Shown: positions 1 to 64,000 of the stretch, piece after piece
Numbering within the stretch: the stretch's first letter is position 1
How the letters are laid out: each line of letters begins with the position of its first letter
Source: Symbiodinium sp. CCMP2592
Taxonomy: Eukaryota; Sar; Dinophyceae; Suessiales; Symbiodiniaceae
Assembly (NCBI GenBank): GCA_905221615.1
Contig: CAJNDT010004669.1
Coordinates: 498,910 to 562,909, forward strand
Reading direction: 5' to 3'
DNA length: 64,000 nucleotides
Made by a program: the position numbers and the translations under genes
The notes under the pieces: model-generated
Told to the model about the DNA's origin: nothing
The model's input: the letters and a program-made list of their open reading frames with translations, nothing else
Database searches by the model: none

Positions 1-925
1 CAGTTGGGACGCCTTTAGACCTATTAGCCATTGCAAATTCCCGGCATTTCTGAGCGTGATGGCCTGCCACACTGCAGCGAAATGCCCAGCACCAGCTAAA
101 GGATCTGCATTTTCCGAAGCAGCGCACGATAGCGCACGTGTGGCATTTGGGGCTTCAGGGGTCTGTAAAGGATTTGGTCTGTGATTTGCGGCTTGCGGTC
201 GGAAATTGTGTGGTGGGCCCGAGAGGTGCTCTCGAAGCATGAGCGCGCAAAACTACTTGTGCAGCCAGTTTCAAATTCTTGCCACCTTCTTGTTTTTTGA
301 AGCACATGCCGCCAACCCTTCTGCAGAAGAGGTCCGTGCAATGACGAGAACGGGAAACTGGAGTGTAGAAACTCACTTCGTGTTCTGCCAAGACAGTGCA
401 GACCTAGCTTGCAGAAGGACAGTGTGCACTGCTCTGTCAATCAGACTCACTGGCCGAGGTTGTAGGTACTGCGCCGCTCGTGCCACTTCTCCCAGCTGTA
501 AGCGGGGCTGTGGGAGGTACATTTAAGCATCGGCAAGTCCCTTCACACTCGCGTCCTTTGAAGTGGGTCTTCCAGCAGTGCTTGCAGAAGTTGGACCACG
601 CGAAGCAATAATCTATTCGCTGAACAAGGCTGGGCGCGGCTTCTGCCCAATTACTCTGAGCAGTCTTTGGCTTGACTGAGGCATTGTTGCGGTGTTGAGT
701 TGATGAAATGTCAATGAGGGATGCAGAGACTGCCCTAAGCCCTAAACCCTAGATACGTGGTGCCACACTGGGAAGCTCTAAGCACATGTTGTACAAGCCA
801 CCTGCCCGGTCTCGAAGCAGTCAGTTATGTCTAGATGCTGGGCCAGTTTTCAAACGCACATGTGGCCCACTAAGCCTTAAACCAAGAATCCCAAACCGCC
901 TCAGGCATCAAGCTTTGCAAAGCCA
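1..925. other. Gene-free stretch, no recognised feature
   Basis: No open frame here has recognisable domain content. The frames of about 100 codons overlap on both strands and look like chance. A short telomere-like run (CCCTAAGCCCTAAACCCTAG) lies near 738-750. I see no RNA gene. It is probably intron or spacer upstream of the cyclase exons. Confidence 0.5.
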
Positions 926-1024
926 AGCTCTTACCTTCGGTTAGTAGGGAATGGAGGAATGGGGTGCACCTATAACTACTATCACTACCATTCTCCCATT
1001 CCCTACTACCTAAAGGTAAGAGCT
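926..1024. repeat. Hairpin element, family F (intact copy)
   Basis: About 99 bp with long imperfect terminal inverted repeats. The left end reads AGCTCTTACCTTCGGTTAGT and the right end is its near reverse complement, ending GGTAAGAGCT. The arms continue through GGGAATGGAGGAATGG and its complement. It has no coding capacity, so it is MITE-like. A second copy, in the opposite orientation, is split between 16378-16436 and 61905-61953. Confidence 0.8.
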
Positions 1025-1849
1025 GCGAAGGAGAGACAAGGATCGGTCCTTCCACTTCTCCTTGCGGGATGCTCGCGAGGCGGTGAAGGGCCGCCGCTAC
1101 CGCTGCGGCTACTACCTTTCTTCTTCTTCTTCTTCTTACTACTGCTACTACTACTACTACTACTGCTACTACTCTTGTTGTTATTCTTATTTTTGTTACT
1201 ACTGCTCGGGCTTATTGGGGTTAGGGCTTGGGATTAGGATTAAGGGCTCGCCTTTTTAGGTTGAAGTGTTTGCGGTGTAGGCTGTTGCATCGGGCCAAGT
1301 GTCCCCTGAACCCTAGACCCCGAACCCCAGTGGCACGGAACTGGGTTACGGGATCGGGTCTGGGTGTTGTAGGGTTTTACTGAAATTGATTGCAGGCGTG
1401 GTTGCAGAGTCCCGGACTTCCGAAACCAGTCGTTGTTTGCCCGTGAATCTCAGCAGCATCACGGCACAACCAGTCTTAGCTGTTTGCTGTTCAAGCCATC
1501 ACCCGAGCACTTGCTGCTTAAACCTGTAACCACGAGCCAGAAATCGAATTCCCAGCTGGACCCTAGAAAACCTACCTTTTTAGGGTTCCTTATTGTGGAT
1601 TCCTTATATAAGTCCTCAAAAAGGTAGGTTCTTGGGGCTTAAGGTAGAAGACCCGAAACCCTTCCAGATGAGCAGGGCTGGGCGCCTGGCCCGACCCCCC
1701 GGCGTCATGCTGCCTCAAAACCTCTGTTCCTTCGGATTCTGTCAGTCCCAACAACACAGGTCTGTTGGCACCTGTCAGTCAGACAAGAGCACTTGATGCC
1801 TTCAATACAGGCCCAGTAAAGTTTCTTTGGACTTACATAAGCTTCATAC
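1025..1849. other. Gene-free stretch with degenerate telomere-like repeats
   Basis: Apart from the microsatellite at 1111-1203 this holds fragments such as GGGGTTAGGGCTTGGGATTAGG (about 1208-1230) and CCCTGAACCCTAGACCCC (about 1303). A hairpin-like pair built on AAAACCTACCTTTTTAGGG and its complement lies near 1568-1632. No gene is supported. Confidence 0.5.
1111..1203. repeat. Trinucleotide microsatellite (TTC / TAC-TGC)
   Basis: A run of TTC units passes into ACT/GCT triplets. It creates Leu- and Tyr-rich open frames (959-1237, 1062-1259) that are not genes. Confidence 0.85.
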
Positions 1850-1966
1850 GGTAGTTTCCGAAAATAGGGGACCCCAACACAGTACCCTAAAAATAGTAGG
1901 ATCCATATTAATAGGACCCCAATAAAACTTTAAAATAAGGTACATCTAATTTTCGGAAACTCCCAT
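1850..1966. repeat. Hairpin element, family A copy 1
   Basis: The ends are AGTTTCCGAAAAT on the left and ATTTTCGGAAACTCCC on the right, an inverted repeat. The interior is AT-rich with GGACCCC, TAGGATCC and AATAAGGTAC blocks shared by the four other family A copies (3636, 9151, 10824, 62374). Non-coding and about 117 bp. Confidence 0.85.
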
Positions 1967-2103
1967 ATGAAAGAAGCACGGCAATTCCTCTGCACGGCAG
2001 GGACGTTGGAGAGAATGCCACCCTCTGGCACAAACGGATGCCACAGCGGAAGATCCTGATCACGACTGGGAATCCAACTGCTACCAGGCATCTGGGCTTG
2101 GAG

Positions 2104-2129
2104 GTATTATATATATATATACATATATG

Positions 2130-2160
<31 letters not shown>
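2104..2160. repeat. TA and GA dinucleotide microsatellite
   Basis: Alternating TA (about 2107-2131) passes directly into a GA run (about 2132-2160). Confidence 0.9.
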
Positions 2161-2373
2161 CATATATAACGAGTGTGTCATACATAGATGTTTTCTCTTT
2201 GGTCGTCTCGGCTTGGCATGTTGACAGTGAGGTTAGCGTGATCGCAAAAACTCTTTAGACGCGAAACATCAGAACTGCGGGAAGCCTCCTGCCATGCCAG
2301 GCCACCACTCACACGATCTACCTGGATGATACGCTACAGTGGACCTTCGGCCGAGACAGTTGTCAGCATCGGT

Positions 2374-2488
2374 ACTATAGGGGTAATGAAATAAGAATTA
2401 CCAGGTAATTACCAACACTATTTTGAAGGTCTCCTTTTTATAGTATAACGGGCCCAAAACCCTATTCTAATTATAAAGGCCCCTACAT
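2374..2488. repeat. Hairpin element, family B copy 1
   Basis: The family B signature is an ACTATAGGGG-type left end, the block AATTACCAACACTATTTT, a central GGGCCCAAAACCCTATTCTA block and a right end TTATAAAGGCCCCTACAT. The left end of this copy is degraded compared with the copy at 5964. Confidence 0.75.
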
Positions 2489-3237
2489 TTCCGCCCAATG
2501 CAAGACCCTTCAAACACTACCCACCACAACGGGTCGGGAGGGTTTCATGAAGTTGATGCTTCTGGGTGGTGAGACACCACCCTAGGACCGCCAGATTGGG
2601 CTGCAGGTTTCTGACGTGTAGTGTGGAAGGCGAAAAGCCGCTGACCAACCTGCATCTCTGAGGCTCGTAGTGGTTTCCACACCTGCAGCTGTCAGAAGCT
2701 GAGTTTGAGTTGTGGAGGCACTCTTCGACTGTGGGAGGATGCATGACTGTACATGCTAGGCGGCAGGGCACAGAAGCAAATATCCCATCCCAGGGCGCCG
2801 GCAACCTGCCATCCCTGCCCAATGCGCATACGCACCTTCACGCACAACTGCCCCAGCCTCCACGCAAGCCCAATATCCGTCACACCAAAGCCACCCAAGA
2901 ATTCCAACGCCCAAGCCGGAAGAGCCCTGGAGACGCTCTAGACAGATATAATATACTATAATGCACTAGGTTAGTAGTAACATACCATCATGTACTTAAC
3001 ATACTACCACCATGGATGTTCAGAACGAAACTCGAAGACGAGGCCTTCAGCAAGTTCCACGTGGACAAAGCCCGGGGCTCACGACTCCAGGTCGGTCGTC
3101 CGCTTGAGTTCAGCTGGGAAGGGTCAGAAGGCGTGCAACAGCGTGAATGTAGTATACGGTTCCTTTAAAGGGGCCTCTAAGGATTACTATAAGGGATCTA
3201 TAAGGATACCATACTATAGGGGCCTAAATACCCATAA
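2489..3237. other. Gene-free stretch
   Basis: No convincing coding region. Small open frames overlap on both strands around 2517-2961 and show no domain. From about 3150 the sequence becomes a mosaic of GGGGCC, TATAAGG and TTCCTTT blocks related to hairpin families B and G. Confidence 0.45.
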
Positions 3238-3317
3238 GCTCCATAATAGTTCCTTTTGGGGGTTACCTTATAGGATTCTAAACATGAGCCCCGAAAAGGA
3301 ACTACTATGGAGCCTCT
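3238..3317. repeat. Hairpin element, family G copy 1
   Basis: Inverted arms CTCCATAATAGTTCCTTTT and GAAAAGGAACTACTATGGAG surround a loop with GGGGGTTACCTTATAGG. A related copy lies at 9992-10061. Family B-like blocks follow directly (3318-3380). Confidence 0.75.
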
Positions 3318-3395
3318 AGGTAGTTACCAATGCTATTTCGGGAGCTCCTTATGACAGTTATAGTATGATATACCCCGAAGCCCTGCTCTTAGCCC

Positions 3396-3500
3396 AGACC
3401 CCCGGGAGGATCTAGAAAGTAGATCCCCTAATTTGGGGCCCTTTACTACTAAGGGTACTTTACAGGAACCCCCATTAAGGGATCTACTTTTCGGATCCTC
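3396..3500. repeat. Hairpin element, family C copy 1
   Basis: The terminal inverted repeat is GACCCCCGGGAGGATCTAG against GGATCCTCCCGCGGGTGTG, with the inner arms AAGTAGATCCC and GGGATCTACTTTT. The second copy at 7293-7411 keeps the right end more exactly (GGATCCTCCGGGGGTCT). Confidence 0.85.
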
Positions 3501-3635
3501 CCGCGGGTGTGAGAAGGCCCTTAAGGTACGGCTTTACCACAGACGTCCTCGCAAGGCTCCCCTGCTGCTATGGACGTTCGCGCATGTATCCGTTCTCCCT
3601 GAGATGTCCCAGACCGTGGTCAGCCCAACTATAAG

Positions 3636-3736
3636 GAAGTTTCCGAAAAGTAGGGTACCTTATTTTGGGGTCCTTGTACCAAGAATCCTACTATTTAGAG
3701 TACTATATTAGGGTCCCCTATGTTCGGAAACTCCCA
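3636..3736. repeat. Hairpin element, family A copy 2
   Basis: The left end is GAAGTTTCCGAAAAGTAGGG and the right end TGTTCGGAAACTCCC. The interior holds TACCTTATTTTGGGGTCCTT, shared with copies 3 and 5. Confidence 0.85.
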
Positions 3737-3949
3737 GAACAGCCACTACCGCAAAGAGCCGAAAAAGAACAGACCTCGAGACTCGTCCACCGCTCCCCTT
3801 CAACGCACTTTGTCGCCGCCATTCCATTCATTCAGGCCACCCGGGCCTCTTAGGAGCCTTGAAGAAAGGTCTTTGTTGCAGTCGTATCTGCGTTGTGTTC
3901 ATGGTAGCACTGCAAATCACACCGTAATGATCAGAAGCCCGCAAATCTT

Positions 3950-4010
3950 GACCTAAACCCTAAACCCTACATCCCATACCCTAAACCCCAAATCCTAAAC
4001 CTTCAATACC
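3950..4010. repeat. Telomere-like CCCTAAA repeats
   Basis: Degenerate CCCTAAA units (CCTAAACCCTAAACCC, CCCTAAACCCC and others). The plant/dinoflagellate telomere unit is TTTAGGG. Interstitial copies like this recur through the window. Confidence 0.8.
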
Positions 4011-4387
4011 CCGAGAGTGACTGTCGCCAAGGCGATCCAAGTGGAACTTGAGGCAGAGCCATACAGTTGATGGTTTTGACATGCCTCATTGAATCATTTC
4101 CTGAAGCTGTGGGAATATTATTTGTTTTTTGTCATATGTACGCCGTGCAGACTTTTCCATCATTCACAGTGCACGGCTGGAGGATTTCGGAAGCAAAGGT
4201 TTTCCTGTCTGAACTGGCTTCAAGTGGTCTGCCGTCTCGGTCCAGCAGGTTTTGCTTGGGCTGTTGAGAAACTCAGTGTCTTCTGGTTGCAAGAAATGCA
4301 GGAACCGATGTACAGACAGGGTTATCATGCACCAGCAGGGCACCGGCTAAAGCAGCAGCATCGGTCTTGGTGATGAAGTGAACTGGG

Positions 4388-4413
4388 ACCCTAAACCCTA
4401 AACCCTAAACCCT
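4388..4413. repeat. Telomere-like CCCTAAA repeats
   Basis: Three to four nearly perfect CCCTAAA units end directly at the left terminus of the family D hairpin (4414), so the hairpin may have inserted into the repeat. Confidence 0.85.
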
Positions 4414-4547
4414 ACTTGGAGGGTCGGGGGACTTAGTAAGTAGGCAGTAGGTAGACTTATAAGTACCCTAAAGCGGACCCTAATTGGGGTTATGGTACTT
4501 ATAAGTCCCTAAAATAACCAGTTACTAAGTCCCCCGACCCTCCAAGT
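4414..4547. repeat. Hairpin element, family D
   Basis: About 134 bp. A near-perfect inverted repeat of about 25 bp at each end starts ACTTGGAGGGTCGGGGGACT on the left and is mirrored by AGTCCCCCGACCCTCCAAGT on the right. The inner arms (ACTTATAAGTACC and GGTACTTATAAGT) pair too. It is the best preserved hairpin in the window and the only copy of this family seen. Confidence 0.9.
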
Positions 4548-5963
4548 AAGAAGCATCCAGTCAGACGGGATTCCACCGCCGTTCAGATCTTAGTTCCTGT
4601 GTGCAGCACCACTCCGATCCCGAAGGCATCTTGTTTCGGCCCCTGAACCCCAAACCCCCAAATCCTAGAGCATTTCAGCTTGGGTGCGGTTCGCAAGAAG
4701 AGCTTGAACGCAAAGCCCCTTACGGCCCCACACCCCCAAAGAATCTCCACCCCCCCCCCCCATCATCTTTGCAGGTGAAGAGAGAGCACCATGAAGCCGA
4801 AGGTAAGCAGTGGTCGTTCTGGCTTGTCGCCCGGGGATTCGGAATCCCACGCTTCTAAGCTAGCCTGAAGCCATCGAAGCCACAGAAGCCATAGAGATAA
4901 AGAGCCTTGGTGATGAATTAGAGTAAGAATGGGGTATATCCTATTGCAAGTACAACTTTCTTAGGCTTAAGGGACTGTAAGGGGGATTGGGCTCTTCAAC
5001 CTCAGTTGGCGGTATCTGCAATTGCTGGGTGCCTTTTGCCGGTATCATGTTCCCATTGACAGCTCGGCCGACTTGCTTCAGAACCCTTGAAATTGAAACG
5101 GGTCATCCATTCTAGAGCCCATAACGATGTAAGGCGCCCTGTCTCGTTGTGAAAGCTTGCCGAACTTGCCAGGGACACCCTTATTGAGAGCGCTTTTCTC
5201 GGTGTGCTCGCATCGGCGACTGCCTCAGGGTGGTTTCAGTTTCAGGTCGTAGGGTGTGAGCTGCTGAGATGCCTGGCCAAGGCACATGGTAAGCACCAGC
5301 CCCCAGGCAAAACCCTTGCCGCCATGACCAAGCCTGAGTGTTCCGAACAAGGTTCCACCCCAAAATCAGACAACAAGACTCTATGTGCTGCCAAGAGGTA
5401 CAAATTTTGGCCCTGAGTCGTTAAAAGCTGCTCCGATTCCATAGTCCCGTCTACGGAAGCTGTATGGACCGGGAAGCATGCTCTCCTTGTCAGAATACGG
5501 AGACATTGGACATCCAGTATGATAGGACACATGCAAGACACTTTTGCTCTGCCTTCCTGCTTGGATGTGGAGGAGCAACTGCGTGGCAATGACCCAAGCA
5601 TGGAGCATGTTGTCGCGTTTTTGCATTCCAGGGCGGTGATGTTCGATATCGAACATGACTCCATCCCAGCCACGGTCCGGATGCAAAAACGCGGCAACAC
5701 TCAGCATGCTCTCGTATCAGTTGTCCAGAACTGTTACGAAGCTCGGGTCCCCAGAAAAGGCCTAGCCCTCGAAACCACCAGAACCGACAACCCAAAGGCC
5801 CTAAGAAAGCCAAAGAACGAACGAAGGCCCCCCAAATCGCCACCAAAAACTGAAGAAGCCCTCAGTTCCTTGTGCAGGCGGTCGTGGTGATCATGGGTCT
5901 GGGCAGCAGCCTTAGAGTTCCCTCGTCTCGAGGAAAAATGTGTAGAGCAGGGGGGCCCCTTTC
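4548..5963. other. Gene-free stretch
   Basis: About 1.4 kb without a recognisable gene. Overlapping open frames on both strands (up to 152 codons on the minus strand at 5242-5700) show no domain and look like chance. A C-run lies at about 4750-4761. Confidence 0.45.
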
Positions 5964-6073
5964 TAACATAGGGGCCTTAATAATTACCTATACTATTTTG
6001 GGGGGTTCCCTATTATAACAATAGTATTATGGGGCCCCAAAACCCTATTCTAATTATTAAGGCCCCTATATTA
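5964..6073. repeat. Hairpin element, family B copy 2 (best preserved)
   Basis: The left end TAACATAGGGGCCTTAATAA is mirrored by TTATTAAGGCCCCTATATTA on the right. The interior AATTACCTATACTATTTTGG and AAAACCCTATTCTAATTATT are the diagnostic family B blocks. About 110 bp, non-coding. Confidence 0.9.
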
Positions 6074-6250
6074 GGGTGTTCAGGTTTATGAGCGCTTCTC
6101 TGATTTCGGAGCCTTCTTAGGGAGAAGAGCGTTATCTCTAAAGCGCCCAAATACGGAGCTCGACAGTCATGCAGTAGTTCTTTGTGTAATATGAACTGTG
6201 ACAATATACTGTCAGTATATAGTACTGTAAACTCCCTCTGCAGAAAGCTT

Positions 6251-6285
6251 CCTAAACCCTAAACCCTCAACCCTAAACCCTAAAC
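6251..6285. repeat. Telomere-like CCCTAAA repeats
   Basis: About four CCCTAAA units, one changed to CCCTCAA. Confidence 0.85.
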
Positions 6286-6583
6286 TGCCGAGAGCGCCGC
6301 TGACCATTTGCATGGGCGCTCGAGGCTCCGACCGAGGCCCCCGGCCGAGCGTCCCGACAAGACGGTGAGGGAGGGTAAAGCCTCCCGGTATACGGGGACG
6401 GAAATCACTCGGCTACGCCTCACACAATACGGACGTCAGTCCGTTATAATGAGGACCCCTCCAAAAAGCCCACCCCCAGGCGGGGTCCAGGGCCTCCAGC
6501 GAGCAGAGAACAAGGACCCAGGGGCTTCCAGGCCGGTCCTAGGGGGGGCCCTGGGCAAAAATTGCAATTTTGCTTTTTTGGGG

Positions 6584-6772
6584 GTGCCCTGCCCTGCCCT
6601 GCCCTGCCCTGCCCTTGCCCTGCCCTGCCCTGCTCCTTGCTACCCTCGCGCGCTGTTCTGGTCGCCTGCCCTGTCCTGCCCTGCCCTTGCCCTGCCCTGC
6701 CCTGCCCTGCCCTGCCCTGCCCTGCCCCTGCCCCTGCCCCTGCCCTGCCCTGCCCTGCCCTCCCTCCCCTCG
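6584..6772. repeat. CCCTG pentanucleotide minisatellite
   Basis: Tandem CCCTG units, some lengthened to CCCTTG or CCCCTG, are interrupted at 6630-6666 by unique sequence. They give Pro/Ala/Cys-rich open frames on both strands (6308-7008 region) that are not genes. Confidence 0.9.
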
Positions 6773-7026
6773 CCTGGTTCCTGACCTACTCCTTGCCCTG
6801 TCCTACCTTGTTCACACTTCGAGCACCCCTTACAGGGCGCGAGATGCAAGCTGTTTGTTGGAAACCCTTGCTTTACGTCGAGCGGCCGGAACAGGCCGCG
6901 AGGACCCACAACCCGACAGAAACCATTTCGGTTGTGATTTCTAGAGAAATATTATTGTTTACATGTCAAGCTGCGAAAGGAAGCAGAGAGCAAGAAAGCC
7001 CCCCTTGAGGGGGGTTTGGGGGGTGA

Positions 7027-7183
7027 ACCCTAAACCCTTATTGAGAATAGTTGGGGTGGTTGGGGCGGGACTACATGCTGACGCGGTGCGCCCCCTATTC
7101 CTAAAGTAAAAAGCGCACCCACCGCGCGCATACTGTTACACACCCTAAACCCTAAACCTTAAACCCTAAACCCTAAACCCTAC
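7027..7183. repeat. Telomere-like CCCTAAA repeats
   Basis: A short block lies at about 7027-7040 and a longer one at 7142-7183 with five to six units, one changed to CCTTAAA. Confidence 0.85.
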
Positions 7184-7292
7184 CAGTTACGAGCTGCTGG
7201 GTCTTGCGCCCACTCCGCGGGCTGAGCAAGCTGATGCGTCGGTCGGGGCCCTGGACGTGGGCGCGTGGCTTCCGGCAGCTGAGTTCACTAAG

Positions 7293-7411
7293 CAGACCCC
7301 CGGGAGGATCTAGCAAGTAGATGCCCTAATTTGGGGCCCTATACTAATTGCTCAGGGCACTTTATAGGAATCCCATGAAAGGGATCTACTTTTTGGATCC
7401 TCCGGGGGTCT
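7293..7411. repeat. Hairpin element, family C copy 2
   Basis: The termini AGACCCCCGGGAGGATC and GGATCCTCCGGGGGTCT are almost exact reverse complements. The inner block AAGTAGATGCCCTAATTTGG is shared with copy 1 at 3396. Confidence 0.9.
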
Positions 7412-7449
7412 GGGTAAGTAGTTCTCAGGGCTGCCGGCTCTTAGCTCAT

Positions 7450-7552
7450 TCCCAGAGACGCCAACAGCCCTTAATCAAGGACTATATTTTAAATCGTCGT
7501 AGGATCCCTTTAAGGCACTGTCCTTAATTGAGGGATATCGGAGTCGCTGGGT
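7450..7552. repeat. Hairpin element, family H (imperfect)
   Basis: The arms CCCTTAATCAAGGAC and GTCCTTAATTGAGGG are inverted. Outside them CCCAGAGACGCC pairs imperfectly with GGAGTCGCTGGG. One copy only. Confidence 0.6.
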
Positions 7553-7609
7553 GGGCTGGAAGGCAGGGATCTAGAACGTGCCTAAAGGTGAACTCGATTG
7601 TTGGCGCAG

Positions 7610-7640
<31 letters not shown>
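7610..7640. repeat. CT dinucleotide microsatellite
   Basis: About 15 CT units in a row. Confidence 0.9.
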
Positions 7641-7644
<4 letters not shown>

Positions 7645-7861
7645 GCTTGGAATGGACAGTGACTCATGACGATTCAACCCGCCTCCCACAAAACACACAT
7701 GTATCCAGTGTACATCTTGCGGTTTCCACTGCTTCAGCTTGTACGTTTGCTGTTCTGTTCTGATGAGTCCTGTAGAAGCCTGGGCCGATCAATGGAAGCC
7801 CTGTGGAACAGCACTTGCTCATTCAAGCCAGTGCGCGAGAGTTCCAGAAAGTGCAGGTAGC

Positions 7862-7964
7862 CAGAGAGCCCACTACCTTTAATAAAGGAATATAAACCTG
7901 AAGTCCTCATATGAAGTCCCCCACCATAATGTGAGGTGTATTCCTTAATTAGTGGGCTCTCTGG
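7862..7964. repeat. Hairpin element, family E
   Basis: The terminal inverted repeat is CAGAGAGCCCACTA on the left and TAGTGGGCTCTCTG on the right. The inner arms ATAAAGGAATA and TATTCCTTAAT pair further. About 103 bp, a single copy. Confidence 0.85.
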
Positions 7965-8116
7965 GCAGGATCAGGCCTACAACATCGAACCCCCAAACCC
8001 CGAACCCTTTCTTCGTCCGCAAGCGAGGCTCACCCAACTTGACTTCGCCCACGACTCCGAGGAGTGTAGCCCTCAGACCTCAGATCCGACAATTCAAAAC
8101 GCTTGAGGCTAAGGAT

Positions 8117-8210
8117 TTACTATAGGCGCCTGAAGAATTACCAATACTTTTTTTGGAGGGCTCCTTTGTATACGTATAGTATAATGGGCCCCCAAAACCC
8201 TATTAGAGGC
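8117..8210. repeat. Hairpin element, family B copy 3 (3' truncated)
   Basis: It has the left end TTACTATAGGCGCC, the AATTACCAATACTTTTTTTG block and GGGCCCCCAAAACCCTATTA, then stops before the usual AAGGCCCCTA terminus. Confidence 0.75.
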
Positions 8211-9150
8211 CAAGACTTTCATGTTAGCACTTGGTGCAAAGCCCATGTCGTTCAGGTTGTCCAGCGGCCCAGACATTCCAGTCTGAGAGACATTACATGT
8301 AGGAGCCCTTTCTCTCCTGGCTCCAAAGACAGCCTCAGAGGCTTGGATGAAGGCAGGTGGGATAAAGGATCCCTTATGTAAGGATCGTGGTCGGGGATTC
8401 CCCCCAGCTGCTCTCATCCCACCTTTGCAGCTTTTTGTATCCTGACAGTACTGTGAGGTCCTGAATCCCTATAGAAGACCATAAAGAGGAGGCTTCAAAG
8501 GAGCCCATAAAGGAACTCTAGGCCCTAAGCCCCTGCGCCAAAGCAGCCTGTAAAGAAACCCTAAGCCCGAACACCCAAGCACCGTAAAACCCGAAAGCCC
8601 GAAACCGAGCCCGTAGAAAGCTAAGATCACTTGCGACAATCCTAGGAGCCAAACCCTAACCCTTTAACCCCTAAACACCCTGAATGAACCACAAAACCCC
8701 TAAACCCCTCAGCCCCAAAGCCCCTCAAACCCCAAACCCAATACCCAGGTACATCCCCTCAACCAACAATAGGCCTCCCCTCAACTTTAAAGTCCAGTGC
8801 AGGAAGCTCGAGTAACCTCTTCAACCCGTAAACCCAGGTACACCCTAAACCCCAAACCCCCTAAACCGAAACCCTAAACCCTAAACCCAGGTACAGGAAG
8901 CTTCAAGATGGCGAGCCGAGCCACATCTGGGAGGTGGACTCACTGCCGGGAGCTCTCAGAGGGCTGCTCTTAGGGTGTTTTCTTCGTTGGTTTCTTTTTC
9001 CCAGTGGTCTTAGAGGGTAGGGTCTAGGTCTCAGATGTTTTAGTGTTCTTTGCTTTTACAATGCCAGGCAAAATACACGATCTTATCGTGTTGTGTATGG
9101 AGATGTTTTCAGTTTGCTGGGTCTTGTACCGCATCTTCATAGGGCAATAT
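8211..9150. other. Gene-free stretch rich in degenerate telomere-like repeats
   Basis: From about 8560 to 8893 the sequence is largely C/A-rich units such as CCCTAACCC, CCCCTAAAC and CCCTAAACCC. Two AGGTACA-containing sub-repeats occur, one ending CAGGAAGCTC and one CAGGAAGCTT (about 8795 and 8892). No gene is recognised. Confidence 0.6.
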
Positions 9151-9257
9151 GATAGTTTCCGAAAATTAGGGGTACCTTATTTTAGGTCCTTACAACAAGG
9201 ATCCTACCATGTAGGGTGCTACATTAGAGTCCCCTGTTTTTCGGAAACTCCCATATG
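9151..9257. repeat. Hairpin element, family A copy 3
   Basis: The left end is TAGTTTCCGAAAATTAGGGG and the right end TTTTTCGGAAACTCCC. An ATATGATA-like flank is present on both sides, possibly a target duplication. Confidence 0.85.
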
Positions 9258-10823
9258 ATAGGGGCTCTATAGGGCTGTACTACAGGGATGTCTGCAAGGG
9301 CTGCTGCTACTCTCAGGGTCCAAGGCTTTCGGGTTTCTACAGGGGCGCCGATTCTTTTCTGCAAGTTTCATAGGTATTATTCAGACTGGCTGGTATGTTT
9401 CCTCGTGACGGTGCCATGCAACTACGGCACACTTGCGGCCCTACCGAGGAAAGACGGCTTTTGGAGACTTTCTCGCAGCATTGAGGCACTCTCAGTTAAA
9501 GGGTGTAGGTATGGTTCAAGATTCAGGGTTGTCGTCATCAACATCCGACGTCCGTGATAATCATGGGCTTTTGCAGAAGATCCGCAGTCCTGTTTTCTGG
9601 CCGGCAGAGTGAGACTCAGCTTATGACGCCGCAAGTTCGCAGGTGTTCGCTCGCTTCGTACCCGACTCTGTGGTGCGACGTCTCATCACAGGGGACGACA
9701 AGGCATCGCGCCTGGCCCTTGGCGGTTGAGCTGTTGGGCTATGGGCCTCTTTGACTTAAGGCAAACGCAACTGAGACAGATTCTATGTTGCGGCCGTGTC
9801 ATCGGCCAAGCTTTCACAGGTATCGTGTTCGGTCTTGCGAAGTTCACTCTTACTGCAGCATACGGTCTTGTCATGGTGTTGCTTGCACAAAGTGAAAGGC
9901 ATCAATCGATGGTTGTGGGCAACATCCCAAAGGGCCCATCGCCCCACCTAATCTCGGAAAGCTGCATCTCCCTTAGCTGCCATCTCTACCCATAGGCCCC
10001 ATAGTAGTTGCTTTTGGGGATTACATTATGGAAGTCTAAATATGAACCCCCAAAAAGGGCCTGTGGGCAGGGCGTCCCCTTGTCTTTCTCTGCCCAGGTC
10101 TTCACGTGCTCAGGAAGAACGCCCTTGGCTCAAGGGTTCGAGTCGGACCGCGGCAGCTTTCAAGAAGGAATCCTGAGGTTAGACGTTCAGCATCTGCAAG
10201 TTCTTGATACTACCAGGCAGGCTTGGCATATAGAACCCAGCGAATATCAATAATATCAAACATGTTATAAAGATGTTAGATTTATTATGGTTCTAACGGT
10301 GGTAGAGATTGGGCTTTTTGGTGGGCTCCCTGACCGAGGTGTCGATCATGTTCTCGGACGTCCGAGTGCCCTGGCAGCAGTGGCCGTGGTTTCAACTTCG
10401 TCAGTTTCGGAGGTGCTAATCAGTGACGTGGAGGTCGGAACTCGGAACACTAACGATTGAGCTTTTCTTGTAGCCCGAATGAATATACTTCCAAAACACT
10501 GTTCCAATCATTAAGGCCCCTAAATTACATTGAGTAACGATGCCGGTTACCCAACTACCCCACCCCTCCTTCTTCCGAGGACTTCACGAGCATATCTGAA
10601 GAGCTCAAGCAGGACGGGAGTCGTGGTTTGTTGTCCTGGTTTCCTCCATTGACACCCTGAACCCCTTAACCCCTAAACCCCTAAACCCCTAAATCCCAAT
10701 CCCCAGCCCGAACCCGAAACCCTAAACCATCACACTTGCCGCGCGCCATGCCGTGCAGACAGGGCCACAGACCCATCGAGAGCAAGGCCTTGCAATGCCT
10801 CCATGTCTGTAGCTGAGCCAATG
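9258..10823. other. Gene-free stretch with scattered small repeats
   Basis: It includes family G copy 2 (9992-10061), a right-half fragment of family B (about 10480-10527, ending TTAAGGCCCCTAAATTA) and telomere-like repeats at about 10655-10735. A hydrophobic open frame at 9726-9995 has no recognisable domain and I do not call it a gene. Confidence 0.5.
9992..10061. repeat. Hairpin element, family G copy 2
   Basis: It resembles 3238-3317: CCCCATAGTAGTTGCTTTTG at the left, ATGAACCCCCAAAAAGGGCC at the right. The right arm is less complete than in copy 1. Confidence 0.65.
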
Positions 10824-10925
10824 TGGGAGTTTCCGAAAATAGGGGATCCTAATAGGGTACCCTAAATAGTCGGATCCTTATTATAAGGACCCCAAAATAA
10901 GGAGCCCCTAATGTTCGGAAACTCC
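10824..10925. repeat. Hairpin element, family A copy 4
   Basis: The left end is TGGGAGTTTCCGAAAATAGG and the right end GTTCGGAAACTCCC. It is flanked by near-identical 21-bp direct repeats (CATGTCTGTAGCTGAGCC at 10802 and CATGTCTGGAGCTGAGCA at 10926). Confidence 0.85.
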
Positions 10926-11063
10926 CATGTCTGGAGCTGAGCAAATCTAGATGTCGGAACAAATTAGAACTGGTATTCCCCCTTAGTTCTTCTTTTATGG
11001 TGTCATTTCGCGTTAGACTATGCCCTTTAGCCCTAGTCTCGTTATTCCCAACCCTCCGGATGA

Positions 11064-11188
11064 CATAATATAGGAGCCGGAATAATTACCAATACTATTT
11101 TGGGGGTCCTTATGCTGGGGATTCCTTATTATAACTATGATATAAAATGCCCCAGAACCCTGTTCTATTTGTCGAGGCCCCTATGTTA
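11064..11188. repeat. Hairpin element, family B copy 4
   Basis: The left end is CATAATATAGGAGCCGGAAT, the block AATTACCAATACTATTTTGG is intact and the right end is GAGGCCCCTATGTTA. The interior is longer than in copy 2. Confidence 0.8.
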
Positions 11189-13372
11189 GCCCTCCCGACT
11201 GCCCAGCCAGTCCGGACCCGGGCACTCACACTCGCACTTAAAGGATCCCTTAGGGTATCATGAGGGTTCCTGTACTGGTCCTTGAAGGGTTCCCTTAAAG
11301 GCCACTCGGGTGAGTGTAGAGGTGAACTGCAGCATAGAGAGGATGACTTGATCATGCTCCTGACGGTGTATCTCACAGGCCTGTGCCGAGAGCAGGGTCT
11401 TGTTTGAGGTTCATAGTCTCCTTAGAAGTTATTTTTAAGCTTTTGTTCATTTCAAATCCAAGAGAATATTAAACATTGTTTGTCATCATGGTTCTAAGGG
11501 GAATTTAGCCAAGTTCTGTTGTTGCATTGAATTCGGGCTTGAGCCAGTGCTTAGATCATTCAGGTGACTGCGCAGCTTGGGTGTTCAGTGTCGAGTGTGT
11601 CCAGATGAAACTCGGGGCTTGTGGCATGTTGCCTTCTGCAGGCCCGCAGCCAAACAGACACATATCTTATATCTTAACTTCGCGGGGAGGGGAGAGTTGA
11701 CGACGAACTTCATATGCTTCTCTTGCATGTTCAGTCAAGCGGCACCGAACAGAGACTGACAGTGTGATCGCTAACGTGCTCGGAACTCGTGATACGCTGA
11801 AATTTAATAGTTCGTACACCGAGGCTGTATGTCCACAGCTGGAGCTGCTATGATTCTTCGTCACGTCCAGCTTGCTTCGCTGCACGACTGTAGCCCACTG
11901 TCAGCCCGATCATGGGAGAGTCTGGGTGTAAGAGTCGTGGGACATCTTCCGACGTTTGCGGTGCTGCAGAGGCATGACCCGAGTAATTGAGCCAGGCGCT
12001 TAGTACGATGGGCTGCCACAGGTCCTGGGCCATTCTGTATAGTATAGTATCTTACCAACCAGTTGGCAACCAGCTACGGTAGGTCCTGCTTCAGGGGTTC
12101 AGAGTTCAGGGCTACGAAGTTGAGCCGCAGAAACAGGCTGAGCGTGTCTTTCTGCCACACTTCTGTCTCATTGCAGACGAAGACGTGGCATCTTGGGGGG
12201 ATTTCCTTGGGACAGTGATCTCCACAGAAGCCTCCTTACAAAAGAGCTCCATAAGGTAGAGATATAGCCCTGTGCAATGCTTATGCTCATGTCCGTTCTT
12301 GGAGTCCGTACTTCCGCACTGAGCCGTGCTAGGCACTGGTGGAAGTCGCTGCCTCGCTAGTTACTCCCAGTAGTACTAGCCATAAGAGTAATCTTCAAAA
12401 TACTACTAGTACTGTTTATAATGATGCTAGGAATAGTCGTGATACTCGTAATCGTAGTACTAGTATCCTTCGTCAAAGCAGCCTTCTTCGGGCTTGTGCA
12501 TGGCATCTTGAGCACCCCAGGCCTAAACCCTCAACCCTTGAATCCGAACCCCTCCACTCAACCCCTAAACTCGGAACCCATATACCCAAGAAAGGTCCTA
12601 CCAGGGCGTCGTGGGCGAGATCCTTGGCGATGGGATCCTGGCATTTTGGAACACACCGGATGCATCTCCGGCACTTTTCGACTCCCCGGCGGTCGGCTTC
12701 AGTAGGTCCCTTAAGGGGGTTCCTATAAGAGCTACTGTGAGGGTTCCGCTTTAGGGTTCCTGTAAGGGTCCCTTCAAAAGGGGGTTCCAACCAGATACCT
12801 TTTCAGTGGTTTAGGGCCCGAAATCAGGGGACCTTTTGAAGGAGCATTCTAGGCCTGAGTCTGTCAAAGTTGGAACGCACGAAAACGCAATGACAGGCCC
12901 TCCAACTTGAATCCATTATGCCTCAGAGTTGCTGCAGTTGATGCAGGTAGCTGACCCCAATACCAAAGCTGTCTGGTCAGACCGGTTGCCAGTCTCCTGA
13001 ACCTGCTGAAATCTCGAAGCTTGCACAGCTCAGTCCGTTGCCAGGATGTGGCACAACATGCTGCCAAAGCTTGTAGTGCCGCCCTGGCTCAGCAGCAGGC
13101 AGTCCGGTTTGGAACGATTGTGTGCTTCCTTCGACTAGCCGTCATGTCGGTGTGCAATGAGTGGCTGCTTCCTTTGACTAACCATCGTTTCGCTGTACGT
13201 GCCAAAATCAATTGTAACTAATTGTAACATGTCCTGCATGGTGGACTGCATGCTTTGCATGATGTTGCTTCAAAACTTTCGCACTGTGGGTTTGATTTGC
13301 TGCGAAGAGCTGCCATTTGTCCCGCAGCCAGAGGCTAAGTTGAATTGCGAGACCAGAAATCTCAATCAGTGA
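11189..13372. other. Gene-free stretch
   Basis: About 2.2 kb with no recognised gene. It holds GGGTTCC/AAGGGACC-rich mosaic repeats at about 11240-11305 and 12700-12795, a hairpin-like AT-rich stretch with AGTACTAG motifs at about 12365-12470, and a few telomere-like units at about 12525-12560. Open frames overlap on both strands without domains. Earlier exons of the cyclase could be hidden here but I could not identify any. Confidence 0.45.
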
Positions 13373-13487
13373 CTAATATAGGGGCCAAATAATTACCAAT
13401 ATTATGGTGGGGTTCCTGCTTATAATTATAGTATACTGGGCCCCAAAACCCAAAACCCAATTCTAATTATTAAGGCCCCTACATTAC
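13373..13487. repeat. Hairpin element, family B copy 5
   Basis: The left end is CTAATATAGGGGCCAAATAA and the right end ATTATTAAGGCCCCTACATT, with the AATTACCAATATTAT and GGGCCCCAAAACCC blocks inside. Confidence 0.85.
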
Positions 13488-13525
13488 TCTTCACCTCAGC
13501 TTCAGCCTTGGTCCTAACAGCTTCA

Positions 13526-13634
13526 CAATAACAATAATAAGAATAAGAATAAGAATAATAGTGATGATGATAATAATAATAACAATAATAATAATAACAA
13601 TGATAATAATAATAATAATAATAAATATAAATAA
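13526..13634. repeat. ATA/ATG trinucleotide microsatellite
   Basis: ATA, AAT and ATG triplets run for about 105 bp. They produce Ile- and Tyr-rich shadow frames on both strands. Confidence 0.9.
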
Positions 13635-13825
13635 TACAGCCTTCAAATATGCGTCGAAGGGACATGACCTTCGCATCGCGCACCATCAAACACAAACGGA
13701 TGTTTCGAACTGCTCCGTCTTGACCTATGTCCTCCGGAGCGTTGCCAAAGATACTACTACAGCCCGTAGATCGCATGTCAGGAGGGGATTACGTACGGAT
13801 TTGTCAAAATGTTTCTGGAAGTTAA

Positions 13826-13922
13826 GGCTCTGCAAGCATGTGAGGCTCTCATCCAGTTGAACGAGGAGTTCAAAAAGATGGGCCTGCCATCACTCTCCAT
13901 CCGGATCGGCATCCACACAGGG
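13826..13922 (+). CDS. Class III nucleotidyl cyclase, exon with RIGIHTG motif
   Basis: This exon encodes a helix (ALQACEALIQLNEEFKKMG) followed by LSIRIGIHTG. That is the signature of the catalytic core of class III adenylate/guanylate cyclases, enzymes that make cAMP or cGMP; the stretch precedes the GNIG loop that binds the nucleotide. The exon probably starts after AG at 13824-13825 and ends at a GT donor at 13923, in phase 0. The next exon starts EVLTGNIG, so the join is continuous with the family consensus. Metal-binding residues that normally lie upstream are not visible in the window. It may belong to a working gene with other exons unseen, or to a broken one. Confidence 0.7.
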
Positions 13923-14200
13923 GTCGGACTCCTAGTTACCATGTGTTGGCAGCTTGCTTCAAAAGGCTTGCCAGGGGCCTTGTCGACATCCCGAGTGGCA
14001 GTGCAGCAGGCAGAACGTGTTGAAAGTGGAGTCCTGCAGAAGCTGCCAGCGGGAACGCTAGATGATTTTCTACCAGCGAGAACGGGCTGTCAAGTTCGCA
14101 CAAGGGGGCCAGAGCACATGAATATGCTGCAGAATTCTAGCATGGGCAACATACCACCTACATTGACAAACATGTTACCTCGCTGTCGGAAGACATTCAG

Positions 14201-14227
14201 GAAGTGTTGACCGGCAACATCGGCTGT
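14201..14227 (+). CDS. Class III nucleotidyl cyclase, micro-exon (EVLTGNIG)
   Basis: A very short exon after AG at 14199-14200 encodes EVLTGNIGC. In class III cyclases the segment IHTG-x-V-x-x-GN-I-G is contiguous, and splicing of 13922 to 14201 gives exactly that, in phase. The 3' boundary is unclear because no donor in the right phase is obvious within 20 bp. A stop follows in this frame at 14243. Confidence 0.6.
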
Positions 14228-14597
14228 CTCTCCGGAAAGACGCTTTGCTGAACTGATATGTTGCGCTTAGTCTTTGGCACGAAGATCAAAGCTGCTGACA
14301 TTGGCATGTCGGTTTGGACGAACTGCCCCGGTTCGACAGATCTTGCATTCATCCATAAGCAGCCACAGCACTGTGGCTGCAACAGCAGCGGGACGTCCGT
14401 TATGCCGCCGGCATGTTCTGTGAAAGGCCCCCAGTCATCGCCACAGTTGCAAGCTGCAAGGTGGTCCCATGTTGAAAGGAAGGTTTTGATGGACATTCCG
14501 TTGCGAGCAGTCTTGAACGCTGGGATGCCAAGTAGTTTGGGCTTGAGTCTCTTGAAGGTTAATGACAGCATGAAGCCTGCGGTTGGACCCCATGCCC

Positions 14598-14690
14598 TAA
14601 ACCCTAAAACCCTGAACCCTAAACCTTAAACCCTAAGCCCCAAACCCTAAACCTTAAACCCTAAACCCGATCCCTCAAACAAGAAACCCT
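14598..14690. repeat. Telomere-like CCCTAAA repeats
   Basis: About ten degenerate units (CCCTAAA, CCTTAAA, CCCTAAG, CCCTAAAA) lie inside the putative cyclase intron, just upstream of the GDPVNLA exon. Confidence 0.85.
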
Positions 14691-14723
14691 ATCCCTTCTC
14701 TCATTCTCCGAGCACCTCCGAAG

Positions 14724-14782
14724 AGCGCCCGTGCACGAGGATGAAGTTTGGCTGCATGGGTGATCCAGTCAACCTCGCGGGG
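14724..14782 (+). CDS. Class III nucleotidyl cyclase, exon with GDPVNLA motif
   Basis: It encodes TRMKFGCMGDPVNLAG, matching the cyclase consensus RMKY-x-x-(M/I)GD-x-VN-x-A that follows GNIG and contributes nucleotide-binding residues. It lies about 500 bp downstream of the GNIG micro-exon, on the same strand. The usual SRLE that follows VNLA is not read here (GLPDNQ instead), so the exon probably ends near 14780 or is damaged. Both boundaries are approximate. Confidence 0.65.
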
Positions 14783-14805
14783 CTCCCGGACAACCAGAAG
14801 CACAT

Positions 14806-14892
14806 AATATGTAATATACAGTATACGATATATAATACGTAGTATATACTGTAATATATAGTATGTACATGTATATATATATAGTTAATAAA
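14806..14892. repeat. AT-rich TATA-type low-complexity tract
   Basis: TATAT, GTATA and TAATA units run for about 85 bp with local self-complementarity (for example ACAGTATAC and GTATATACTGT). Confidence 0.75.
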
Positions 14893-15800
14893 TACACAAG
14901 CACGGAGCCACTTCATCTATCCAGTCCAGCACATTCGGTGCACACACCAGCACAGCAAGGCAGATGATTTCGGTCATCTTAGGGTTATGATGAGCATGCA
15001 CGTCTTTGATTCTTTTCGACTCTTGCTGCCAGGGTCTTCCGGAGGAACCTCTTGCATTTCAAGCAGTCTTAAGCCTGCAATCCCCTTGAACATCCCTGAA
15101 CATCCGGAAACCCCAATTGGCCCTAAACTCTTAGACCCTTAAGCCGACAATTTTTGCACTTAAGCCTTAAACCCTTAAGCCCTAAATCCAAGGGTCAGGG
15201 CCTCCACAAAACTCAGGCCAGCCGCTTGGAGGGCCTCTGCAAGACCTATGGGGTCGGATCCCCAGGAGAAAGAGGGGGGGTTGATATCATGCAGAGATTA
15301 ATGGGAGGCTTATGACTAGAGTAGGGTTCCAGGGTATAGTGTAGCTGTAGGGTCACACTTTATAGCGGCAAGAGGATACAGACATTTATGTTGCCAACTG
15401 GCTTGCCTGTCAGCCAAGCTGCCTAGAGCTTGGAGCAGTTCAGCCTGCCTTGTTCCATCTTCAGGTGCTAGTCACTGATTCTACACAGTCGAAACTTGGA
15501 CGTCAGGGTAGCATGGCATGGAGCATCTCGCACTGCCAGCACAGCTTTGCTTGCACAACTCGCTATCCGTAAATTAGCTACAGAAGTTGCACTGATGCAA
15601 AGTGTACAGTCTGACTTCCATTCAAGGCGCCTTTTGTCAGATTGCAGACATTAGCAGACGAGAGGAGTCGCTTCAGATCAGACGTCGCGGCCGAGCCAAA
15701 AACACTACCCCAAAACCAAAAAGGGCGACCTCTAAGCCCCAGACCTAAAAGCCCAACGCCCTTCAGCTCCTAAACCCAAACCCCTAAACCCGAAACTACT

Positions 15801-15857
15801 GAATATAGGGGCCTTCATACATAGCTACCCTGTTCTAATTCTTAAGGCCCCTATGTT
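15801..15857. repeat. Hairpin element, family B copy 6 (internally deleted)
   Basis: Only 57 bp: the left end GAATATAGGGGCC, a small loop, then TTCTAATTCTTAAGGCCCC. The AATTACCAATACTATTTT middle is missing. Confidence 0.75.
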
Positions 15858-16102
15858 ATAGCACCCTGAGCCCTTATAGTACAACTTTAAAAGACCCCTT
15901 CAGGAGGAACCCTATTCTATCTATTGTTAAGGCGACTATATCACTTACCTTCGACGCCTTTCGCCACTTGGCGTCTCGAGGTGGGCATCCTCTGCTCAGA
16001 GGTGACGAAGTCGCAGCTGCCTAAGGTCGGCCCAAAGCGACGCTGCTTTTGTAATTTTTGGGGCTTATGTTACGGGCTTAGTCAGTATAGCATACTAGGT
16101 TC

Positions 16103-16200
16103 TATTCTATTATGTCATATTGTATTGTATTGTCTTTTATGGCATGGTATGGTATGGTATGGTATGGGTTGTGCTATACTGTATTGTATTGTATTGTAAT
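16103..16200. repeat. TATTG and GGTAT pentanucleotide repeats
   Basis: Runs of TATTG-type units flank a GGTAT run (GGTATGGTATGGTATGG). Confidence 0.85.
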
Positions 16201-16377
16201 GTGATACTACATATACTCGCTCTCCCTTTCTATTATATTTAAACACATATAATCTGATGTTCTGGCCGCATTGCGTAGTGCCTGAAGGTGTGGGAAAAGT
16301 TGGGTGCATCATCAATGTGACACGGCTTGGAGCAACGCCACTGCGCACTGTGCACTTTGATCCTTGCAAAGGGCCGG

Positions 16378-16436
16378 GTACTTACCTTTGGTTAGCAGGG
16401 AATGGAAGAATGGTAGTAATAGTAGTTATAATTTTA
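16378..16436. repeat. Hairpin element, family F: left half of a split copy
   Basis: It reads CTTACCTTTGGTTAGCAGGG and continues GAATGGTAGTAATAGTAGTT. This matches, over about 55 bp, one half of the reverse complement of the intact element at 926-1024. The remaining half is at 61905-61953. The element appears to have been split by whatever lies between. Confidence 0.75.
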
Positions 16437-16636
16437 ACGCTACGCCGCCCGCCTCGGCTCTGTAGTGGCAGGGGTTAAGGCCTTCCAGCCATGCCGCCCG
16501 GAGCAAGAAAAAACAACACAGAAAGAGCCTGAAAAGAAAGACAGGCAGTGGATTGACGACGCAAAAGCCAAAGCGGGGGCGAGGAAGACGAAACGAGGGC
16601 GGGGAGAAGAAGTGGGAGCAGGAAAGAGGGAAGAAA

Positions 16637-16662
16637 AAGGGGGGGAGGGGGGGGGAGGGGGG
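16637..16662. repeat. G-run abutting the 5' LTR
   Basis: Nearly pure G with single A residues, ending exactly where the LTR TG begins. The 3' LTRs at 32605 and 61688 are also followed by G-runs, so a GGGGG target duplication is possible but cannot be proved in such sequence. Confidence 0.7.
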
Positions 16663-16910
16663 TGAAACCATAAACCTCTAAAGGGGTAGCTCTAACAGGT
16701 ACCTACAGCAATGGCTGCATGCTCATACATATACATTCCGCTGCCCATTGGCTCACAGTGGTTTTACCATATTGAGACAAGACAAGCTCTCCTTGCGTAG
16801 CAAGACAAAACAACTACTGTCCGTGTGCAGGGCGCTGCCCTTTGATCCTTAGGGAATAACTGGTCATACACCTCCTCACAAGGAGTATCCCTTGGGGGTG
16901 TATCGGCACA
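16663..16910 (+). repeat. 5' LTR of giant copia element
   Basis: 248 bp, beginning TGAAACCATAAACC and ending TATCGGCACA (TG...CA ends). Identical by eye to 61441-61688. The 3' LTRs are preceded by TAGTGTCTGTT directly after the purine tract, so the true LTR could begin about 8 bp earlier (TGTCTGTT), in which case this 5' copy lost its first bases to the G-run. Confidence 0.85.
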
Positions 16911-16916
16911 GTTTTC

Positions 16917-16932
16917 TGGTAGCGGAGCCCGG
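16917..16932 (+). other. Primer-binding site, initiator tRNA-Met type
   Basis: TGGTAGCGGAGCCCGG begins 6 nt after the LTR. Its complement would be a tRNA 3' end CCGGGCTCCGCT-A-CCA, which gives a U at position 72, as expected for the A1:U72 pair of eukaryotic initiator tRNA-Met. Copia elements commonly prime from that tRNA (plant type TGGTATCAGAGC). Confidence 0.7.
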
Positions 16933-17012
16933 AAAGGGCCGCCCGCCTCACAAAGTCCGCTACAGCGGTCGGCCTCGCCGAACGCTTAACCAAGCGGATA
17001 AGAGGCAGCACA

Positions 17013-19424
17013 ATGTCGAGCTCGCATAGCGAAGCCGACGGCAGTTCCCAATCCTCCGGGGGATATGAGAACGAAGAGACCTCCCAAGGTCCAGCTACTT
17101 ATGTCGCACAGTCATATGCAACATCTGACCGCATGCTTGCATCATTAGGCATAACGCCCAAGATCGCGCCTGCCTATGATGGCACCACTTCGTGGTTTGA
17201 GTATGAACAGTTGATTGACGACTGGTGCGACATAACAACGCTGGATGACACCAAAAGAGGTCCGTCTCTCAAGACGAGGCTCTCCGGATTGGCCGCAGTA
17301 CAAAAGGAATCACTGAACCGAGAAAGGCTTGCAGCCCCAGATGGAGTAGATTACTTCAAGAAGAAGATGCGTCCATTTTTCGTGAAAGGAGAACAGTACG
17401 TTTTCCTGTGGCGTTTCCTCGGCCTATTCAAGGCATGGAAGGGCAACCAAGACTTTGTGACTTGGATTGCTAAGTTTGAGATCGTGCTACAGCGCGTGAA
17501 AAACTCATGGATGGATCTCTTACCAGAGATAGCTCTGGAAGATGCCCATCCAGATTTCATGCAGGCTGTGCAGGCAGATCAAACCTTCTTGCGCCTACAG
17601 GATGCAACCGAGAGAGACACATACGCCGCACGTTTCTTCGAAACATGGAACAAGGAACGCCTTGATAATCATCGAAGAGCGTTTCCTCTAAATGATAATC
17701 TCCTAGCTCTCCTCTTCCTAGTGCAGTCCGACCTAAATGAGATGCAACGTGAGAGGTTGGTAACAGCATTGACCAACCAAGGTTACCGAATTGAGACCTA
17801 CACGTACCCTGTGGTACGGCAGACCATGTTCGATCAGTTCTCAACGACCAGAACTGGTCTGCAGGATCCCAACATTCGGCACACTTCTCACAAGAAGGAC
17901 CGCCACGGAAGGAGAGATCAACGCCGCAAACGCGGAGGTCGAAACTTCCTCATCCTCGATCAGGGTGAATACGACGGAGTCGATGGATTCTGGCTCCAAG
18001 ACGAAGACACCCTTGAGGAAGGCTTTCTTGCCGCCGAGGATGAAGAAGCTGTCTTCTGGACAGTTGACGACCATGAAGCCTTCGTTGCAAGGAGATTCAA
18101 AAAGGGAAGAAGACCAAGAATGCGTCCCGGATCACCGGGAAGAGCAAAGGGTGGCAAGCGAAAAGGACGTGGCCGTTTTAGGTCATACCGCGGAAAAGGG
18201 AGAGCCAACCAGGCAGAACATGATCCAACTGATTCCAGCTATTTCGGTAAAGGTAAAGGAAAGGAAAAAGGAAAAGGTGGAAAAGGCAAAGGAAAAGGAA
18301 AGGACAAAGGAGATAAAGGAAGCTCCTTCAAGGGTACAAAATCAAAAGGCAAAGGTAAGGATACAGCTAAGTCTGCCTCCTTACAAGGAGACCAAACTGG
18401 ATCTCCACAGGCCTATGAGAGTTCCACCGCACCGAGCTGGGATTCATGGTATGAGGACAGTTATTATACTGACTCCAGTTGGAATTATGCCGCTTATGAC
18501 GATCAAACGTCTTATACATACTATGCATCACAAGCCTCACGAAGAAAGACACGGAAAAAGAAGAGAAGAAATCAAGCAGGATCATCAGGTAGAGGCACAG
18601 ATCCGAGCGCGCACCAAGAACCCGTGTACAACTCATCAGTGAGTTACGTGCCCCAGGTCTTTGAACCATCCGAGGGGCAAGGTGTGGAGACTGCAACAGC
18701 AGTGTTTCCGTTGCAGCACACCGTCCTATCTGCTCTCACAGAGCGGATCAATCTTGATAAGAGCCCTACCTTTGTCATACTTGACTCTGGTTGTACTAGG
18801 GCTATGGGTTCCCGCTATGCGGTGAACAGGCTTATCAAGGCCGTGAAGCAACATGCCCCAGGCATGATTGATTTCACTTTTTCACCTTCGAACACGAAGT
18901 TCTCTTTTGCAGATAGTGAAACAGCTCTTATCAAGGAGCGTGTAACTCTATGGTTTAACACAACTCCAAGAAGAGATACAACCATAGAAGTTTTGGACCA
19001 GGGAAGAGTCCCCATTTTGTTTTCCATTGAACAGATGAGGAATTTAAGAATGACCCTCGAGTGTAGCCCAACAGCTGACCTAGCAACGTGTGAAGCTTTC
19101 GGTTTGTACAAAACCCCTCTTCCGATTAGTACCAATAACCATTTGGTATTGGACCTTCTAGGCTTTACTTCCACCAGGAAGTACCTTCCTAAGTCAGGTA
19201 CGTCGTTCAGTGCGACGGAGACTGCTCTAGGAGCCAATAAGCCTTATGTTAGGATACCGGAAGGTCGCTGTCCAGCCTGTGCCGGACAGAAAAAGGCTCA
19301 CACGTACCTCAAGGGTTGTGACAAAGCACCTGAGGGAGCAGCTGATCCACCACCGAAGAGGATTTCAGGGAAAAAGAAGCCTCTTCCATCTGATCCGGCA
19401 GAATCATCTGCCAAGAAGACTTGA
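17013..19424 (+). CDS. gag: Gag-protease polyprotein of giant copia element
   Basis: 803 aa from the first ATG after the primer site. It would form the particle shell and process the polyprotein. Residues about 50-250 resemble the copia gag helical domain (WFEYEQLIDDWCD, then FLGLFKAWKGNQDFVTWIAKF). A Lys/Gly-rich basic tract (GKGKEKGKGGKGKGKGKDKG) at about residues 412-450 is likely to bind nucleic acid. The aspartic protease motif is LDSGC with the catalytic Asp at about residue 591 (codon 18783-18785). A CCHC-like knuckle (CPACAGQKKAHTYLKGC) spans residues 753-769, C-terminal to the protease rather than in the usual place inside gag. The frame ends at TGA 19422-19424, where pol continues in the +1 frame. 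Confidence 0.88.
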   Translation: MSSSHSEADGSSQSSGGYENEETSQGPATYVAQSYATSDRMLASLGITPKIAPAYDGTTSWFEYEQLIDDWCDITTLDDTKRGPSLKTRLSGLAAVQKESLNRERLAAPDGVDYFKKKMRPFFVKGEQYVFLWRFLGLFKAWKGNQDFVTWIAKFEIVLQRVKNSWMDLLPEIALEDAHPDFMQAVQADQTFLRLQDATERDTYAARFFETWNKERLDNHRRAFPLNDNLLALLFLVQSDLNEMQRERLVTALTNQGYRIETYTYPVVRQTMFDQFSTTRTGLQDPNIRHTSHKKDRHGRRDQRRKRGGRNFLILDQGEYDGVDGFWLQDEDTLEEGFLAAEDEEAVFWTVDDHEAFVARRFKKGRRPRMRPGSPGRAKGGKRKGRGRFRSYRGKGRANQAEHDPTDSSYFGKGKGKEKGKGGKGKGKGKDKGDKGSSFKGTKSKGKGKDTAKSASLQGDQTGSPQAYESSTAPSWDSWYEDSYYTDSSWNYAAYDDQTSYTYYASQASRRKTRKKKRRNQAGSSGRGTDPSAHQEPVYNSSVSYVPQVFEPSEGQGVETATAVFPLQHTVLSALTERINLDKSPTFVILDSGCTRAMGSRYAVNRLIKAVKQHAPGMIDFTFSPSNTKFSFADSETALIKERVTLWFNTTPRRDTTIEVLDQGRVPILFSIEQMRNLRMTLECSPTADLATCEAFGLYKTPLPISTNNHLVLDLLGFTSTRKYLPKSGTSFSATETALGANKPYVRIPEGRCPACAGQKKAHTYLKGCDKAPEGAADPPPKRISGKKKPLPSDPAESSAKKT

Positions 19425-19425
19425 T
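19419..19425 (+). promoter_or_regulatory. Candidate +1 ribosomal frameshift site (ACT-TGA-T)
   Basis: In the gag frame the last codons are AAG AAG ACT TGA. Skipping one base gives CTT GAT CCA, which enters the long pol frame in its repetitive PPEPSG linker. A stop TGA followed by T in the A site resembles the +1 site of ornithine decarboxylase antizyme (TCC-TGA-T). The shift must occur after the zinc knuckle at 19269-19320, because upstream of it only the gag frame encodes recognisable protein. Confidence 0.5.
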
Positions 19426-22400
19426 CCACCAGAACCATCTGGTGATGTTCCTGAGCCTTCCGGACCATCGGAACCATCATCAGGTTCTAGGGACAAACCT
19501 GCAGAATCCTCTGCATCACATGAACCTCCAGAAGAAGAAAGACTTGAGGTTCCACCTGCGAAGATAAAGACTCCAAAGGGTCTTAAAAACCTTCTGAAGA
19601 AATCCCGCAAATATGCGGTTAAATCTCCTGTTGAAGAGAAGTCTAAGGTCCCAGGAGCTGATGACGGGACGGAGGTAAGACCACTTGAGTCAAGAGAATA
19701 CCCGGCTCCTGGTACAGACTCACCTACAGGTGAAGAGATTGTCGCAGAACCATCGCCATCTCTTCCAATTGCTCTCCGCAGGATTCATGAGAAGCTTAAG
19801 GACCCTGTAGAACTCTATAAGCTTCACCTCAAGCACCGTCATATGAGTACGGATCAGTTCAAGCGACGCACAAAGGCCTTACAGATCCCAAAGGAGATAT
19901 ATGAGCTATATGACCAACTGGTCAAAAAGTGCTCAGCCTGCCAGGAACAGGTGAGAGCTCCTTCGAGAGCGAAGATTTCTGGTCTAAGATCAGAGACTTT
20001 CGGTGATCTCACCTTCGTAGATCACGGTGAGCTTCCAATTCCCGGCAAGGATAGTCGCTTAGTATTTCTTATTCTCTATGATGGAGCAACAAACTTGTTG
20101 ACTGCCGAAGTAGTCCAGGATAAAGAAGAACATACTACAATGTCGATTATGAATGACTACTTTGAGAAATTTCAGATCAACCCAAAGGTTGTAGTTGGAG
20201 ATCAAGCATTCATGACTCCAAAAATGGAGGCTTATTACAATCGGCAGAATATCAAGCCTGTGGCAACAGGACCTGGAACACCATGGCCCAACAGGGCCGA
20301 AGCTGCTGTAAGATTGCTGAAGCATCAGATTAAGCTCATACTTCAGATCCTGAAGGATGGTGACCCGCAGTATAACGGAATCACCATGAAGTATGGCAAC
20401 CTCGTTCGCCAAGCATGTTTGGCAAGAAACTCTTCGATTACCTACGGAGGAGTTACTCCTTTAGAAATGGCCTTTGGAAGGCGTCCTCGAGATGTTATAA
20501 CACCAGAGAACGCTGATCCCAATCAGTTGACAGGTAATCCAACTGATACGGAAGTCACTGCGAGAGCCATTAAGGAGCTTGCCAACAGGGCTTACCAAGA
20601 GGCACGCCAATCTGATGATCTGCGTAGAGATCTTGCAGCCAGACTGTCAATGACCCAAGGACCTTTCTCTTTGGGAGATAAGGTTTTCTACTGGTCAGAA
20701 GATAAGTCTAAGATTGGATCCACTGGGTCCAAACATGGATCTTGGCTAAAAGGAAAGGTGATCTCCGAACTCGGAGGATCCATGGTAGGTGTGGATCTTG
20801 GAACACGCATCGTCCGCGTCAATATCTCAAAACTGAGGAAAAATTATGACATAACATCTGATGTGGAGATTCCTCTCGCGCCTGATGAGGAAACTCTGAC
20901 GTCAGAAGGTTCTGACCACGCAAGTTGCATGGTCACCTTCGATGCTTCCCTGCAGTCGACAGACCTAACGATTCCACATCAAGAGTGTCACTGGCAGGTC
21001 ACCAGCACTGGGAAGATTGACTTCCTAGAACTCTACGGCGGATCTCCCCGCATGAGTCACAAAGCTGCCCTGTCAGGTCTGCGAGTAGGTCAGCCAGTCG
21101 ATTTGCGTAGCGGTCTAGATCTTGAGCAACCGCAAGGTCGCTCCAATCTTCTTAGGATCATCAAGGAACAAGAACCTACTATTATTGTTATGTCACCGGA
21201 CCATTCTCAGTGGTCTAGCTGGTACTCACAGTGGAAGAAAGGCTCTGCCAAGAGACTTTCTGTTTTAAAATTCTGTGAATCGGTCGCAGACCACCAAATG
21301 AAGCTCGGACGTTACTTTGTTCTTGAGAACCCATACTACAGCAGGCTCTGGTCTTCACCAGAAGCAAAACGCCTGTTTTCTAATCATAAGATCAGCTATG
21401 AGGTCTGTAACCTACAGGCCTATGGCATGAAAGATCCAACAGGATACTATGAATCGAAATCCTCGATTTTTATGCACAACTTGCCACCGCAAGTTTTAAT
21501 TCCTCTCCAGAGGCATTCTGCCAAAACGAAATCTCCAACATCTCCACCAGGAGACGAAAAGGGTATTCAAGGCTACGGTCTTAAAACGAAACTCGCACAA
21601 GTGTATCCTTATGAATTCTGTGAGACCTTTGCCTCGTGTTTGGCAAGATTCCTGAAACGAGATGCGTATGCATCTCATCTTTCTTTAGTCACAGATATAC
21701 TAGAATACTCTGGAGATGAATGTCTCCAGGGACTTTCGGAACTTCTTGATCAGGAGTATTCTCTTTTGACAACAAATCCTCTCAAGGATTCAAAACTCCT
21801 GCAAGATCCGAAAATCAGATCACTTGTTGCTAGAGTAAATTCCTTATCGAGTAAAACTGAATTACCATTGCATCATTCCAAACCATCACCGTCCCTTGAT
21901 GCCTTGGTGTCAGACATTACTCGCCTTAGATCAAGACTCTTACCAGGGTCTGGTTTCGAACAGTGTACTCTATACAGAGGTACATTTGGAACAGTTAAAG
22001 CACTCACCAGTGTAACTGATGGCGTTCTTGTCTTCTGGAACAAGAAGAAGCCCAATTCGACTATGACGTGTTGCTTGCCGCACCAGGTTTCCTGGAACAA
22101 GGTACACCCATCAACCTTCTCGGGGGTGCTATTCCAGATGACAGGCGGCAAGACTTCACCGTCCGTGCGAACACCGCCGGATGTAATCATGTCGGACGAA
22201 GAGGTTTCGCCGTCAGACCCGTCAGAACCAATGAGCACTAATCGCTCACGGATCACATCTGACGATGTTTCTATGCCGGAACCAGATCAGCCGATGCCTC
22301 CCGGCACGCCGCCGTCGCGTCCTCCTCCTCCCATACCTCCACCGCGACTACCGGCCGTTTCCTCCGATGAGCCCGTGGCTCCTGCTCGGGCTAAGCCTCG

Positions 22401-24882
22401 CGTGCATCCGCCTCCTCGCGTTCCGTCTCCTCGGCGTCTGGGGGGTGATGTGTCGCCAAGGTCTTCATCGGAAAGGAAAGTTTCGCCGCACAAACAGAAA
22501 TCACCTTCACAGGTGCCGACACCAAAACCTAAACCGAAGGCACATCCACAGGGACCCATTCTTCCGTTACAACAAGATGAAGAAGACACTGAAGAAGAAC
22601 TGGTCCCAGACGACCCCGGACAACCGTCCGCTCCTCCTCACACTTCTGGTTCACCAGAACCGGAGAGCGATGCCGAGTCAGAAAACACAAGGTATTACTC
22701 TGATGAGGAAGGTGACTTGGTCGTAGATGAGAAGGACTGGGTCCTTCTCACAGAAGAACAGAAACTGTGCAGTAACACAGGTTCTTTCTCCATGCCTCGG
22801 TACATGCATGGCGGACCCGTAGACATCAGAGAGGTAACATCAAGAGTGAGGTCAGACCGAACACGGTATAAACCCACCAAAAGGTTCCGATCTGACATTC
22901 GTGAAGAGTACGATCTTCTCACGGAAGAGGACAAGGCCTTATCTCTAAGTTCCCCCAGGAACTCAGCGAATTTAACCCAGAAGGCACAGCGGAAGGAGGC
23001 AACCGCCAAGGAAAAGCGTGAGATGAAGAAACAGTTTGATGAAGCGAAAGCAGCAGAATATCAGAGCTGGCTAGACAATGATGTCTTTGAGCTCGTTGAT
23101 ACACGGAAACTCGGAAACATCCGAAATTATGTCACTGGTCGATGGGTCCTGACTCTAAAAAGAGACAAGGACGGAAACTTCCTTAAGTGCAAGGCCCGAT
23201 GGGTCCTGAGAGGTTTCCAGGATCGACAGAAGGACATTCAGCAAACTGATAGTCCTGCTGCGAGTCGCCCAGGTTTCCGCTTAGCGATTCAACTAGCAGC
23301 TAACAAGCTGTGGAATCTGACACACATCGACCTAAAGACTGCTTTCCTGCAGGGTGAAGCCTATGATGAGTCGAGAGACATAATCTGTCAGATTCCTCCT
23401 GAAGCAGGTTATCCTTCCTACATTGCAGCGAGGATGAAGAAACCCGCTTATGGACTTAACGATGCACCTCGAAGATGGTGGAACATCGTTGATAAGGCAC
23501 TCCTGTCTTATGGCCTGGTGCCAACCCGTGCGGATCGCTGTACATATGTTCTGTATGGTAAGAAGTCTGCAACAGCAGATGCTGAGCTCAAGAAGTCTCA
23601 GCCAAAGACCATGGAATCAGCGATTGACTATCTCCTAGATCCCATAGCAGGCAACAATGCCAAGGGTAGACAGGTACATGGAGTAGTCTGTTTGCATGTA
23701 GATGACCTGTGCATGGCCGGTGATGACACCTTTCGTAAGGCCGTGATTGAATCGATCAAAAAGGAATTTGCAGTAGGTTCTGAAGACACGAATGATATCA
23801 TGTTTGTAGGACAGAGATTAGTCTGGAAGGATGCTACAGCATCAGTGCCAGCACATATCTCAGTAAATCAGAACCTAGCTGTTGAAGCTCTAGAAGAAAT
23901 TGTTTTTGACAAGAAGCTCAACAATGAGCAACAATGCACACCACAGCAGCACACTGCTTATAGAAGTGTTTTAGGACAGATCAACTGGCTACAAAGCCGG
24001 ACTCAAGCTCACATCTGTTATCGCTTCAGTCGGTGTGCGAGCAAGGCTGCCAAGCCTACTATCGGTGATATTCGAGAATTGAACAAACTTGTTAGGATTT
24101 TGAAGTCTACCGAAGTAGAATTGCGTTTTTGGCCGCTGAAAGGAAATCTCAGAATCCTCGGTTACCCTGATGCTTCCTACAGGAACAATGATGACAAATC
24201 ATCTCAGAGAGCACATGTTATTTTCCTTGCTGAAGATCGAAATCCAAAGCTAAAGGGAATGAAACAATCAGCAGCAGCTGCTTCTTCCAAGAAGAACGAT
24301 TTCTCTGAATCCTCTATTAAGGAAACATCCTCGAGAGGTAGCCTGGTGGATTATGAGTCTCACAAGATTACGACAACCACAATGTCCACAACAGTGGCAG
24401 AGCTTAACGCACTGATGCGTTGCTTTGGTACCTGCCTGTTCCTCAAGGGACTTTGGGCAGATCTCTCATCAGAGACCGTACCTATACATATCAGAACAGA
24501 TGCGAACAATCTTGTGACAACAGCAGGCACGACACACCTTCCAGAGCAGAAGGAAACTCACCATCTTATACAGATGCTTCGTAAGGAATCCAACTCTGGA
24601 TCTTTAGATGACCTAGCTCATGTAAGCTCGAAGTACTGCCTAGCTGATGCATTAACAAAGCATTCGGCACAACCTGATGAGCTTATCAAGGCTCTGGAAA
24701 CAGGAAACTTACCAGAAACAGACATTCATCCACCCTTCCGTGAACTTCTTCAACATAAAGCTTTCACTGTTCGGTGGATCATAGACAACCTTAGGAATGC
24801 CGCTACAGCGGTAGCCTTCCTTGGAATTGATGTCTCAACAGAGATTTACCGATTATTTTACTGCCAAGGAACATGGTGGTAG
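19420..24882 (+). CDS. pol: Pol of giant copia element: integrase, methyltransferase-like domain, RT, RNase H
   Basis: About 1820 aa, read by +1 shift from gag (the frame is open from at least 19246). Domains in order: an integrase HHCC zinc site (HLKHRH near 19825, CSAC near 19929); an integrase core with Asp 20020, Asp 20200 and Glu 20299 (60 codons, then 33); and a region at 21010-21500 like an AdoMet methyltransferase. That region has FLELYGG at 21022, SPDHSQWSSW at 21193 and LENPYYSRLW at 21322. A Pro/Ser/Glu-rich linker follows (22180-22700), then copia RT (RWVLTLKRDKDG, HIDLKTAFLQG, KPAYGLNDAPRRWW, LHVDDL near 23694) and RNase H (GYPDAS, VAELNAL, IRTDANN, LADALTKH). LHVDDL replaces the common YVDD box. 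The reading frame is uninterrupted and all catalytic acids of integrase, RT and RNase H are present. Confidence 0.88.
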   Translation, partial: LDPPEPSGDVPEPSGPSEPSSGSRDKPAESSASHEPPEEERLEVPPAKIKTPKGLKNLLKKSRKYAVKSPVEEKSKVPGADDGTEVRPLESREYPAPGTDSPTGEEIVAEPSPSLPIALRRIHEKLKDPVELYKLHLKHRHMSTDQFKRRTKALQIPKEIYELYDQLVKKCSACQEQVRAPSRAKISGLRSETFGDLTFVDHGELPIPGKDSRLVFLILYDGATNLLTAEVVQDKEEHTTMSIMNDYFEKFQINPKVVVGDQAFMTPKMEAYYNRQNIKPVATGPGTPWPNRAEAAVRLLKHQIKLILQILKDGDPQYNGITMKYGNLVRQACLARNSSITYGGVTPLEMAFGRRPRDVITPENADPNQLTGNPTDTEVTARAIKELANRAYQEARQSDDLRRDLAARLSMTQGPFSLGDKVFYWSEDKSKIGSTGSKHGSWLKGKVISELGGSMVGVDLGTRIVRVNISKLRKNYDITSDVEIPLAPDEETLTSEGSDHASCMVTFDASLQSTDLTIPHQECHWQVTSTGKIDFLELYGGSPRMSHKAALSGLRVGQPVDLRSGLDLEQPQGRSNLLRIIKEQEPTIIVMSPDHSQWSSWYSQWKKGSAKRLSVLKFCESVADHQMKLGRYFVLENPYYSRLWSSPEAKRLFSNHKISYEVCNLQAYGMKDPTGYYESKSSIFMHNLPPQVLIPLQRHSAKTKSPTSPPGDEKGIQGYGLKTKLAQVYPYEFCETFASCLARFLKRDAYASHLSLVTDILEYSGDECLQGLSELLDQEYSLLTTNPLKDSKLLQDPKIRSLVARVNSLSSKTELPLHHSKPSPSLDALVSDITRLRSRLLPGSGFEQCTLYRGTFGTVKALTSVTDGVLVFWNKKKPNSTMTCCLPHQVSWNKVHPSTFSGVLFQMTGGKTSPSVRTPPDVIMSDEEVSPSDPSEPMSTNRSRITSDDVSMPEPDQPMPPGTPPSRPPPPIPPPRLPAVSSDEPVAPARAKPRVHPPPRVPSPRRLGGDVSPRSSSERKVSPHKQKSPSQVPTPKPKPKAHPQGPILPLQQDEEDTEEELVPDDPGQPSAPPHTSGSPEPESDAESENTRYYSDEEGDLVVDEKDWVLLTEEQKLCSNTGSFSMPRYMHGGPVDIREVTSRVRSDRTRYKPTKRFRSDIREEYDLLTEEDKALSLSSPRNSANLTQKAQRKEATAKEKREMKKQFDEAKAAEYQSWLDNDVFELVDTRKLGNIRNYVTGRWVLTLKRDKDGNFLKCKARWVLRGFQDRQKDIQQTDSPAASRPGFRLAIQLAANKLWNLTHIDLKTAFLQGEAYDESRDIICQIPPEAGYPSYIAARMKKPAYGLNDAPRRWWNIVDKALLSYGLVPTRADRCTYVLYGKKSATADAELKKSQPKTMESAIDYLLDPIAGNNAKGRQVHGVVCLHVDDLCMAGDDTFRKAVIESIKKEFAVGSEDTNDIMFVGQRLVWKDATASVPAHISVNQNLAVEALEEIVFDKKLNNEQQCTPQQHTAYRSVLGQINWLQSRTQAHICYRFSRCASKAAKPTIGDIRELNKLVRILKSTEVELRFWPLKGNLRILGYPDASYRNNDDKSSQRAHVIFLAEDRNPKLKGMKQSAAAASSKKNDFSESSIKETSSRGSLVDYESHKITTTTMSTTVAELNALMRCFGTCLFLKGLWADLSSETVPIHIRTDANNLVTTAGTTHLPEQKETHHLIQMLRKESNSGSLDDLAHVSSKYCLADALTKHSAQPDELIKALETGNLPETDIHPPFRELLQHKAFTVRWIIDNLRNAATAVAFLGIDVSTEIYRLFYCQGTWW

Positions 24883-24940
24883 TCTTGTTTGCTGGTAGCA
24901 CAACCATGTGCTGGATTTTCTATTTAGACTGTTTTTCGTC

Positions 24941-24960
24941 TAAAAGAAAATTTGTGTCTG
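24941..24960 (+). other. Internal polypurine-tract-like motif, 58 bp after pol
   Basis: TAAAAGAAAATTTGTGTCTG differs by one base from the sequence just before the 3' LTR (32316-32335). It sits where a normal copia element would end. It is also present in copy 2 at 53809-53828. Confidence 0.65.
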
Positions 24961-25106
24961 CAAGCTGCGTTTTCATCAAGATCGGACATGTTCATGAGAA
25001 CTATATGTTCTGTATCATCCGCAGCCGCTCTCAGCCTCGAGCCTCACAGCAACCAGCCTTTTGAGCTAACCAAGCGTTCCTGATCCTGTTTGGTCATCGT
25101 GCCGTA

Positions 25107-27195
25107 ATGAGCACACGATCAAACTTCCGTAGCCGTGATGGACACGCCCTACCCAGGGCAGTACAGGCGTACCATGAGCGACATCCACACATGGATAGCT
25201 CTTACCCCGAGTCTCGTCGGGAAGCATCACGTCGACACACCGAACACGGTGGACATCGATTTCACAAGCGTGAGAAAAATAACGAGCCTCCATACATTTA
25301 TATTGGTCACCAACAGGTGTTCAATCCGCGTCCAAGAGATCTTGCTGACCTGATCTTACGATGTGGCCATGCGAGTCGAGCAAGGCTCACTCCAATCTCC
25401 AGACATGGAGTCAGGCTCTATGAAGGAGTCCTCCAAGGACCATGGGACAACAGTCCCCTTTTATACTGGGATAACAACGTGGGTAATCACGCTCGTGATC
25501 CACGCCAGTTCTGTACGATGCTTGCACATCACCTTCAGACTGGCCTCCCACAGGAGGTAAAACAATGTGTGAGTCTTGATGCATCAGGAGAATATGACTA
25601 TTCCTCCTCAGTGCCAAGACTGACAGAGGTAACAGGTCTCTCACCAGAGATGTGCTTCCACATTCTTTCCAAGACCAACAGAGTCGGAAGGTGGTTGGCA
25701 CACTCAACAAGACACCTTCAGAATCAGCGCCAAGATCTCTTTGCTGGCCAACACAATTATCTTCTGGACATGTCCAAGTTGGCCGATGCAGAGCTCGCAC
25801 AGTATACACCACAAGAGATCGCGCTTGGTGTCCTCCTTAACACTAAGTCCAGGTTCGTGGTCACCATGGTTTATAACCAAGACGGCAAGGCCGAAACGAC
25901 AGATGCCGCCGTTACCATCCCACAGGATGCAGATGTGTTGACCATGACCAAACTTTTCCTCTCGGCAGTGGGAGGACACGGTTCACGACGAACTCTACCA
26001 AGAGCTGAAGAACCAGATCCTGAAGAAGAGAGGCCAAGGTCACACATGACCATCTCAGACTTCATGGCAACGGGGAGCAATCCTGTGCAGTCCCATGCAC
26101 AGCGTCTCTCCACTAACGCGCCAAGGCCCGTAGGCATGGAAGATTTTGTTCGACAGAACAACCCTTGTTACATCATGCATGCCACGGACTTACAGGCATT
26201 ATCCTCAATCCTGAGGCATGGTCTGGTACCATCAAACCTCCTATCGCAGGTGGTTACCTCACCAGGTCTTCAAGCTCTCGTGAATGAAAACAGTCGTTCC
26301 AACAGGGACACTGTTCAGTTTTCAACGCTAAACCTGGCGAATCCTAATCCGACTTTGCTGCGTGCCAACAAGGCACTGCTTCTAGTATTCGACGCAAATA
26401 ACGTAGTGAACGAAGTCACAAACATGTGGCAGTCGCAAGCAGGGATGTTTGCTACACCAGAGGTAGTGCATGCCCGTACTCTTAGCGCCGTATTTGCACC
26501 CTCTGAAACACTCTGGGTATCATCGCAATACGATGAGCTCAAGAGCATCGGACCATGGTGGGCAGACCACTGCTCCGAACAGATGCCGTCAGCGACTTAC
26601 GAGTCGAAGAAATGGTGCTCAAATTACGGCCAAGAGATCGAATCGACACTTCGCAAGATGTCAAGGCGAAATCTGCCTCCAGAGCCTCCCAAGGCTAGAT
26701 CTTCTCACAAGAAGTCTTTCTCTCTGCCAAATACAGAGGCTGACACAGCTCCAAACCTGGAGCAAACCGCTTCTGCAGGTGAAGTACCTCCGAAAACGGA
26801 GACTACTGCAAAGGAGATCCATCCGAGATCCAAGCTCGCCCGGCAGGCCGAGGCCGACAAGGATCCGGACAGTCTTATGGGACAGCTCTGGAACTCCGAC
26901 GGCACCAGAAGCGCCACTGAAGTTCTTAAGATAACGACAGGTCACAAACCTCCAGAACCTGTCCAGGATACTTCTGCCAACGTAGTTCCTCCCAAGGAAG
27001 AATCTTCTGGAACAGAGACGGAACCTGAGGAACCAGATCCTAACCAGGATTGTGACGAAGAATCAGACGTTGAGTCGGCATCAAGCGAAAAGAGCGAAAA
27101 GAGCTCAAAATCTTCGTCATCCTCAGAACTCCGAGTTGATGTTAATCCGTCTCACAAGACGAACTCTGCACCTGCAGCGTCAGAGGAGAAGAAAG
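25107..27195 (+). CDS. ORF2 N-terminal half: ART / RNA 2'-phosphotransferase-like protein
   Basis: Starts at ATG 25107, 224 bp after the pol stop. Residues about 90-330 are a globular region with TKSRFVVTMVYNQDGKAE, reminiscent of the KptA/Tpt1 winged-helix half. Residues about 345-480 hold CYIMHATDLQALSSILRHGL, RDTVQFSTL and ALLLVFDANNVV, the pattern of the ADP-ribosyltransferase fold in KptA/Tpt1 (HGT...IL..GL, then R..VHF). The catalytic Arg-His pairs are not clearly kept (RDTVQ instead of R-x-x-VH), so activity is doubtful. A charged Ser/Glu-rich linker follows. In this copy an extra G at about 27195 (AAAGGAATC against AAAGAATC in copy 2) breaks the frame, which would otherwise stop at 27230. 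The family assignment rests on motif pattern only. Confidence 0.55.
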
Positions 27196-30100
27196 GAATC
27201 TCCCACGGAAGAGATCACAGAGAAACTTGAGAAGGTCAAACTTGACCAACCAAAGCCTGAAACAGAATATGTTCAGAGTTCAGACGAAGAGCCAAGGAAA
27301 CCAAAATCTCCTAAAAAGGAGAAGGAAAAATTCCTAGTTCTCTTCGATCCTGAAACAGAAACCTATTATCGAGTCAACAGAAGCAAGCTCAACCTCGAAT
27401 ACGAGGAGCCTGCTGATGAGGAAGACCTCGTAAGAGAACATGAGCGCATCAGCGCTCGAATTCGAGAAAATACCAAGCACCGAATCTCGAAGTCACCGTC
27501 TAACCCGGCTATGCAACAGGAAATGCAAGAGAGAATCTGGGTTAGTCGATGGAATCGAAAAATCCGAAGTCCACTCATGATCAAAGATTCTGAGGCTCCT
27601 GACGAAGAGGAGTGGGACAGACCCAGAGAGTCGGCATCTTCCTCCTCTGCACCTCCTAACAAGGAGAGATTTGTAGGAGTACGCAGGACAGCCATGAGCC
27701 TTAACCAAAGGATACGAATGTTGCCTCGACCAGACAATCCTCTCTGCGATCTCTGCAAACAGCCTACAGGCTATTTTTGCTATTCCTGTGGAACGATTGT
27801 ATGTGCAGACTGTCGACTTACCCCACAGGGTAAACAACGGATGTGCGAGTGCGTCTTGCCAATCGATTGCCTTGAGACCTCCAAAGTGAGAGCAGGAATG
27901 ACCTCAGAAGAGCGTCAGTTTTTATACGAGGCCATCCTCACACATGAGGACGTAGATTTGGCAGTCCAGAAAATCAACATGTATTGCGAACACGCAAGAA
28001 GTCTGTTCGAAAAGGACCATCCAGGCGTTGATCCATGCAGCCTTGATGATATTAGGAACAATCCTCCGAATACGTATGACAGCTCCACAGAGGCTCCAAC
28101 TCTGGAGGAATATAAGAGCATTAACAAGAGTCACATCAATATCAAGGACTCTAGAACAAGCCACCCGGCTTCTTTTCTCTCTCTTACTGGCTACGAAGAC
28201 AAACTGGTGCTCGACGCACATTACGAGATAGTTCGCAATAGGATGGCCGGTGTTAACGAGAAGAGAGAATACATTGAAGGCTCAAACCCAGACAGCGTAT
28301 CGCTAAACCTAGTGGTATTCAACTGGGGAAATATGGATCGAGCGCCGGTGCCCGCAGGGAATCCCAAAAAGAAGCTCAAACCTGAGAAGGGATTCGATTA
28401 TCACCCTCTTATTGACATGTGCTTCAACAATTCAGCTCATATTACCCTCGTACTCGAGGCAGGAGCACTTGCGTCAGAGTATTCGATCGCAACCATGCGA
28501 CAACATGAATACAGGGGGATGCTAATCCATTCTCCTCCCAAGGAGCCTGAGGCACCCTCGATGTATATTGGAGTCAAGGGTGACCCAACAACAGACATCG
28601 CTCTCGTCCACCACTTTTACCGTCATCGAACAATGAAGCCTAAGAATGGTGGTCCCAAGAAGCGACTGTGGGCATGCCACGGTGCGGTATGCCGCCTCAC
28701 CTTTGGGTACCACAGTACCATACCAGAGGCAAAAGAATGGGTCCACCCATATTCTGGCCAAAGGATGACGAGAGACGAGTTCATGCAGATTATCGGATAT
28801 GACCCACTTAAGGGCAAAAATCCTGACAAGGATGGACCCACTGATGGCTCTTACCTCTCACCAGAGGCGTGCCTGACATTGTCAAACCTCGACCCCTCGC
28901 CGATTCTCTGTGAATGGAACGGCCATGTCGAGGGTGATGAGCCACCAGAGGAAGACTTTGAGTCATACGCAGAGATCTTCTCACAAGAAGCATCGAACGA
29001 TCTTGACGAGATGTGGTGTACAAAAGGGCCTTACAAGGTCATCACCATCGCGATCGTCCATTTCAACTCGTTCATGACTCATAAGGAAGAACAGAGACGC
29101 GAACTGGTGAACGCGTTCCTCAACGAGGTTCTCCCTTTTAAACCGGATGTAATAGCGGGAGATCTCAATAATATTGCGTCGAGGATCACCTTAAAAGGTG
29201 GAGACGTTCACCCGCGAAACAGTTTGTTTTCTCTATACTTGGAGAAGAAACTTGCAGCATTCAACAAAATAGCAGGAAGGCACTCACAAGTGCGACATCT
29301 TTGCTTGAACAACTCCGACCAGCACAGACTGGCACGTACAGATCGTCTACCGGCGGACCCGGCGAAGAAAGTTGCTGACCTTGACTGTATCAACAGTTAT
29401 ATCCTTGACTGGAGTAAAACGCCGCACACGGCGTCACCTAGTCCAAGAGAAGTCACACCTGCCGCCGAAAGAACATACTGGGAACGAATCTCAGATATGT
29501 GGCAGGACACGAACAACAACAGGGATATTGATATCCGTCTGTTTGTCTCAGTCAAGCAGTACTATTCAACTTTTTCTAACCTTGACCTATGGTTGAGTCC
29601 CTCTGACAAGGATTGGCACAGCCCTTTGGGCTTCACGATACAACCAATCCTTACAAAAGGGAAACACAACCGGTCAGATGCCCAGGTCCAAAAGATCGCT
29701 GACAAGCGAAAAGCTTACAAGCAGCGTAATGCTGAATACTGGGGTTACAACGATTCATTCGTTTACTCATCCGGCAACAGCTGGTACGACAAATCGCAAC
29801 CATCATGTAGCCATCACAGATATGGAAGATTCTGGGAGTGGCCACAGCCTGAACGTCCCAGCGAGCCTGAAGGTCCTCCTCCAAGAAGGAACCAGGAATC
29901 ATCGTCCTCTTCACAACAAGATCTACCAAGATCAAGGTCCAGGCCTCAAAGAACCAATATTGTTGACAAGCTCAACATGTCTTTGGAAGAGCTGGATGGA
30001 CTAGAAGAAGAACCGTCACCAACAAAAAGTGACATCGAAGAACACGAGAGAGAAACATCAAACCTGATGTCCGCTCAGAGAGATGAAGAGGAACAAGAGG

Positions 30101-30291
30101 ACGAATCCTCAAGCCGGAGGAGAAGAAGGAAGGCATCGCGTCCACCGTCTGCTCCGAGCGGCAAGGCACTCAGAACAGCTGCTACAGCAGCGGGGTTGTC
30201 GGGCTGGTTCGGACACCGCAACCGAGGTGGAGCGAACGCAGAGTCTATCAAGACTGATGAAACTTCACTTCCAAACTCACTAACCAGTTAG
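27196..30291 (+). CDS. ORF2 C-terminal half: zinc-ribbon plus EEP (DNase I/APE-like) endonuclease
   Basis: Continues ORF2 after the frameshift. A Cys-rich zinc module lies at 27742-27858 (LCDLCKQ, FCYSCG, CADCR, MCEC). The region 28300-29640 reads as an endonuclease/exonuclease/phosphatase fold. Its landmarks are VVFNWGN (Asn codon 28321), ITLVLEAG (Glu codon 28456), VITIAIVHFN near 29040, VIAGDLNN (Asp 29161, Asn 29167) and SDKDWHSPLGF (Asp 29605, His 29617). These are the metal-binding and catalytic positions of DNase I, APE1 and LINE endonucleases, and all are present. The C-terminal tail is Arg/Ser/Glu-rich with an SRRRRRK basic run. It ends at TAG 30289; copy 2 has GAG there and reads on through a hydrophobic segment. 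Such a domain is not a normal part of copia elements. Confidence 0.7.
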   Translation, partial: ESPTEEITEKLEKVKLDQPKPETEYVQSSDEEPRKPKSPKKEKEKFLVLFDPETETYYRVNRSKLNLEYEEPADEEDLVREHERISARIRENTKHRISKSPSNPAMQQEMQERIWVSRWNRKIRSPLMIKDSEAPDEEEWDRPRESASSSSAPPNKERFVGVRRTAMSLNQRIRMLPRPDNPLCDLCKQPTGYFCYSCGTIVCADCRLTPQGKQRMCECVLPIDCLETSKVRAGMTSEERQFLYEAILTHEDVDLAVQKINMYCEHARSLFEKDHPGVDPCSLDDIRNNPPNTYDSSTEAPTLEEYKSINKSHINIKDSRTSHPASFLSLTGYEDKLVLDAHYEIVRNRMAGVNEKREYIEGSNPDSVSLNLVVFNWGNMDRAPVPAGNPKKKLKPEKGFDYHPLIDMCFNNSAHITLVLEAGALASEYSIATMRQHEYRGMLIHSPPKEPEAPSMYIGVKGDPTTDIALVHHFYRHRTMKPKNGGPKKRLWACHGAVCRLTFGYHSTIPEAKEWVHPYSGQRMTRDEFMQIIGYDPLKGKNPDKDGPTDGSYLSPEACLTLSNLDPSPILCEWNGHVEGDEPPEEDFESYAEIFSQEASNDLDEMWCTKGPYKVITIAIVHFNSFMTHKEEQRRELVNAFLNEVLPFKPDVIAGDLNNIASRITLKGGDVHPRNSLFSLYLEKKLAAFNKIAGRHSQVRHLCLNNSDQHRLARTDRLPADPAKKVADLDCINSYILDWSKTPHTASPSPREVTPAAERTYWERISDMWQDTNNNRDIDIRLFVSVKQYYSTFSNLDLWLSPSDKDWHSPLGFTIQPILTKGKHNRSDAQVQKIADKRKAYKQRNAEYWGYNDSFVYSSGNSWYDKSQPSCSHHRYGRFWEWPQPERPSEPEGPPPRRNQESSSSSQQDLPRSRSRPQRTNIVDKLNMSLEELDGLEEEPSPTKSDIEEHERETSNLMSAQRDEEEQEDESSSRRRRRKASRPPSAPSGKALRTAATAAGLSGWFGHRNRGGANAESIKTDETSLPNSLTS

Positions 30292-30620
30292 CAGGACTTC
30301 TCCGTCTTCAGCATCGCGTGGAATGTGTTTCTGCTGCTAATGGGCTTACACTGGATGTGGAAGCAGATTACCAGGCCTCCTATCAGATGTATGGAGCGCC
30401 AACAACCAAAATCAAAAGCAGCAGCGAACCAAAGAGTTCCATTCCTCGAACCCGAGGATGAACCGCAGACGCGTGAACCTCTAGGACCCAACAGGGTCAA
30501 TTCCGGAGAAACAACTGATCTGCGACCTATCTGGCATACTTCCCGAAGCGAAGTCTACCAGTCTACCATCTCTCAGACAGCTGTTATCAGCTCAAGCAAG
30601 CAAGAGATGTTTGCAAGAAG

Positions 30621-32030
30621 GTGCTGTGCAAAAACTGCCTCCATGCAGTACAAGTTGCGGAGATTCGCAGGAACGATCCTTTCCAAAGAGGTGATACACG
30701 ACCACGTGGAACCGAAAGAGACATTGAGCGCTTCCAGACCTACGATGATGCAAGTAACACTCCTCACATGACACAATTATTCAAGGATGCCTTGCATGCA
30801 CAAATGGCCGAAGAAGCCATGCAGATTACCTACACATCGATCCCCAAGGGATCCTCGGCAAAGGCCAGAGGTACATCTGCACTCTCAAGTGCCGCATCGT
30901 CATCAGCGCCCAAGGCAATACCACCAGGGCCTAACAAGGCGAACATATCACCTCCACCTAAGAGTCCTCCGCCAAAGGCGAAAGGAACAGTACCTTCTGA
31001 TCCTCCAAGACCAAAAGGTCCTACCAGAAGAGGAGGTCAAAATCGGCGCATTCAACGAAAGGCAGCTAGAGAAGCCCACAACAGTGGACTCTGCACCTAT
31101 GCAGACGCTGCAATTGACGAAGCCAATCAAGGCCAGGCAATTAACGTTACGTGCCGAAACATAGTAGCAAGACACGTCAGCTCTATCGATGCAACGGTAG
31201 AAGCAGCCGGCCATTTTACACAACGCGTGCTACAGCACGTAGAAACATATGATGAAGAGGAACCGTGGAGCACGGAGTTTCTACCAGTCGTGGAAGTCCT
31301 ATTCAGGAACTTAAGCGGCGACGAAACAACTGTCATACATGACAATCAAACGGTAACTATGCCTCTTGCGAAATACACAGACCTCCTCAGAATCGCACAG
31401 GCATTGCGAGGCTCTATCCAAAGAGACAGGGAGGAAAGAAAGGAACATCTTGACACCATCCAAGATACTCTATCCAGAGTGGAAATCCTTCTAACAGCAC
31501 TGAAGGACTCAAGGACAGTCTTTAACCAATTGGTCCATTCCTCACTAGAGATAGAGCGAAGAAATAACAATCTCAAAAATGTCCTCGAAACACTCTTTGA
31601 CGACCAAAGCTCTGAGGAAGACCAATCAGAATCTGACAATGAAGAAGTCCTAACTCCTTCTGCACCACAGTACTGGAATAGCCTCTATGCCCACGCCTTA
31701 TCTCCTTCAGGAGATGAAAGTGAAAGATCATGGGCGTCCTCAGACGGACAGCTTGAAAGAAGAAGGGCTGAACGGGCAAAGGCTAAGCAGCCGCAAACGG
31801 CAAAAGCCAAGGCAACTCCAGCCAGCTCACAAGCTGCTCCAAAGGCCGAGCCAAAGGCGATAACATCCAACCATGGATATGATACTGCAGACGCCGCCTT
31901 CACCAGGGCTGAGAACAGATTACTCGGAATCTTTTCAAGTTCCGAAGAAGATCACTCAGACCCGGATGAGCCACATCCGAACGTCTATGCTCGAGCCTAT
32001 GATCCAAACCTGGATCCAAATCTGAGATAA
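30621..32030 (+). CDS. ORF3 of giant copia element, coiled-coil protein of unknown function
   Basis: Up to 469 aa. The nominal start is not an ATG, and the real start or upstream fusion is uncertain because small indels differ between the copies at 30550-30605. It begins with a short Cys/His stretch (LCKNCLHAVQVAEIRR), then a Pro/Lys-rich linker and a basic patch (RRGGQNRRIQRKAARE). A region predicted to be helical follows (SIQRDREERKEHLDTIQ, EIERRNNNLKNVLETLF). The end is acidic and Ala/Lys-rich. I recognise no family. It could be a nucleic-acid-binding accessory or structural protein. Copy 2 carries the same ORF with frameshifts. Confidence 0.6.
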   Translation: MLCKNCLHAVQVAEIRRNDPFQRGDTRPRGTERDIERFQTYDDASNTPHMTQLFKDALHAQMAEEAMQITYTSIPKGSSAKARGTSALSSAASSSAPKAIPPGPNKANISPPPKSPPPKAKGTVPSDPPRPKGPTRRGGQNRRIQRKAAREAHNSGLCTYADAAIDEANQGQAINVTCRNIVARHVSSIDATVEAAGHFTQRVLQHVETYDEEEPWSTEFLPVVEVLFRNLSGDETTVIHDNQTVTMPLAKYTDLLRIAQALRGSIQRDREERKEHLDTIQDTLSRVEILLTALKDSRTVFNQLVHSSLEIERRNNNLKNVLETLFDDQSSEEDQSESDNEEVLTPSAPQYWNSLYAHALSPSGDESERSWASSDGQLERRRAERAKAKQPQTAKAKATPASSQAAPKAEPKAITSNHGYDTADAAFTRAENRLLGIFSSSEEDHSDPDEPHPNVYARAYDPNLDPNLR

Positions 32031-32337
32031 GAGAATCTCAGAGTTTCACAATAGTGACTCACAAAGCTCTAACAAGAGCAAAGTGAAAGGCTGCATAATT
32101 CGATGTAGAAAACATCACCAGACATGATCTTGTACAGATGATCTCTCTGACCAACATGCATGAGTGTGTGTGCAAAATGAGTGGAGTGTTCTCAGCAGTG
32201 TACTTCAGTGCTATACCTAGCATAAATAATATGCTGTTTTTATCATGAGTCCAAACTCCGCAACTGTGACAGTGGGCATAATAGTATATGTGTGAATGTG
32301 CGGCCATGCTTCCGGTAAAAGAAAATTAGTGTCTGTT
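32031..32337 (+). other. 3' untranslated region of copy 1 with polypurine tract
   Basis: About 300 bp of non-coding sequence, matched by 61136-61440 in copy 2. The purine tract AAAAGAAAATTAG (32317-32329) lies just before the LTR and would prime plus-strand synthesis. Confidence 0.7.
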
Positions 32338-32605
32338 TGAAACATAAACCTCTTCCCCGCCTACCCTCTAAAGGGGAGCTCTAACAGGTACCTACAGCAC
32401 ATGGCTGCATCGCTTCATTACATATACATTCCGCTGCCCATTGGCTTCACAGTGGTTTTACCATATTGAGACAAGACCAACTCTCCTCGTAGCAAGACAA
32501 AACAAAACATTGTCCCGGGTGCAGGCGCCTTGCCCTTGACCTTTAGGGAATAACTGGCATTACACCTCCTTACAAGGAGTAATTCCCTGGGGGTGGATCG
32601 GCACA
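32338..32605 (+). repeat. Inner LTR (3' LTR of copy 1), diverged
   Basis: 268 bp. It aligns to the 248-bp outer LTRs but has many small indels and substitutions (for example an insertion CCCCGCCTACC near 32355, and CCCGGGTGCAGGCGCC in place of CCGTGTGCAGGGCGC). The pattern of many homopolymer-like indels next to a long G-tract could be true age or uncorrected read error. Confidence 0.85.
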
Positions 32606-32770
32606 GGGGGGGGGAGGGGGGTGGGACGGGGGGGAGGGGGGGAGGGGGGCGGGGAGGGGGGTCGGGGGGGGCGGGGGGGAGGGGGGGAGGGGGGGAGGAG
32701 GGGGAGGGGGGGGGGAGGGGGGGGGCGAGGGGGGGGAGGGGGGGGAGGGGGGGGGAGGGGGGGGGGGCAG
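32606..32770. repeat. G-rich low-complexity tract
   Basis: About 165 bp of G-runs broken by A, C or T. It generates Gly-rich and Pro-rich shadow frames. It lies exactly at the end of the inner LTR and marks a possible mis-join. Confidence 0.85.
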
Positions 32771-34548
32771 GACGGTGTGGGCTTTGGTCTTTGGTGGCTT
32801 GGCAGATAGTTAAGAAGTTTGGGCTTACACTTATTAACTTATTATGCTGATGCTTAGGTTCAAAACAGACTGTCACGACGTTAAAAGTAGGCTTGGCGGC
32901 TTGGTCTTGGCGGCATGGCCTGCGTTTGGCATCAATCCAATTGAGAAAAGCCAGGCGCCCAAGCGATTGAGGCTGGGAGCCACCTGCTGGTTGTGACCTG
33001 GGGTGTTGAACTCATGCAGTGAGGAGTTCAGTTGTTGCCATGTGGTTATTTGTCTTTGTTGTTTGCAGCTTGGCTGCTTTGCTTCAGACCGGTACGTGGT
33101 GTAGGTTGGTGGCTCACGTTCACAGTGAAGGGGCAGTCGGGTTGTGTGTTTATGCTGCAGGGCAAAAGATGCTCGCTTCTTGGCTTCCTTCTTGATCTTT
33201 GGCCTGTGGCCTTGTTGTGTGTGTTGTGTTTGTGCGTTTGTCGGAGTGCTTCGGCCTTTGGCCTTGTTGCCCTTGGATTGGCGCTGCTGCTGCTTGATTC
33301 TTTGTTTCAGTCTTGGCTCTACCAAGAGGCAAGCCTGCAAGGCAATCAAAACAAAAACATCAGGCTTGCCTCCAAACCGTTGGCCGGGTTTGGAGCTCAG
33401 CTTCCTACCATGTTGTCTGACAGAATTTTTGGCCAACATGCTCCAGCCTTGGGAGCAGACGACAGCAGGGCAATGCGCTAATGCGCCTGCTGGGTTCTGG
33501 GAAAGACTTCGTGGACAAAGGAAGGTGCATTTGGCAGTGGGGCGTGACCCGCATCTGTCCATTTTGACTGGAAGGCCTGTTGCCAATGGCGGTTGTGCGT
33601 GGCTTGATTGGTCCTGTGTCGTGTCCTGGTCCTTGTCCTTGTCATGTTCGGTTCTGTTCTGTGTTTTGGCAATACGCCGCCTTGGAGTTCCTGCATCTGT
33701 CCATTGCGTGGGCCGTGGGCTGAGCAGTTGTTTGCCGATTGCTGCGTGTTGGCAAGAATGCAGCAATGCATGTGCTGCATGTGTGCATGGCGCAGCTTGG
33801 CAGTGGATGGCGTTGCCGTTGCCGTTTGCCATGATAACGGAACTTGCTGCATTTGGTCAAATTCCAAACGCCATGGGCAGGGCTATGCTTACCCAGTTGA
33901 AAGGAGCCCCTGAGGGGGGTGTGGAAATTCAACATGTACCGTTGGCCGGGTGCAGGCGTGGTACCTGTCCCGCGGTGTTAAGGCCACGCTTGTGCAGCCG
34001 ATGATCTTTATGATCTAGGCTCGCAGGTATGACAGTGGGGCACATGCGCCTAATGCGTCCACTGGCACCGACCCCTGGGAAAAGCCTCGACCTGCCTGGC
34101 AAGTTCTCCGAAAGGGGGCTTAGCCGGACATAATAGAGGCATAATGTTCAGGGTGCGTTGGCTGGCGATGGGGAGGCCCTCTGTGCTTTGTCACAGAGAT
34201 TGAAAATTGAAGTTGCTTGCTTGTCATCATGAGTCATCATGTCATGTCATGTCTTGTCATGAGTGCTGTGTGCGCTGTGTGGGAGTCTTTGGCTTTGGTC
34301 ATTTAAAGCTCGCACGTGGGGGAGGGAATTGGCAGGATGAGGGGAAAGCAGGCATGTTGCCAGCCTGGCCCAAGGCCCGCAACCATGCAACGGCTTTTAG
34401 CCGGGTAAAAACCTCAAAGTGTCCAAGTGGACTAAGTCGGAGAACGAACTGACATATCACTCACGCATTGTGTCGTCACACGAGTCAATGAAGTCTGCAT
34501 AATGACGATTATTGTGGTGCTTGCACGGAAGACAACATTCCCTGGCAG
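32771..34548. other. Gene-free stretch upstream of a host-like gene
   Basis: T/G-rich sequence with CTTGGC, TTTGGC and GCCTGC runs. Long open frames on both strands (minus 32873-33832, plus 33144-34004) overlap almost fully and show low-complexity Gln/Thr/Lys or Leu/Cys composition without domains, so I do not call them. A CATGTCATGTC microsatellite lies at 34226-34262. Further 5' exons of the gene starting at 34549 may be hidden here. Confidence 0.45.
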
Positions 34549-34679
34549 GTCTTCATGCCAAGTTCGGTACCTACGCCAAGTACTACGAGTTCATCTCGGA
34601 TCGGCAAAACCAGCATGAGCACAAGTCCTTTTTGGCGTCGTTAAAAGACACAGCCTCAGTATGGGACCGCCAGTCAAGA
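34549..34679 (+). CDS. Host-like multi-exon gene, exon A
   Basis: After CTGGCAG the frame reads LHAKFGTYAKYYEFISDRQN, ending before a GT at 34680. The frame is protein-like and the phase agrees with the next exon. No family is recognised. Earlier exons are not identified, so the true start is unknown. Confidence 0.5.
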
Positions 34680-34758
34680 GTCAAGAGTGCGAGGCATCGT
34701 GCATGTGGTTTGCCGCTTCTTTTCTTACTCTAGTTTTGTTGTCGAATGACTTCCTCAG

Positions 34759-34947
34759 GACTGGATCAAGCAGCACAACGAAGACCCTCAACGAGCAAAG
34801 CTGAAAAGCAAAGAACAACTTTTGGCAGTCAAGCGCGAGCTTGCAGTCGATCGTCGTGTGGGCGGCCGGCTTGTAGCCCCAAAACGACAATTCGTTTTGT
34901 CGTCCGCTTGGAGCGAGGCCAAACACGGTGTGTGGGACGCCAGCAAG
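34759..34947 (+). CDS. Host-like multi-exon gene, exon B
   Basis: After TTCCTCAG the frame reads DWIKQHNEDPQRAKLKSKEQ and continues through a basic stretch to GVWDASK. The next base triplet is GAC, so the donor would be a non-canonical GA. Exon C starts in the same phase after CAG. This pairing is the best reading frame fit but unproved. Confidence 0.55.
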
Positions 34948-35088
34948 GACCCTGGAGCATTAAACTTTAAATTTGAAGCCTTAAAACCCTAGTAGCAACA
35001 AAACCCTAAACCCTCAAGCCAAGGCCGTACCCATGAGTATAAACCCTTAACCCAAAGCCTTATGAATCAACCTTAATCCGGCAACCAG

Positions 35089-35635
35089 GAAGTTGAGCTC
35101 GAGATCAAAGGCATCAAGCAGAAAGGCGTCTGGCGGCTCGTCGGGGAAGAGGGTGTCTTCGATTTCGAAGAATACGAAGACACGGCCGTGGCCGAGAAGA
35201 TCATCGAACACGAGGGCGGGGACGAACCGTTCTCTGAGGTGGCCTTCGCCCGGAAGAAAGAGGCCATGCACAACGCCTGGACGGCTCAGAGCAAGGCTCG
35301 AGAAGCCGTGTCTGTCAAAGGCCCAGAGCTTGGCATGGAAGCCTTGTTGGCCCTTGTGCAAAACACGGCCTCAGGCCAAGGTTCTTCTTCCAAGCAGCGG
35401 CCTCTGGCCAGGTCTCGAAGCCGCTCGCGTGCTGGCAGGTCCAGCAAGGCCAGCAGCTCCAGCGATGAATCTGCCAGCGACGCTGAAGAGGGGCCATTGG
35501 CTGGGTTGTCGTTGCTTGTTTCTAGTACGGCATCGGCCAAGGCAAAGAGTGCCAGTGGCAGCAAACCTCCAGCTTCAAGCAAAGCAGGAAACGCTCCAAC
35601 AGGCAAACCTGGGCTCCTTCGCAGCAATTCATCAG
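35089..35635 (+). CDS. Host-like multi-exon gene, exon C
   Basis: It begins after AACCAG with EVELEIKGIKQKGVWRLVGE, followed by DFEEYEDTAVAEKIIEHEGG and a Ser/Ala/Lys-rich second half with an RSRSRSRAGRSS stretch. A GC donor (G|GCATGT at 35636) gives phase 1, which exactly matches exon D starting at 35900. The alternative GT donor at 35647 does not fit that phase. Function unknown. Confidence 0.6.
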
Positions 35636-35899
35636 GCATGTGGAAGGTGCGAATATGTTGTGTTTCTGGGTGTCCTTTGCATTGCAGCCATGTAACATTT
35701 CTGGACGTTTCTTGCTTTAAGGCGGTTTAGGCTTTAAACTAAAATGCCTGAGGTTTGAGGTTTTTAGGGTTTCAGACGTTTCAAGGTTGGGGGGTTTAAA
35801 GTTTGTAGCTTGTGCATACTCAACAATACTACGGTTGAAAAAAATCATAATATTATAATATTGTAGTACTAACGGTATGCACTTTTTGTCACCCGTCAG

Positions 35900-37254
35900 C
35901 ATCGAGGTCCAAGCCATCAGCCAAGGGTGCAAACACGAAGAAAGTGTCTGCGCCGTCTGCGCCTGTGGGCCAGGGCCACGGCAGCAGAGGAGGATCAGGA
36001 TCAGGACCAAGAACCGCCTTGGTTCTGGACGCAACACCAGCAGCACCCATGCAGTTGGACGGGCGTGCAAACAGAACCCTGAGGCGATGCCAGACGGAGA
36101 TCGACAAGCTCAAGAAGACCTTGCAAGACGTGGACTTGAAAGACAAAGCCCAGGGCCCACAAGCAACTGCGTCGAAGGAATACCGGACTCATTGCCAAAA
36201 ACGTGTCACCACCATCAACATAGCTGTCCGAGATGCAGGGGCTACGATCAAGGCGGTGGACAAGAGCAGCAACAAAGAGACCTTTGAAACACAGTTGCAA
36301 GAGCTGCAGCATTACACGGCTTTGAGCCAGGCTGTTGTGCGTTTGATTCAGATGATGCCGGCAGCCAGACCTGACCCCGAAGAGTTCATCAAAGTGTTGA
36401 GCGAGGTCAAGAAGCTAGACATTCTGGGCTTGTCGTTTGGGCCAGGTTTTCAAATGAAGTGTTTGATGGCCAGAGCCAATGAGAGTTGCCTTCACGGGGA
36501 TCATGAGAAGTTCACCGACATTTTGATGCACAGGTCAGAAGAAGCTCAGCCGCTTCTTAGCAGCATGAACCTCTCTGATTTGCGCTCCCACATTTGCACA
36601 GAGGTTGAAAACCGAATGCTGGCATCAATGCGAGCCATCACCACAGAAGAGCTCCAGCTTAAGATGCAAGGCAAGGCTTCCAGTGAGGATACACCCAACT
36701 TGCACGAAGCAACCTCCCTAGCCAAAGCAGTTGCAAAAGCATGCGCGGACAGCGATTTTTTGGCTAGCGACCTGCAGGAGTATGCTCAGATGTCCGCTGC
36801 ACTCCTTGACCAACATGATATCAAAAGGTTGGAAACACAAACGCTGAAGGTCAAAGAAAAGGCTTCTGAGAAGCTTGAGCGCGTGCAGGGCATGATTCGT
36901 TTCTTTCTGCAGCATGATGTTGGCAAGGATTTGATGTCCATGGCTATCAGCCGAGTGCAGGAGGGTGAGCTGGAAGCAGATTTTCAGGCCTTGGTCCGGG
37001 TTGCTGAAAAGGAGGTAAGCACTTTGGCCTGCGCGGCTGCCAAACCGCCACTTCCTGAAGCCTCGGGATGCAGCTTAGGACCTGATGTCCTGGCCCAGGC
37101 CATCGCTCCTGCGTTTGAAGCTGTAGCCAGCTTGAAAGCTTGCAAGTTTCTCAAGTCGAAGCAAAGCAAGAAAGCCCTGGGTGAAGATGGAACGCTTCCA
37201 GCAGAGTCTGTCGCGTCTTTGGAAAAGCAGCTGTCCAATGCTGCTGTCCAGCTG
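35900..37254 (+). CDS. Host-like multi-exon gene, exon D (large helical exon)
   Basis: About 450 codons after CCCGTCAG. An Ala/Ser/Gly-rich start is followed by a coiled-coil-like region (TLRRCQTEIDKLKKTLQDVD) and a long helical region with many Ala, Leu, Glu and Lys. It ends CAGCTG before GTGAGT, a canonical donor in phase 0. No catalytic motif is visible. Confidence 0.65.
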
Positions 37255-37528
37255 GTGAGTCCTGACTTGTCCTGCACCGTGACAGAGCATTTGCTGCTTG
37301 CTCCGGTTTAGCAACATGAATCGTATTGCCAACTTATTGCTATAAGGGGAAATGATAAACATTGCCCACTCACTTGAAGCGTCTAGTCTAAGTCATGGAT
37401 GAAATAAAGAACGAGCCAGGTGGAAGCTGAGGATGAGGTGGTTTTGGGCGTTGGGTGTTGAGGCTTGTGTTGATGTTCATTGTGTTGAAATGTTGAGTGC
37501 CATGAGTCTGGCAATGAGGATGTTGCAG

Positions 37529-38167
37529 GATCGTGTTGCAGTCTTTGGGGTGAGTGCTCGTAGACTGTGCAGCTTGCCAAAACCAAGGAAGGAAGCGTTC
37601 GATGCTTTAGAGAACAACTGCATGGTGAAGCTCAACAAGGCTGGAGGTGGCGGTGAGGGCGAGAGCCAAAGCATCATCAATTTAGATGACTTCCTTGCCG
37701 GCTTGACTGCAGCATCCTTGGCTGAGAACAAGGTTTTGCAGAGCATCCCAGCAGTGGCGGCTATGATCGCAGACTTCGCATCTGCGGTGGAATCCGTGTC
37801 ACAACTGCTGCGATGGGTTTTTCTGCGAGAGCCGGCTTTCAGCCAGGTTGCCAGCAAGCAGGAGCACGTTTCGCCTGAGGCTCTCCAAGTTTGGGCCGAT
37901 GCGGCTGAGAGCCGCCTCAGCAGCTTGGTCGAAGACCCCCAGGTTCTCCTCAGAGTCCAGACGAAGCTTGTATCGCCGGTCAAGCTCGAGCTCGCGCGGC
38001 TCTACTCAGCTGGCTTGGACAGCGTTGCGCCGATCGTGGACCAGCTCACAGGAAACATGTTAGGAGCGGGATTGACAAAAGGGCTGTATGAGGATTTGAT
38101 GATCAAGATCCCCTCGAACCACAAACTCGCAAAGCTCGTGGACGCATTTGCCAAGGCCGATTGCTTT
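37529..38167 (+). CDS. Host-like multi-exon gene, exon E
   Basis: Begins after GTTGCAG (AG at 37527) in phase 0 with DRVAVFGVSARRLCSLPKPR. It is helical throughout. The end is either before GCCGAT (38156, GC donor) or before GTTTTG (38168); both keep phase 0 into exon F. Confidence 0.55.
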
Positions 38168-38296
38168 GTTTTGAGATTTTGATTTGAACTTGAGTGAGAA
38201 AGAGGAGAGGGAGGGAGAGCAAGCAGGACAGGGAAAGGGAGAGGCGAGCAGCCGAGGCAGTATGCAGCAAGGGCCGAGCCAGATGTGATATGCCAG

Positions 38297-39319
38297 GTGG
38301 CCATGTTCCCGTCCAAGGTGTCTGAGAAGGACCAGGTGCGTTCTTTCATCCAGTCCTTGAAAACGCTTTCTGAAGAGCTGGCCCGGGTTATAAGCCAGGG
38401 CCCGGAGATTGAGGCGGCAGATTTGCTCAGAACAAAAATCGCCGATCCTACAACCAGAAACTTTCTTCATCAGCAAGTTTCTGCTCTTCACCAGCGATTG
38501 ACCACCGTTTCGAGCAATTTTGTGAAGGATGCATGGGCAAAGCACGGTGAAGTCGCCTCGATTCTTGATGATTTGCCATCGCCTGATGCAAAAAAGGAAG
38601 AGACCTATCGAACCGCCATGCTGCAACATTGTGGCACTTTAGCGCAGAAGTCAGCTAGCGTTGGTGCCATTTTAGAGACCCTGCAAAGCTTCAAAGCCGA
38701 GCTGGAAATCTTATCCAAGATTCAGTTTGTGGACGGGTTGCAAAGCGGTCTGGAATCGCAGGTATCGTATGAGCCAGCGGGAAGTGCAGACGTGTTTGCC
38801 GAACAGTGCAACAGGTCTGTGACCTTGTCCAAGCTTCATGTAGCTCTGATTGCTGCAATTTGCTTGATGAGGAACCCCTCGCTCACCAAGCGAACAGAGG
38901 AAGGCAAGACATTGATGGCCAAACTTAAGGAAGTTCATCCGACTCTTGTCAAGCACATCCAGGATTGGAAGCCCTATGCCACTGTGTCGACCCCAGGATT
39001 TCGGGTCCGTGCTTATGCAGAGACATTGGCTGCTGAAGTTTTGGCCGTCATCTCACCACAGGATCCTGCCAAGACCACAGATAGCAAGCGCAAGAAGAAG
39101 GGCAAGGCTGATGAGGATGATGATGATGAAGAGCGCACAAAGGCAAAGTCTGCCAAGAATTCTGATGCAAAGGCGAAGGAGAAGAAAGACAAGAGTGACA
39201 AGAAAGACAAAAAAGACAAGAAAGACACGACCCCGGAGGAGCCCACGGAGAAAGCCAAGAAAGCTGTCAAGGACAAGGACAAGGACAAGAGTGACAAGAA
39301 ACCGAGAGTGCTGGACTGA
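38297..39319 (+). CDS. Host-like multi-exon gene, last exon F
   Basis: Begins after ATGCCAG with VAMFPSKVSEKDQVRSFIQS and ends at TGA 39317-39319. It is mostly helical, with a highly charged C-terminal tail of about 85 residues (DEDDDDEERTKAK, then runs of KKDKKDKKD) like a nuclear or chromatin-associated tail. The whole gene (exons A-F) encodes at least about 1300 aa. I recognise no family. It sits 0.5 kb upstream of the methyltransferase on the same strand. Confidence 0.6.
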   Translation: MAMFPSKVSEKDQVRSFIQSLKTLSEELARVISQGPEIEAADLLRTKIADPTTRNFLHQQVSALHQRLTTVSSNFVKDAWAKHGEVASILDDLPSPDAKKEETYRTAMLQHCGTLAQKSASVGAILETLQSFKAELEILSKIQFVDGLQSGLESQVSYEPAGSADVFAEQCNRSVTLSKLHVALIAAICLMRNPSLTKRTEEGKTLMAKLKEVHPTLVKHIQDWKPYATVSTPGFRVRAYAETLAAEVLAVISPQDPAKTTDSKRKKKGKADEDDDDEERTKAKSAKNSDAKAKEKKDKSDKKDKKDKKDTTPEEPTEKAKKAVKDKDKDKSDKKPRVLD

Positions 39320-39830
39320 AGCATGCAGCATGGCCTTTGGCCAGGTTCGTCGTTGATTGCCAAGCAACATGCAATCAACACATTGCCCAGAGTTGCTGGG
39401 GCATTCGCTTTGTTCATGCTTGCTGCCCGTTGACGGCCCGTTGACATCTTGCTTGAGGGCAGCACTGAAAAAGAAGCGATGATTGTTGTGGCTTTGCTCG
39501 AGTTTACGTTGGTGCATTATGGCCGGCATGGATCCTGTCTCAAAGCTGTGTTTGCTGCGCTCGCTGTGTTCATCTCATCGTCATGAGTCATGAGTCATGA
39601 GTCATGCATGCAACGTCAAATCTTGAGCAGTGTGTTCCAATCCTGTTGCAAGCATTTCAAGCTGAGAACGCATGGCATAGAGTACACTTAGCAGAGGCGT
39701 ATGCGACATAGGCAGAGGCAAAGGTATGGTGTAGCCCAGCCCCAAGCCAAAACCTAAACGAAATTGGCCTAAACCTTTCGAATCAGAACTTTTGCAGTTT
39801 TGGATTTGGCATTTTGCCACAATCAGCACG
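39320..39830. other. Spacer between the host-like gene and the methyltransferase
   Basis: 511 bp. It contains a CATGAGT tandem run (39583-39609) and a CCCAAGCCAAAACCTAAACG segment resembling degraded telomere-like repeats near 39738. No TATA box is expected in dinoflagellates and none is called. Confidence 0.5.
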
Positions 39831-40822
39831 ATGGCGGCTGGTTCATCAGCATCGGTTGACCGGGCACTTTCAAGAGTGGCCTCAAACCCTGCAGAGCCCG
39901 AGCTTATGCAAAAGGCTTCAAGCCGGGTTTTGCCAGCCGAAAGATTGCTTGAAGGTGATGCTCTCATGCGGTGTGCCAAAGAGAACTTGAATGGTTTTGT
40001 GGAGTTGTATCCACAGCAACTGGGGACAGAAGCCATAGGCAACATGGCGCCAGTCGTGTTGACGTGGGGCTCGGCTTGCTCTGGCTCTGAAGGCATGTTC
40101 TATGTTGCTGAAGCTATCAACAAAGCCTTTGACCATTTGAACATTCCTATCTATTTGGACCACAAGTTTTCGTGCGAGAACAGCAAGGACAAGCAGCGAT
40201 GGATCCACACAGTGCTGGCCTCTGGCCCTGTTTTTGAAGAACTACATTCTGGCGTTGATCCCTGGGGACGGAGTCGTGAGGTTGAGGATGATGACGATGA
40301 TCCTCATCACACGTGCATTTTCACTGACATACAAAGTTTAGGGCAGGATGTATGTCAGTGTGCAGTGCATAATGCAAACTGTTGTGTTCCCCATGTCGAC
40401 ATCTTTGTATGCGGCATCAGCTGCAAAGACTTGTCAAAGCAGAATGCCAGGAGAGACAAAGCAAAGCTAGTTGTCCAAGAGTCCGAATCCAAAGGCGGCA
40501 CAGCGCAAACTTGGAATGGATTTCTAGACTACGTGTCCATGGCCTTACCAGGATTCATTTGGTTTGAAAACGTGGATGGCTTGGAAGAAAATGTAGGCCA
40601 GTCAGCCCAGTCGAATTTGGACCACATCGTGCAGACCATGAACGAACTGGGCTATGAAAGCCAGGTGATGCAGACTGACGCCTTCCAGTTTGGTCTCCCA
40701 GCACGGCGTCGACGCATCTACGTGTGCTTCATCAAGCGGGTTTTCCACAAGTTCGACTTTCACGAGCGCAAGATGGCTGATGTCGTGTCGATGCTGCGGA
40801 GCATGACCTTCGTCGTGGCTGG
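39831..40822 (+). CDS. C5-cytosine DNA methyltransferase, exon 1 (motifs I-VIII)
   Basis: Transfers a methyl group from AdoMet to C5 of cytosine in DNA (family function). ATG 39831 gives MAAGSSASVDRALSRV. Motif I is LTWGSACSGSEG (residues about 77-88), motif II-like YLDHKFSCEN, motif IV CGISCKDLSKQN with the catalytic Cys at residue 198 (codon 40422-40424), motif VI FIWFENVDGLEEN (Glu at 246), motif VIII FGLPARRRRIYVCF (about 287-300). Motif IV has Ser-Cys in place of the usual Pro-Cys. The exon ends before GTAACA at 40823. An upstream exon is possible because CAATCAG precedes the ATG by a few bases. Confidence 0.82.
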
Positions 40823-40904
40823 GTAACATTTTGTATTGTTCACGGCTGAGTAAACATAGTAGGGACTAACTTGCAGTTTTCATGCTATCCCAACCATAAC
40901 CCAG

Positions 40905-41472
40905 GACAGCTTCATGTGTGAGGTCGGCCCCGTGCGCTAGCGAAGTTCTTCTTGACTCCAGGTCTGAAGCCGCTTTGGCAGGTTTGTCTGAAATGCAAAC
41001 CAGGAAGGCTCGGGCTTTAGAGCGTGAAGAGAAGGCTGCGGCAAAAGCCAAAGCGGCTCAAACTGCTGAACGGTCGCAGGCTCAGGCTAAGGCGAAGTCA
41101 AAGGCCAAGCCAAGCCCTGGGGGCGGGTCAGGACAGTCGTCTTGGGTTGAGCAGCACCTCAAGTACTCGGACAAGAATAACATGCGCTGGGGAGCACCGC
41201 TTGAAAAAGATCTGGACATAAATGAATGGTTCTTGACCTTGTCGGATCGCGAGAAAGATGCACTCGTGCTGTCGAGGTCTCAAACGCCTTCGGCGGGGTT
41301 CAGGAACGTCAGCCAGTCGGTAGGTCGCGTTGTTACTAGCCAGAGCTGGATCGAAGAGACCCAAAAGCACGTCGCTCCTACGATGCTTCCGACGCAGATC
41401 TTGTTTGTGGAGATTGCAAGGCCGCCTAGGCTGTTATTGGGGCAGGAGGCCCTCATAATGCAGGGTTTTCCT
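40905..41472 (+). CDS. C5-cytosine DNA methyltransferase, exon 2 (target recognition region)
   Basis: Acceptor CCCAG at 40900-40904 completes the split Gly codon and keeps the frame. A second AG at 40876 gives a protein-like start (FHAIPTITQDSFMCEVGP) but meets TAG at 40938, so a one-base error near there is possible. The exon has an Ala/Lys-rich helix, then WVEQHLKYSDKNNMRWGAPL and ILFVEIARPPRLLLGQ, followed by EALIMQGFP, which matches the segment before motif X (usually R-E-x-x-x-LQGFP). The donor is either GT at 41473, which fuses QGFP to DSGFN of exon 3, or GTAAGA at 41515; both are phase 0. Confidence 0.68.
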
Positions 41473-41654
41473 GTTGTTCCTTGGCCTTGGCTTTGGCTTT
41501 CTTCTGGTTGCCACGTAAGACTTAAACTAAAGACGTAAGTGACTCAAGTCTCAAGTCGAAGTTCTAAAGCCTAAACCTAAAACTTTGCAACTTAAAGTCT
41601 TAAAGCCTGAAACCTTAGACTTAAGCTCCTGAACCTTGACGTTTAGGCCTTTAG

Positions 41655-41978
41655 GACTCCGGTTTCAACACCAATCCATCCAAGGTTCCGTTTCTCCTGA
41701 AAATGGAGGAAACTGGCTTCGATCGCAATAAAGAGCCTTTGCCAGAGCCCTCACTGTTTGGGCAGCCGCCAGTCAAGAAACGAAAGCAGAAGCAGACAGA
41801 AAAGCAGTGGCTGACAGAAAGCCTCATGATGGACATCGCTGGCAACGCGATAACACTTCCGGTTGTGCTGGCCATTGCGCAAGCTGCTTTGTGCGCAGTC
41901 GAGTTCCGTGAAGAGCGTTCTGAGGTCACTGGGAAAGACGCTGAGCAGACCTTGCAAGCCTTGGCCCTGTTCAGCTGA
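41655..41978 (+). CDS. C5-cytosine DNA methyltransferase, exon 3 (motif X)
   Basis: Begins DSGFNTNPSKVPFLLKMEET after CCTTTAG. A basic PPVKKRKQKQ stretch, a possible nuclear signal, is followed by LMMDIAGNAITLPVVLAIAQ. That is motif X (GN-x-hydrophobic-P-V) which packs against motif I. Ends at TGA 41976-41978. Together the three exons give about 630 aa with all the core motifs, so the gene looks functional. Confidence 0.75.
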   Translation, partial: DSGFNTNPSKVPFLLKMEETGFDRNKEPLPEPSLFGQPPVKKRKQKQTEKQWLTESLMMDIAGNAITLPVVLAIAQAALCAVEFREERSEVTGKDAEQTLQALALFS

Positions 41979-42344
41979 CGTTTTCAAGCCGCAAGCCCGT
42001 GCTGGGCATGTGGCCTGTGGCCGTGCTGGCTTTGCACCGTTGTGTTTAGCCAGGGCCTTTGGCCAAGTTGCGAGCCGGCCTTGTTGGCAGACTTTAGGCC
42101 TTTAGGCTGTGACTTGCGACTCGTTGTGACAGTCTTTGTGCCGCGAGGAAAAAGACCAAGCCGTGCAGCCTGCTGTTTACTGCCTTGCACTGTCCTGCAC
42201 ATTTGCAGTGTTTTGAAGCCGCGTGTGGTCAAACAACCAACTACGCATACACAGCAAGTCATCGAACACATAAGCATATGATTTGAAAGGTTCTGTTTCA
42301 AGCTCCAGCTTTAGGTTGTTTCATTATTTCGATTCCCTTGAAAT
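41979..42344. other. Gene-free stretch after the methyltransferase
   Basis: No coding region. It is GC-rich at first (GGCCTGTGGCCGTGCTGGC) then becomes AT-rich towards the satellite at 42345. Confidence 0.5.
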
Positions 42345-42637
42345 GATTTCTGAACAATGTGAAACAACTATTCCAGATTTTCGCATATTCCTGGAACCGT
42401 TCCAAACAAGTGTTCGACATTTTCTCGTACTTCGGAAACAATGCAAAACAATTGTTAGATATATTCTTACTGTTTTGGAAACAATTGAAAACAATTGTTG
42501 GATATTTTGCTAATATTTCCGAATATTTCAAAACAATTGCCAAAACAATTGCCAAAACAATTGCAACAATTAAAACAATTGCCAAAACAATTGCCAAAAC
42601 AATTGCAACACTTAAAACAATTGCCAAAACAATTGTG
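42345..42637. repeat. AT-rich satellite: ~42-bp units then 12-bp CAAAACAATTGC units
   Basis: From 42345 to about 42526 a degenerate unit of about 42 bp recurs at least four times (starts near 42352, 42394, 42435, 42478, 42521; core GGAAACAAT...AAAACAATTGTT). From 42527 to 42637 it becomes a CAAAACAATTGC tandem array with eight or more units. Each unit contains the palindrome CAATTG. The array stops about 50 bp before the truncated pol frame. Confidence 0.85.
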
Positions 42638-42686
42638 TGGGTTCTGGGCACCTACAAGATAGTGGGTCTGTTGCGAGCACTCTTGA

Positions 42687-45600
42687 AAACATTCAAGAGT
42701 ATTTGAGCACAATGATGAAGAACTACCTGAAGCAGAACCAGGTACAGAGGACATTTTCTGGGAAGATTCATATTCGGACATTGGCGATTCCGATGAGGAA
42801 CAAGACATCTTCAAGAGCGAAGATGCTGGACCTCCAGAAGTTGCAGAAGCCCAGTTGCAGGAACTGGATCGTGAGGCAATGCTCACAGAGATCAACAGAC
42901 TCACCGAGATGAAGGCACTGGCAAGGAAACCCTTGCAAGAACTCGAGAGAGAAGAGGAGGGAGAGACAGAAGAAGAAGAGAGCAACCAAGGAACAAAGTG
43001 GTTGACGACGAAATTCGTCTTCGATTGGCGATTCAGGAACGGCCGATGGATGCGGAGAGCTAGGTTAGTAGCGAGAGAGTTCAAAGGAGCAGAAGTAAGG
43101 AACGACACGTTCAGCCCAGCTACGAGCGCATCGTTGGTGAGACTTATCCCCATCTTGGGATTACAGCAGGAACATTCCCTGTACTCCATTGATGTCAAGG
43201 ACGCATTCTTGCAGGTCCCACAAAGGACGCGATGTGCATGTCAATTCCCGAAGGAATATGTGGATCTGTTTGGCGACCAGGACCCTAGTTGTAGGAACGA
43301 AGGTTTGTTACTGCTTAGAGTGCTTCCAGGACAGCGAGATGCAGCACTACTATGGAGTGATCATTTTGCAGGAACCCTCAAAGAGCAGAACTTTGATAGG
43401 AGCAAAGCTTGCCCTACTTTGTTTCGTGACGACAGGAACAGCATACCTGTTGTGCATGTAGATGACATTCAGGCAGCAGGGAAAACAAGGCACCTAGAGC
43501 CCAAGCTAGGAAAGCTAGGAGAAACCTACGAGCTAAAGGTTGAAGGCCCCTTCTTGACAGAGCAGGAACTTGAAGTAGGAGAGTCACACCAGACAATCCG
43601 ATTCCTCAAAAGGAAATTCAGCTACCACAATCACGAGCTCCACATCACGAGTGACCCGAAGTATCTTGTGAAGCTTAAGGAAGAACTGAAGCTTACCAGC
43701 AAAGCCTCAAAGCCAACTCCGTGCACACAAGAGTCGCAGGAACAGGACAACACTCAGACCTTGAACCAGGAACAAGCAGCATCGTTCAGGAAAAGCGTTG
43801 GCATACTCTTGTATGTCAGTCAAGACCGCCCTGACGTGCAGTTTGCCGTGAGAGGTTTGGCCTCCAAGATGTCGGAACCAACACATGGTTCTTGGAAACA
43901 CTTAGTCCACCTAGTGCAGTACATGTCGAGAACTGAAGGATACCATTTAGTGTACAGGAAAACGCCTAGAGGACTCAGTAATCCCCATGAATCCATCAGG
44001 AATGGTAACTACGACTTTACAGGAATAAGGCCCAAGGAACACCACCTTTTGGAAGTTTTCAGCGATTCAGATTGGGCAGGAAAGAAGGACACAAGGCGCT
44101 CAACATCTTCAGGAATTGTTTGCCTAGACGGTCAGTGCATTTACTCCTTTTCTAGGAACCAGAAGTCGGTTAGCTTGAGCAGTGGTGAAGCAGAGTATTA
44201 CGCAGGAGCATCAGCAGCGTCAGATTCTATATTGTTGAAGGAAGCAGTAGAATTCTTGACCAGGAAACAATGCAAGGTACACTTGTACATGGATTCTTCT
44301 GCAGCTAGAGGAATTATTACAAGGCAAGGTGTAGGAAGAGTCAAACATTTGCAGATCAGGACCCTTTTTCTTCAAGACCTCCACAAAGAAGGAACAATTA
44401 GTGTTCACCCAGTAGGAACCAAGGAAAACACAGCCGACATAGGTACCAAGCCCCTTTCAGCGAAAAGGATCAAACTGTTGTTGCACTGGTTAGGTTTTCA
44501 AACCAGCGAGAACGAACCAGTAGGCAGAGAAGAGCTCAAGGAACACAAGGCCCAAACACAAGCTAAAGCAGTTGTAAGAGTGATCAAGAGCCCAGGAACT
44601 TTGTCTTTTGCAGCTTTGTTGTTTGCAGGAATTTCAGGTATTTCAGACAGTCTTCAGATTCAGAGTTTCAAGGAACAATGTCTTGAGAGTTGTTTTCAGG
44701 AAGAAGAGTTTCAGCCAGATTTTCAGGAACATGTTTTCTGTTGTGCAAGTGCATGTGAGCAGGACAGCATGTGCAGTGACACGAGTGCATGTGAGCTAGG
44801 AACGTCTGCAGGAACAGCTCATGGAACAACATGTTGTGAGATGCTTTCGCAGCTCAAGGAACTCTGCGGAACACTCGCGGAACGCTCAGGTATCCAGGAA
44901 CTAGTTCGCCCGGTAGCAGAAGGTCAAGAAAACCTTCCAGGAACCTTAGCAGCCATGGAAGCAAGCGCGAGTTCGAGCAAAAGCACCGAAGAAGTGTTCA
45001 AGGAACTTTCTACCTTGAGAGAGGCGGCAACCGCCTTAAGGAACGCTTCAGAAGAAAGGAACTTGATCGCAGAGTCGATCAGGAAGAACACAGAGGAAGC
45101 TGCGCGTTTGCGCAAAAGCCAGGAACACGTGGCTGGTTGTGTAGAGGCCTTGACAGGACAAATCTACGACGTCAAGCACCAGGTTCAGGAAATGGCCGAA
45201 CAGAACGACAGAGACCGGCAACAGGTCAAGGAACACATGGCCTTCGTCCTAGGCACATGTGACACCGTAAAGGAACAGCTGAACCAGATGATGCAGGACT
45301 TCTACGAGCAGCAAGAGGAACAAGAAGAAGAGGAAGAAGACGAAGAAGAACAAAGGAAAAGAGAAGCCAAGGACCGAGAACTCGAAGGTGAACTACGTCG
45401 TGAAGGACACGGACAAGGAACAGCACCGTCGAGAGCTACGTCACCTACGTCCCAGGAAAGAAAGGAATATTCGGACCGAGGCTACTTCGAGGGCATCCAG
45501 GAACGAGAGCAGGACAACGAGAACGAGAACAAGGCCTACGTCAGCAGCTACGTTGGAGGAGAAGATCCCGGGGAGTACCCCGATGAGAGAACAGCAGCAG

Positions 45601-46976
45601 CAGAGGAAGAAGAAAGTGAGGAAGCAAAGGAAGAGAGAAGGAAGAAGAAGATCGCGGAGATCAACGCCAAAAGCAAGCAAAGGCTCAAGGAAAAAGAAGA
45701 GGAGAAGAAGCTCTTTCCGTACCCCTACGACTACGCCAGCGAATGGAAGGAATACTCCGAGAACGGCGAGATCTACAGGCAACACAGAGTTACAGGAGAA
45801 AAGCAGTGGGTCGACAAGGACTACACGTACAAGCACGAGAAGGGAACAAAAGGAAAGAAGGAAGGAAAAGGAAAAGGAAAGCCAAAGGCAAGAGCAGAAA
45901 GCACAGGATTTCGACCTCGAGATGAAGATGATCGCAAATATTGGGCAGAACAGGACAGGATCTCAAAGGAACAAAGAGAAGCAAAAGCAAAAGCAGAAGA
46001 GGAGAAGAAGGCAAAAGAGGAGCAGATTGCCAAAGCAAGGTTGATTTTGGAAGCGGCAGCAGACGAGCAGGAGAAGAGAGACAAGGAAGCAGCAAGGCAG
46101 GAAGCAGCCGCAGCCGCCGAGAGAAGGCGAGAGGTAGAAGCAGCAGCCAAAGCCAAAGCAGAGAGAGAAGCAAAGGAAAAGGAGGAAACCGAAGCGGCAG
46201 CAGCAAAGGAGGAAGAAGAGAAAGCAGCAGCCGCAGCAGCCAAAGAGGAAAAGGAAAGAAAGGAGCAGGAGAAGAAAAGAAAGGAGAAGGAAGCCAGGAA
46301 GAAAAGAGAGGAAGATCAAAAGGCAGCGTCAGCGTACATTGCCAAGAAGGAAGCAGAGAAGAAGGCAGCAGCAACAACAGCAACAGGATCAGGTGAAGCA
46401 GACAGGATCCAGAAGCTTGAAGAAATGATGAAGGAGATGATGAAGGAACGCAAAGAGGATAAAGAAAGGATTGCAAGCCTTACACAAGAGCTTGAGAGCA
46501 GAGGATCAGCAGCCGGGTCGCAGGCACCCACAGAACCTGACACAACACCAGCAAAGGAAGAGGAAAAGCCAGAAGCAAAAGGAACAGGAAAAGCAACAGG
46601 AAAGGAGCCACCGAACGTCACACAACACAAGCAGAAGGAAGAAGACAAGGACGACCCAGAACTGTCCGCCAAAGGACCAGTGAACGAAGCATCGTTCATG
46701 AAAGGAAAAGGAAAAGGAGAGTTTGAAGGAAACTGGTTTGCAGTCTACAGTTTCCAGAACAGGAAATACCAGTGGAAGTGGAACGAGAAGAAGGCACAGT
46801 GGTACTGGTATTCAGGATCAAAGGAAACAGGTTGGAAAGCAGCGTCAAAGGACAAGCAAGGAAAAGAGAAGTGCAAAGCGCAAGCAAAGATGAAAGAAGA
46901 GTGGCTAAAGGAACAGCTTCAAGACCAAGAGGAAGCTAAAGACAGCGAAGAGGAAGGCAAAGTGAACTTCCAGTGA
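42687..46976 (+). pseudogene. 5'-truncated copia RT/RNase H fused to a long coiled-coil tail
   Basis: An open frame of about 1430 codons starts just after a TGA at 42684, with no gag, protease or integrase upstream. RT motifs: TKWLTTKFVFDWRF, SIDVKDAFLQVP, VVHVDDIQAAGK (near 43450), SQDRPDVQFAVRGLASKM. RNase H motifs: FSDSDWAGKKDTRRS, SLSSGEAEYYAGA, LYMDSSAARG, KENTADIGTKPL. The lineage differs from the giant element. After residue about 600 comes a Cys-rich patch, then about 750 residues of Glu/Lys/Ala coiled coil and lysine-rich repeats. A WW-like segment (EWKEYSENGEIYRQH, then GEKQW) lies near 45740 and a Trp/Tyr-rich C-terminus (KYQWKWNEKKAQWYWYSG) near 46765. There is no internal stop, which is notable for a truncated element. 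Confidence 0.75.
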
Positions 46977-47454
46977 AGCAAAGGAACCGCGAGCAGTACT
47001 GAGGCCAGAGAGCCGAGGAAAGAAGCAGCAGGACACAGGAACCGTGGCACAGCCCTTTTTGTTTCTGTGGTGATCTAGGTAAAGTGCAGGAACGTCTTTT
47101 GTACAGTCGAGCAAACTTGGAGAGGATTGCGAGTGAACGTGCGCATACGTTTGCAATGAGGAACAGTGTTTGTTTTGCAAGTGAAAAGGAACTGCAGCGT
47201 GTTTACTGTTTGTCAAGGAAAAGTCGGAGTCACCTCAGTCGAGGAACTTTCGCTAACTCCGAAGGCGGGGTGTTAAACATTCTGCCAGGAACAGTAACAC
47301 AGCTAGTGCAGTACAGTTAATGGACAGGAACAGCCGTCACGCACACGCGACGTGCAGGCTCGAGACCCCAGGACACACCGTGCCCAGGAACAAAAGTGTC
47401 CGACAGTCTTTGTGGGTAGGAACCCTTAGTGAAGCCCGTTCTTTAACAATTTCC
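46977..47454 (+). other. Tail of the truncated copia element, dense in AGGAAC
   Basis: No gene. About ten AGGAAC hexamers occur here, continuing the pattern seen through the preceding ORF, and stop at about 47425. It could be the element's 3' untranslated region. Confidence 0.55.
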
Positions 47455-47482
47455 CATTCTTACTTGGTACCAAGTAAGAATG
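47455..47482. repeat. Perfect 28-bp palindrome
   Basis: CATTCTTACTTGGT followed by ACCAAGTAAGAATG, exactly self-complementary, with a GGTACC centre. The surrounding ~65 bp is repeated directly at 47574-47640. Confidence 0.9.
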
Positions 47483-47577
47483 TAAAATCTTATGCACACA
47501 TATCTGAGGACCACATGTGTGAAAGCAATGAGAGAGATAGATTGGAAATCGAGGTTTTGAGCTTCTCGGTGGTGTTC

Positions 47578-47605
47578 CACTCTTACTGGGTACCAAGTAA
47601 GAGTG
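47578..47605. repeat. 28-bp palindrome, second copy (one mismatch)
   Basis: CACTCTTACTGGGT followed by ACCAAGTAAGAGTG. Compared with 47455 the arm bases changed on both sides (ATTC/GAAT to CTCT/AGAG region), which keeps the pairing. Only one mismatch remains (G for T near the centre). Confidence 0.85.
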
Positions 47606-50600
47606 TACAATCTTCATTTTTGTAGAGGACTACATGATCAAGTACCGAAAAAAACAAACTATCACTTGCTATTGGCCAAACTATCGGTTGTAATGACTAT
47701 TCCTTTGTACGAAGCATGGATCTAGCATTGGAGCCTTTATTGAGTTGGAAAATGTCGGCAATCCCTGTTCAGCACCTCGCAGCTGACTGCAAGCCGGCGA
47801 CTCGGGGGTGGTGCAGCCTGCAGTGGGTGGAAAAAACAGTGGCGTGAGCACAAAAACGAACAAATACCAAACCCTTGTCGAGCATAAGCTGACGTATCGG
47901 CAGCGTGGGATGAGTGTAGGATGGATACGGAGCTGTGCGAGGGCGGCGGATGGAGTCAGCTGCTTACACAAAAATGGCATCAGCCAACCGGCACGGGATT
48001 GCTTTCGACGGTGCCAAGCCGACGACGGGCTTGCCGAAGCGGCAGGCCGTTGCAGACGACCTTTGTGTGCCGTGCGTTGTGCACGGGCACATCAATGCTC
48101 GTGGCCGCTAGAACACTGTCTGGGCTGCGGTGATTCCAGGCTCGTGTTGTTTCAAGCGGGAGGTGAGCACTGCAGAAGTGGCAATAGTGGCAAAACATGC
48201 GGGGGGGTGGCTGTACGCACCGAGCGCACCACTGCAGGACGAAACAAAAATCAGCCCTTGTTATGATAACCTCGCTCCACGACGGTACATCGGTTCCGTT
48301 GCCATGCAGGTACGCGGGCATGAGCGGGCTTGGGTGCGCGCTGCCCGTGAAGCGGTCGGATTTGATGAGCAAGTCTCCGTCAACAATGGCTCGGTGGCTC
48401 CCTCGTCCCTCCAGTCACACGGACGATGCATCTGTAGCTGCAAGCTGCCGATACAGACGGGGCAGTGTTCAGGGTGACCGAGCGTCGCAAACAGGCCACG
48501 AACGGTATACATGCCCGGCGCTGTACAGCGGAGGATCACAAGAGCGTTTTCCTGGAATGGCGAGGATGAACGCTTCTTGCTCCACCGGCTACGTGCGCGT
48601 AGGAGCTGCAGGATGATGCAGGTGGTAAGCCTGCCCGCAGAAACCTTGTTGGACAGCGACCCTCCCGGCTGAACTGAGGTGTGTAAATTCAACACACAGC
48701 CAACGGCGCCGTCGGCCACGGTTTTTGGCAGGTCTTGAACAGGAAACGTGCGTTGGATGGGCTTCAGCTAGACCTGATTTCAATCAAAATAAAAGCAAGG
48801 CTTGCCCGACTGTGGTGGGGAAAGCTTGGGCAATGGTATGCAATGGTGTGCTCCACTAGACAGCGCAATCGGCACAGGTGGTGAGATTAGAATCTGCAGA
48901 ATTCGCTGCCTGTTGCAACACCCACCGTGCAGGGGAGGTGCGCCCCTGCGACCACGACCGCAGGTTGTGACATCACCGCTTGTTTTACGAAGTTGTTTGT
49001 TTATGCCAGTTACTGTTACGATTTCGCTGATCGCATGCGTTGCGGTTCACCGGACCGTTTGTTCATAATGTAAAGAAACACATGCGGCATGTTGCTAGAA
49101 GGATGCGAGAAGTACTGTACCCGCTGGGGCGAGCCAAGGCATGATGTGTTGCGTGATTGGAACGCACGGCAATGTTCCTTTGCGGCGGGGATCCATCGAC
49201 CCCTAAGGCTTGCATGCAATTTAATGAAGTTTGGTACAACATTGGGAATTGACCACGTGCGTCATCAACTTTCCAAACCTTCTTTGGGCGAGGCATTCTC
49301 TAGCATGGGATTTTTTGGCACACATGTTCCGGGAAGACTGACGAGTTGGTGGACCACGACTTTGGAAAGCCTCGTGTGCTGGAAAGGATGGGGTGGCTGG
49401 ACAGAGACGGCACCCAACGCTGGAATTTGCAGTGTTTTGCAGCAGCTTTCGCGATCCATCTGTTGTTTTTTTTTTGTACGCGCCTCTTTTCCTCCCGCAA
49501 GGTGGCTGGCCCATTATGCTGCCAGGGGGAGGCTTACTACCGCAGCTACCGCTACGTAGGGTTGTCGCCTTCAACTGCTACGAGCGCAGCGGCAAGCGAC
49601 GGGCTCGCTGCTGGTCCAGCGAGCTCATCATCCCTCTGACGGAGCTTTCTGCGACCGTGCACGGATGAGGTGCTGCACGAAGCGGCCAGCCACGCCATTC
49701 CAGCGCCCGCAGACCTTTTTGTTTCGTGGAAATTTTCGGTGGAGGATTACAGCATGGTTAGGTTGTGTTTAGCAGACTTTTCAACAGCGGACTGGTTTAC
49801 TTGACGGCCTACGGACTACGCTGCGGACTACGCTGCAGTCACTGCTTCTCCGCTCCCAGCGCCTTTCTCGCGATACGCACCGTGTTCGTTTCCCACGACC
49901 GTGGCTCGCTTGGCTACTGGGCCCGTGCGAGGGCAGGCAAGCGCCTGGTCGCTTTATGCATCGACAGCTGCGCCACACCCAGCTAAGGTTCGCGCGATTT
50001 GTATCGCGGCAGGTGATAGCATTGCGGAGCTGTGCGGAGCCGGGCGGGCCGAGTCGCCTCCCGCTCCGGTGAGCGGGAAGGTTCACGGTAGCGCTGGTAC
50101 GCTTGCATGAGGGTTGAAAATAGCATTGTGGCCAGCTCTGTTGGGATCGCAGCGGGACAAGCACTCGCCTGTGGCCCGGCCTGGGGCCGCAGAAGCGCCG
50201 AAGAACTGGGCGACCGGCAGCGGATAGCAGCGGCACGCCTTCGCGAAAGTAGGTGGTGCGTGTGCGCGAATCGTGTATTTGCCAACCATGTAGCCAGTCC
50301 TTGGGGCACTCGTCGTGTGCCGGGGCTGGGCGCGTGCTTTGCATTAGGTTGTTTTCCGATGTTTTCCATGCGCCCTCAAAGACAGCCCCTCGTGTCCCAC
50401 CCCCACGATTCTCATGGTTTCTCCACGGGTTCTTCCAATTTCAGCCTTTGCAAGGGGCGATCCAGTTTGCAACCAGCATGGGCTGGAGCATGGCGTTAAT
50501 GTTCAAACGTATAAAAAACACAAAATGGGTACGTTTCGAGGGTAGCGGTGGTACGCTGCAGATGGTGCAGGGGGTGCGGTACGGTGGTTTGGCACGAGGG

Positions 50601-51206
50601 ATACGGTGGTACGGTGGGACGGGTACCGTAGCGACCGCCGGCGCCGCGGTGCGGTTGGGGGGTACAGAGTTAAGGCACAAGGTGTTGCAGTATAACAGGT
50701 ACGGTGGGTGATGGTGGAGTGGAAGGAGGGCTGATACCCATTGCTTCTGCCGACCTCGGCTTGTCCCCGCACCATCCCTATTGCACTCTCGCACCTCATT
50801 AGAGAACCACAGCTAGTGTTGCAAAACTGGATCTGTTTTTCTTGCATGCGAGGAGCACAGCGTGGGGGTGCGATTGTTGCGGTGGTACGGAAGTGCTGGA
50901 TGAACTACGATGGGTACCATGCCTCTACACACCCCTTCGTACCGTGCCGCCATACCGTAACACCTGCAGCGTACAAATCGATCCCACGTGGTTCTTGAAT
51001 CTCGATAGGTCGAACTCGTTCCTTTTGAGGATGCCTTTGGTTTCGTTCCCTATCCTGTGTCCTTCGAACGCATATCGTGATTTTTTCACGAAGTCAGGAA
51101 AGATCCGACCGAGCTTACCGCTGCCAGACTCAACAGGCATCACAAATGGGAAAAGAAACCAATGTATTGGGCAACAAGCTGAACACTGAGCAATGAAAGA
51201 AAATCA
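47606..51206. other. 3.6 kb without recognised genes, distinct composition
   Basis: GC-richer sequence with many CG dinucleotides. It lacks the CCCTAAA units and hairpin families of the window ends. Open frames are at most about 187 codons and overlap on both strands (for example around 48260-48720 and 49780-50370) without domain motifs. It ends at the assembly gap. It may belong to another locus, or even another organism. Confidence 0.45.
50521..50720. repeat. Degenerate GGTACGGTGG repeats
   Basis: GGTACGGTGG, GGTACGCTGC, GATACGGTGG and similar units recur. The complementary form (CCATACCGTAACACC, CGTACCGTGCCGCC) appears at about 50935-50965, so the two clusters are inverted. Confidence 0.65.
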
Positions 51207-51306
51207 NNNNNNNNNNNNNNNNNNNNNNNNNNNNNNNNNNNNNNNNNNNNNNNNNNNNNNNNNNNNNNNNNNNNNNNNNNNNNNNNNNNNNNNNNNNNNN
51301 NNNNNN
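51207..51306. other. Assembly gap (100 N)
   Basis: Exactly 100 unknown bases, a conventional placeholder. Sequence on the right begins in the middle of the giant element (equivalent to about 22440 in copy 1); sequence on the left is unrelated. Adjacency and order across it are not established. Confidence 0.98.
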
Positions 51307-53750
51307 TGGGGGGTGATGTGTAGCCAAGGTCTTCATCGGAAAGGAAAGTTTCGCCGCACAAACAGAAATCACCTTCACAGGTGCCGACACCAAAACCTAA
51401 ACCGAAGGCACATCCACAGGGACCCATTCTTCCGTTACAACAAGATGAAGAAGACACTGAAGAAGAACTGGTCCCAGACGACCCCGGACAACCGTCCGAT
51501 CCTCCTCACACTTCTGGTTCACCAGAACCGGAGAGCGATGCCGAGTCAGAAAACACAAGGTATTACTCTGATGAGGAAGGTGACTTGGTCGTAGATGAGA
51601 AGGACTGGGTCCTTCTCACAGAAGAACAGAAACTGTGCAGTACCACAGGTTCTTTCTCCATGCCTCGGTACATGCATGGCGGACCCGTAGACATCAGAGA
51701 GGTAACATCAAGAGTGAGGTCAGACCGAACACGGTATAAACCCACCAAAAGGTTCCGATCTGACATTCGTGAAGAGTACGATCTTCTCAAGGAAGAGGAC
51801 AAGGCCTTATCCCTAAGTTCCCCCAGGAACTCAGCGAATCTAACCCAGAAGGCACAACGGAAGGAGGCAACCGCCAAGGAAAAGCGTGAGATGAAGAAAC
51901 AGTTTGATGAAGCGAAGGCAGCAGAATATCAGAGTTGGCTAGACAATGATGTCTTTGAGCTCGTCGATACACGGAAACTCGGAAACATCCGAAATTATGT
52001 CACTGGTCGATGGGTCCTGACTCTAAAAAGAGACAAGGACGGAAACTTCCTTAAGTGCAAGGCCCGATGGGTCCTGAGAGGTTTCCAGGATCGACAGAAG
52101 GACATTCAGCAAACTGATAGTCCTGCTGCGAGTCGCCAAGGTTTCCGCTTAGCGATTCAACTAGCAGCTAACAAGCTGTGGAATCTGACACACATCGACT
52201 TAAAGACTGCTTTCCTACAGGGTGAAGCCTACGATGAGTCGAGAGACATAATCTGTCAGATTCCTCCTGAAGCAGGTTATCCTTCCTACATTGCAGCGAG
52301 GATGAAGAAACCCGCTTATAGACTTAACGATGCACCTCGAAGATGGTGGAACATCGTTGATAAGGCACTCCTGTCTTATGGCCTGGTGCCAACCCGTGCG
52401 GATCGCTGTACATATGTTCTGTATGGTAAGAAGTCTGCAACAGCAGATGCTGAGCTCAAGAAGTCTCAGCAAAAGACCATGGAATCAGCGATTGACTATC
52501 TCCTAGATCCCATAGCAGGCAACAATGCCAAGGGTAGACAGGTACATGGAGTAGTCTGTTTGCATGTAGATGACCTGTGCATGGCCGGTGATGACACCTT
52601 TCGTAAGGCCGTGATTGAATCGATCAAAAAGGAATTTGCAGTAGGCTCTGAAGACACGAATGATATCATGTTTGTAGGACAGAGATTAGTCTGGAAGGAT
52701 GCTACAGCATCAGTGCCAGCACATATCTCAGTAAATCAGAACCTAGCTGTTGAAGATCTAGAAGAAATTGTTTTTGATAAGAAGCTCAACAATGAGCAAC
52801 AATGCACACCACAGCAGCACACTGCTTATAGAAGTGTTTTAGGACAGATCAACTGGCTACAAAGCCGGACTCAAGCTCACATCTGTTATCGCTTCAGTCG
52901 GTGTGCGAGCAAGGCTGCCAAGCCTACTATCGGTGATATCCGAGAATTGAACAAACTTGTTAGGATTTTGAAGTATACCGAAGTAGAATTGCGTTTTTGG
53001 CCGCTGAAAGGAAATCTCAGAATCCTCGGTTACCCTGATGCTTCCTACAGGAACAATGATGACAAATCATCTCAGAGAGCACATGTTATTTTCCTTGCTG
53101 AAGATCGAAATCCAAAGCTAAAGGGAATGAAACAATCAGCAGCAGCTGCTTCTTCCAAGAATAACGATTTCTCTGAATCCTCTATTAAGGAAACATCCTC
53201 GAGAGGTAGCCTGGTGGATTATGAGTCTCACAAGATTACGACAACCACAATGTCCACAACAGTGGCAGAGCTTAACGCACTGAGGCGTTGCTTTGGTACT
53301 TGCCTGTTCCTCAAGGGACTCTGGGCAGATCTCTCATCAGAGACCGTACCCATACATATCAGAACAGATGCGAACAATCTTGTGACAACAGCAGGCACGA
53401 CACACCTTCCAGAGCAGAAGGAAACTCACCATCTTATACAGATGCTTCGTAAGGAATCCAACTCTGGATCATTAGATGACCTAGCTCATGTAAGCTCGAA
53501 GTACTGCCTAGCTGATGCATTAACAAAGCATTCGGCACAACCTGATGAGCTTATCAAGGCTCTCGAAACAGGAAAATTACCAGAAACAGACATTCATCCA
53601 CCCTTCCGTGAACTTCTTCAACATAAAGCTTTCACTGTTCGGTGGATCATAGACAACCTTAGGAATGCCGCTACAGCGGTAGCCTTCCTTGGAATTGATG
53701 TCTCAACAGAGATTTACCGATTATTTTACTGCCAAGGAACATGGTGGTAG
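51307..53750 (+). pseudogene. pol: Pol fragment of copy 2: RT and RNase H
   Basis: Same frame and product as 22440-24882. TAG at 51321-51323 replaces the TCG Ser codon of copy 1. RT contains KPAYRLNDAPRRWW, where copy 1 and copia RTs in general have Gly in place of Arg, a probably damaging change. LHVDDL and the RNase H acids remain. Ends with the same GTWW sequence. Confidence 0.85.
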
Positions 53751-53808
53751 TCTTGTTTGCTGGTAGCACAACCATGTTCTGGATTTTCTATTTAGACTGT
53801 TTTTCGTC

Positions 53809-53828
53809 TAAAAGAAAATTTGTGTCTG
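53809..53828 (+). other. Internal polypurine-like motif of copy 2
   Basis: TAAAAGAAAATTTGTGTCTG, identical to 24941-24960. Its conservation shows it was present in the common ancestor of both copies. Confidence 0.65.
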
Positions 53829-53974
53829 CAGGCTGCGTTTTCATCAAGATCGGACATGTTCATGAGAACTATATGTTCTGTATCATCCGCAGCCGCTTTC
53901 AGCATCGAGCTTCACAGCAATCAGCTTTTTGAGCTAACCAAGCATTCCTGATCCTGTTTGGTCATCGTGCCGTA

Positions 53975-56671
53975 ATGAGCACACGATCAAACTTCCGTAG
54001 CCGTGATGGACACGCCCTACCCAGGGCAGTACAGTCGTACCATGAGCGACATCCACACATGGATAGCTCTTACCCCGAGTCTCGTCGGGAAGCATCACGT
54101 CGACACACCGAACACGGTGGACATCGATTTCACAAACGTGAGAAAAATAACGAGCCTCCATACATTTACATGGGTCACCAACAGGGGTTCAATCCGCGTC
54201 CAAGAGATCTTGCTGACCTGATCTTACGATGTGGCCATGCGAGTCGAGCAAGGCTCACTCCAATCTCCAGACATGGAGTCAGGCTCTACGAAGGAGTCCT
54301 TCAAGGACCATGGGACAACAGTCCCCTTGTATACTGGGATAACAACGTGGGTAATCACGCTCGTGATCCACGCCAGTTTTGTACGAGGCTTGCACATCAC
54401 CTTCAGACAGGCCTCCCACCGGAGGTAAAACAATGTGTGAGTCTTGATGCATCCGGAGAATATGACTATTCCTCCTCAGTGCCAAGACTGGCAGAGGTAA
54501 CAGGTCTCTCACCAGAGATGTGCTTCCACATTCTTTCCAAGACCAACAGAGTCGGAAGGTGGTTGGCACACTCAACAAGACACCTTCAGAACCAGCGCCA
54601 AGATCTCTTTGCTGGCCAACACAATTATCTTCTGGATATGTCCAAGTTGGCCGATGCAGAGCTCGCACAGTATACACCACAAGAGATCGCGCTGGGTGTC
54701 CTCCTTAACACTAAGTCCAGGTTCGTGGTCACTATGGTTTATGACCAAGATGGCAAGGCCGAAACAACAGATGCCGCCGTTACCATCCCATCGGATGCAA
54801 ATGTGCTGACCATGACCAAACTTTTCCTCTCGGCAGTGGGAGGACACGGTTCACGACGAACTCTACCAAGAGCTGAAGAACCAGATCCTGAAGAAGAGAG
54901 ACCAAGGTCACACATGCCCATCTCAGACTTCATGGCAACGGGGAGCAATCCTGTGCAGTCCCATGCACAGCGTCTCTCCACTAACGCGCCAAGGCCCGTC
55001 GGCATGGAGGATTTTGTTCGACAGAACAACCCTTGTTACATCATGCATGCCACGGACCTACAGGCATTATCCTCAATCCTGAGGCATGGTCTGGTACCAT
55101 CAAACCTCCTATCGCAGGTGGTTACCTCACCAGGTCTTCAAGCTCTCGTGAATGAAAACAGTCGTTCCAACAGGGACACTGTTCAGTTTTCAACGCTAAA
55201 TCTGGCGAATCCTAATCCGACTTTGTTGCGTGCCAACAAGGCACTGCTCCTAGTATTCGACGCAAATAACGTAGTGAACGAAGTCACAAACATGTGGCAG
55301 TCGCAAGCAGGGATGTTTGCTACACCAGATGTAGTGCATGCCCGTACTCTTAGCGCCGTATTTGCACCCTCTGAAACCCTCTGGGTATCATCGCAATACG
55401 ATGAGCTCAAGAGCATCGGACCATGGTGGGCAGACCACTGCTCCGAACAAATGCCGTCAGCGACTTACGAGTCGAAGAAATGGTGCTCAAATTACGGCCA
55501 AGAGATTGAATCGACACTTCGCAAGATGTCAAGGCGAAATCTGCCTCCAGAGCCTCCCAAGGCTAGATCTTCTCACAAGAAGTCTTTCTCTCTGCCAAAT
55601 ACAGAGGCTGACACAGCTCCAAACCTGGAGCAAACCGCTTCTGCAGGTGAAGTACCTCCGAAAACGGAGACTACTGCAAAGGAGATCCATACGAGATCCA
55701 AGCTCGCCCGGCAGGCCGAGGCCGACAAGGATCCGGACAGTCTTATGGGACAGCTCTGGAACTCCGACGGCACCAGAAGCGCCACTGAAGTTCTTAAGAT
55801 AACGACAGGTCACAAACCTCCAGACCCTGTTCAGGATACTTCTGCCAACGTAGTTCCTCCCAAGGAAGAATCTTCTGGAACAGAGACGGAACCTGAGGAA
55901 CCAGATCCTAACCAGGATTGTGACGAAGAATCAGACGTTGAGTCGGCATCAAGCGAAAAGAGCGAGAAGAGCGAAAAGAGATCAAAATCTTCGTCATCCT
56001 CAGAACTCCGAGTTGATGTTAATCCGTCTCACAAGACGAACTCAGCACCTGCAGCGTCAGAGGAAAAGAAAGAATCTCCCACGGAAGAGATCACAGAGAA
56101 ACTTGAGAAGGTCAAACTTGACCAACCAAGGCCTGAAACAGAATATGTTCAGAGCTCAGACGAAGAGCCAAGAAAACCAAAATCTCCTAAAAAGGAGAAG
56201 GAAAAATTCCTAGTTCTCTTCGATCCTGAAACAGAAACCTATGATCGAGTCAACAGAAGCAAGCTCAACCTCGAATACGAGGAGCCTGCTGATGAGGAAG
56301 ACCTCGTAAGAGAACATGAGCGCATCAGCGCTCGAATTCGAGAAAATACCAAGCACCGAATCTCGAAGTCATCGTCTAACCCGGCTATGCAACAGGAAAT
56401 GCAAGAGAGAATCTGGGTTAGTCGATGGAATCGAAAAATCCGAGGTCCACTCATGATCAAAGATTCTGAGGCTCCTGACGAAGAGGAGTGGGACAGACCC
56501 AGAGAGTCGGCATCTTCCTCCTCTGCACCTCCTAACAAGGAGAGATTTGTAGGAGTACGCAGGACAGCCATGAGCCTTAAACAAAGGATACGAATGTTGC
56601 CTCGACCAGACAATCCTCTCTGCGATCTTTGCAAACAGCCTACAGGCTATTTTGTGTTCATTCTCCCTTTT

Positions 56672-56703
<32 letters not shown>

Positions 56704-56764
56704 TTTTTCCCTTTTTTTCTTTTTTTCTCCTTTTTTTTGTCTCTTTTTTTTTTTTTCCTTTTTT

Positions 56765-56842
<78 letters not shown>

Positions 56843-59800
56843 TTTTTTTTTTTCCTGTTTTTTTTTTTCCCTTTTTTGTTTTTTTTTTTTTTTTTTTTTT
56901 TTTTTCCTGTGGAACGATTGTATGTGCAGATTGTCGACTTACCCCACAGGGTAAACAACGGATGTGCGAGTGCGTCTTGCCAATCGATTTCCTTGAGACC
57001 TCCAAAGTGAGAGCAGGAATGACCTCAGAAGAGCGTCAGTTTTTATACGAGGCCATCCTCACACATGAGGACGTAGATTTGGCAGTCCAGAAAATCAACA
57101 TGTATTGCGAACACGCAAGAAGTCTGTTCGAAAGGGACCATCCAGGCGTTGATCCATGCAGCCTTGATGATATTAGGAACAATCCTCCGAATACGTATGA
57201 CAGCTCCACAGAGGCTCCAACCATGGAGGAATATAAGAGCATTAACAAGAGTCACATCAATATCAAGGACTCTAGAACAAGCCACCCGGCTTCTTTTCTC
57301 TCTCTTACTGGCTACGAAGACAAACTGGTGCTCGACGCACATTACGAGATAGTTCGCAAGAGGATGGCCGGTGTTAACGAGAAGAGAGAATACATTGAAG
57401 GCTCAAACCCAGACAGCGTATCGCTAAACCTAGTGGTATTCAACTGGGGAAATATGGATCGAGCGCCGGTGCCCGCAGGGAATCCCAAAAAGAAGCTCAA
57501 AACTGAGAAGGGATTCGATTATCACCCTCTTATTGACATGTGCTTCAACAATTCAGCTCATATTACCCTCGTACTCGAGGCAGGAGCACTTGCGTCAGAG
57601 TATTCGATCGCAACCATGCGACAACATGAATACAGGGGGATGCTAATCCATTCTCATCCCAAGGAGCCTGAGGCACCCTCGATGTATATTGGAGTCAAGG
57701 GTGACCCAACAACAGACATCGCTCTCGTCCACCACTTTTACCGTCATCGAACAATGAAGCCTAAGAATGGTGGTCCCAAGAAGCGACTGTGGGCATGCCA
57801 CGGTGCGGTATGCCGCCTCACCTTTGGGTACCACAGTACCATACCAGAGGCAAAAGAATGGTTCCACCCATATTCTGGCCAAAGGATGACGAGAGACGAG
57901 TTCATGCAGATTATCGGATATGACCCACTCAAGGGCAAAAATCCTGACAAGGATGGACCCACTGATGGCTCTTACCTCTCACCAGAGGCGTGTCTGACAT
58001 TGTCGAACCTCGACCCCTCGCCGATTCTCTGTGAATGGAACGGCCATGTCGAGGGTGATGAGCCACCAGAGGAAGACTTTGAGTCATACGCAGAGATCTT
58101 CTCACAAGAAGCATCGAACGATCTTGACGAGATGTGGTGTACAAAAGGGCCTTACAAGGTCATCACCATCGCGATCGTCCATTTCAACTCATTCATGACT
58201 CATAAGGAAGAACAGAGAAGCGAACTGGTGAACGCGTTCCTCAACGAGATTCTCCCTTTTAAACCGGATGTAATAGCGGGAGATCTCAATAATATTGCGT
58301 CGAGGCTCACCTTAAAAGGTGGAGACGTTCACCCGCGAAACAGTTTGTTTTCTCTATACCTGGAGAAGAAACTTGCAGCATTCAACAAAATAGCAGGAAG
58401 GCACTCACAAGTGCGACATCTTTGCTTGAACAACTCCGACCAGCACAGACTGGCACGTGCAGATCGTCTACCGGCGGACCCGGCGAAGAAAGTTGCTGAC
58501 CTTGACTGTATCAACAGTTATATCCTTGACTGGAGTAAAACGCCGCACACGGCGTCACCTAGTCCAAGAGAGGTCACACCTGCCGCCGAAAGAACATACT
58601 GGGAACGAATCTCAGATATGTGGCAGGACACGAACAACAACAGGGATATTGATATCCGTCTGTTTGTCTCAGTCAAGCAGTACTATTCAACTTTTTCTAA
58701 CCTTGACCTATGGTTGAGTCCCACTGACAAAGATTGGCACAGCCCTTTGGGCTTCACGATACAACCAATCCTTACAAAAGGGAAACACAACCGGTCAGAT
58801 GCCCAGGTCCAAAAGATCGCTGACAAGCGAAAGGCTTACAAGCAGCGTAATGCTGAATACTGGGGTTACAACGATTCATTCGTTTACTCATCCGGCAACA
58901 GCTGGTACGACAAATCGCAACCATCAGGTAGCCATCACAGATATGGAAGATTCTGGGAGTGGCCACAGCCTGAACGTCCCAGCGAGCCTGAAGGTCCTCC
59001 TCCAAGAAGGAACCAGGAATCATCGTCCTCTTCACAACAAGATCTACCAAGATCAAGGTCCAGGCCTCAAAGAACCAATATTGTTGACAAGCTCAACATG
59101 TCTTTGGAAGAGCTGGATGGACTAGAAGAAGAACCGTCACCAACAAAAAGTGACATCGAAGAACACGAAAGAGAAACATCAAACTTGATGTCTGCTCAGA
59201 GAGATGAAGAGGAACAAGAGGACGAATCCTCCAGCCGGAGAAGAAGAAGGAAGGCATCGCGTCCACCGTCTGCTCCGAGCGGCAAGGCACTCAGAACAGC
59301 TGCTACAGCAGCGGGGTTGTCGGGCTGGTTCGGACACCGCAACCGAGGTGGAGCGAACGCAGAGTCTATCAAGACTGATGAAACTTCACTTCCAAACTCA
59401 CTAACCAGTGAGCAGGACTTCTCCGTCTTCAGCATCGCGTGGAATGTGTTCCTGCTGCTAATGGGCTTACACTGGATGTGGAAGCAGATTACCAGGCCTC
59501 CTATCAGATGTATGGAGCGCCAACAACCAAAATCAAAAGCAGCAGCGAACCAAAGAGTTCCATTCCTCGAACCCGAGGATGAACCGCAGACGCGTGAACC
59601 TTTAGGACCCAACAGGGTCAATTCCGGAGAAACAACTGATCTGCGACCTATCTGGCATACTTCCCGAAGCGAAGTCTACCATCTCTCAGACAGCTGTTAC
59701 CAGCTAAGCAAGCAAGAGATGTTTGCAAGAAGGTGCTGTGCAAAAACTGCCTCCATGCAGTACAAGTTGCGGAGATTCGCAGGAACGATCCTTTCCAAAG

Positions 59801-59883
59801 AGGTGATACACGACCACGTGGCACCGAAAGAGACATTGAGCGCTTCCAGACCTACGATGATGCAAGTAACACTCCTCATATGA
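53975..59883 (+). pseudogene. ORF2 of copy 2: ART-like region, zinc-ribbon, EEP nuclease (interrupted)
   Basis: From ATG 53975 the frame runs unbroken across the site where copy 1 has its extra G, so ORF2 is originally one protein of about 1730 aa. The zinc-ribbon is destroyed by the poly-T tract, after which the frame changes (second open frame 56629-59883). The EEP landmarks (VVFNWGN, LVLEAG, VIAGDLNN, DKDWHSPLG) are intact. GAG replaces the TAG of copy 1 at about 59409, and the frame continues through a hydrophobic segment (FSIAWNVFLLLMGLHWMW) to 59883, overlapping ORF3. Confidence 0.7.
56654..56905. repeat. Poly-T tract inside ORF2 of copy 2
   Basis: About 250 bp of T with scattered C and G replaces about 6-10 bp of copy 1 (TGCTATT at 27778). 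It adds a poly-Phe stretch. No target duplication is visible. It could be an antisense poly(A) insertion or, more likely, a sequencing or gap-filling artefact. Confidence 0.85.
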
Positions 59884-61135
59884 CACAATTATTCAAAGAT
59901 GCCTTGCATGCACAAATGGCCGAGGAAGCCATGCAGATTACCTATACATCGATCCCCAAGGGATCCTCGGCAAAGGCCAGAGGTACATCTGCACTCTCAA
60001 GTGCCGCATCGTCATCAGCGCCCAAGGCAATGCCACCAGGGCCTAACAAGGCAAACATATCACCTCCACCTAAGAGTCCTCCGCCAAAGGCGAAAGGAAC
60101 AGTACCTTCTGATCCTCCAAGACCAAAAGGTCCTACCAGAAGAGGAGGTCAAAATCGGCGCATTCAACGAAAGGCAGCTAGAGAAGCCCACAACAGTGGA
60201 CTCTGCACCTATGCAGACGCTGCACTTAACGAAGCCAATCAAGGCCAGGCAATTAACGTTACGTGCCGAAACATGGCAGCAAGACACGTCAGCTCTATCG
60301 ATGCAACGGTAGAAGCAGCCGGCCAGTTTACACAACGCGTGCTACAGCACGTAGAAACATATGATGAAGAGGAACCGTGGAGCACGGAGTTCCTACCAGT
60401 CGTGGAAGTCCTATTCAGGAACTTAAGCGGCGACGAAACAACTGTCATACATGACAATCAAACGGTAACTATGCCTCTTGCGAAATACACAGACCTCCTC
60501 AGAATCGCACAATCATTGCGAAGCTCTATCCAGAGAGACAAGGAGGAAAGAAAGGAACATCTTGACACCATCCAAGATACTCTATCCAGAGTGGAAATCC
60601 TTCTAACAGCACTGAAGGACTCAAGGACAGTCTTAACCAATTGGTCCATTCCTCACTAGAGATAGAGCGAAGAAATAACAATCTCAAAAATGTCCTCGAG
60701 ACACTCTTTGACGACCAAAGCTCTGAGGAAGACCAATCAGAATCTGACAATGAAGAAGTCCTAACTCCTTCTGCACCACAGTACTGGAATAGCCTTTATG
60801 CCCACGCCTTATCTCCTTCAGGAGATGAAAGTGAAAGATCATGGGCGTCCTCAGACGGACAGCTTGAAAGAAGAAGGGCTGAACGGGCAAAGGCTAAGCA
60901 GCCGCAACCGGCAAAAGCCAAGGCAACTCCAGCCAGCTCACAAGCTGCTCCAAAGGCCGAGCCAAAGGCGACAACATCCAACCATGGATATGATACTGCA
61001 GACGCCGCCTTCACCAGGGCGAGAACAGATTACTCGGAATCTTTTCAAGTTCCGAAGAAGACCACTCAGACCCGGATGAGCCACATCCGAACGTCTATGC
61101 TCGAGCCTATGATCCAAACCTGGATCCGAATCTGA
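59733..61135 (+). pseudogene. ORF3 of copy 2 (frameshifted)
   Basis: Matches 30621-32030. A T is missing near 60634 (CTTAACC against CTTTAACC), which ends the first frame at 60659; the protein resumes in the frame 60641-61135. A second small loss near 61020 (GGGCGAGAAC against GGGCTGAGAAC) alters the last residues. Confidence 0.75.
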
Positions 61136-61418
61136 GATAAGAAAAATTCTCAGAGTTTCACAACAGTGATCACAAGGCTCTAACAAGAGCACAATGAAGG
61201 GCTGCATAATTCGGTAGAAGAACATTACCAGACCTGATCCTGTACAGATGATCTCTCTGACCAACATGCATGAGTGTGTGCAAAAGGAGTGACCTCAACA
61301 GTGTACTTCAGTGCTATACATAGCATAAACAATATGCTGTTTTTATCATGAGTCCAAACTCCGCAACTGTGACAGTGGGCATAACAGTATATGTGTGAAT
61401 GTGCGGCCATGCTTCCGG

Positions 61419-61438
61419 TAAAAGAAAATTAGTGTCTG
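61419..61438 (+). other. 3' polypurine tract of copy 2
   Basis: TAAAAGAAAATTAGTGTCTG, the same as 32316-32335. The purine part ends at TAG and TGTCTGTT follows, which could be the true LTR start. Confidence 0.65.
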
Positions 61439-61440
61439 TT

Positions 61441-61688
61441 TGAAACCATAAACCTCTAAAGGGGTAGCTCTAACAGGTACCTACAGCAATGGCTGCATGC
61501 TCATACATATACATTCCGCTGCCCATTGGCTCACAGTGGTTTTACCATATTGAGACAAGACAAGCTCTCCTTGCGTAGCAAGACAAAACAACTACTGTCC
61601 GTGTGCAGGGCGCTGCCCTTTGATCCTTAGGGAATAACTGGTCATACACCTCCTCACAAGGAGTATCCCTTGGGGGTGTATCGGCACA
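61441..61688 (+). repeat. 3' LTR of copy 2
   Basis: 248 bp, identical by eye to the LTR at 16663-16910, and different from the inner LTR at 32338-32605. Followed by a G-run as the other LTRs are. Confidence 0.88.
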
Positions 61689-61904
61689 GGGGGGGGGAGG
61701 GAAGGGGGAGGGGTGGAGGAAAAAAAGAGGGGGGAGGAGGCCTGGGAGGGGGCGGGTAGGCCCGCAAATCAAAGAAAATGAGGGGAGGCCGGGCAAGGGG
61801 GTGGCAAACGAGCGCAAAACCAAACATTTGGGCTGCAGGGAGGAGGATTAGGTGGAGGGTACCTGAGGTAACCACCAAAACGCCTGGGCCTGTGGCCTCG
61901 GCGG
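61689..61904. other. G-rich flank of the 3' LTR
   Basis: GGGA-rich sequence with no gene. It lies between the LTR and the right half of the split hairpin element, mirroring the purine-rich 16437-16662 on the left side. Confidence 0.5.
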
Positions 61905-61953
61905 ATATGTACCCCATTCCTCCATTCCATACTAACCAAAGGTAAGTAAACTG
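61905..61953. repeat. Hairpin element, family F: right half of a split copy
   Basis: It reads CCCCATTCCTCCATTCCATA and then CTAACCAAAGGTAAG. That matches the second half of the reverse complement of the intact element at 926-1024 and complements the left half at 16378-16436. Confidence 0.75.
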
Positions 61954-62818
61954 CAAGCCGTGTCAGGCGCTGCCTTGCAGATTTTCGACTCATCGGCAAG
62001 AGACCCTTGAAAGTGACACATTTTCCAGCCTGAGGATCAGAATCCATGTTCTTGCTCTTAACCCGAACCAGGCAGCGTTCGTAATGCAGGACTCAAGCTT
62101 TCTAGCCGAAGTTAGGCCGAAGGTCTGGAACTTGTTGACTCGACCAGCAGGGACATGGCCCGGTGATGGTTAGAGAAGCTTCGCAAACCCTACACCCCCA
62201 AGCCTAACCCGTAAACCCTAAACCCCTAAACCCTAAACCCCCTTAGCCTTAATTCCTAAACCTCTAAAACCCTATAAACATGTCGTCAGAGTTGACAGGA
62301 GGATGGCTTCGTCTGCCGCAAGCTGGACTTGGTCCAGGCCCGTGGTTTGCATGGCATCCCGGTGCAGTGAAACGGGAGTTTCAGAAAATTAGGAGTGTCT
62401 TACTTTGGGGTCCTTGAAATGAGGATCTTACTATTTAGGGCCTGTTTTCGGAAACTCCCAAATGGATGTGGCAGCAGTCTTCCTGGGTTTTGTTTCAGGG
62501 TCTCCTCATTAAAACAATATTTTAGCATTAGGAAAAAAGGGTACCAATGTGTTATGAAGCGGCCGCTCAGCAACCTAGTATCAGTTATCACTGCTATCAT
62601 GTTTATTGACCAATTTTCCTTGTCGAGCGTTGCATGCGGTGTGCCACTGCTGTACATGAGGGGGCGTGAGGGTCCTGACCATCTCAGATCAGCATAGATA
62701 CTGTATGTGGCGCAGCAACTCTTGCTGAGCTGTGGATGACATGGGTTTCGGGAGGCTGAGGAAGAACCGTGAAATGCGGCGAAGCCATGTCCTGTCCTTG
62801 TACTGTGGCTAGTGCCAG
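61954..62818. other. Intron-like stretch before the last cyclase exon
   Basis: No exon recognised. Telomere-like CCCTAAA units lie at about 62195-62280 and a family A hairpin at 62374-62460. Confidence 0.5.
62374..62460. repeat. Hairpin element, family A copy 5
   Basis: The left end is GGGAGTTTCAGAAAATTAGG and the right end TTTTCGGAAACTCCCA. The block CTTACTTTGGGGTCCTTG is shared with copies 2 and 3. It is the shortest member. Confidence 0.8.
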
Positions 62819-62854
62819 GTGAAGGGCAAGAAAGAGCCGACGATCATCTATGAG
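62819..62854 (+). CDS. Class III nucleotidyl cyclase, probable C-terminal exon (VKGKKEPTIIYE)
   Basis: After GTGCCAG the frame reads VKGKKEPTIIYE. VKGK-x-E/x-P-x-x-x-Y-E is the closing motif of the class III cyclase domain, near the end of the fold. The strand is the same as the exons at 13826-14782 but it lies 48 kb away, across the retrotransposon block. The 3' limit is uncertain: this frame stays open for about 50 more codons and an overlapping frame (62850-63032) is also open. Taken alone the 12-residue match is short; the matching exons upstream raise its weight. Confidence 0.55.
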
Positions 62855-64000
62855 GCCCGGGCGACACAGGGCACTTTATCATGCAGGCTTTTGGTTTGGA
62901 AGTCCAGATGTGCAACATCGAGGCAAGCATTTCGAAACCATCGTGAAGTATCCGCTAGCCGACTATCGGATTGCATCAGTAAGCCTGTACCCCCCTTCAC
63001 CTGATGAGTTCATGGATAACCCTAAACCGTAAATCCCAGCAGTGAACCGCAAACCTCGACTAAACTCCGAACGTGGTCATCTTCTGCACGAACGACGCCA
63101 GAAAATCTTGCCAAGCCAGGTCATTGGGCGTCAGCCTCCTCGAAAAGCGCCTGACACAGCGTGTTGTGGTTTCTTGTAGGGTTTAGGGTTTAGGGTTTTG
63201 TGTGACAGCCTGGCTGTTTTGCATCTTGCGTCGTGTTGATTCTTGAACTTTTCTGTATGCTGATACTTCCCGAAGGCCCTGAACCCTAGAACCTCTAAAG
63301 TCAAACACCTACATAAGCCTAAACCAAAGTCAAAATCCCTAAAGCACCAAGCCCGAAACCCGAAAGTCAAAAACCCCAATGCCCTGAGCCTTAAACCCGA
63401 CACCCCTAAAGTCAAAGCCCTAAAGCCGCCCCAAGCGAGGCGGGAGCGAGTAAGCCGACCTCCCCGGTGAATCTCATCCCAGCCTCGCCAGAGTCTCAGA
63501 CTTTTTAAAAAAGGGGGTGTGGGGGTATCAAGGGGCATTGACGATGAGTTTTTGTTTTGAAAGTGTTTCTTCTTTTAAAGCTGGGTTGTTATGGGGGTTT
63601 CTTTAGAGTGTCATGGTCTTGTATAGATGGGCTTTGTATAGGTTCATATGACTAGACTGCTGGAGCAAGAAGCCCTGAGGAGTGGTATTACTACTACTCC
63701 TTCAGGCTTCATTGTAATGGTGCCAGTGCAATGGTACGTGAGCGGATTAAAAAGGCATGAGGGGAGTGCGCAACAGCGGGCCCACGTGGGGGCCGGATAG
63801 ACGTGGCAGAGGATGAAAATCACCCACAACCTGCCAACATGTCATGAGTTTCGTGTCGTCCCGAATGGAGGACGTAGAGGTGATATAATCTCCCAATCCT
63901 GGTGCGAGAGATCAGCAAGTTGTTCCTTCGGTTGCAGAGTGCAGTGTAGGCTCGGATCAACTCCTTAAGCCCTAAACCCTGAAGCGCTAAAACCCTTAAA
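62855..64000. other. Repeat-rich end of window
   Basis: Telomere-like repeats appear in both orientations (TTTAGGGTTTAGGG at about 63180-63196; CCCTAAA-type at about 63280-63425 and 63965-64000). A TACTACTACT-containing hairpin around GGAGTAGTA lies near 63680-63700. No gene is recognised beyond the possible continuation of the cyclase exon to about 63030. Confidence 0.55.

Follow-up and report, generated by a model that had tools for sequence, protein, structure and literature searches.

Among retroelements, EEP (DNase I/APE-like) nucleases are by rule of thumb a property of LINEs, where they nick target DNA; LINEs have neither LTRs nor an integrase, and their reverse transcriptase is of the RVT_1 type. 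Does a copia LTR retrotransposon nevertheless encode such an enzyme? The question is raised by an open frame, here called ORF4 (27196..30291, + strand), in a 64,000-nucleotide stretch of Symbiodinium sp. CCMP2592 DNA (the window). The original prediction held that the copia lineage had captured a second DNA- or RNA-cutting enzyme. What stands is a copia lineage with a conserved, EEP-like extra protein, in which cutting is a predicted activity. The reading that we hold to be probable, with modest confidence, is a very divergent EEP domain within an accessory polyprotein of one copia lineage in Symbiodiniaceae-type dinoflagellates. Enzymes captured beside gag and pol reveal the limits that elements face in a given host. 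If the reading is correct, the rule of thumb is broken, and dinoflagellate elements gain a large conserved accessory protein open to testing.

The LTRs, an RVT_2 domain and an integrase region 5' of the reverse transcriptase identify a Ty1/copia element and rule out a LINE (non-LTR) identity. Self-matches within the window place the 5' LTR of copy A, of the form TG...CA, at 16663..16911 (+) and its 3' LTR at 32338..32606 (+); the two are 88% identical between 16675-16911 and 32365-32606. The 5' LTR is followed by an ORF of 803 codons (17013..19424, +), called gag-like from its position and without a Pfam match, and then by pol (19246..24882, +), in which the integrase region precedes the reverse transcriptase in Ty1/copia order. 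Profile searches of pol found RVT_2 above its cut-off (E=3.6e-17, residues 1278-1437), together with matches below cut-off to rve (E=0.024, residues 257-346) and to an IS481 transposase model (E=4.9e-4, residues 239-349). Copy B (51307..61689, +) matches copy A in two blocks of 98.2% and 96.7% identity and has lost its 5' part to an assembly gap (Ns) directly before 51307; its 3' LTR (61441-61689) is 100% identical to the 5' LTR of copy A over 249 bases. Young copies of the element are numerous in this 1.1 Gb genome. Runs of G with some A flank copy A at both ends and copy B at its 3' end, the three ends seen.

ORF4 was predicted to be an extra ORF of this element. A conserved extra protein is indeed present, but it is not a separate gene: the frame, open to 30291 with a listed start at 27052 (1079 codons), is the middle part of a large accessory polyprotein and in many copies runs on without a break into the parts on either side. 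Among 88 copies scored, 49 hold the EEP-like domain within an open frame of at least 2000 codons, and in 25 of these 49 the frame is exactly 2321 codons long. In both window copies the accessory frame is broken, and the frames of copy B span the ORF3/ORF4 limits and continue beyond the stop at 30291. The first part (25107..27230, +; pN/pS 0.16 between copies A and B) contains a weak Tpt1/KptA-like stretch at about 25803-26456 (+), matching PF01885 at E=0.0033 and 17.9 bits against a curated cut-off of 26; this stretch gave no PDB match at E<=10, and a literature search on Tpt1 and retrotransposons found no relevant papers. A B-box-like zinc finger (27733..27816, +; PF00643 at its cut-off of 24.1 bits, E=4.1e-5) lies 5' of the EEP-like domain. 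On its 3' side is a hydrophobic segment, FSVFSIAWNVFLLLMGLHW, read from copy B at 59419..59475 (+), with a best 19-residue mean hydropathy of 1.56 and counterparts in P0001 (1.32), P0003 (1.61) and L075 (1.42). The protein also has a basic Arg/Ser-rich tail, and the last part of the frame, taken from the ORF list (30621..32030, +), contains no recognised domain.

Other elements of the same genome, and Symbiodinium, contain relatives of the protein with 58-79% identity; in Symbiodinium, the gene model P0003 ('RE2') combines RVT_2 and the EEP-like domain in one protein. Seventeen stretches were examined at 14 of 57 RT-motif places, and ORF4 was matched at eight of the 14 (L074, L075, L076, L078, L083, L084, L086 and L087). 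L083, which is degenerate and lies on the strand opposite to its own RT motif, was omitted from alignments. The six places without a match (stretches L071-L073, L077, L080-L082, L085 and L088) may be truncated or more distant, or may carry ORF4 beyond the stretch fetched; the pol of L081 is 48% identical. Scans of viral and prokaryote contigs, pattern searches and a protein search based on P0002 (E<=1) found no further relatives. The proposed check for selection between copies was borne out, with a pN/pS of 0.26 (p=0.0004) for copies A and B over ORF4 from 27778 onward. Window and L075 differ by a dN of 0.177 over 466 codons, with synonymous sites saturated, and L075 against L076 gives a dN/dS of 0.106. 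Judged from these comparisons, the accessory protein is real and old and is under purifying selection, its reality following from that selection and from its presence in related elements. A single capture of a host gene, named in the original prediction as the outcome that would count against it, does not fit, since the extra protein is a stable part of the copia lineage and is present in diverged elements.

The case for EEP began with four motifs, VVFNWGN, LVLEAG, VIAGDLNN and SDKDWHSPLGF, all located in the predicted order in the frame ending at 30291. Numbered from 27052, they begin at residues 421, 466, 700 and 851, which correspond to bases 28312, 28447, 29149 and 29602 of copy A. Their preservation in both copies is exact for the first three (VIAGDLNN lies at 58270 in copy B) and holds with one change, S to T at the first position, for the fourth, TDKDWHSPLGF. 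The EEP-like domain as aligned from relatives and conservation spans 28252..29721 (+; 490 residues), and its candidate residues are N424, E469, H670, D704, N706, D845, D854 and H856. The spacing, predicted to be that of EEPs, departs from it: the stretch from the Glu to the next motif is far longer than in the EEP proteins compared, and the final motif reads Asp-Trp-His (DWH), whereas the canonical last motif is Asp-His (DH).

Retention was counted in 12 rows and only where a row covers the site, setting aside gapped rows and gene models that skip the stretch (P0004 for Asn/Glu; P0003 and P0004 for the last motif). The candidate Asn is kept in 9/9, Glu in 10/10, His in 11/11 and D...DWH in 7/7, while the Asp and Asn of GDxN are each kept in 9/10, lost in L087 and L074, respectively. 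All eight residues are invariant in the 30 copies fetched of the 88 scored, the window's own included. A regular expression built on the motifs was rejected as evidence: none of 20,000 shuffles matched it fully, yet neither did any of its 10 positive controls (E. coli XthA and nine motif-found records, including L034, which may be no EEP). The Asn/Glu and final Asp/His assignments are putative and drawn from motifs alone.

Support of another kind comes from the central block, VHFNS...VIAGDLNN (29020..29238, +), the sole part with profile-profile evidence. The window domain with 11 relatives was compared by hhalign with EEP sets whose members were chosen on the basis of annotation, PF03372 or similarity in tblastn, never by motif. 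Scores were 38.9 (E 1.4e-4) against six ExoIII-like proteins, 28.8 against six YbhP-like proteins and 28.8 against the union of 12, with the best of 100 column shuffles reaching 23.4, 25.3 and 24.5, respectively. In all three comparisons, the best alignment was the central strand-His-helix-GDxN block, its score reached by 0/100 shuffles each time, and D704 and N706 fell on the Asp and Asn of GDxN. H670 meets the YbhP His in YbhP-led sets; in ExoIII-led alignments A667 occupies the catalytic Tyr position and H670 lies three residues past it. A smaller first profile of four EEPs was outscored by 1 of 60 shuffles, and the N-terminal or C-terminal part alone gave no profile-profile signal with EEP. 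Against single proteins, scores overlapped, at 16.7-31.1 for 10 EEPs and 10.4-25.5 for 14 unrelated E. coli proteins; D704 meets the GDxN Asp in seven of those 10 EEPs, the exceptions being xthA, phiD12 and L099. Two further comparisons were discarded: a profile of EEPs retrieved by VIAGD[FL]N (30.4 against a best of 22.9 in 60 shuffles) is motif-biased and loses its signal when the motif is masked, and a mixed set (36.6 against 21.6 in shuffles) includes motif-biased records. As far as alignment can tell, the central block is supported as EEP-like.

Family libraries gave no such signal. The lack of an EEP match by profile, named in the original prediction as an outcome that would count against it, holds for the family libraries and for PDB sequence searches; the predicted EEP domain leans on the alignment of the central block, GDxN on GDxN. 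An EEP family was not found in Pfam at E<=10 for the window domain, its 12 relatives or the central block alone, nor for the window domain in NCBIfam or PHROGs; PDB sequence searches with the domain, the alignment, the central block and the last motif returned nothing EEP-related. AlphaFold2 gave no usable model (mean pLDDT 30.4 from the single sequence and 33.6 with 12 sequences). PF03372 itself occurs elsewhere in the genome at at least 150 places (150 of 4162 candidates scored), and by eye none of the 150 listed coincides with an EEP-like copia domain. PADLOC matched none of four proteins to a known defence family.

The missing library and structural support, a signal confined to about 70 residues, the very long Glu-His stretch and the non-standard DWH would all suit an unrelated conserved accessory protein, env-like or RNP-structural, in which GDxN and an upstream His arose by convergence or chance. 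Alignments that fall in this block or run into it were also obtained with six of the 14 unrelated proteins, though at lower scores. We consider this unlikely, while giving it real weight: both EEP sets, and the set that joins them, align with the block at scores that no shuffle reached and with GDxN in register, and relatives with as little as 58% identity conserve the residues of the other motifs. An EEP-derived domain that has lost catalysis and is kept for nucleic-acid binding or assembly appears improbable. Its extreme drift from Pfam EEP families and altered last motif are consistent with such a loss, and a structural role would explain purifying selection equally well, but most relatives in which the sites are covered still have the candidate Asn, Glu, His and Asp-x-Asn. 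An accessory nuclease or phosphodiesterase seems the most likely identity. In the element's cycle, the domain would cut or trim nucleic acid as a metal-dependent phosphodiesterase.

Its likeliest substrate may be RNA ends, because its partners in the polyprotein are a zinc finger and a weakly matched Tpt1-like (RNA 2'-phosphate) domain and because, for DNA, the element already possesses an integrase region; this role is a perhaps, leaning on a neighbour whose Pfam match is below cut-off. The fuller version of the idea is rather doubtful: a working RNA-processing module in which a Tpt1-like 2'-phosphate transferase is joined with a zinc finger and a phosphodiesterase of EEP type, and which prepares or repairs the ends of the tRNA primer, of the element RNA or of host RNA that defence has damaged. 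It would be the first case of an EEP enzyme belonging to an LTR retrotransposon. A DNA endonuclease that nicks the target and helps to choose or open insertion sites, adding a LINE-like step beside the integrase, is likewise a low-probability reading. EEP domains abound in this genome, several of the 10 places found by VIAGD[FL]N lie in long ORFs of LINE-like look, and the G-rich runs allow some target preference; that context comes from three ends alone, and with its integrase region retained and its LTRs of the TG...CA form, the element needs no extra nick. Lipids or inositol phosphates are the substrates of some EEP enzymes, and the fold could attack another phosphoester, in a lipid (for example sphingomyelin) or an inositol phosphate, and aid the particle at membranes. 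The conserved hydrophobic segment 3' of the domain (mean hydropathy 1.3-1.6) fits this idea, and an analogy lies in GDSL esterase ORFs, which are carried by LINEs and also by bdelloid LTR elements, where GDSL esterase/lipase ORFs have been described (PMC5408684). This is the least probable of the readings: as a membrane helix the segment is marginal, and the zinc finger, like the basic Arg/Ser-rich tail, is a feature commoner with nucleic-acid binding.

Compared with ExoIII/APE (XthA) and YbhP-type EEPs, the copia domain, probably a divergent EEP, shares the central strand, His/Tyr, helix, strand and GD-x-N, with GDxN in register with both kinds and the His with the YbhP kind only, three residues off the ExoIII Tyr. 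It differs in length (about 490 residues against about 250), in its long insertions and in having DWH for DH. Like LINE EEP endonucleases, it is a VIAGD[FL]N-type domain in a retroelement, but it lies 3' of pol in a copia element and is missed by PF03372. Dinoflagellate retroelements with acquired enzyme domains are also known from the DNMT retrotransposons of Symbiodinium; these are LINE and DIRS elements rather than copia, and a figure legend names Exo_endo_phos among their domains (PMC5890265). The same source, in its available part, describes abundant Symbiodinium copia elements without a DNMT domain and makes no mention of an extra copia domain. Gag and pol are deemed sufficient for LTR-retrotransposon transposition, as stated in the available part of another source (PMC7264820). 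Even if the domain is not an EEP, the accessory frame matters: searches of the open-licence full-text literature found no account of an abundant copia family with a frame of this kind, about 2,300 codons long and under selection. A close parallel is offered by the bdelloid Juno/Vesta LTR elements, whose ORF3, in the available part of the report, encodes a DEDDy exonuclease or a GDSL esterase/lipase, with RNA 3'-end processing proposed for the exonuclease (PMC5408684). Both systems have an extra enzyme-like ORF beside gag and pol that is common to lineages. They differ in host group, in enzyme superfamily and in element clade, copia against the deep-branching Juno/Vesta clade. Finally, whereas ORF3 is reported there to show no significant departure from neutrality within genomes (PMC5408684), purifying selection is evident in the dinoflagellate copia element.

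The Ty1/copia LTR retrotransposon is present in the window in two copies. Copy A (16663-32606) carries a gag-like ORF, pol and then a long region up to the 3' LTR, and within its pol an integrase region precedes the RVT_2 reverse transcriptase. Copy B (51307-61689), which begins at an assembly gap, is 97-98% identical to copy A in two blocks. The frame originally predicted at 27196..30291, which encloses the EEP-like domain (28252..29721, forward strand), is found in copy A with all four motif strings, VVFNWGN, LVLEAG, VIAGDLNN and SDKDWHSPLGF. Conservation in both copies, also claimed, is exact for the first three, whereas the fourth reads TDKDWHSPLGF in copy B.

The LTRs of copy A (16663-16911 and 32338-32606) are 88% alike with 12 gap openings, and yet 249 bases of its 5' LTR match the copy B 3' LTR exactly; the mismatch within copy A may reflect either sequencing error or recombination between the copies. 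Just downstream of the 5' LTR of copy A, TGGTAGCGGAGCCCGG (16918-16933) resembles a site at which the 3' end of a tRNA primer would bind. Copy A at both ends (16640-16662, 32607-32680) and copy B at its 3' end (61690-61720) adjoin G runs broken by A; insertion may favour such tracts, or they may be hard to assemble. The part of pol that separates integrase from reverse transcriptase encodes, at 21040-21789, FLELYGG...SPDHSQWS...FVLENPYYS, which resembles a degenerate C5-cytosine methyltransferase; searches of this stretch gave nothing in Pfam and nothing related in the PDB. A second, distinct copia element lies at 42855-46976 (RVT_2 E=1.2e-8); its frame continues into a long C-terminal extension rich in Glu and Lys.

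The domain belongs to an accessory polyprotein. Searching the genome (1,098,105,373 bases) for the domain yielded 971 first-look candidates, and the best 88, a sample biased toward intact copies, were scored; each of these matches the whole query at 99-100% identity and lacks internal stops. The open frame around the domain spans at least 2000 codons in 49 of the 88 and exactly 2321 codons in 25, a length that fits 25107-27230, 27196-30291 and 30621-32030 combined and therefore indicates one accessory polyprotein per element. It is interrupted in both window copies, and uninterrupted long-frame copies exist elsewhere. The predicted extra ORF is thus open as described but forms part of this larger frame. 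The same frame includes a Tpt1/KptA RNA 2'-phosphotransferase-like stretch (25803-26456; PF01885 E=0.0033, below the cut-off), a B-box-like zinc finger scoring at the Pfam cut-off, an Arg/Ser-rich tail and a hydrophobic segment. In copy B, about 241 additional bases, mainly T, lie within the zinc-finger codons (56654-56894), either a true insertion or an assembly artefact.

A direct family match, by which the EEP reading was to be checked, did not emerge: the domain has no EEP match in Pfam (E<=10), NCBIfam or PHROGs (both E<=1), nor to an EEP protein in PDB sequence searches, and two AlphaFold2 runs gave no confident model. A PF03372 search of the same genome gave at least 150 places (150 of 4162 candidates scored); among those listed, none coincides by eye with domain-search or reverse transcriptase-motif places of this family. 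The strongest place listed, the ExoIII-like locus L089 (G000:C5051:1110514-1111242; 110 bits), served as a comparator.

Profile-profile comparison used a 12-sequence query, the window domain plus 11 relatives, and EEP comparators picked by annotation, PF03372 or tblastn similarity, not by motif. The best alignment was always one block, VITIAIVHFNS...VIAGDLNN on the EEP strand-Tyr/His-helix-strand-GDxN, scoring 38.9 with an ExoIII-like set (three loci of this genome, XthA and two phage proteins), 28.8 with a YbhP-like set (YbhP, YafD and four plasmid-borne proteins) and 28.8 with their union; 0 of 100 column shuffles reached the real score in each case. As a positive control, the ExoIII-like set against the YbhP-like set scored 79.0. 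In every set alignment GDxN coincides with D704 and N706 (numbered in the frame starting at 27052); H670 falls on the YbhP His in the two YbhP-led alignments, and the ExoIII-led alignments place the catalytic Tyr on A667, three residues earlier. An earlier four-protein EEP profile was weaker (24.9; 1 of 60 shuffles higher). Single EEP proteins (n=10) scored 16.7-31.1, nine meeting the domain within columns 254-364 (xthA is the exception) and seven placing the Asp of GDxN on D704; 14 unrelated proteins scored 10.4-25.5, six of them also aligning within or into the central block. No profile-profile signal comes from the N- and C-terminal parts, so support for the Asn, Glu and final motifs stays at motif level only. 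All three are conserved in every alignment row covering them. EEP proteins usually carry DH at the last motif, which is DWH in the domain and SDH in XthA and L089. The EEP reading is accordingly supported for the central block, with GDxN in register, but not at profile level for the flanking motifs, and the domain is probably of EEP ancestry.

The domain is an old protein under selection. A reverse transcriptase-motif pattern excluding one codon of the element family found 57 places in the genome; in the 30 loci examined these pieces are mostly 85-98% identical, with less similar ones in L049, L059 and L065 (71-79% in L065) among others. Stretches fetched at 14 of the 57 yielded the domain at eight places and no match to it at six. 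The seven relatives in the alignment share 74-79% identity over the covered part. Against one locus, L075, the window domain has a dN of 0.177 over 466 codons with saturated synonymous sites, and L075 against L076 gives dN/dS 0.106. Between copies A and B, the comparison proposed with the original prediction, pN/pS is 0.26 (p=0.0004) for the frame from 27778 onward and 0.32 (p=0.03) for the domain. Public-protein searches with alignments returned five homologues at 58-77% identity over 24-93% of the query: P0001, P0002, P0003 and P0005 (the latter two from Symbiodinium microadriaticum) and P0004 (Symbiodinium sp. KB8). Their occurrence argues against a one-off capture and suggests a host close to Symbiodiniaceae; the ORF, which was to be sought in other dinoflagellates, thus has homologues in Symbiodinium. 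P0003, named RE2, has a plainly patched gene model that contains RVT_2 as well as the domain and so again ties the domain to pol.

Since an integrase region is already part of the element, the simplest role for a candidate second phosphodiesterase would be action on RNA ends or RNA intermediates. Nicking of target DNA and a lipid or inositol substrate are rivals to this, as is a non-catalytic role. That the domain is an active enzyme is less probable than its EEP ancestry.

Passages of PMC7264820 and PMC5408684 describe extra ORFs in LTR retrotransposons, including, in bdelloid rotifers, an exonuclease and an esterase (PMC5408684), and the accessory domains that PMC6338049 names for LTR elements include a chromodomain and a DnaQ-like exonuclease. 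PMC5890265 describes LINE and DIRS elements of dinoflagellates that carry DNMTs, and a figure legend in it includes Exo_endo_phos among their domains. The open-licence literature searched yielded no publication that describes an LTR element with an EEP domain. Set against the extra ORFs already known from such elements, a candidate EEP domain, putatively an enzyme, appears to be new.
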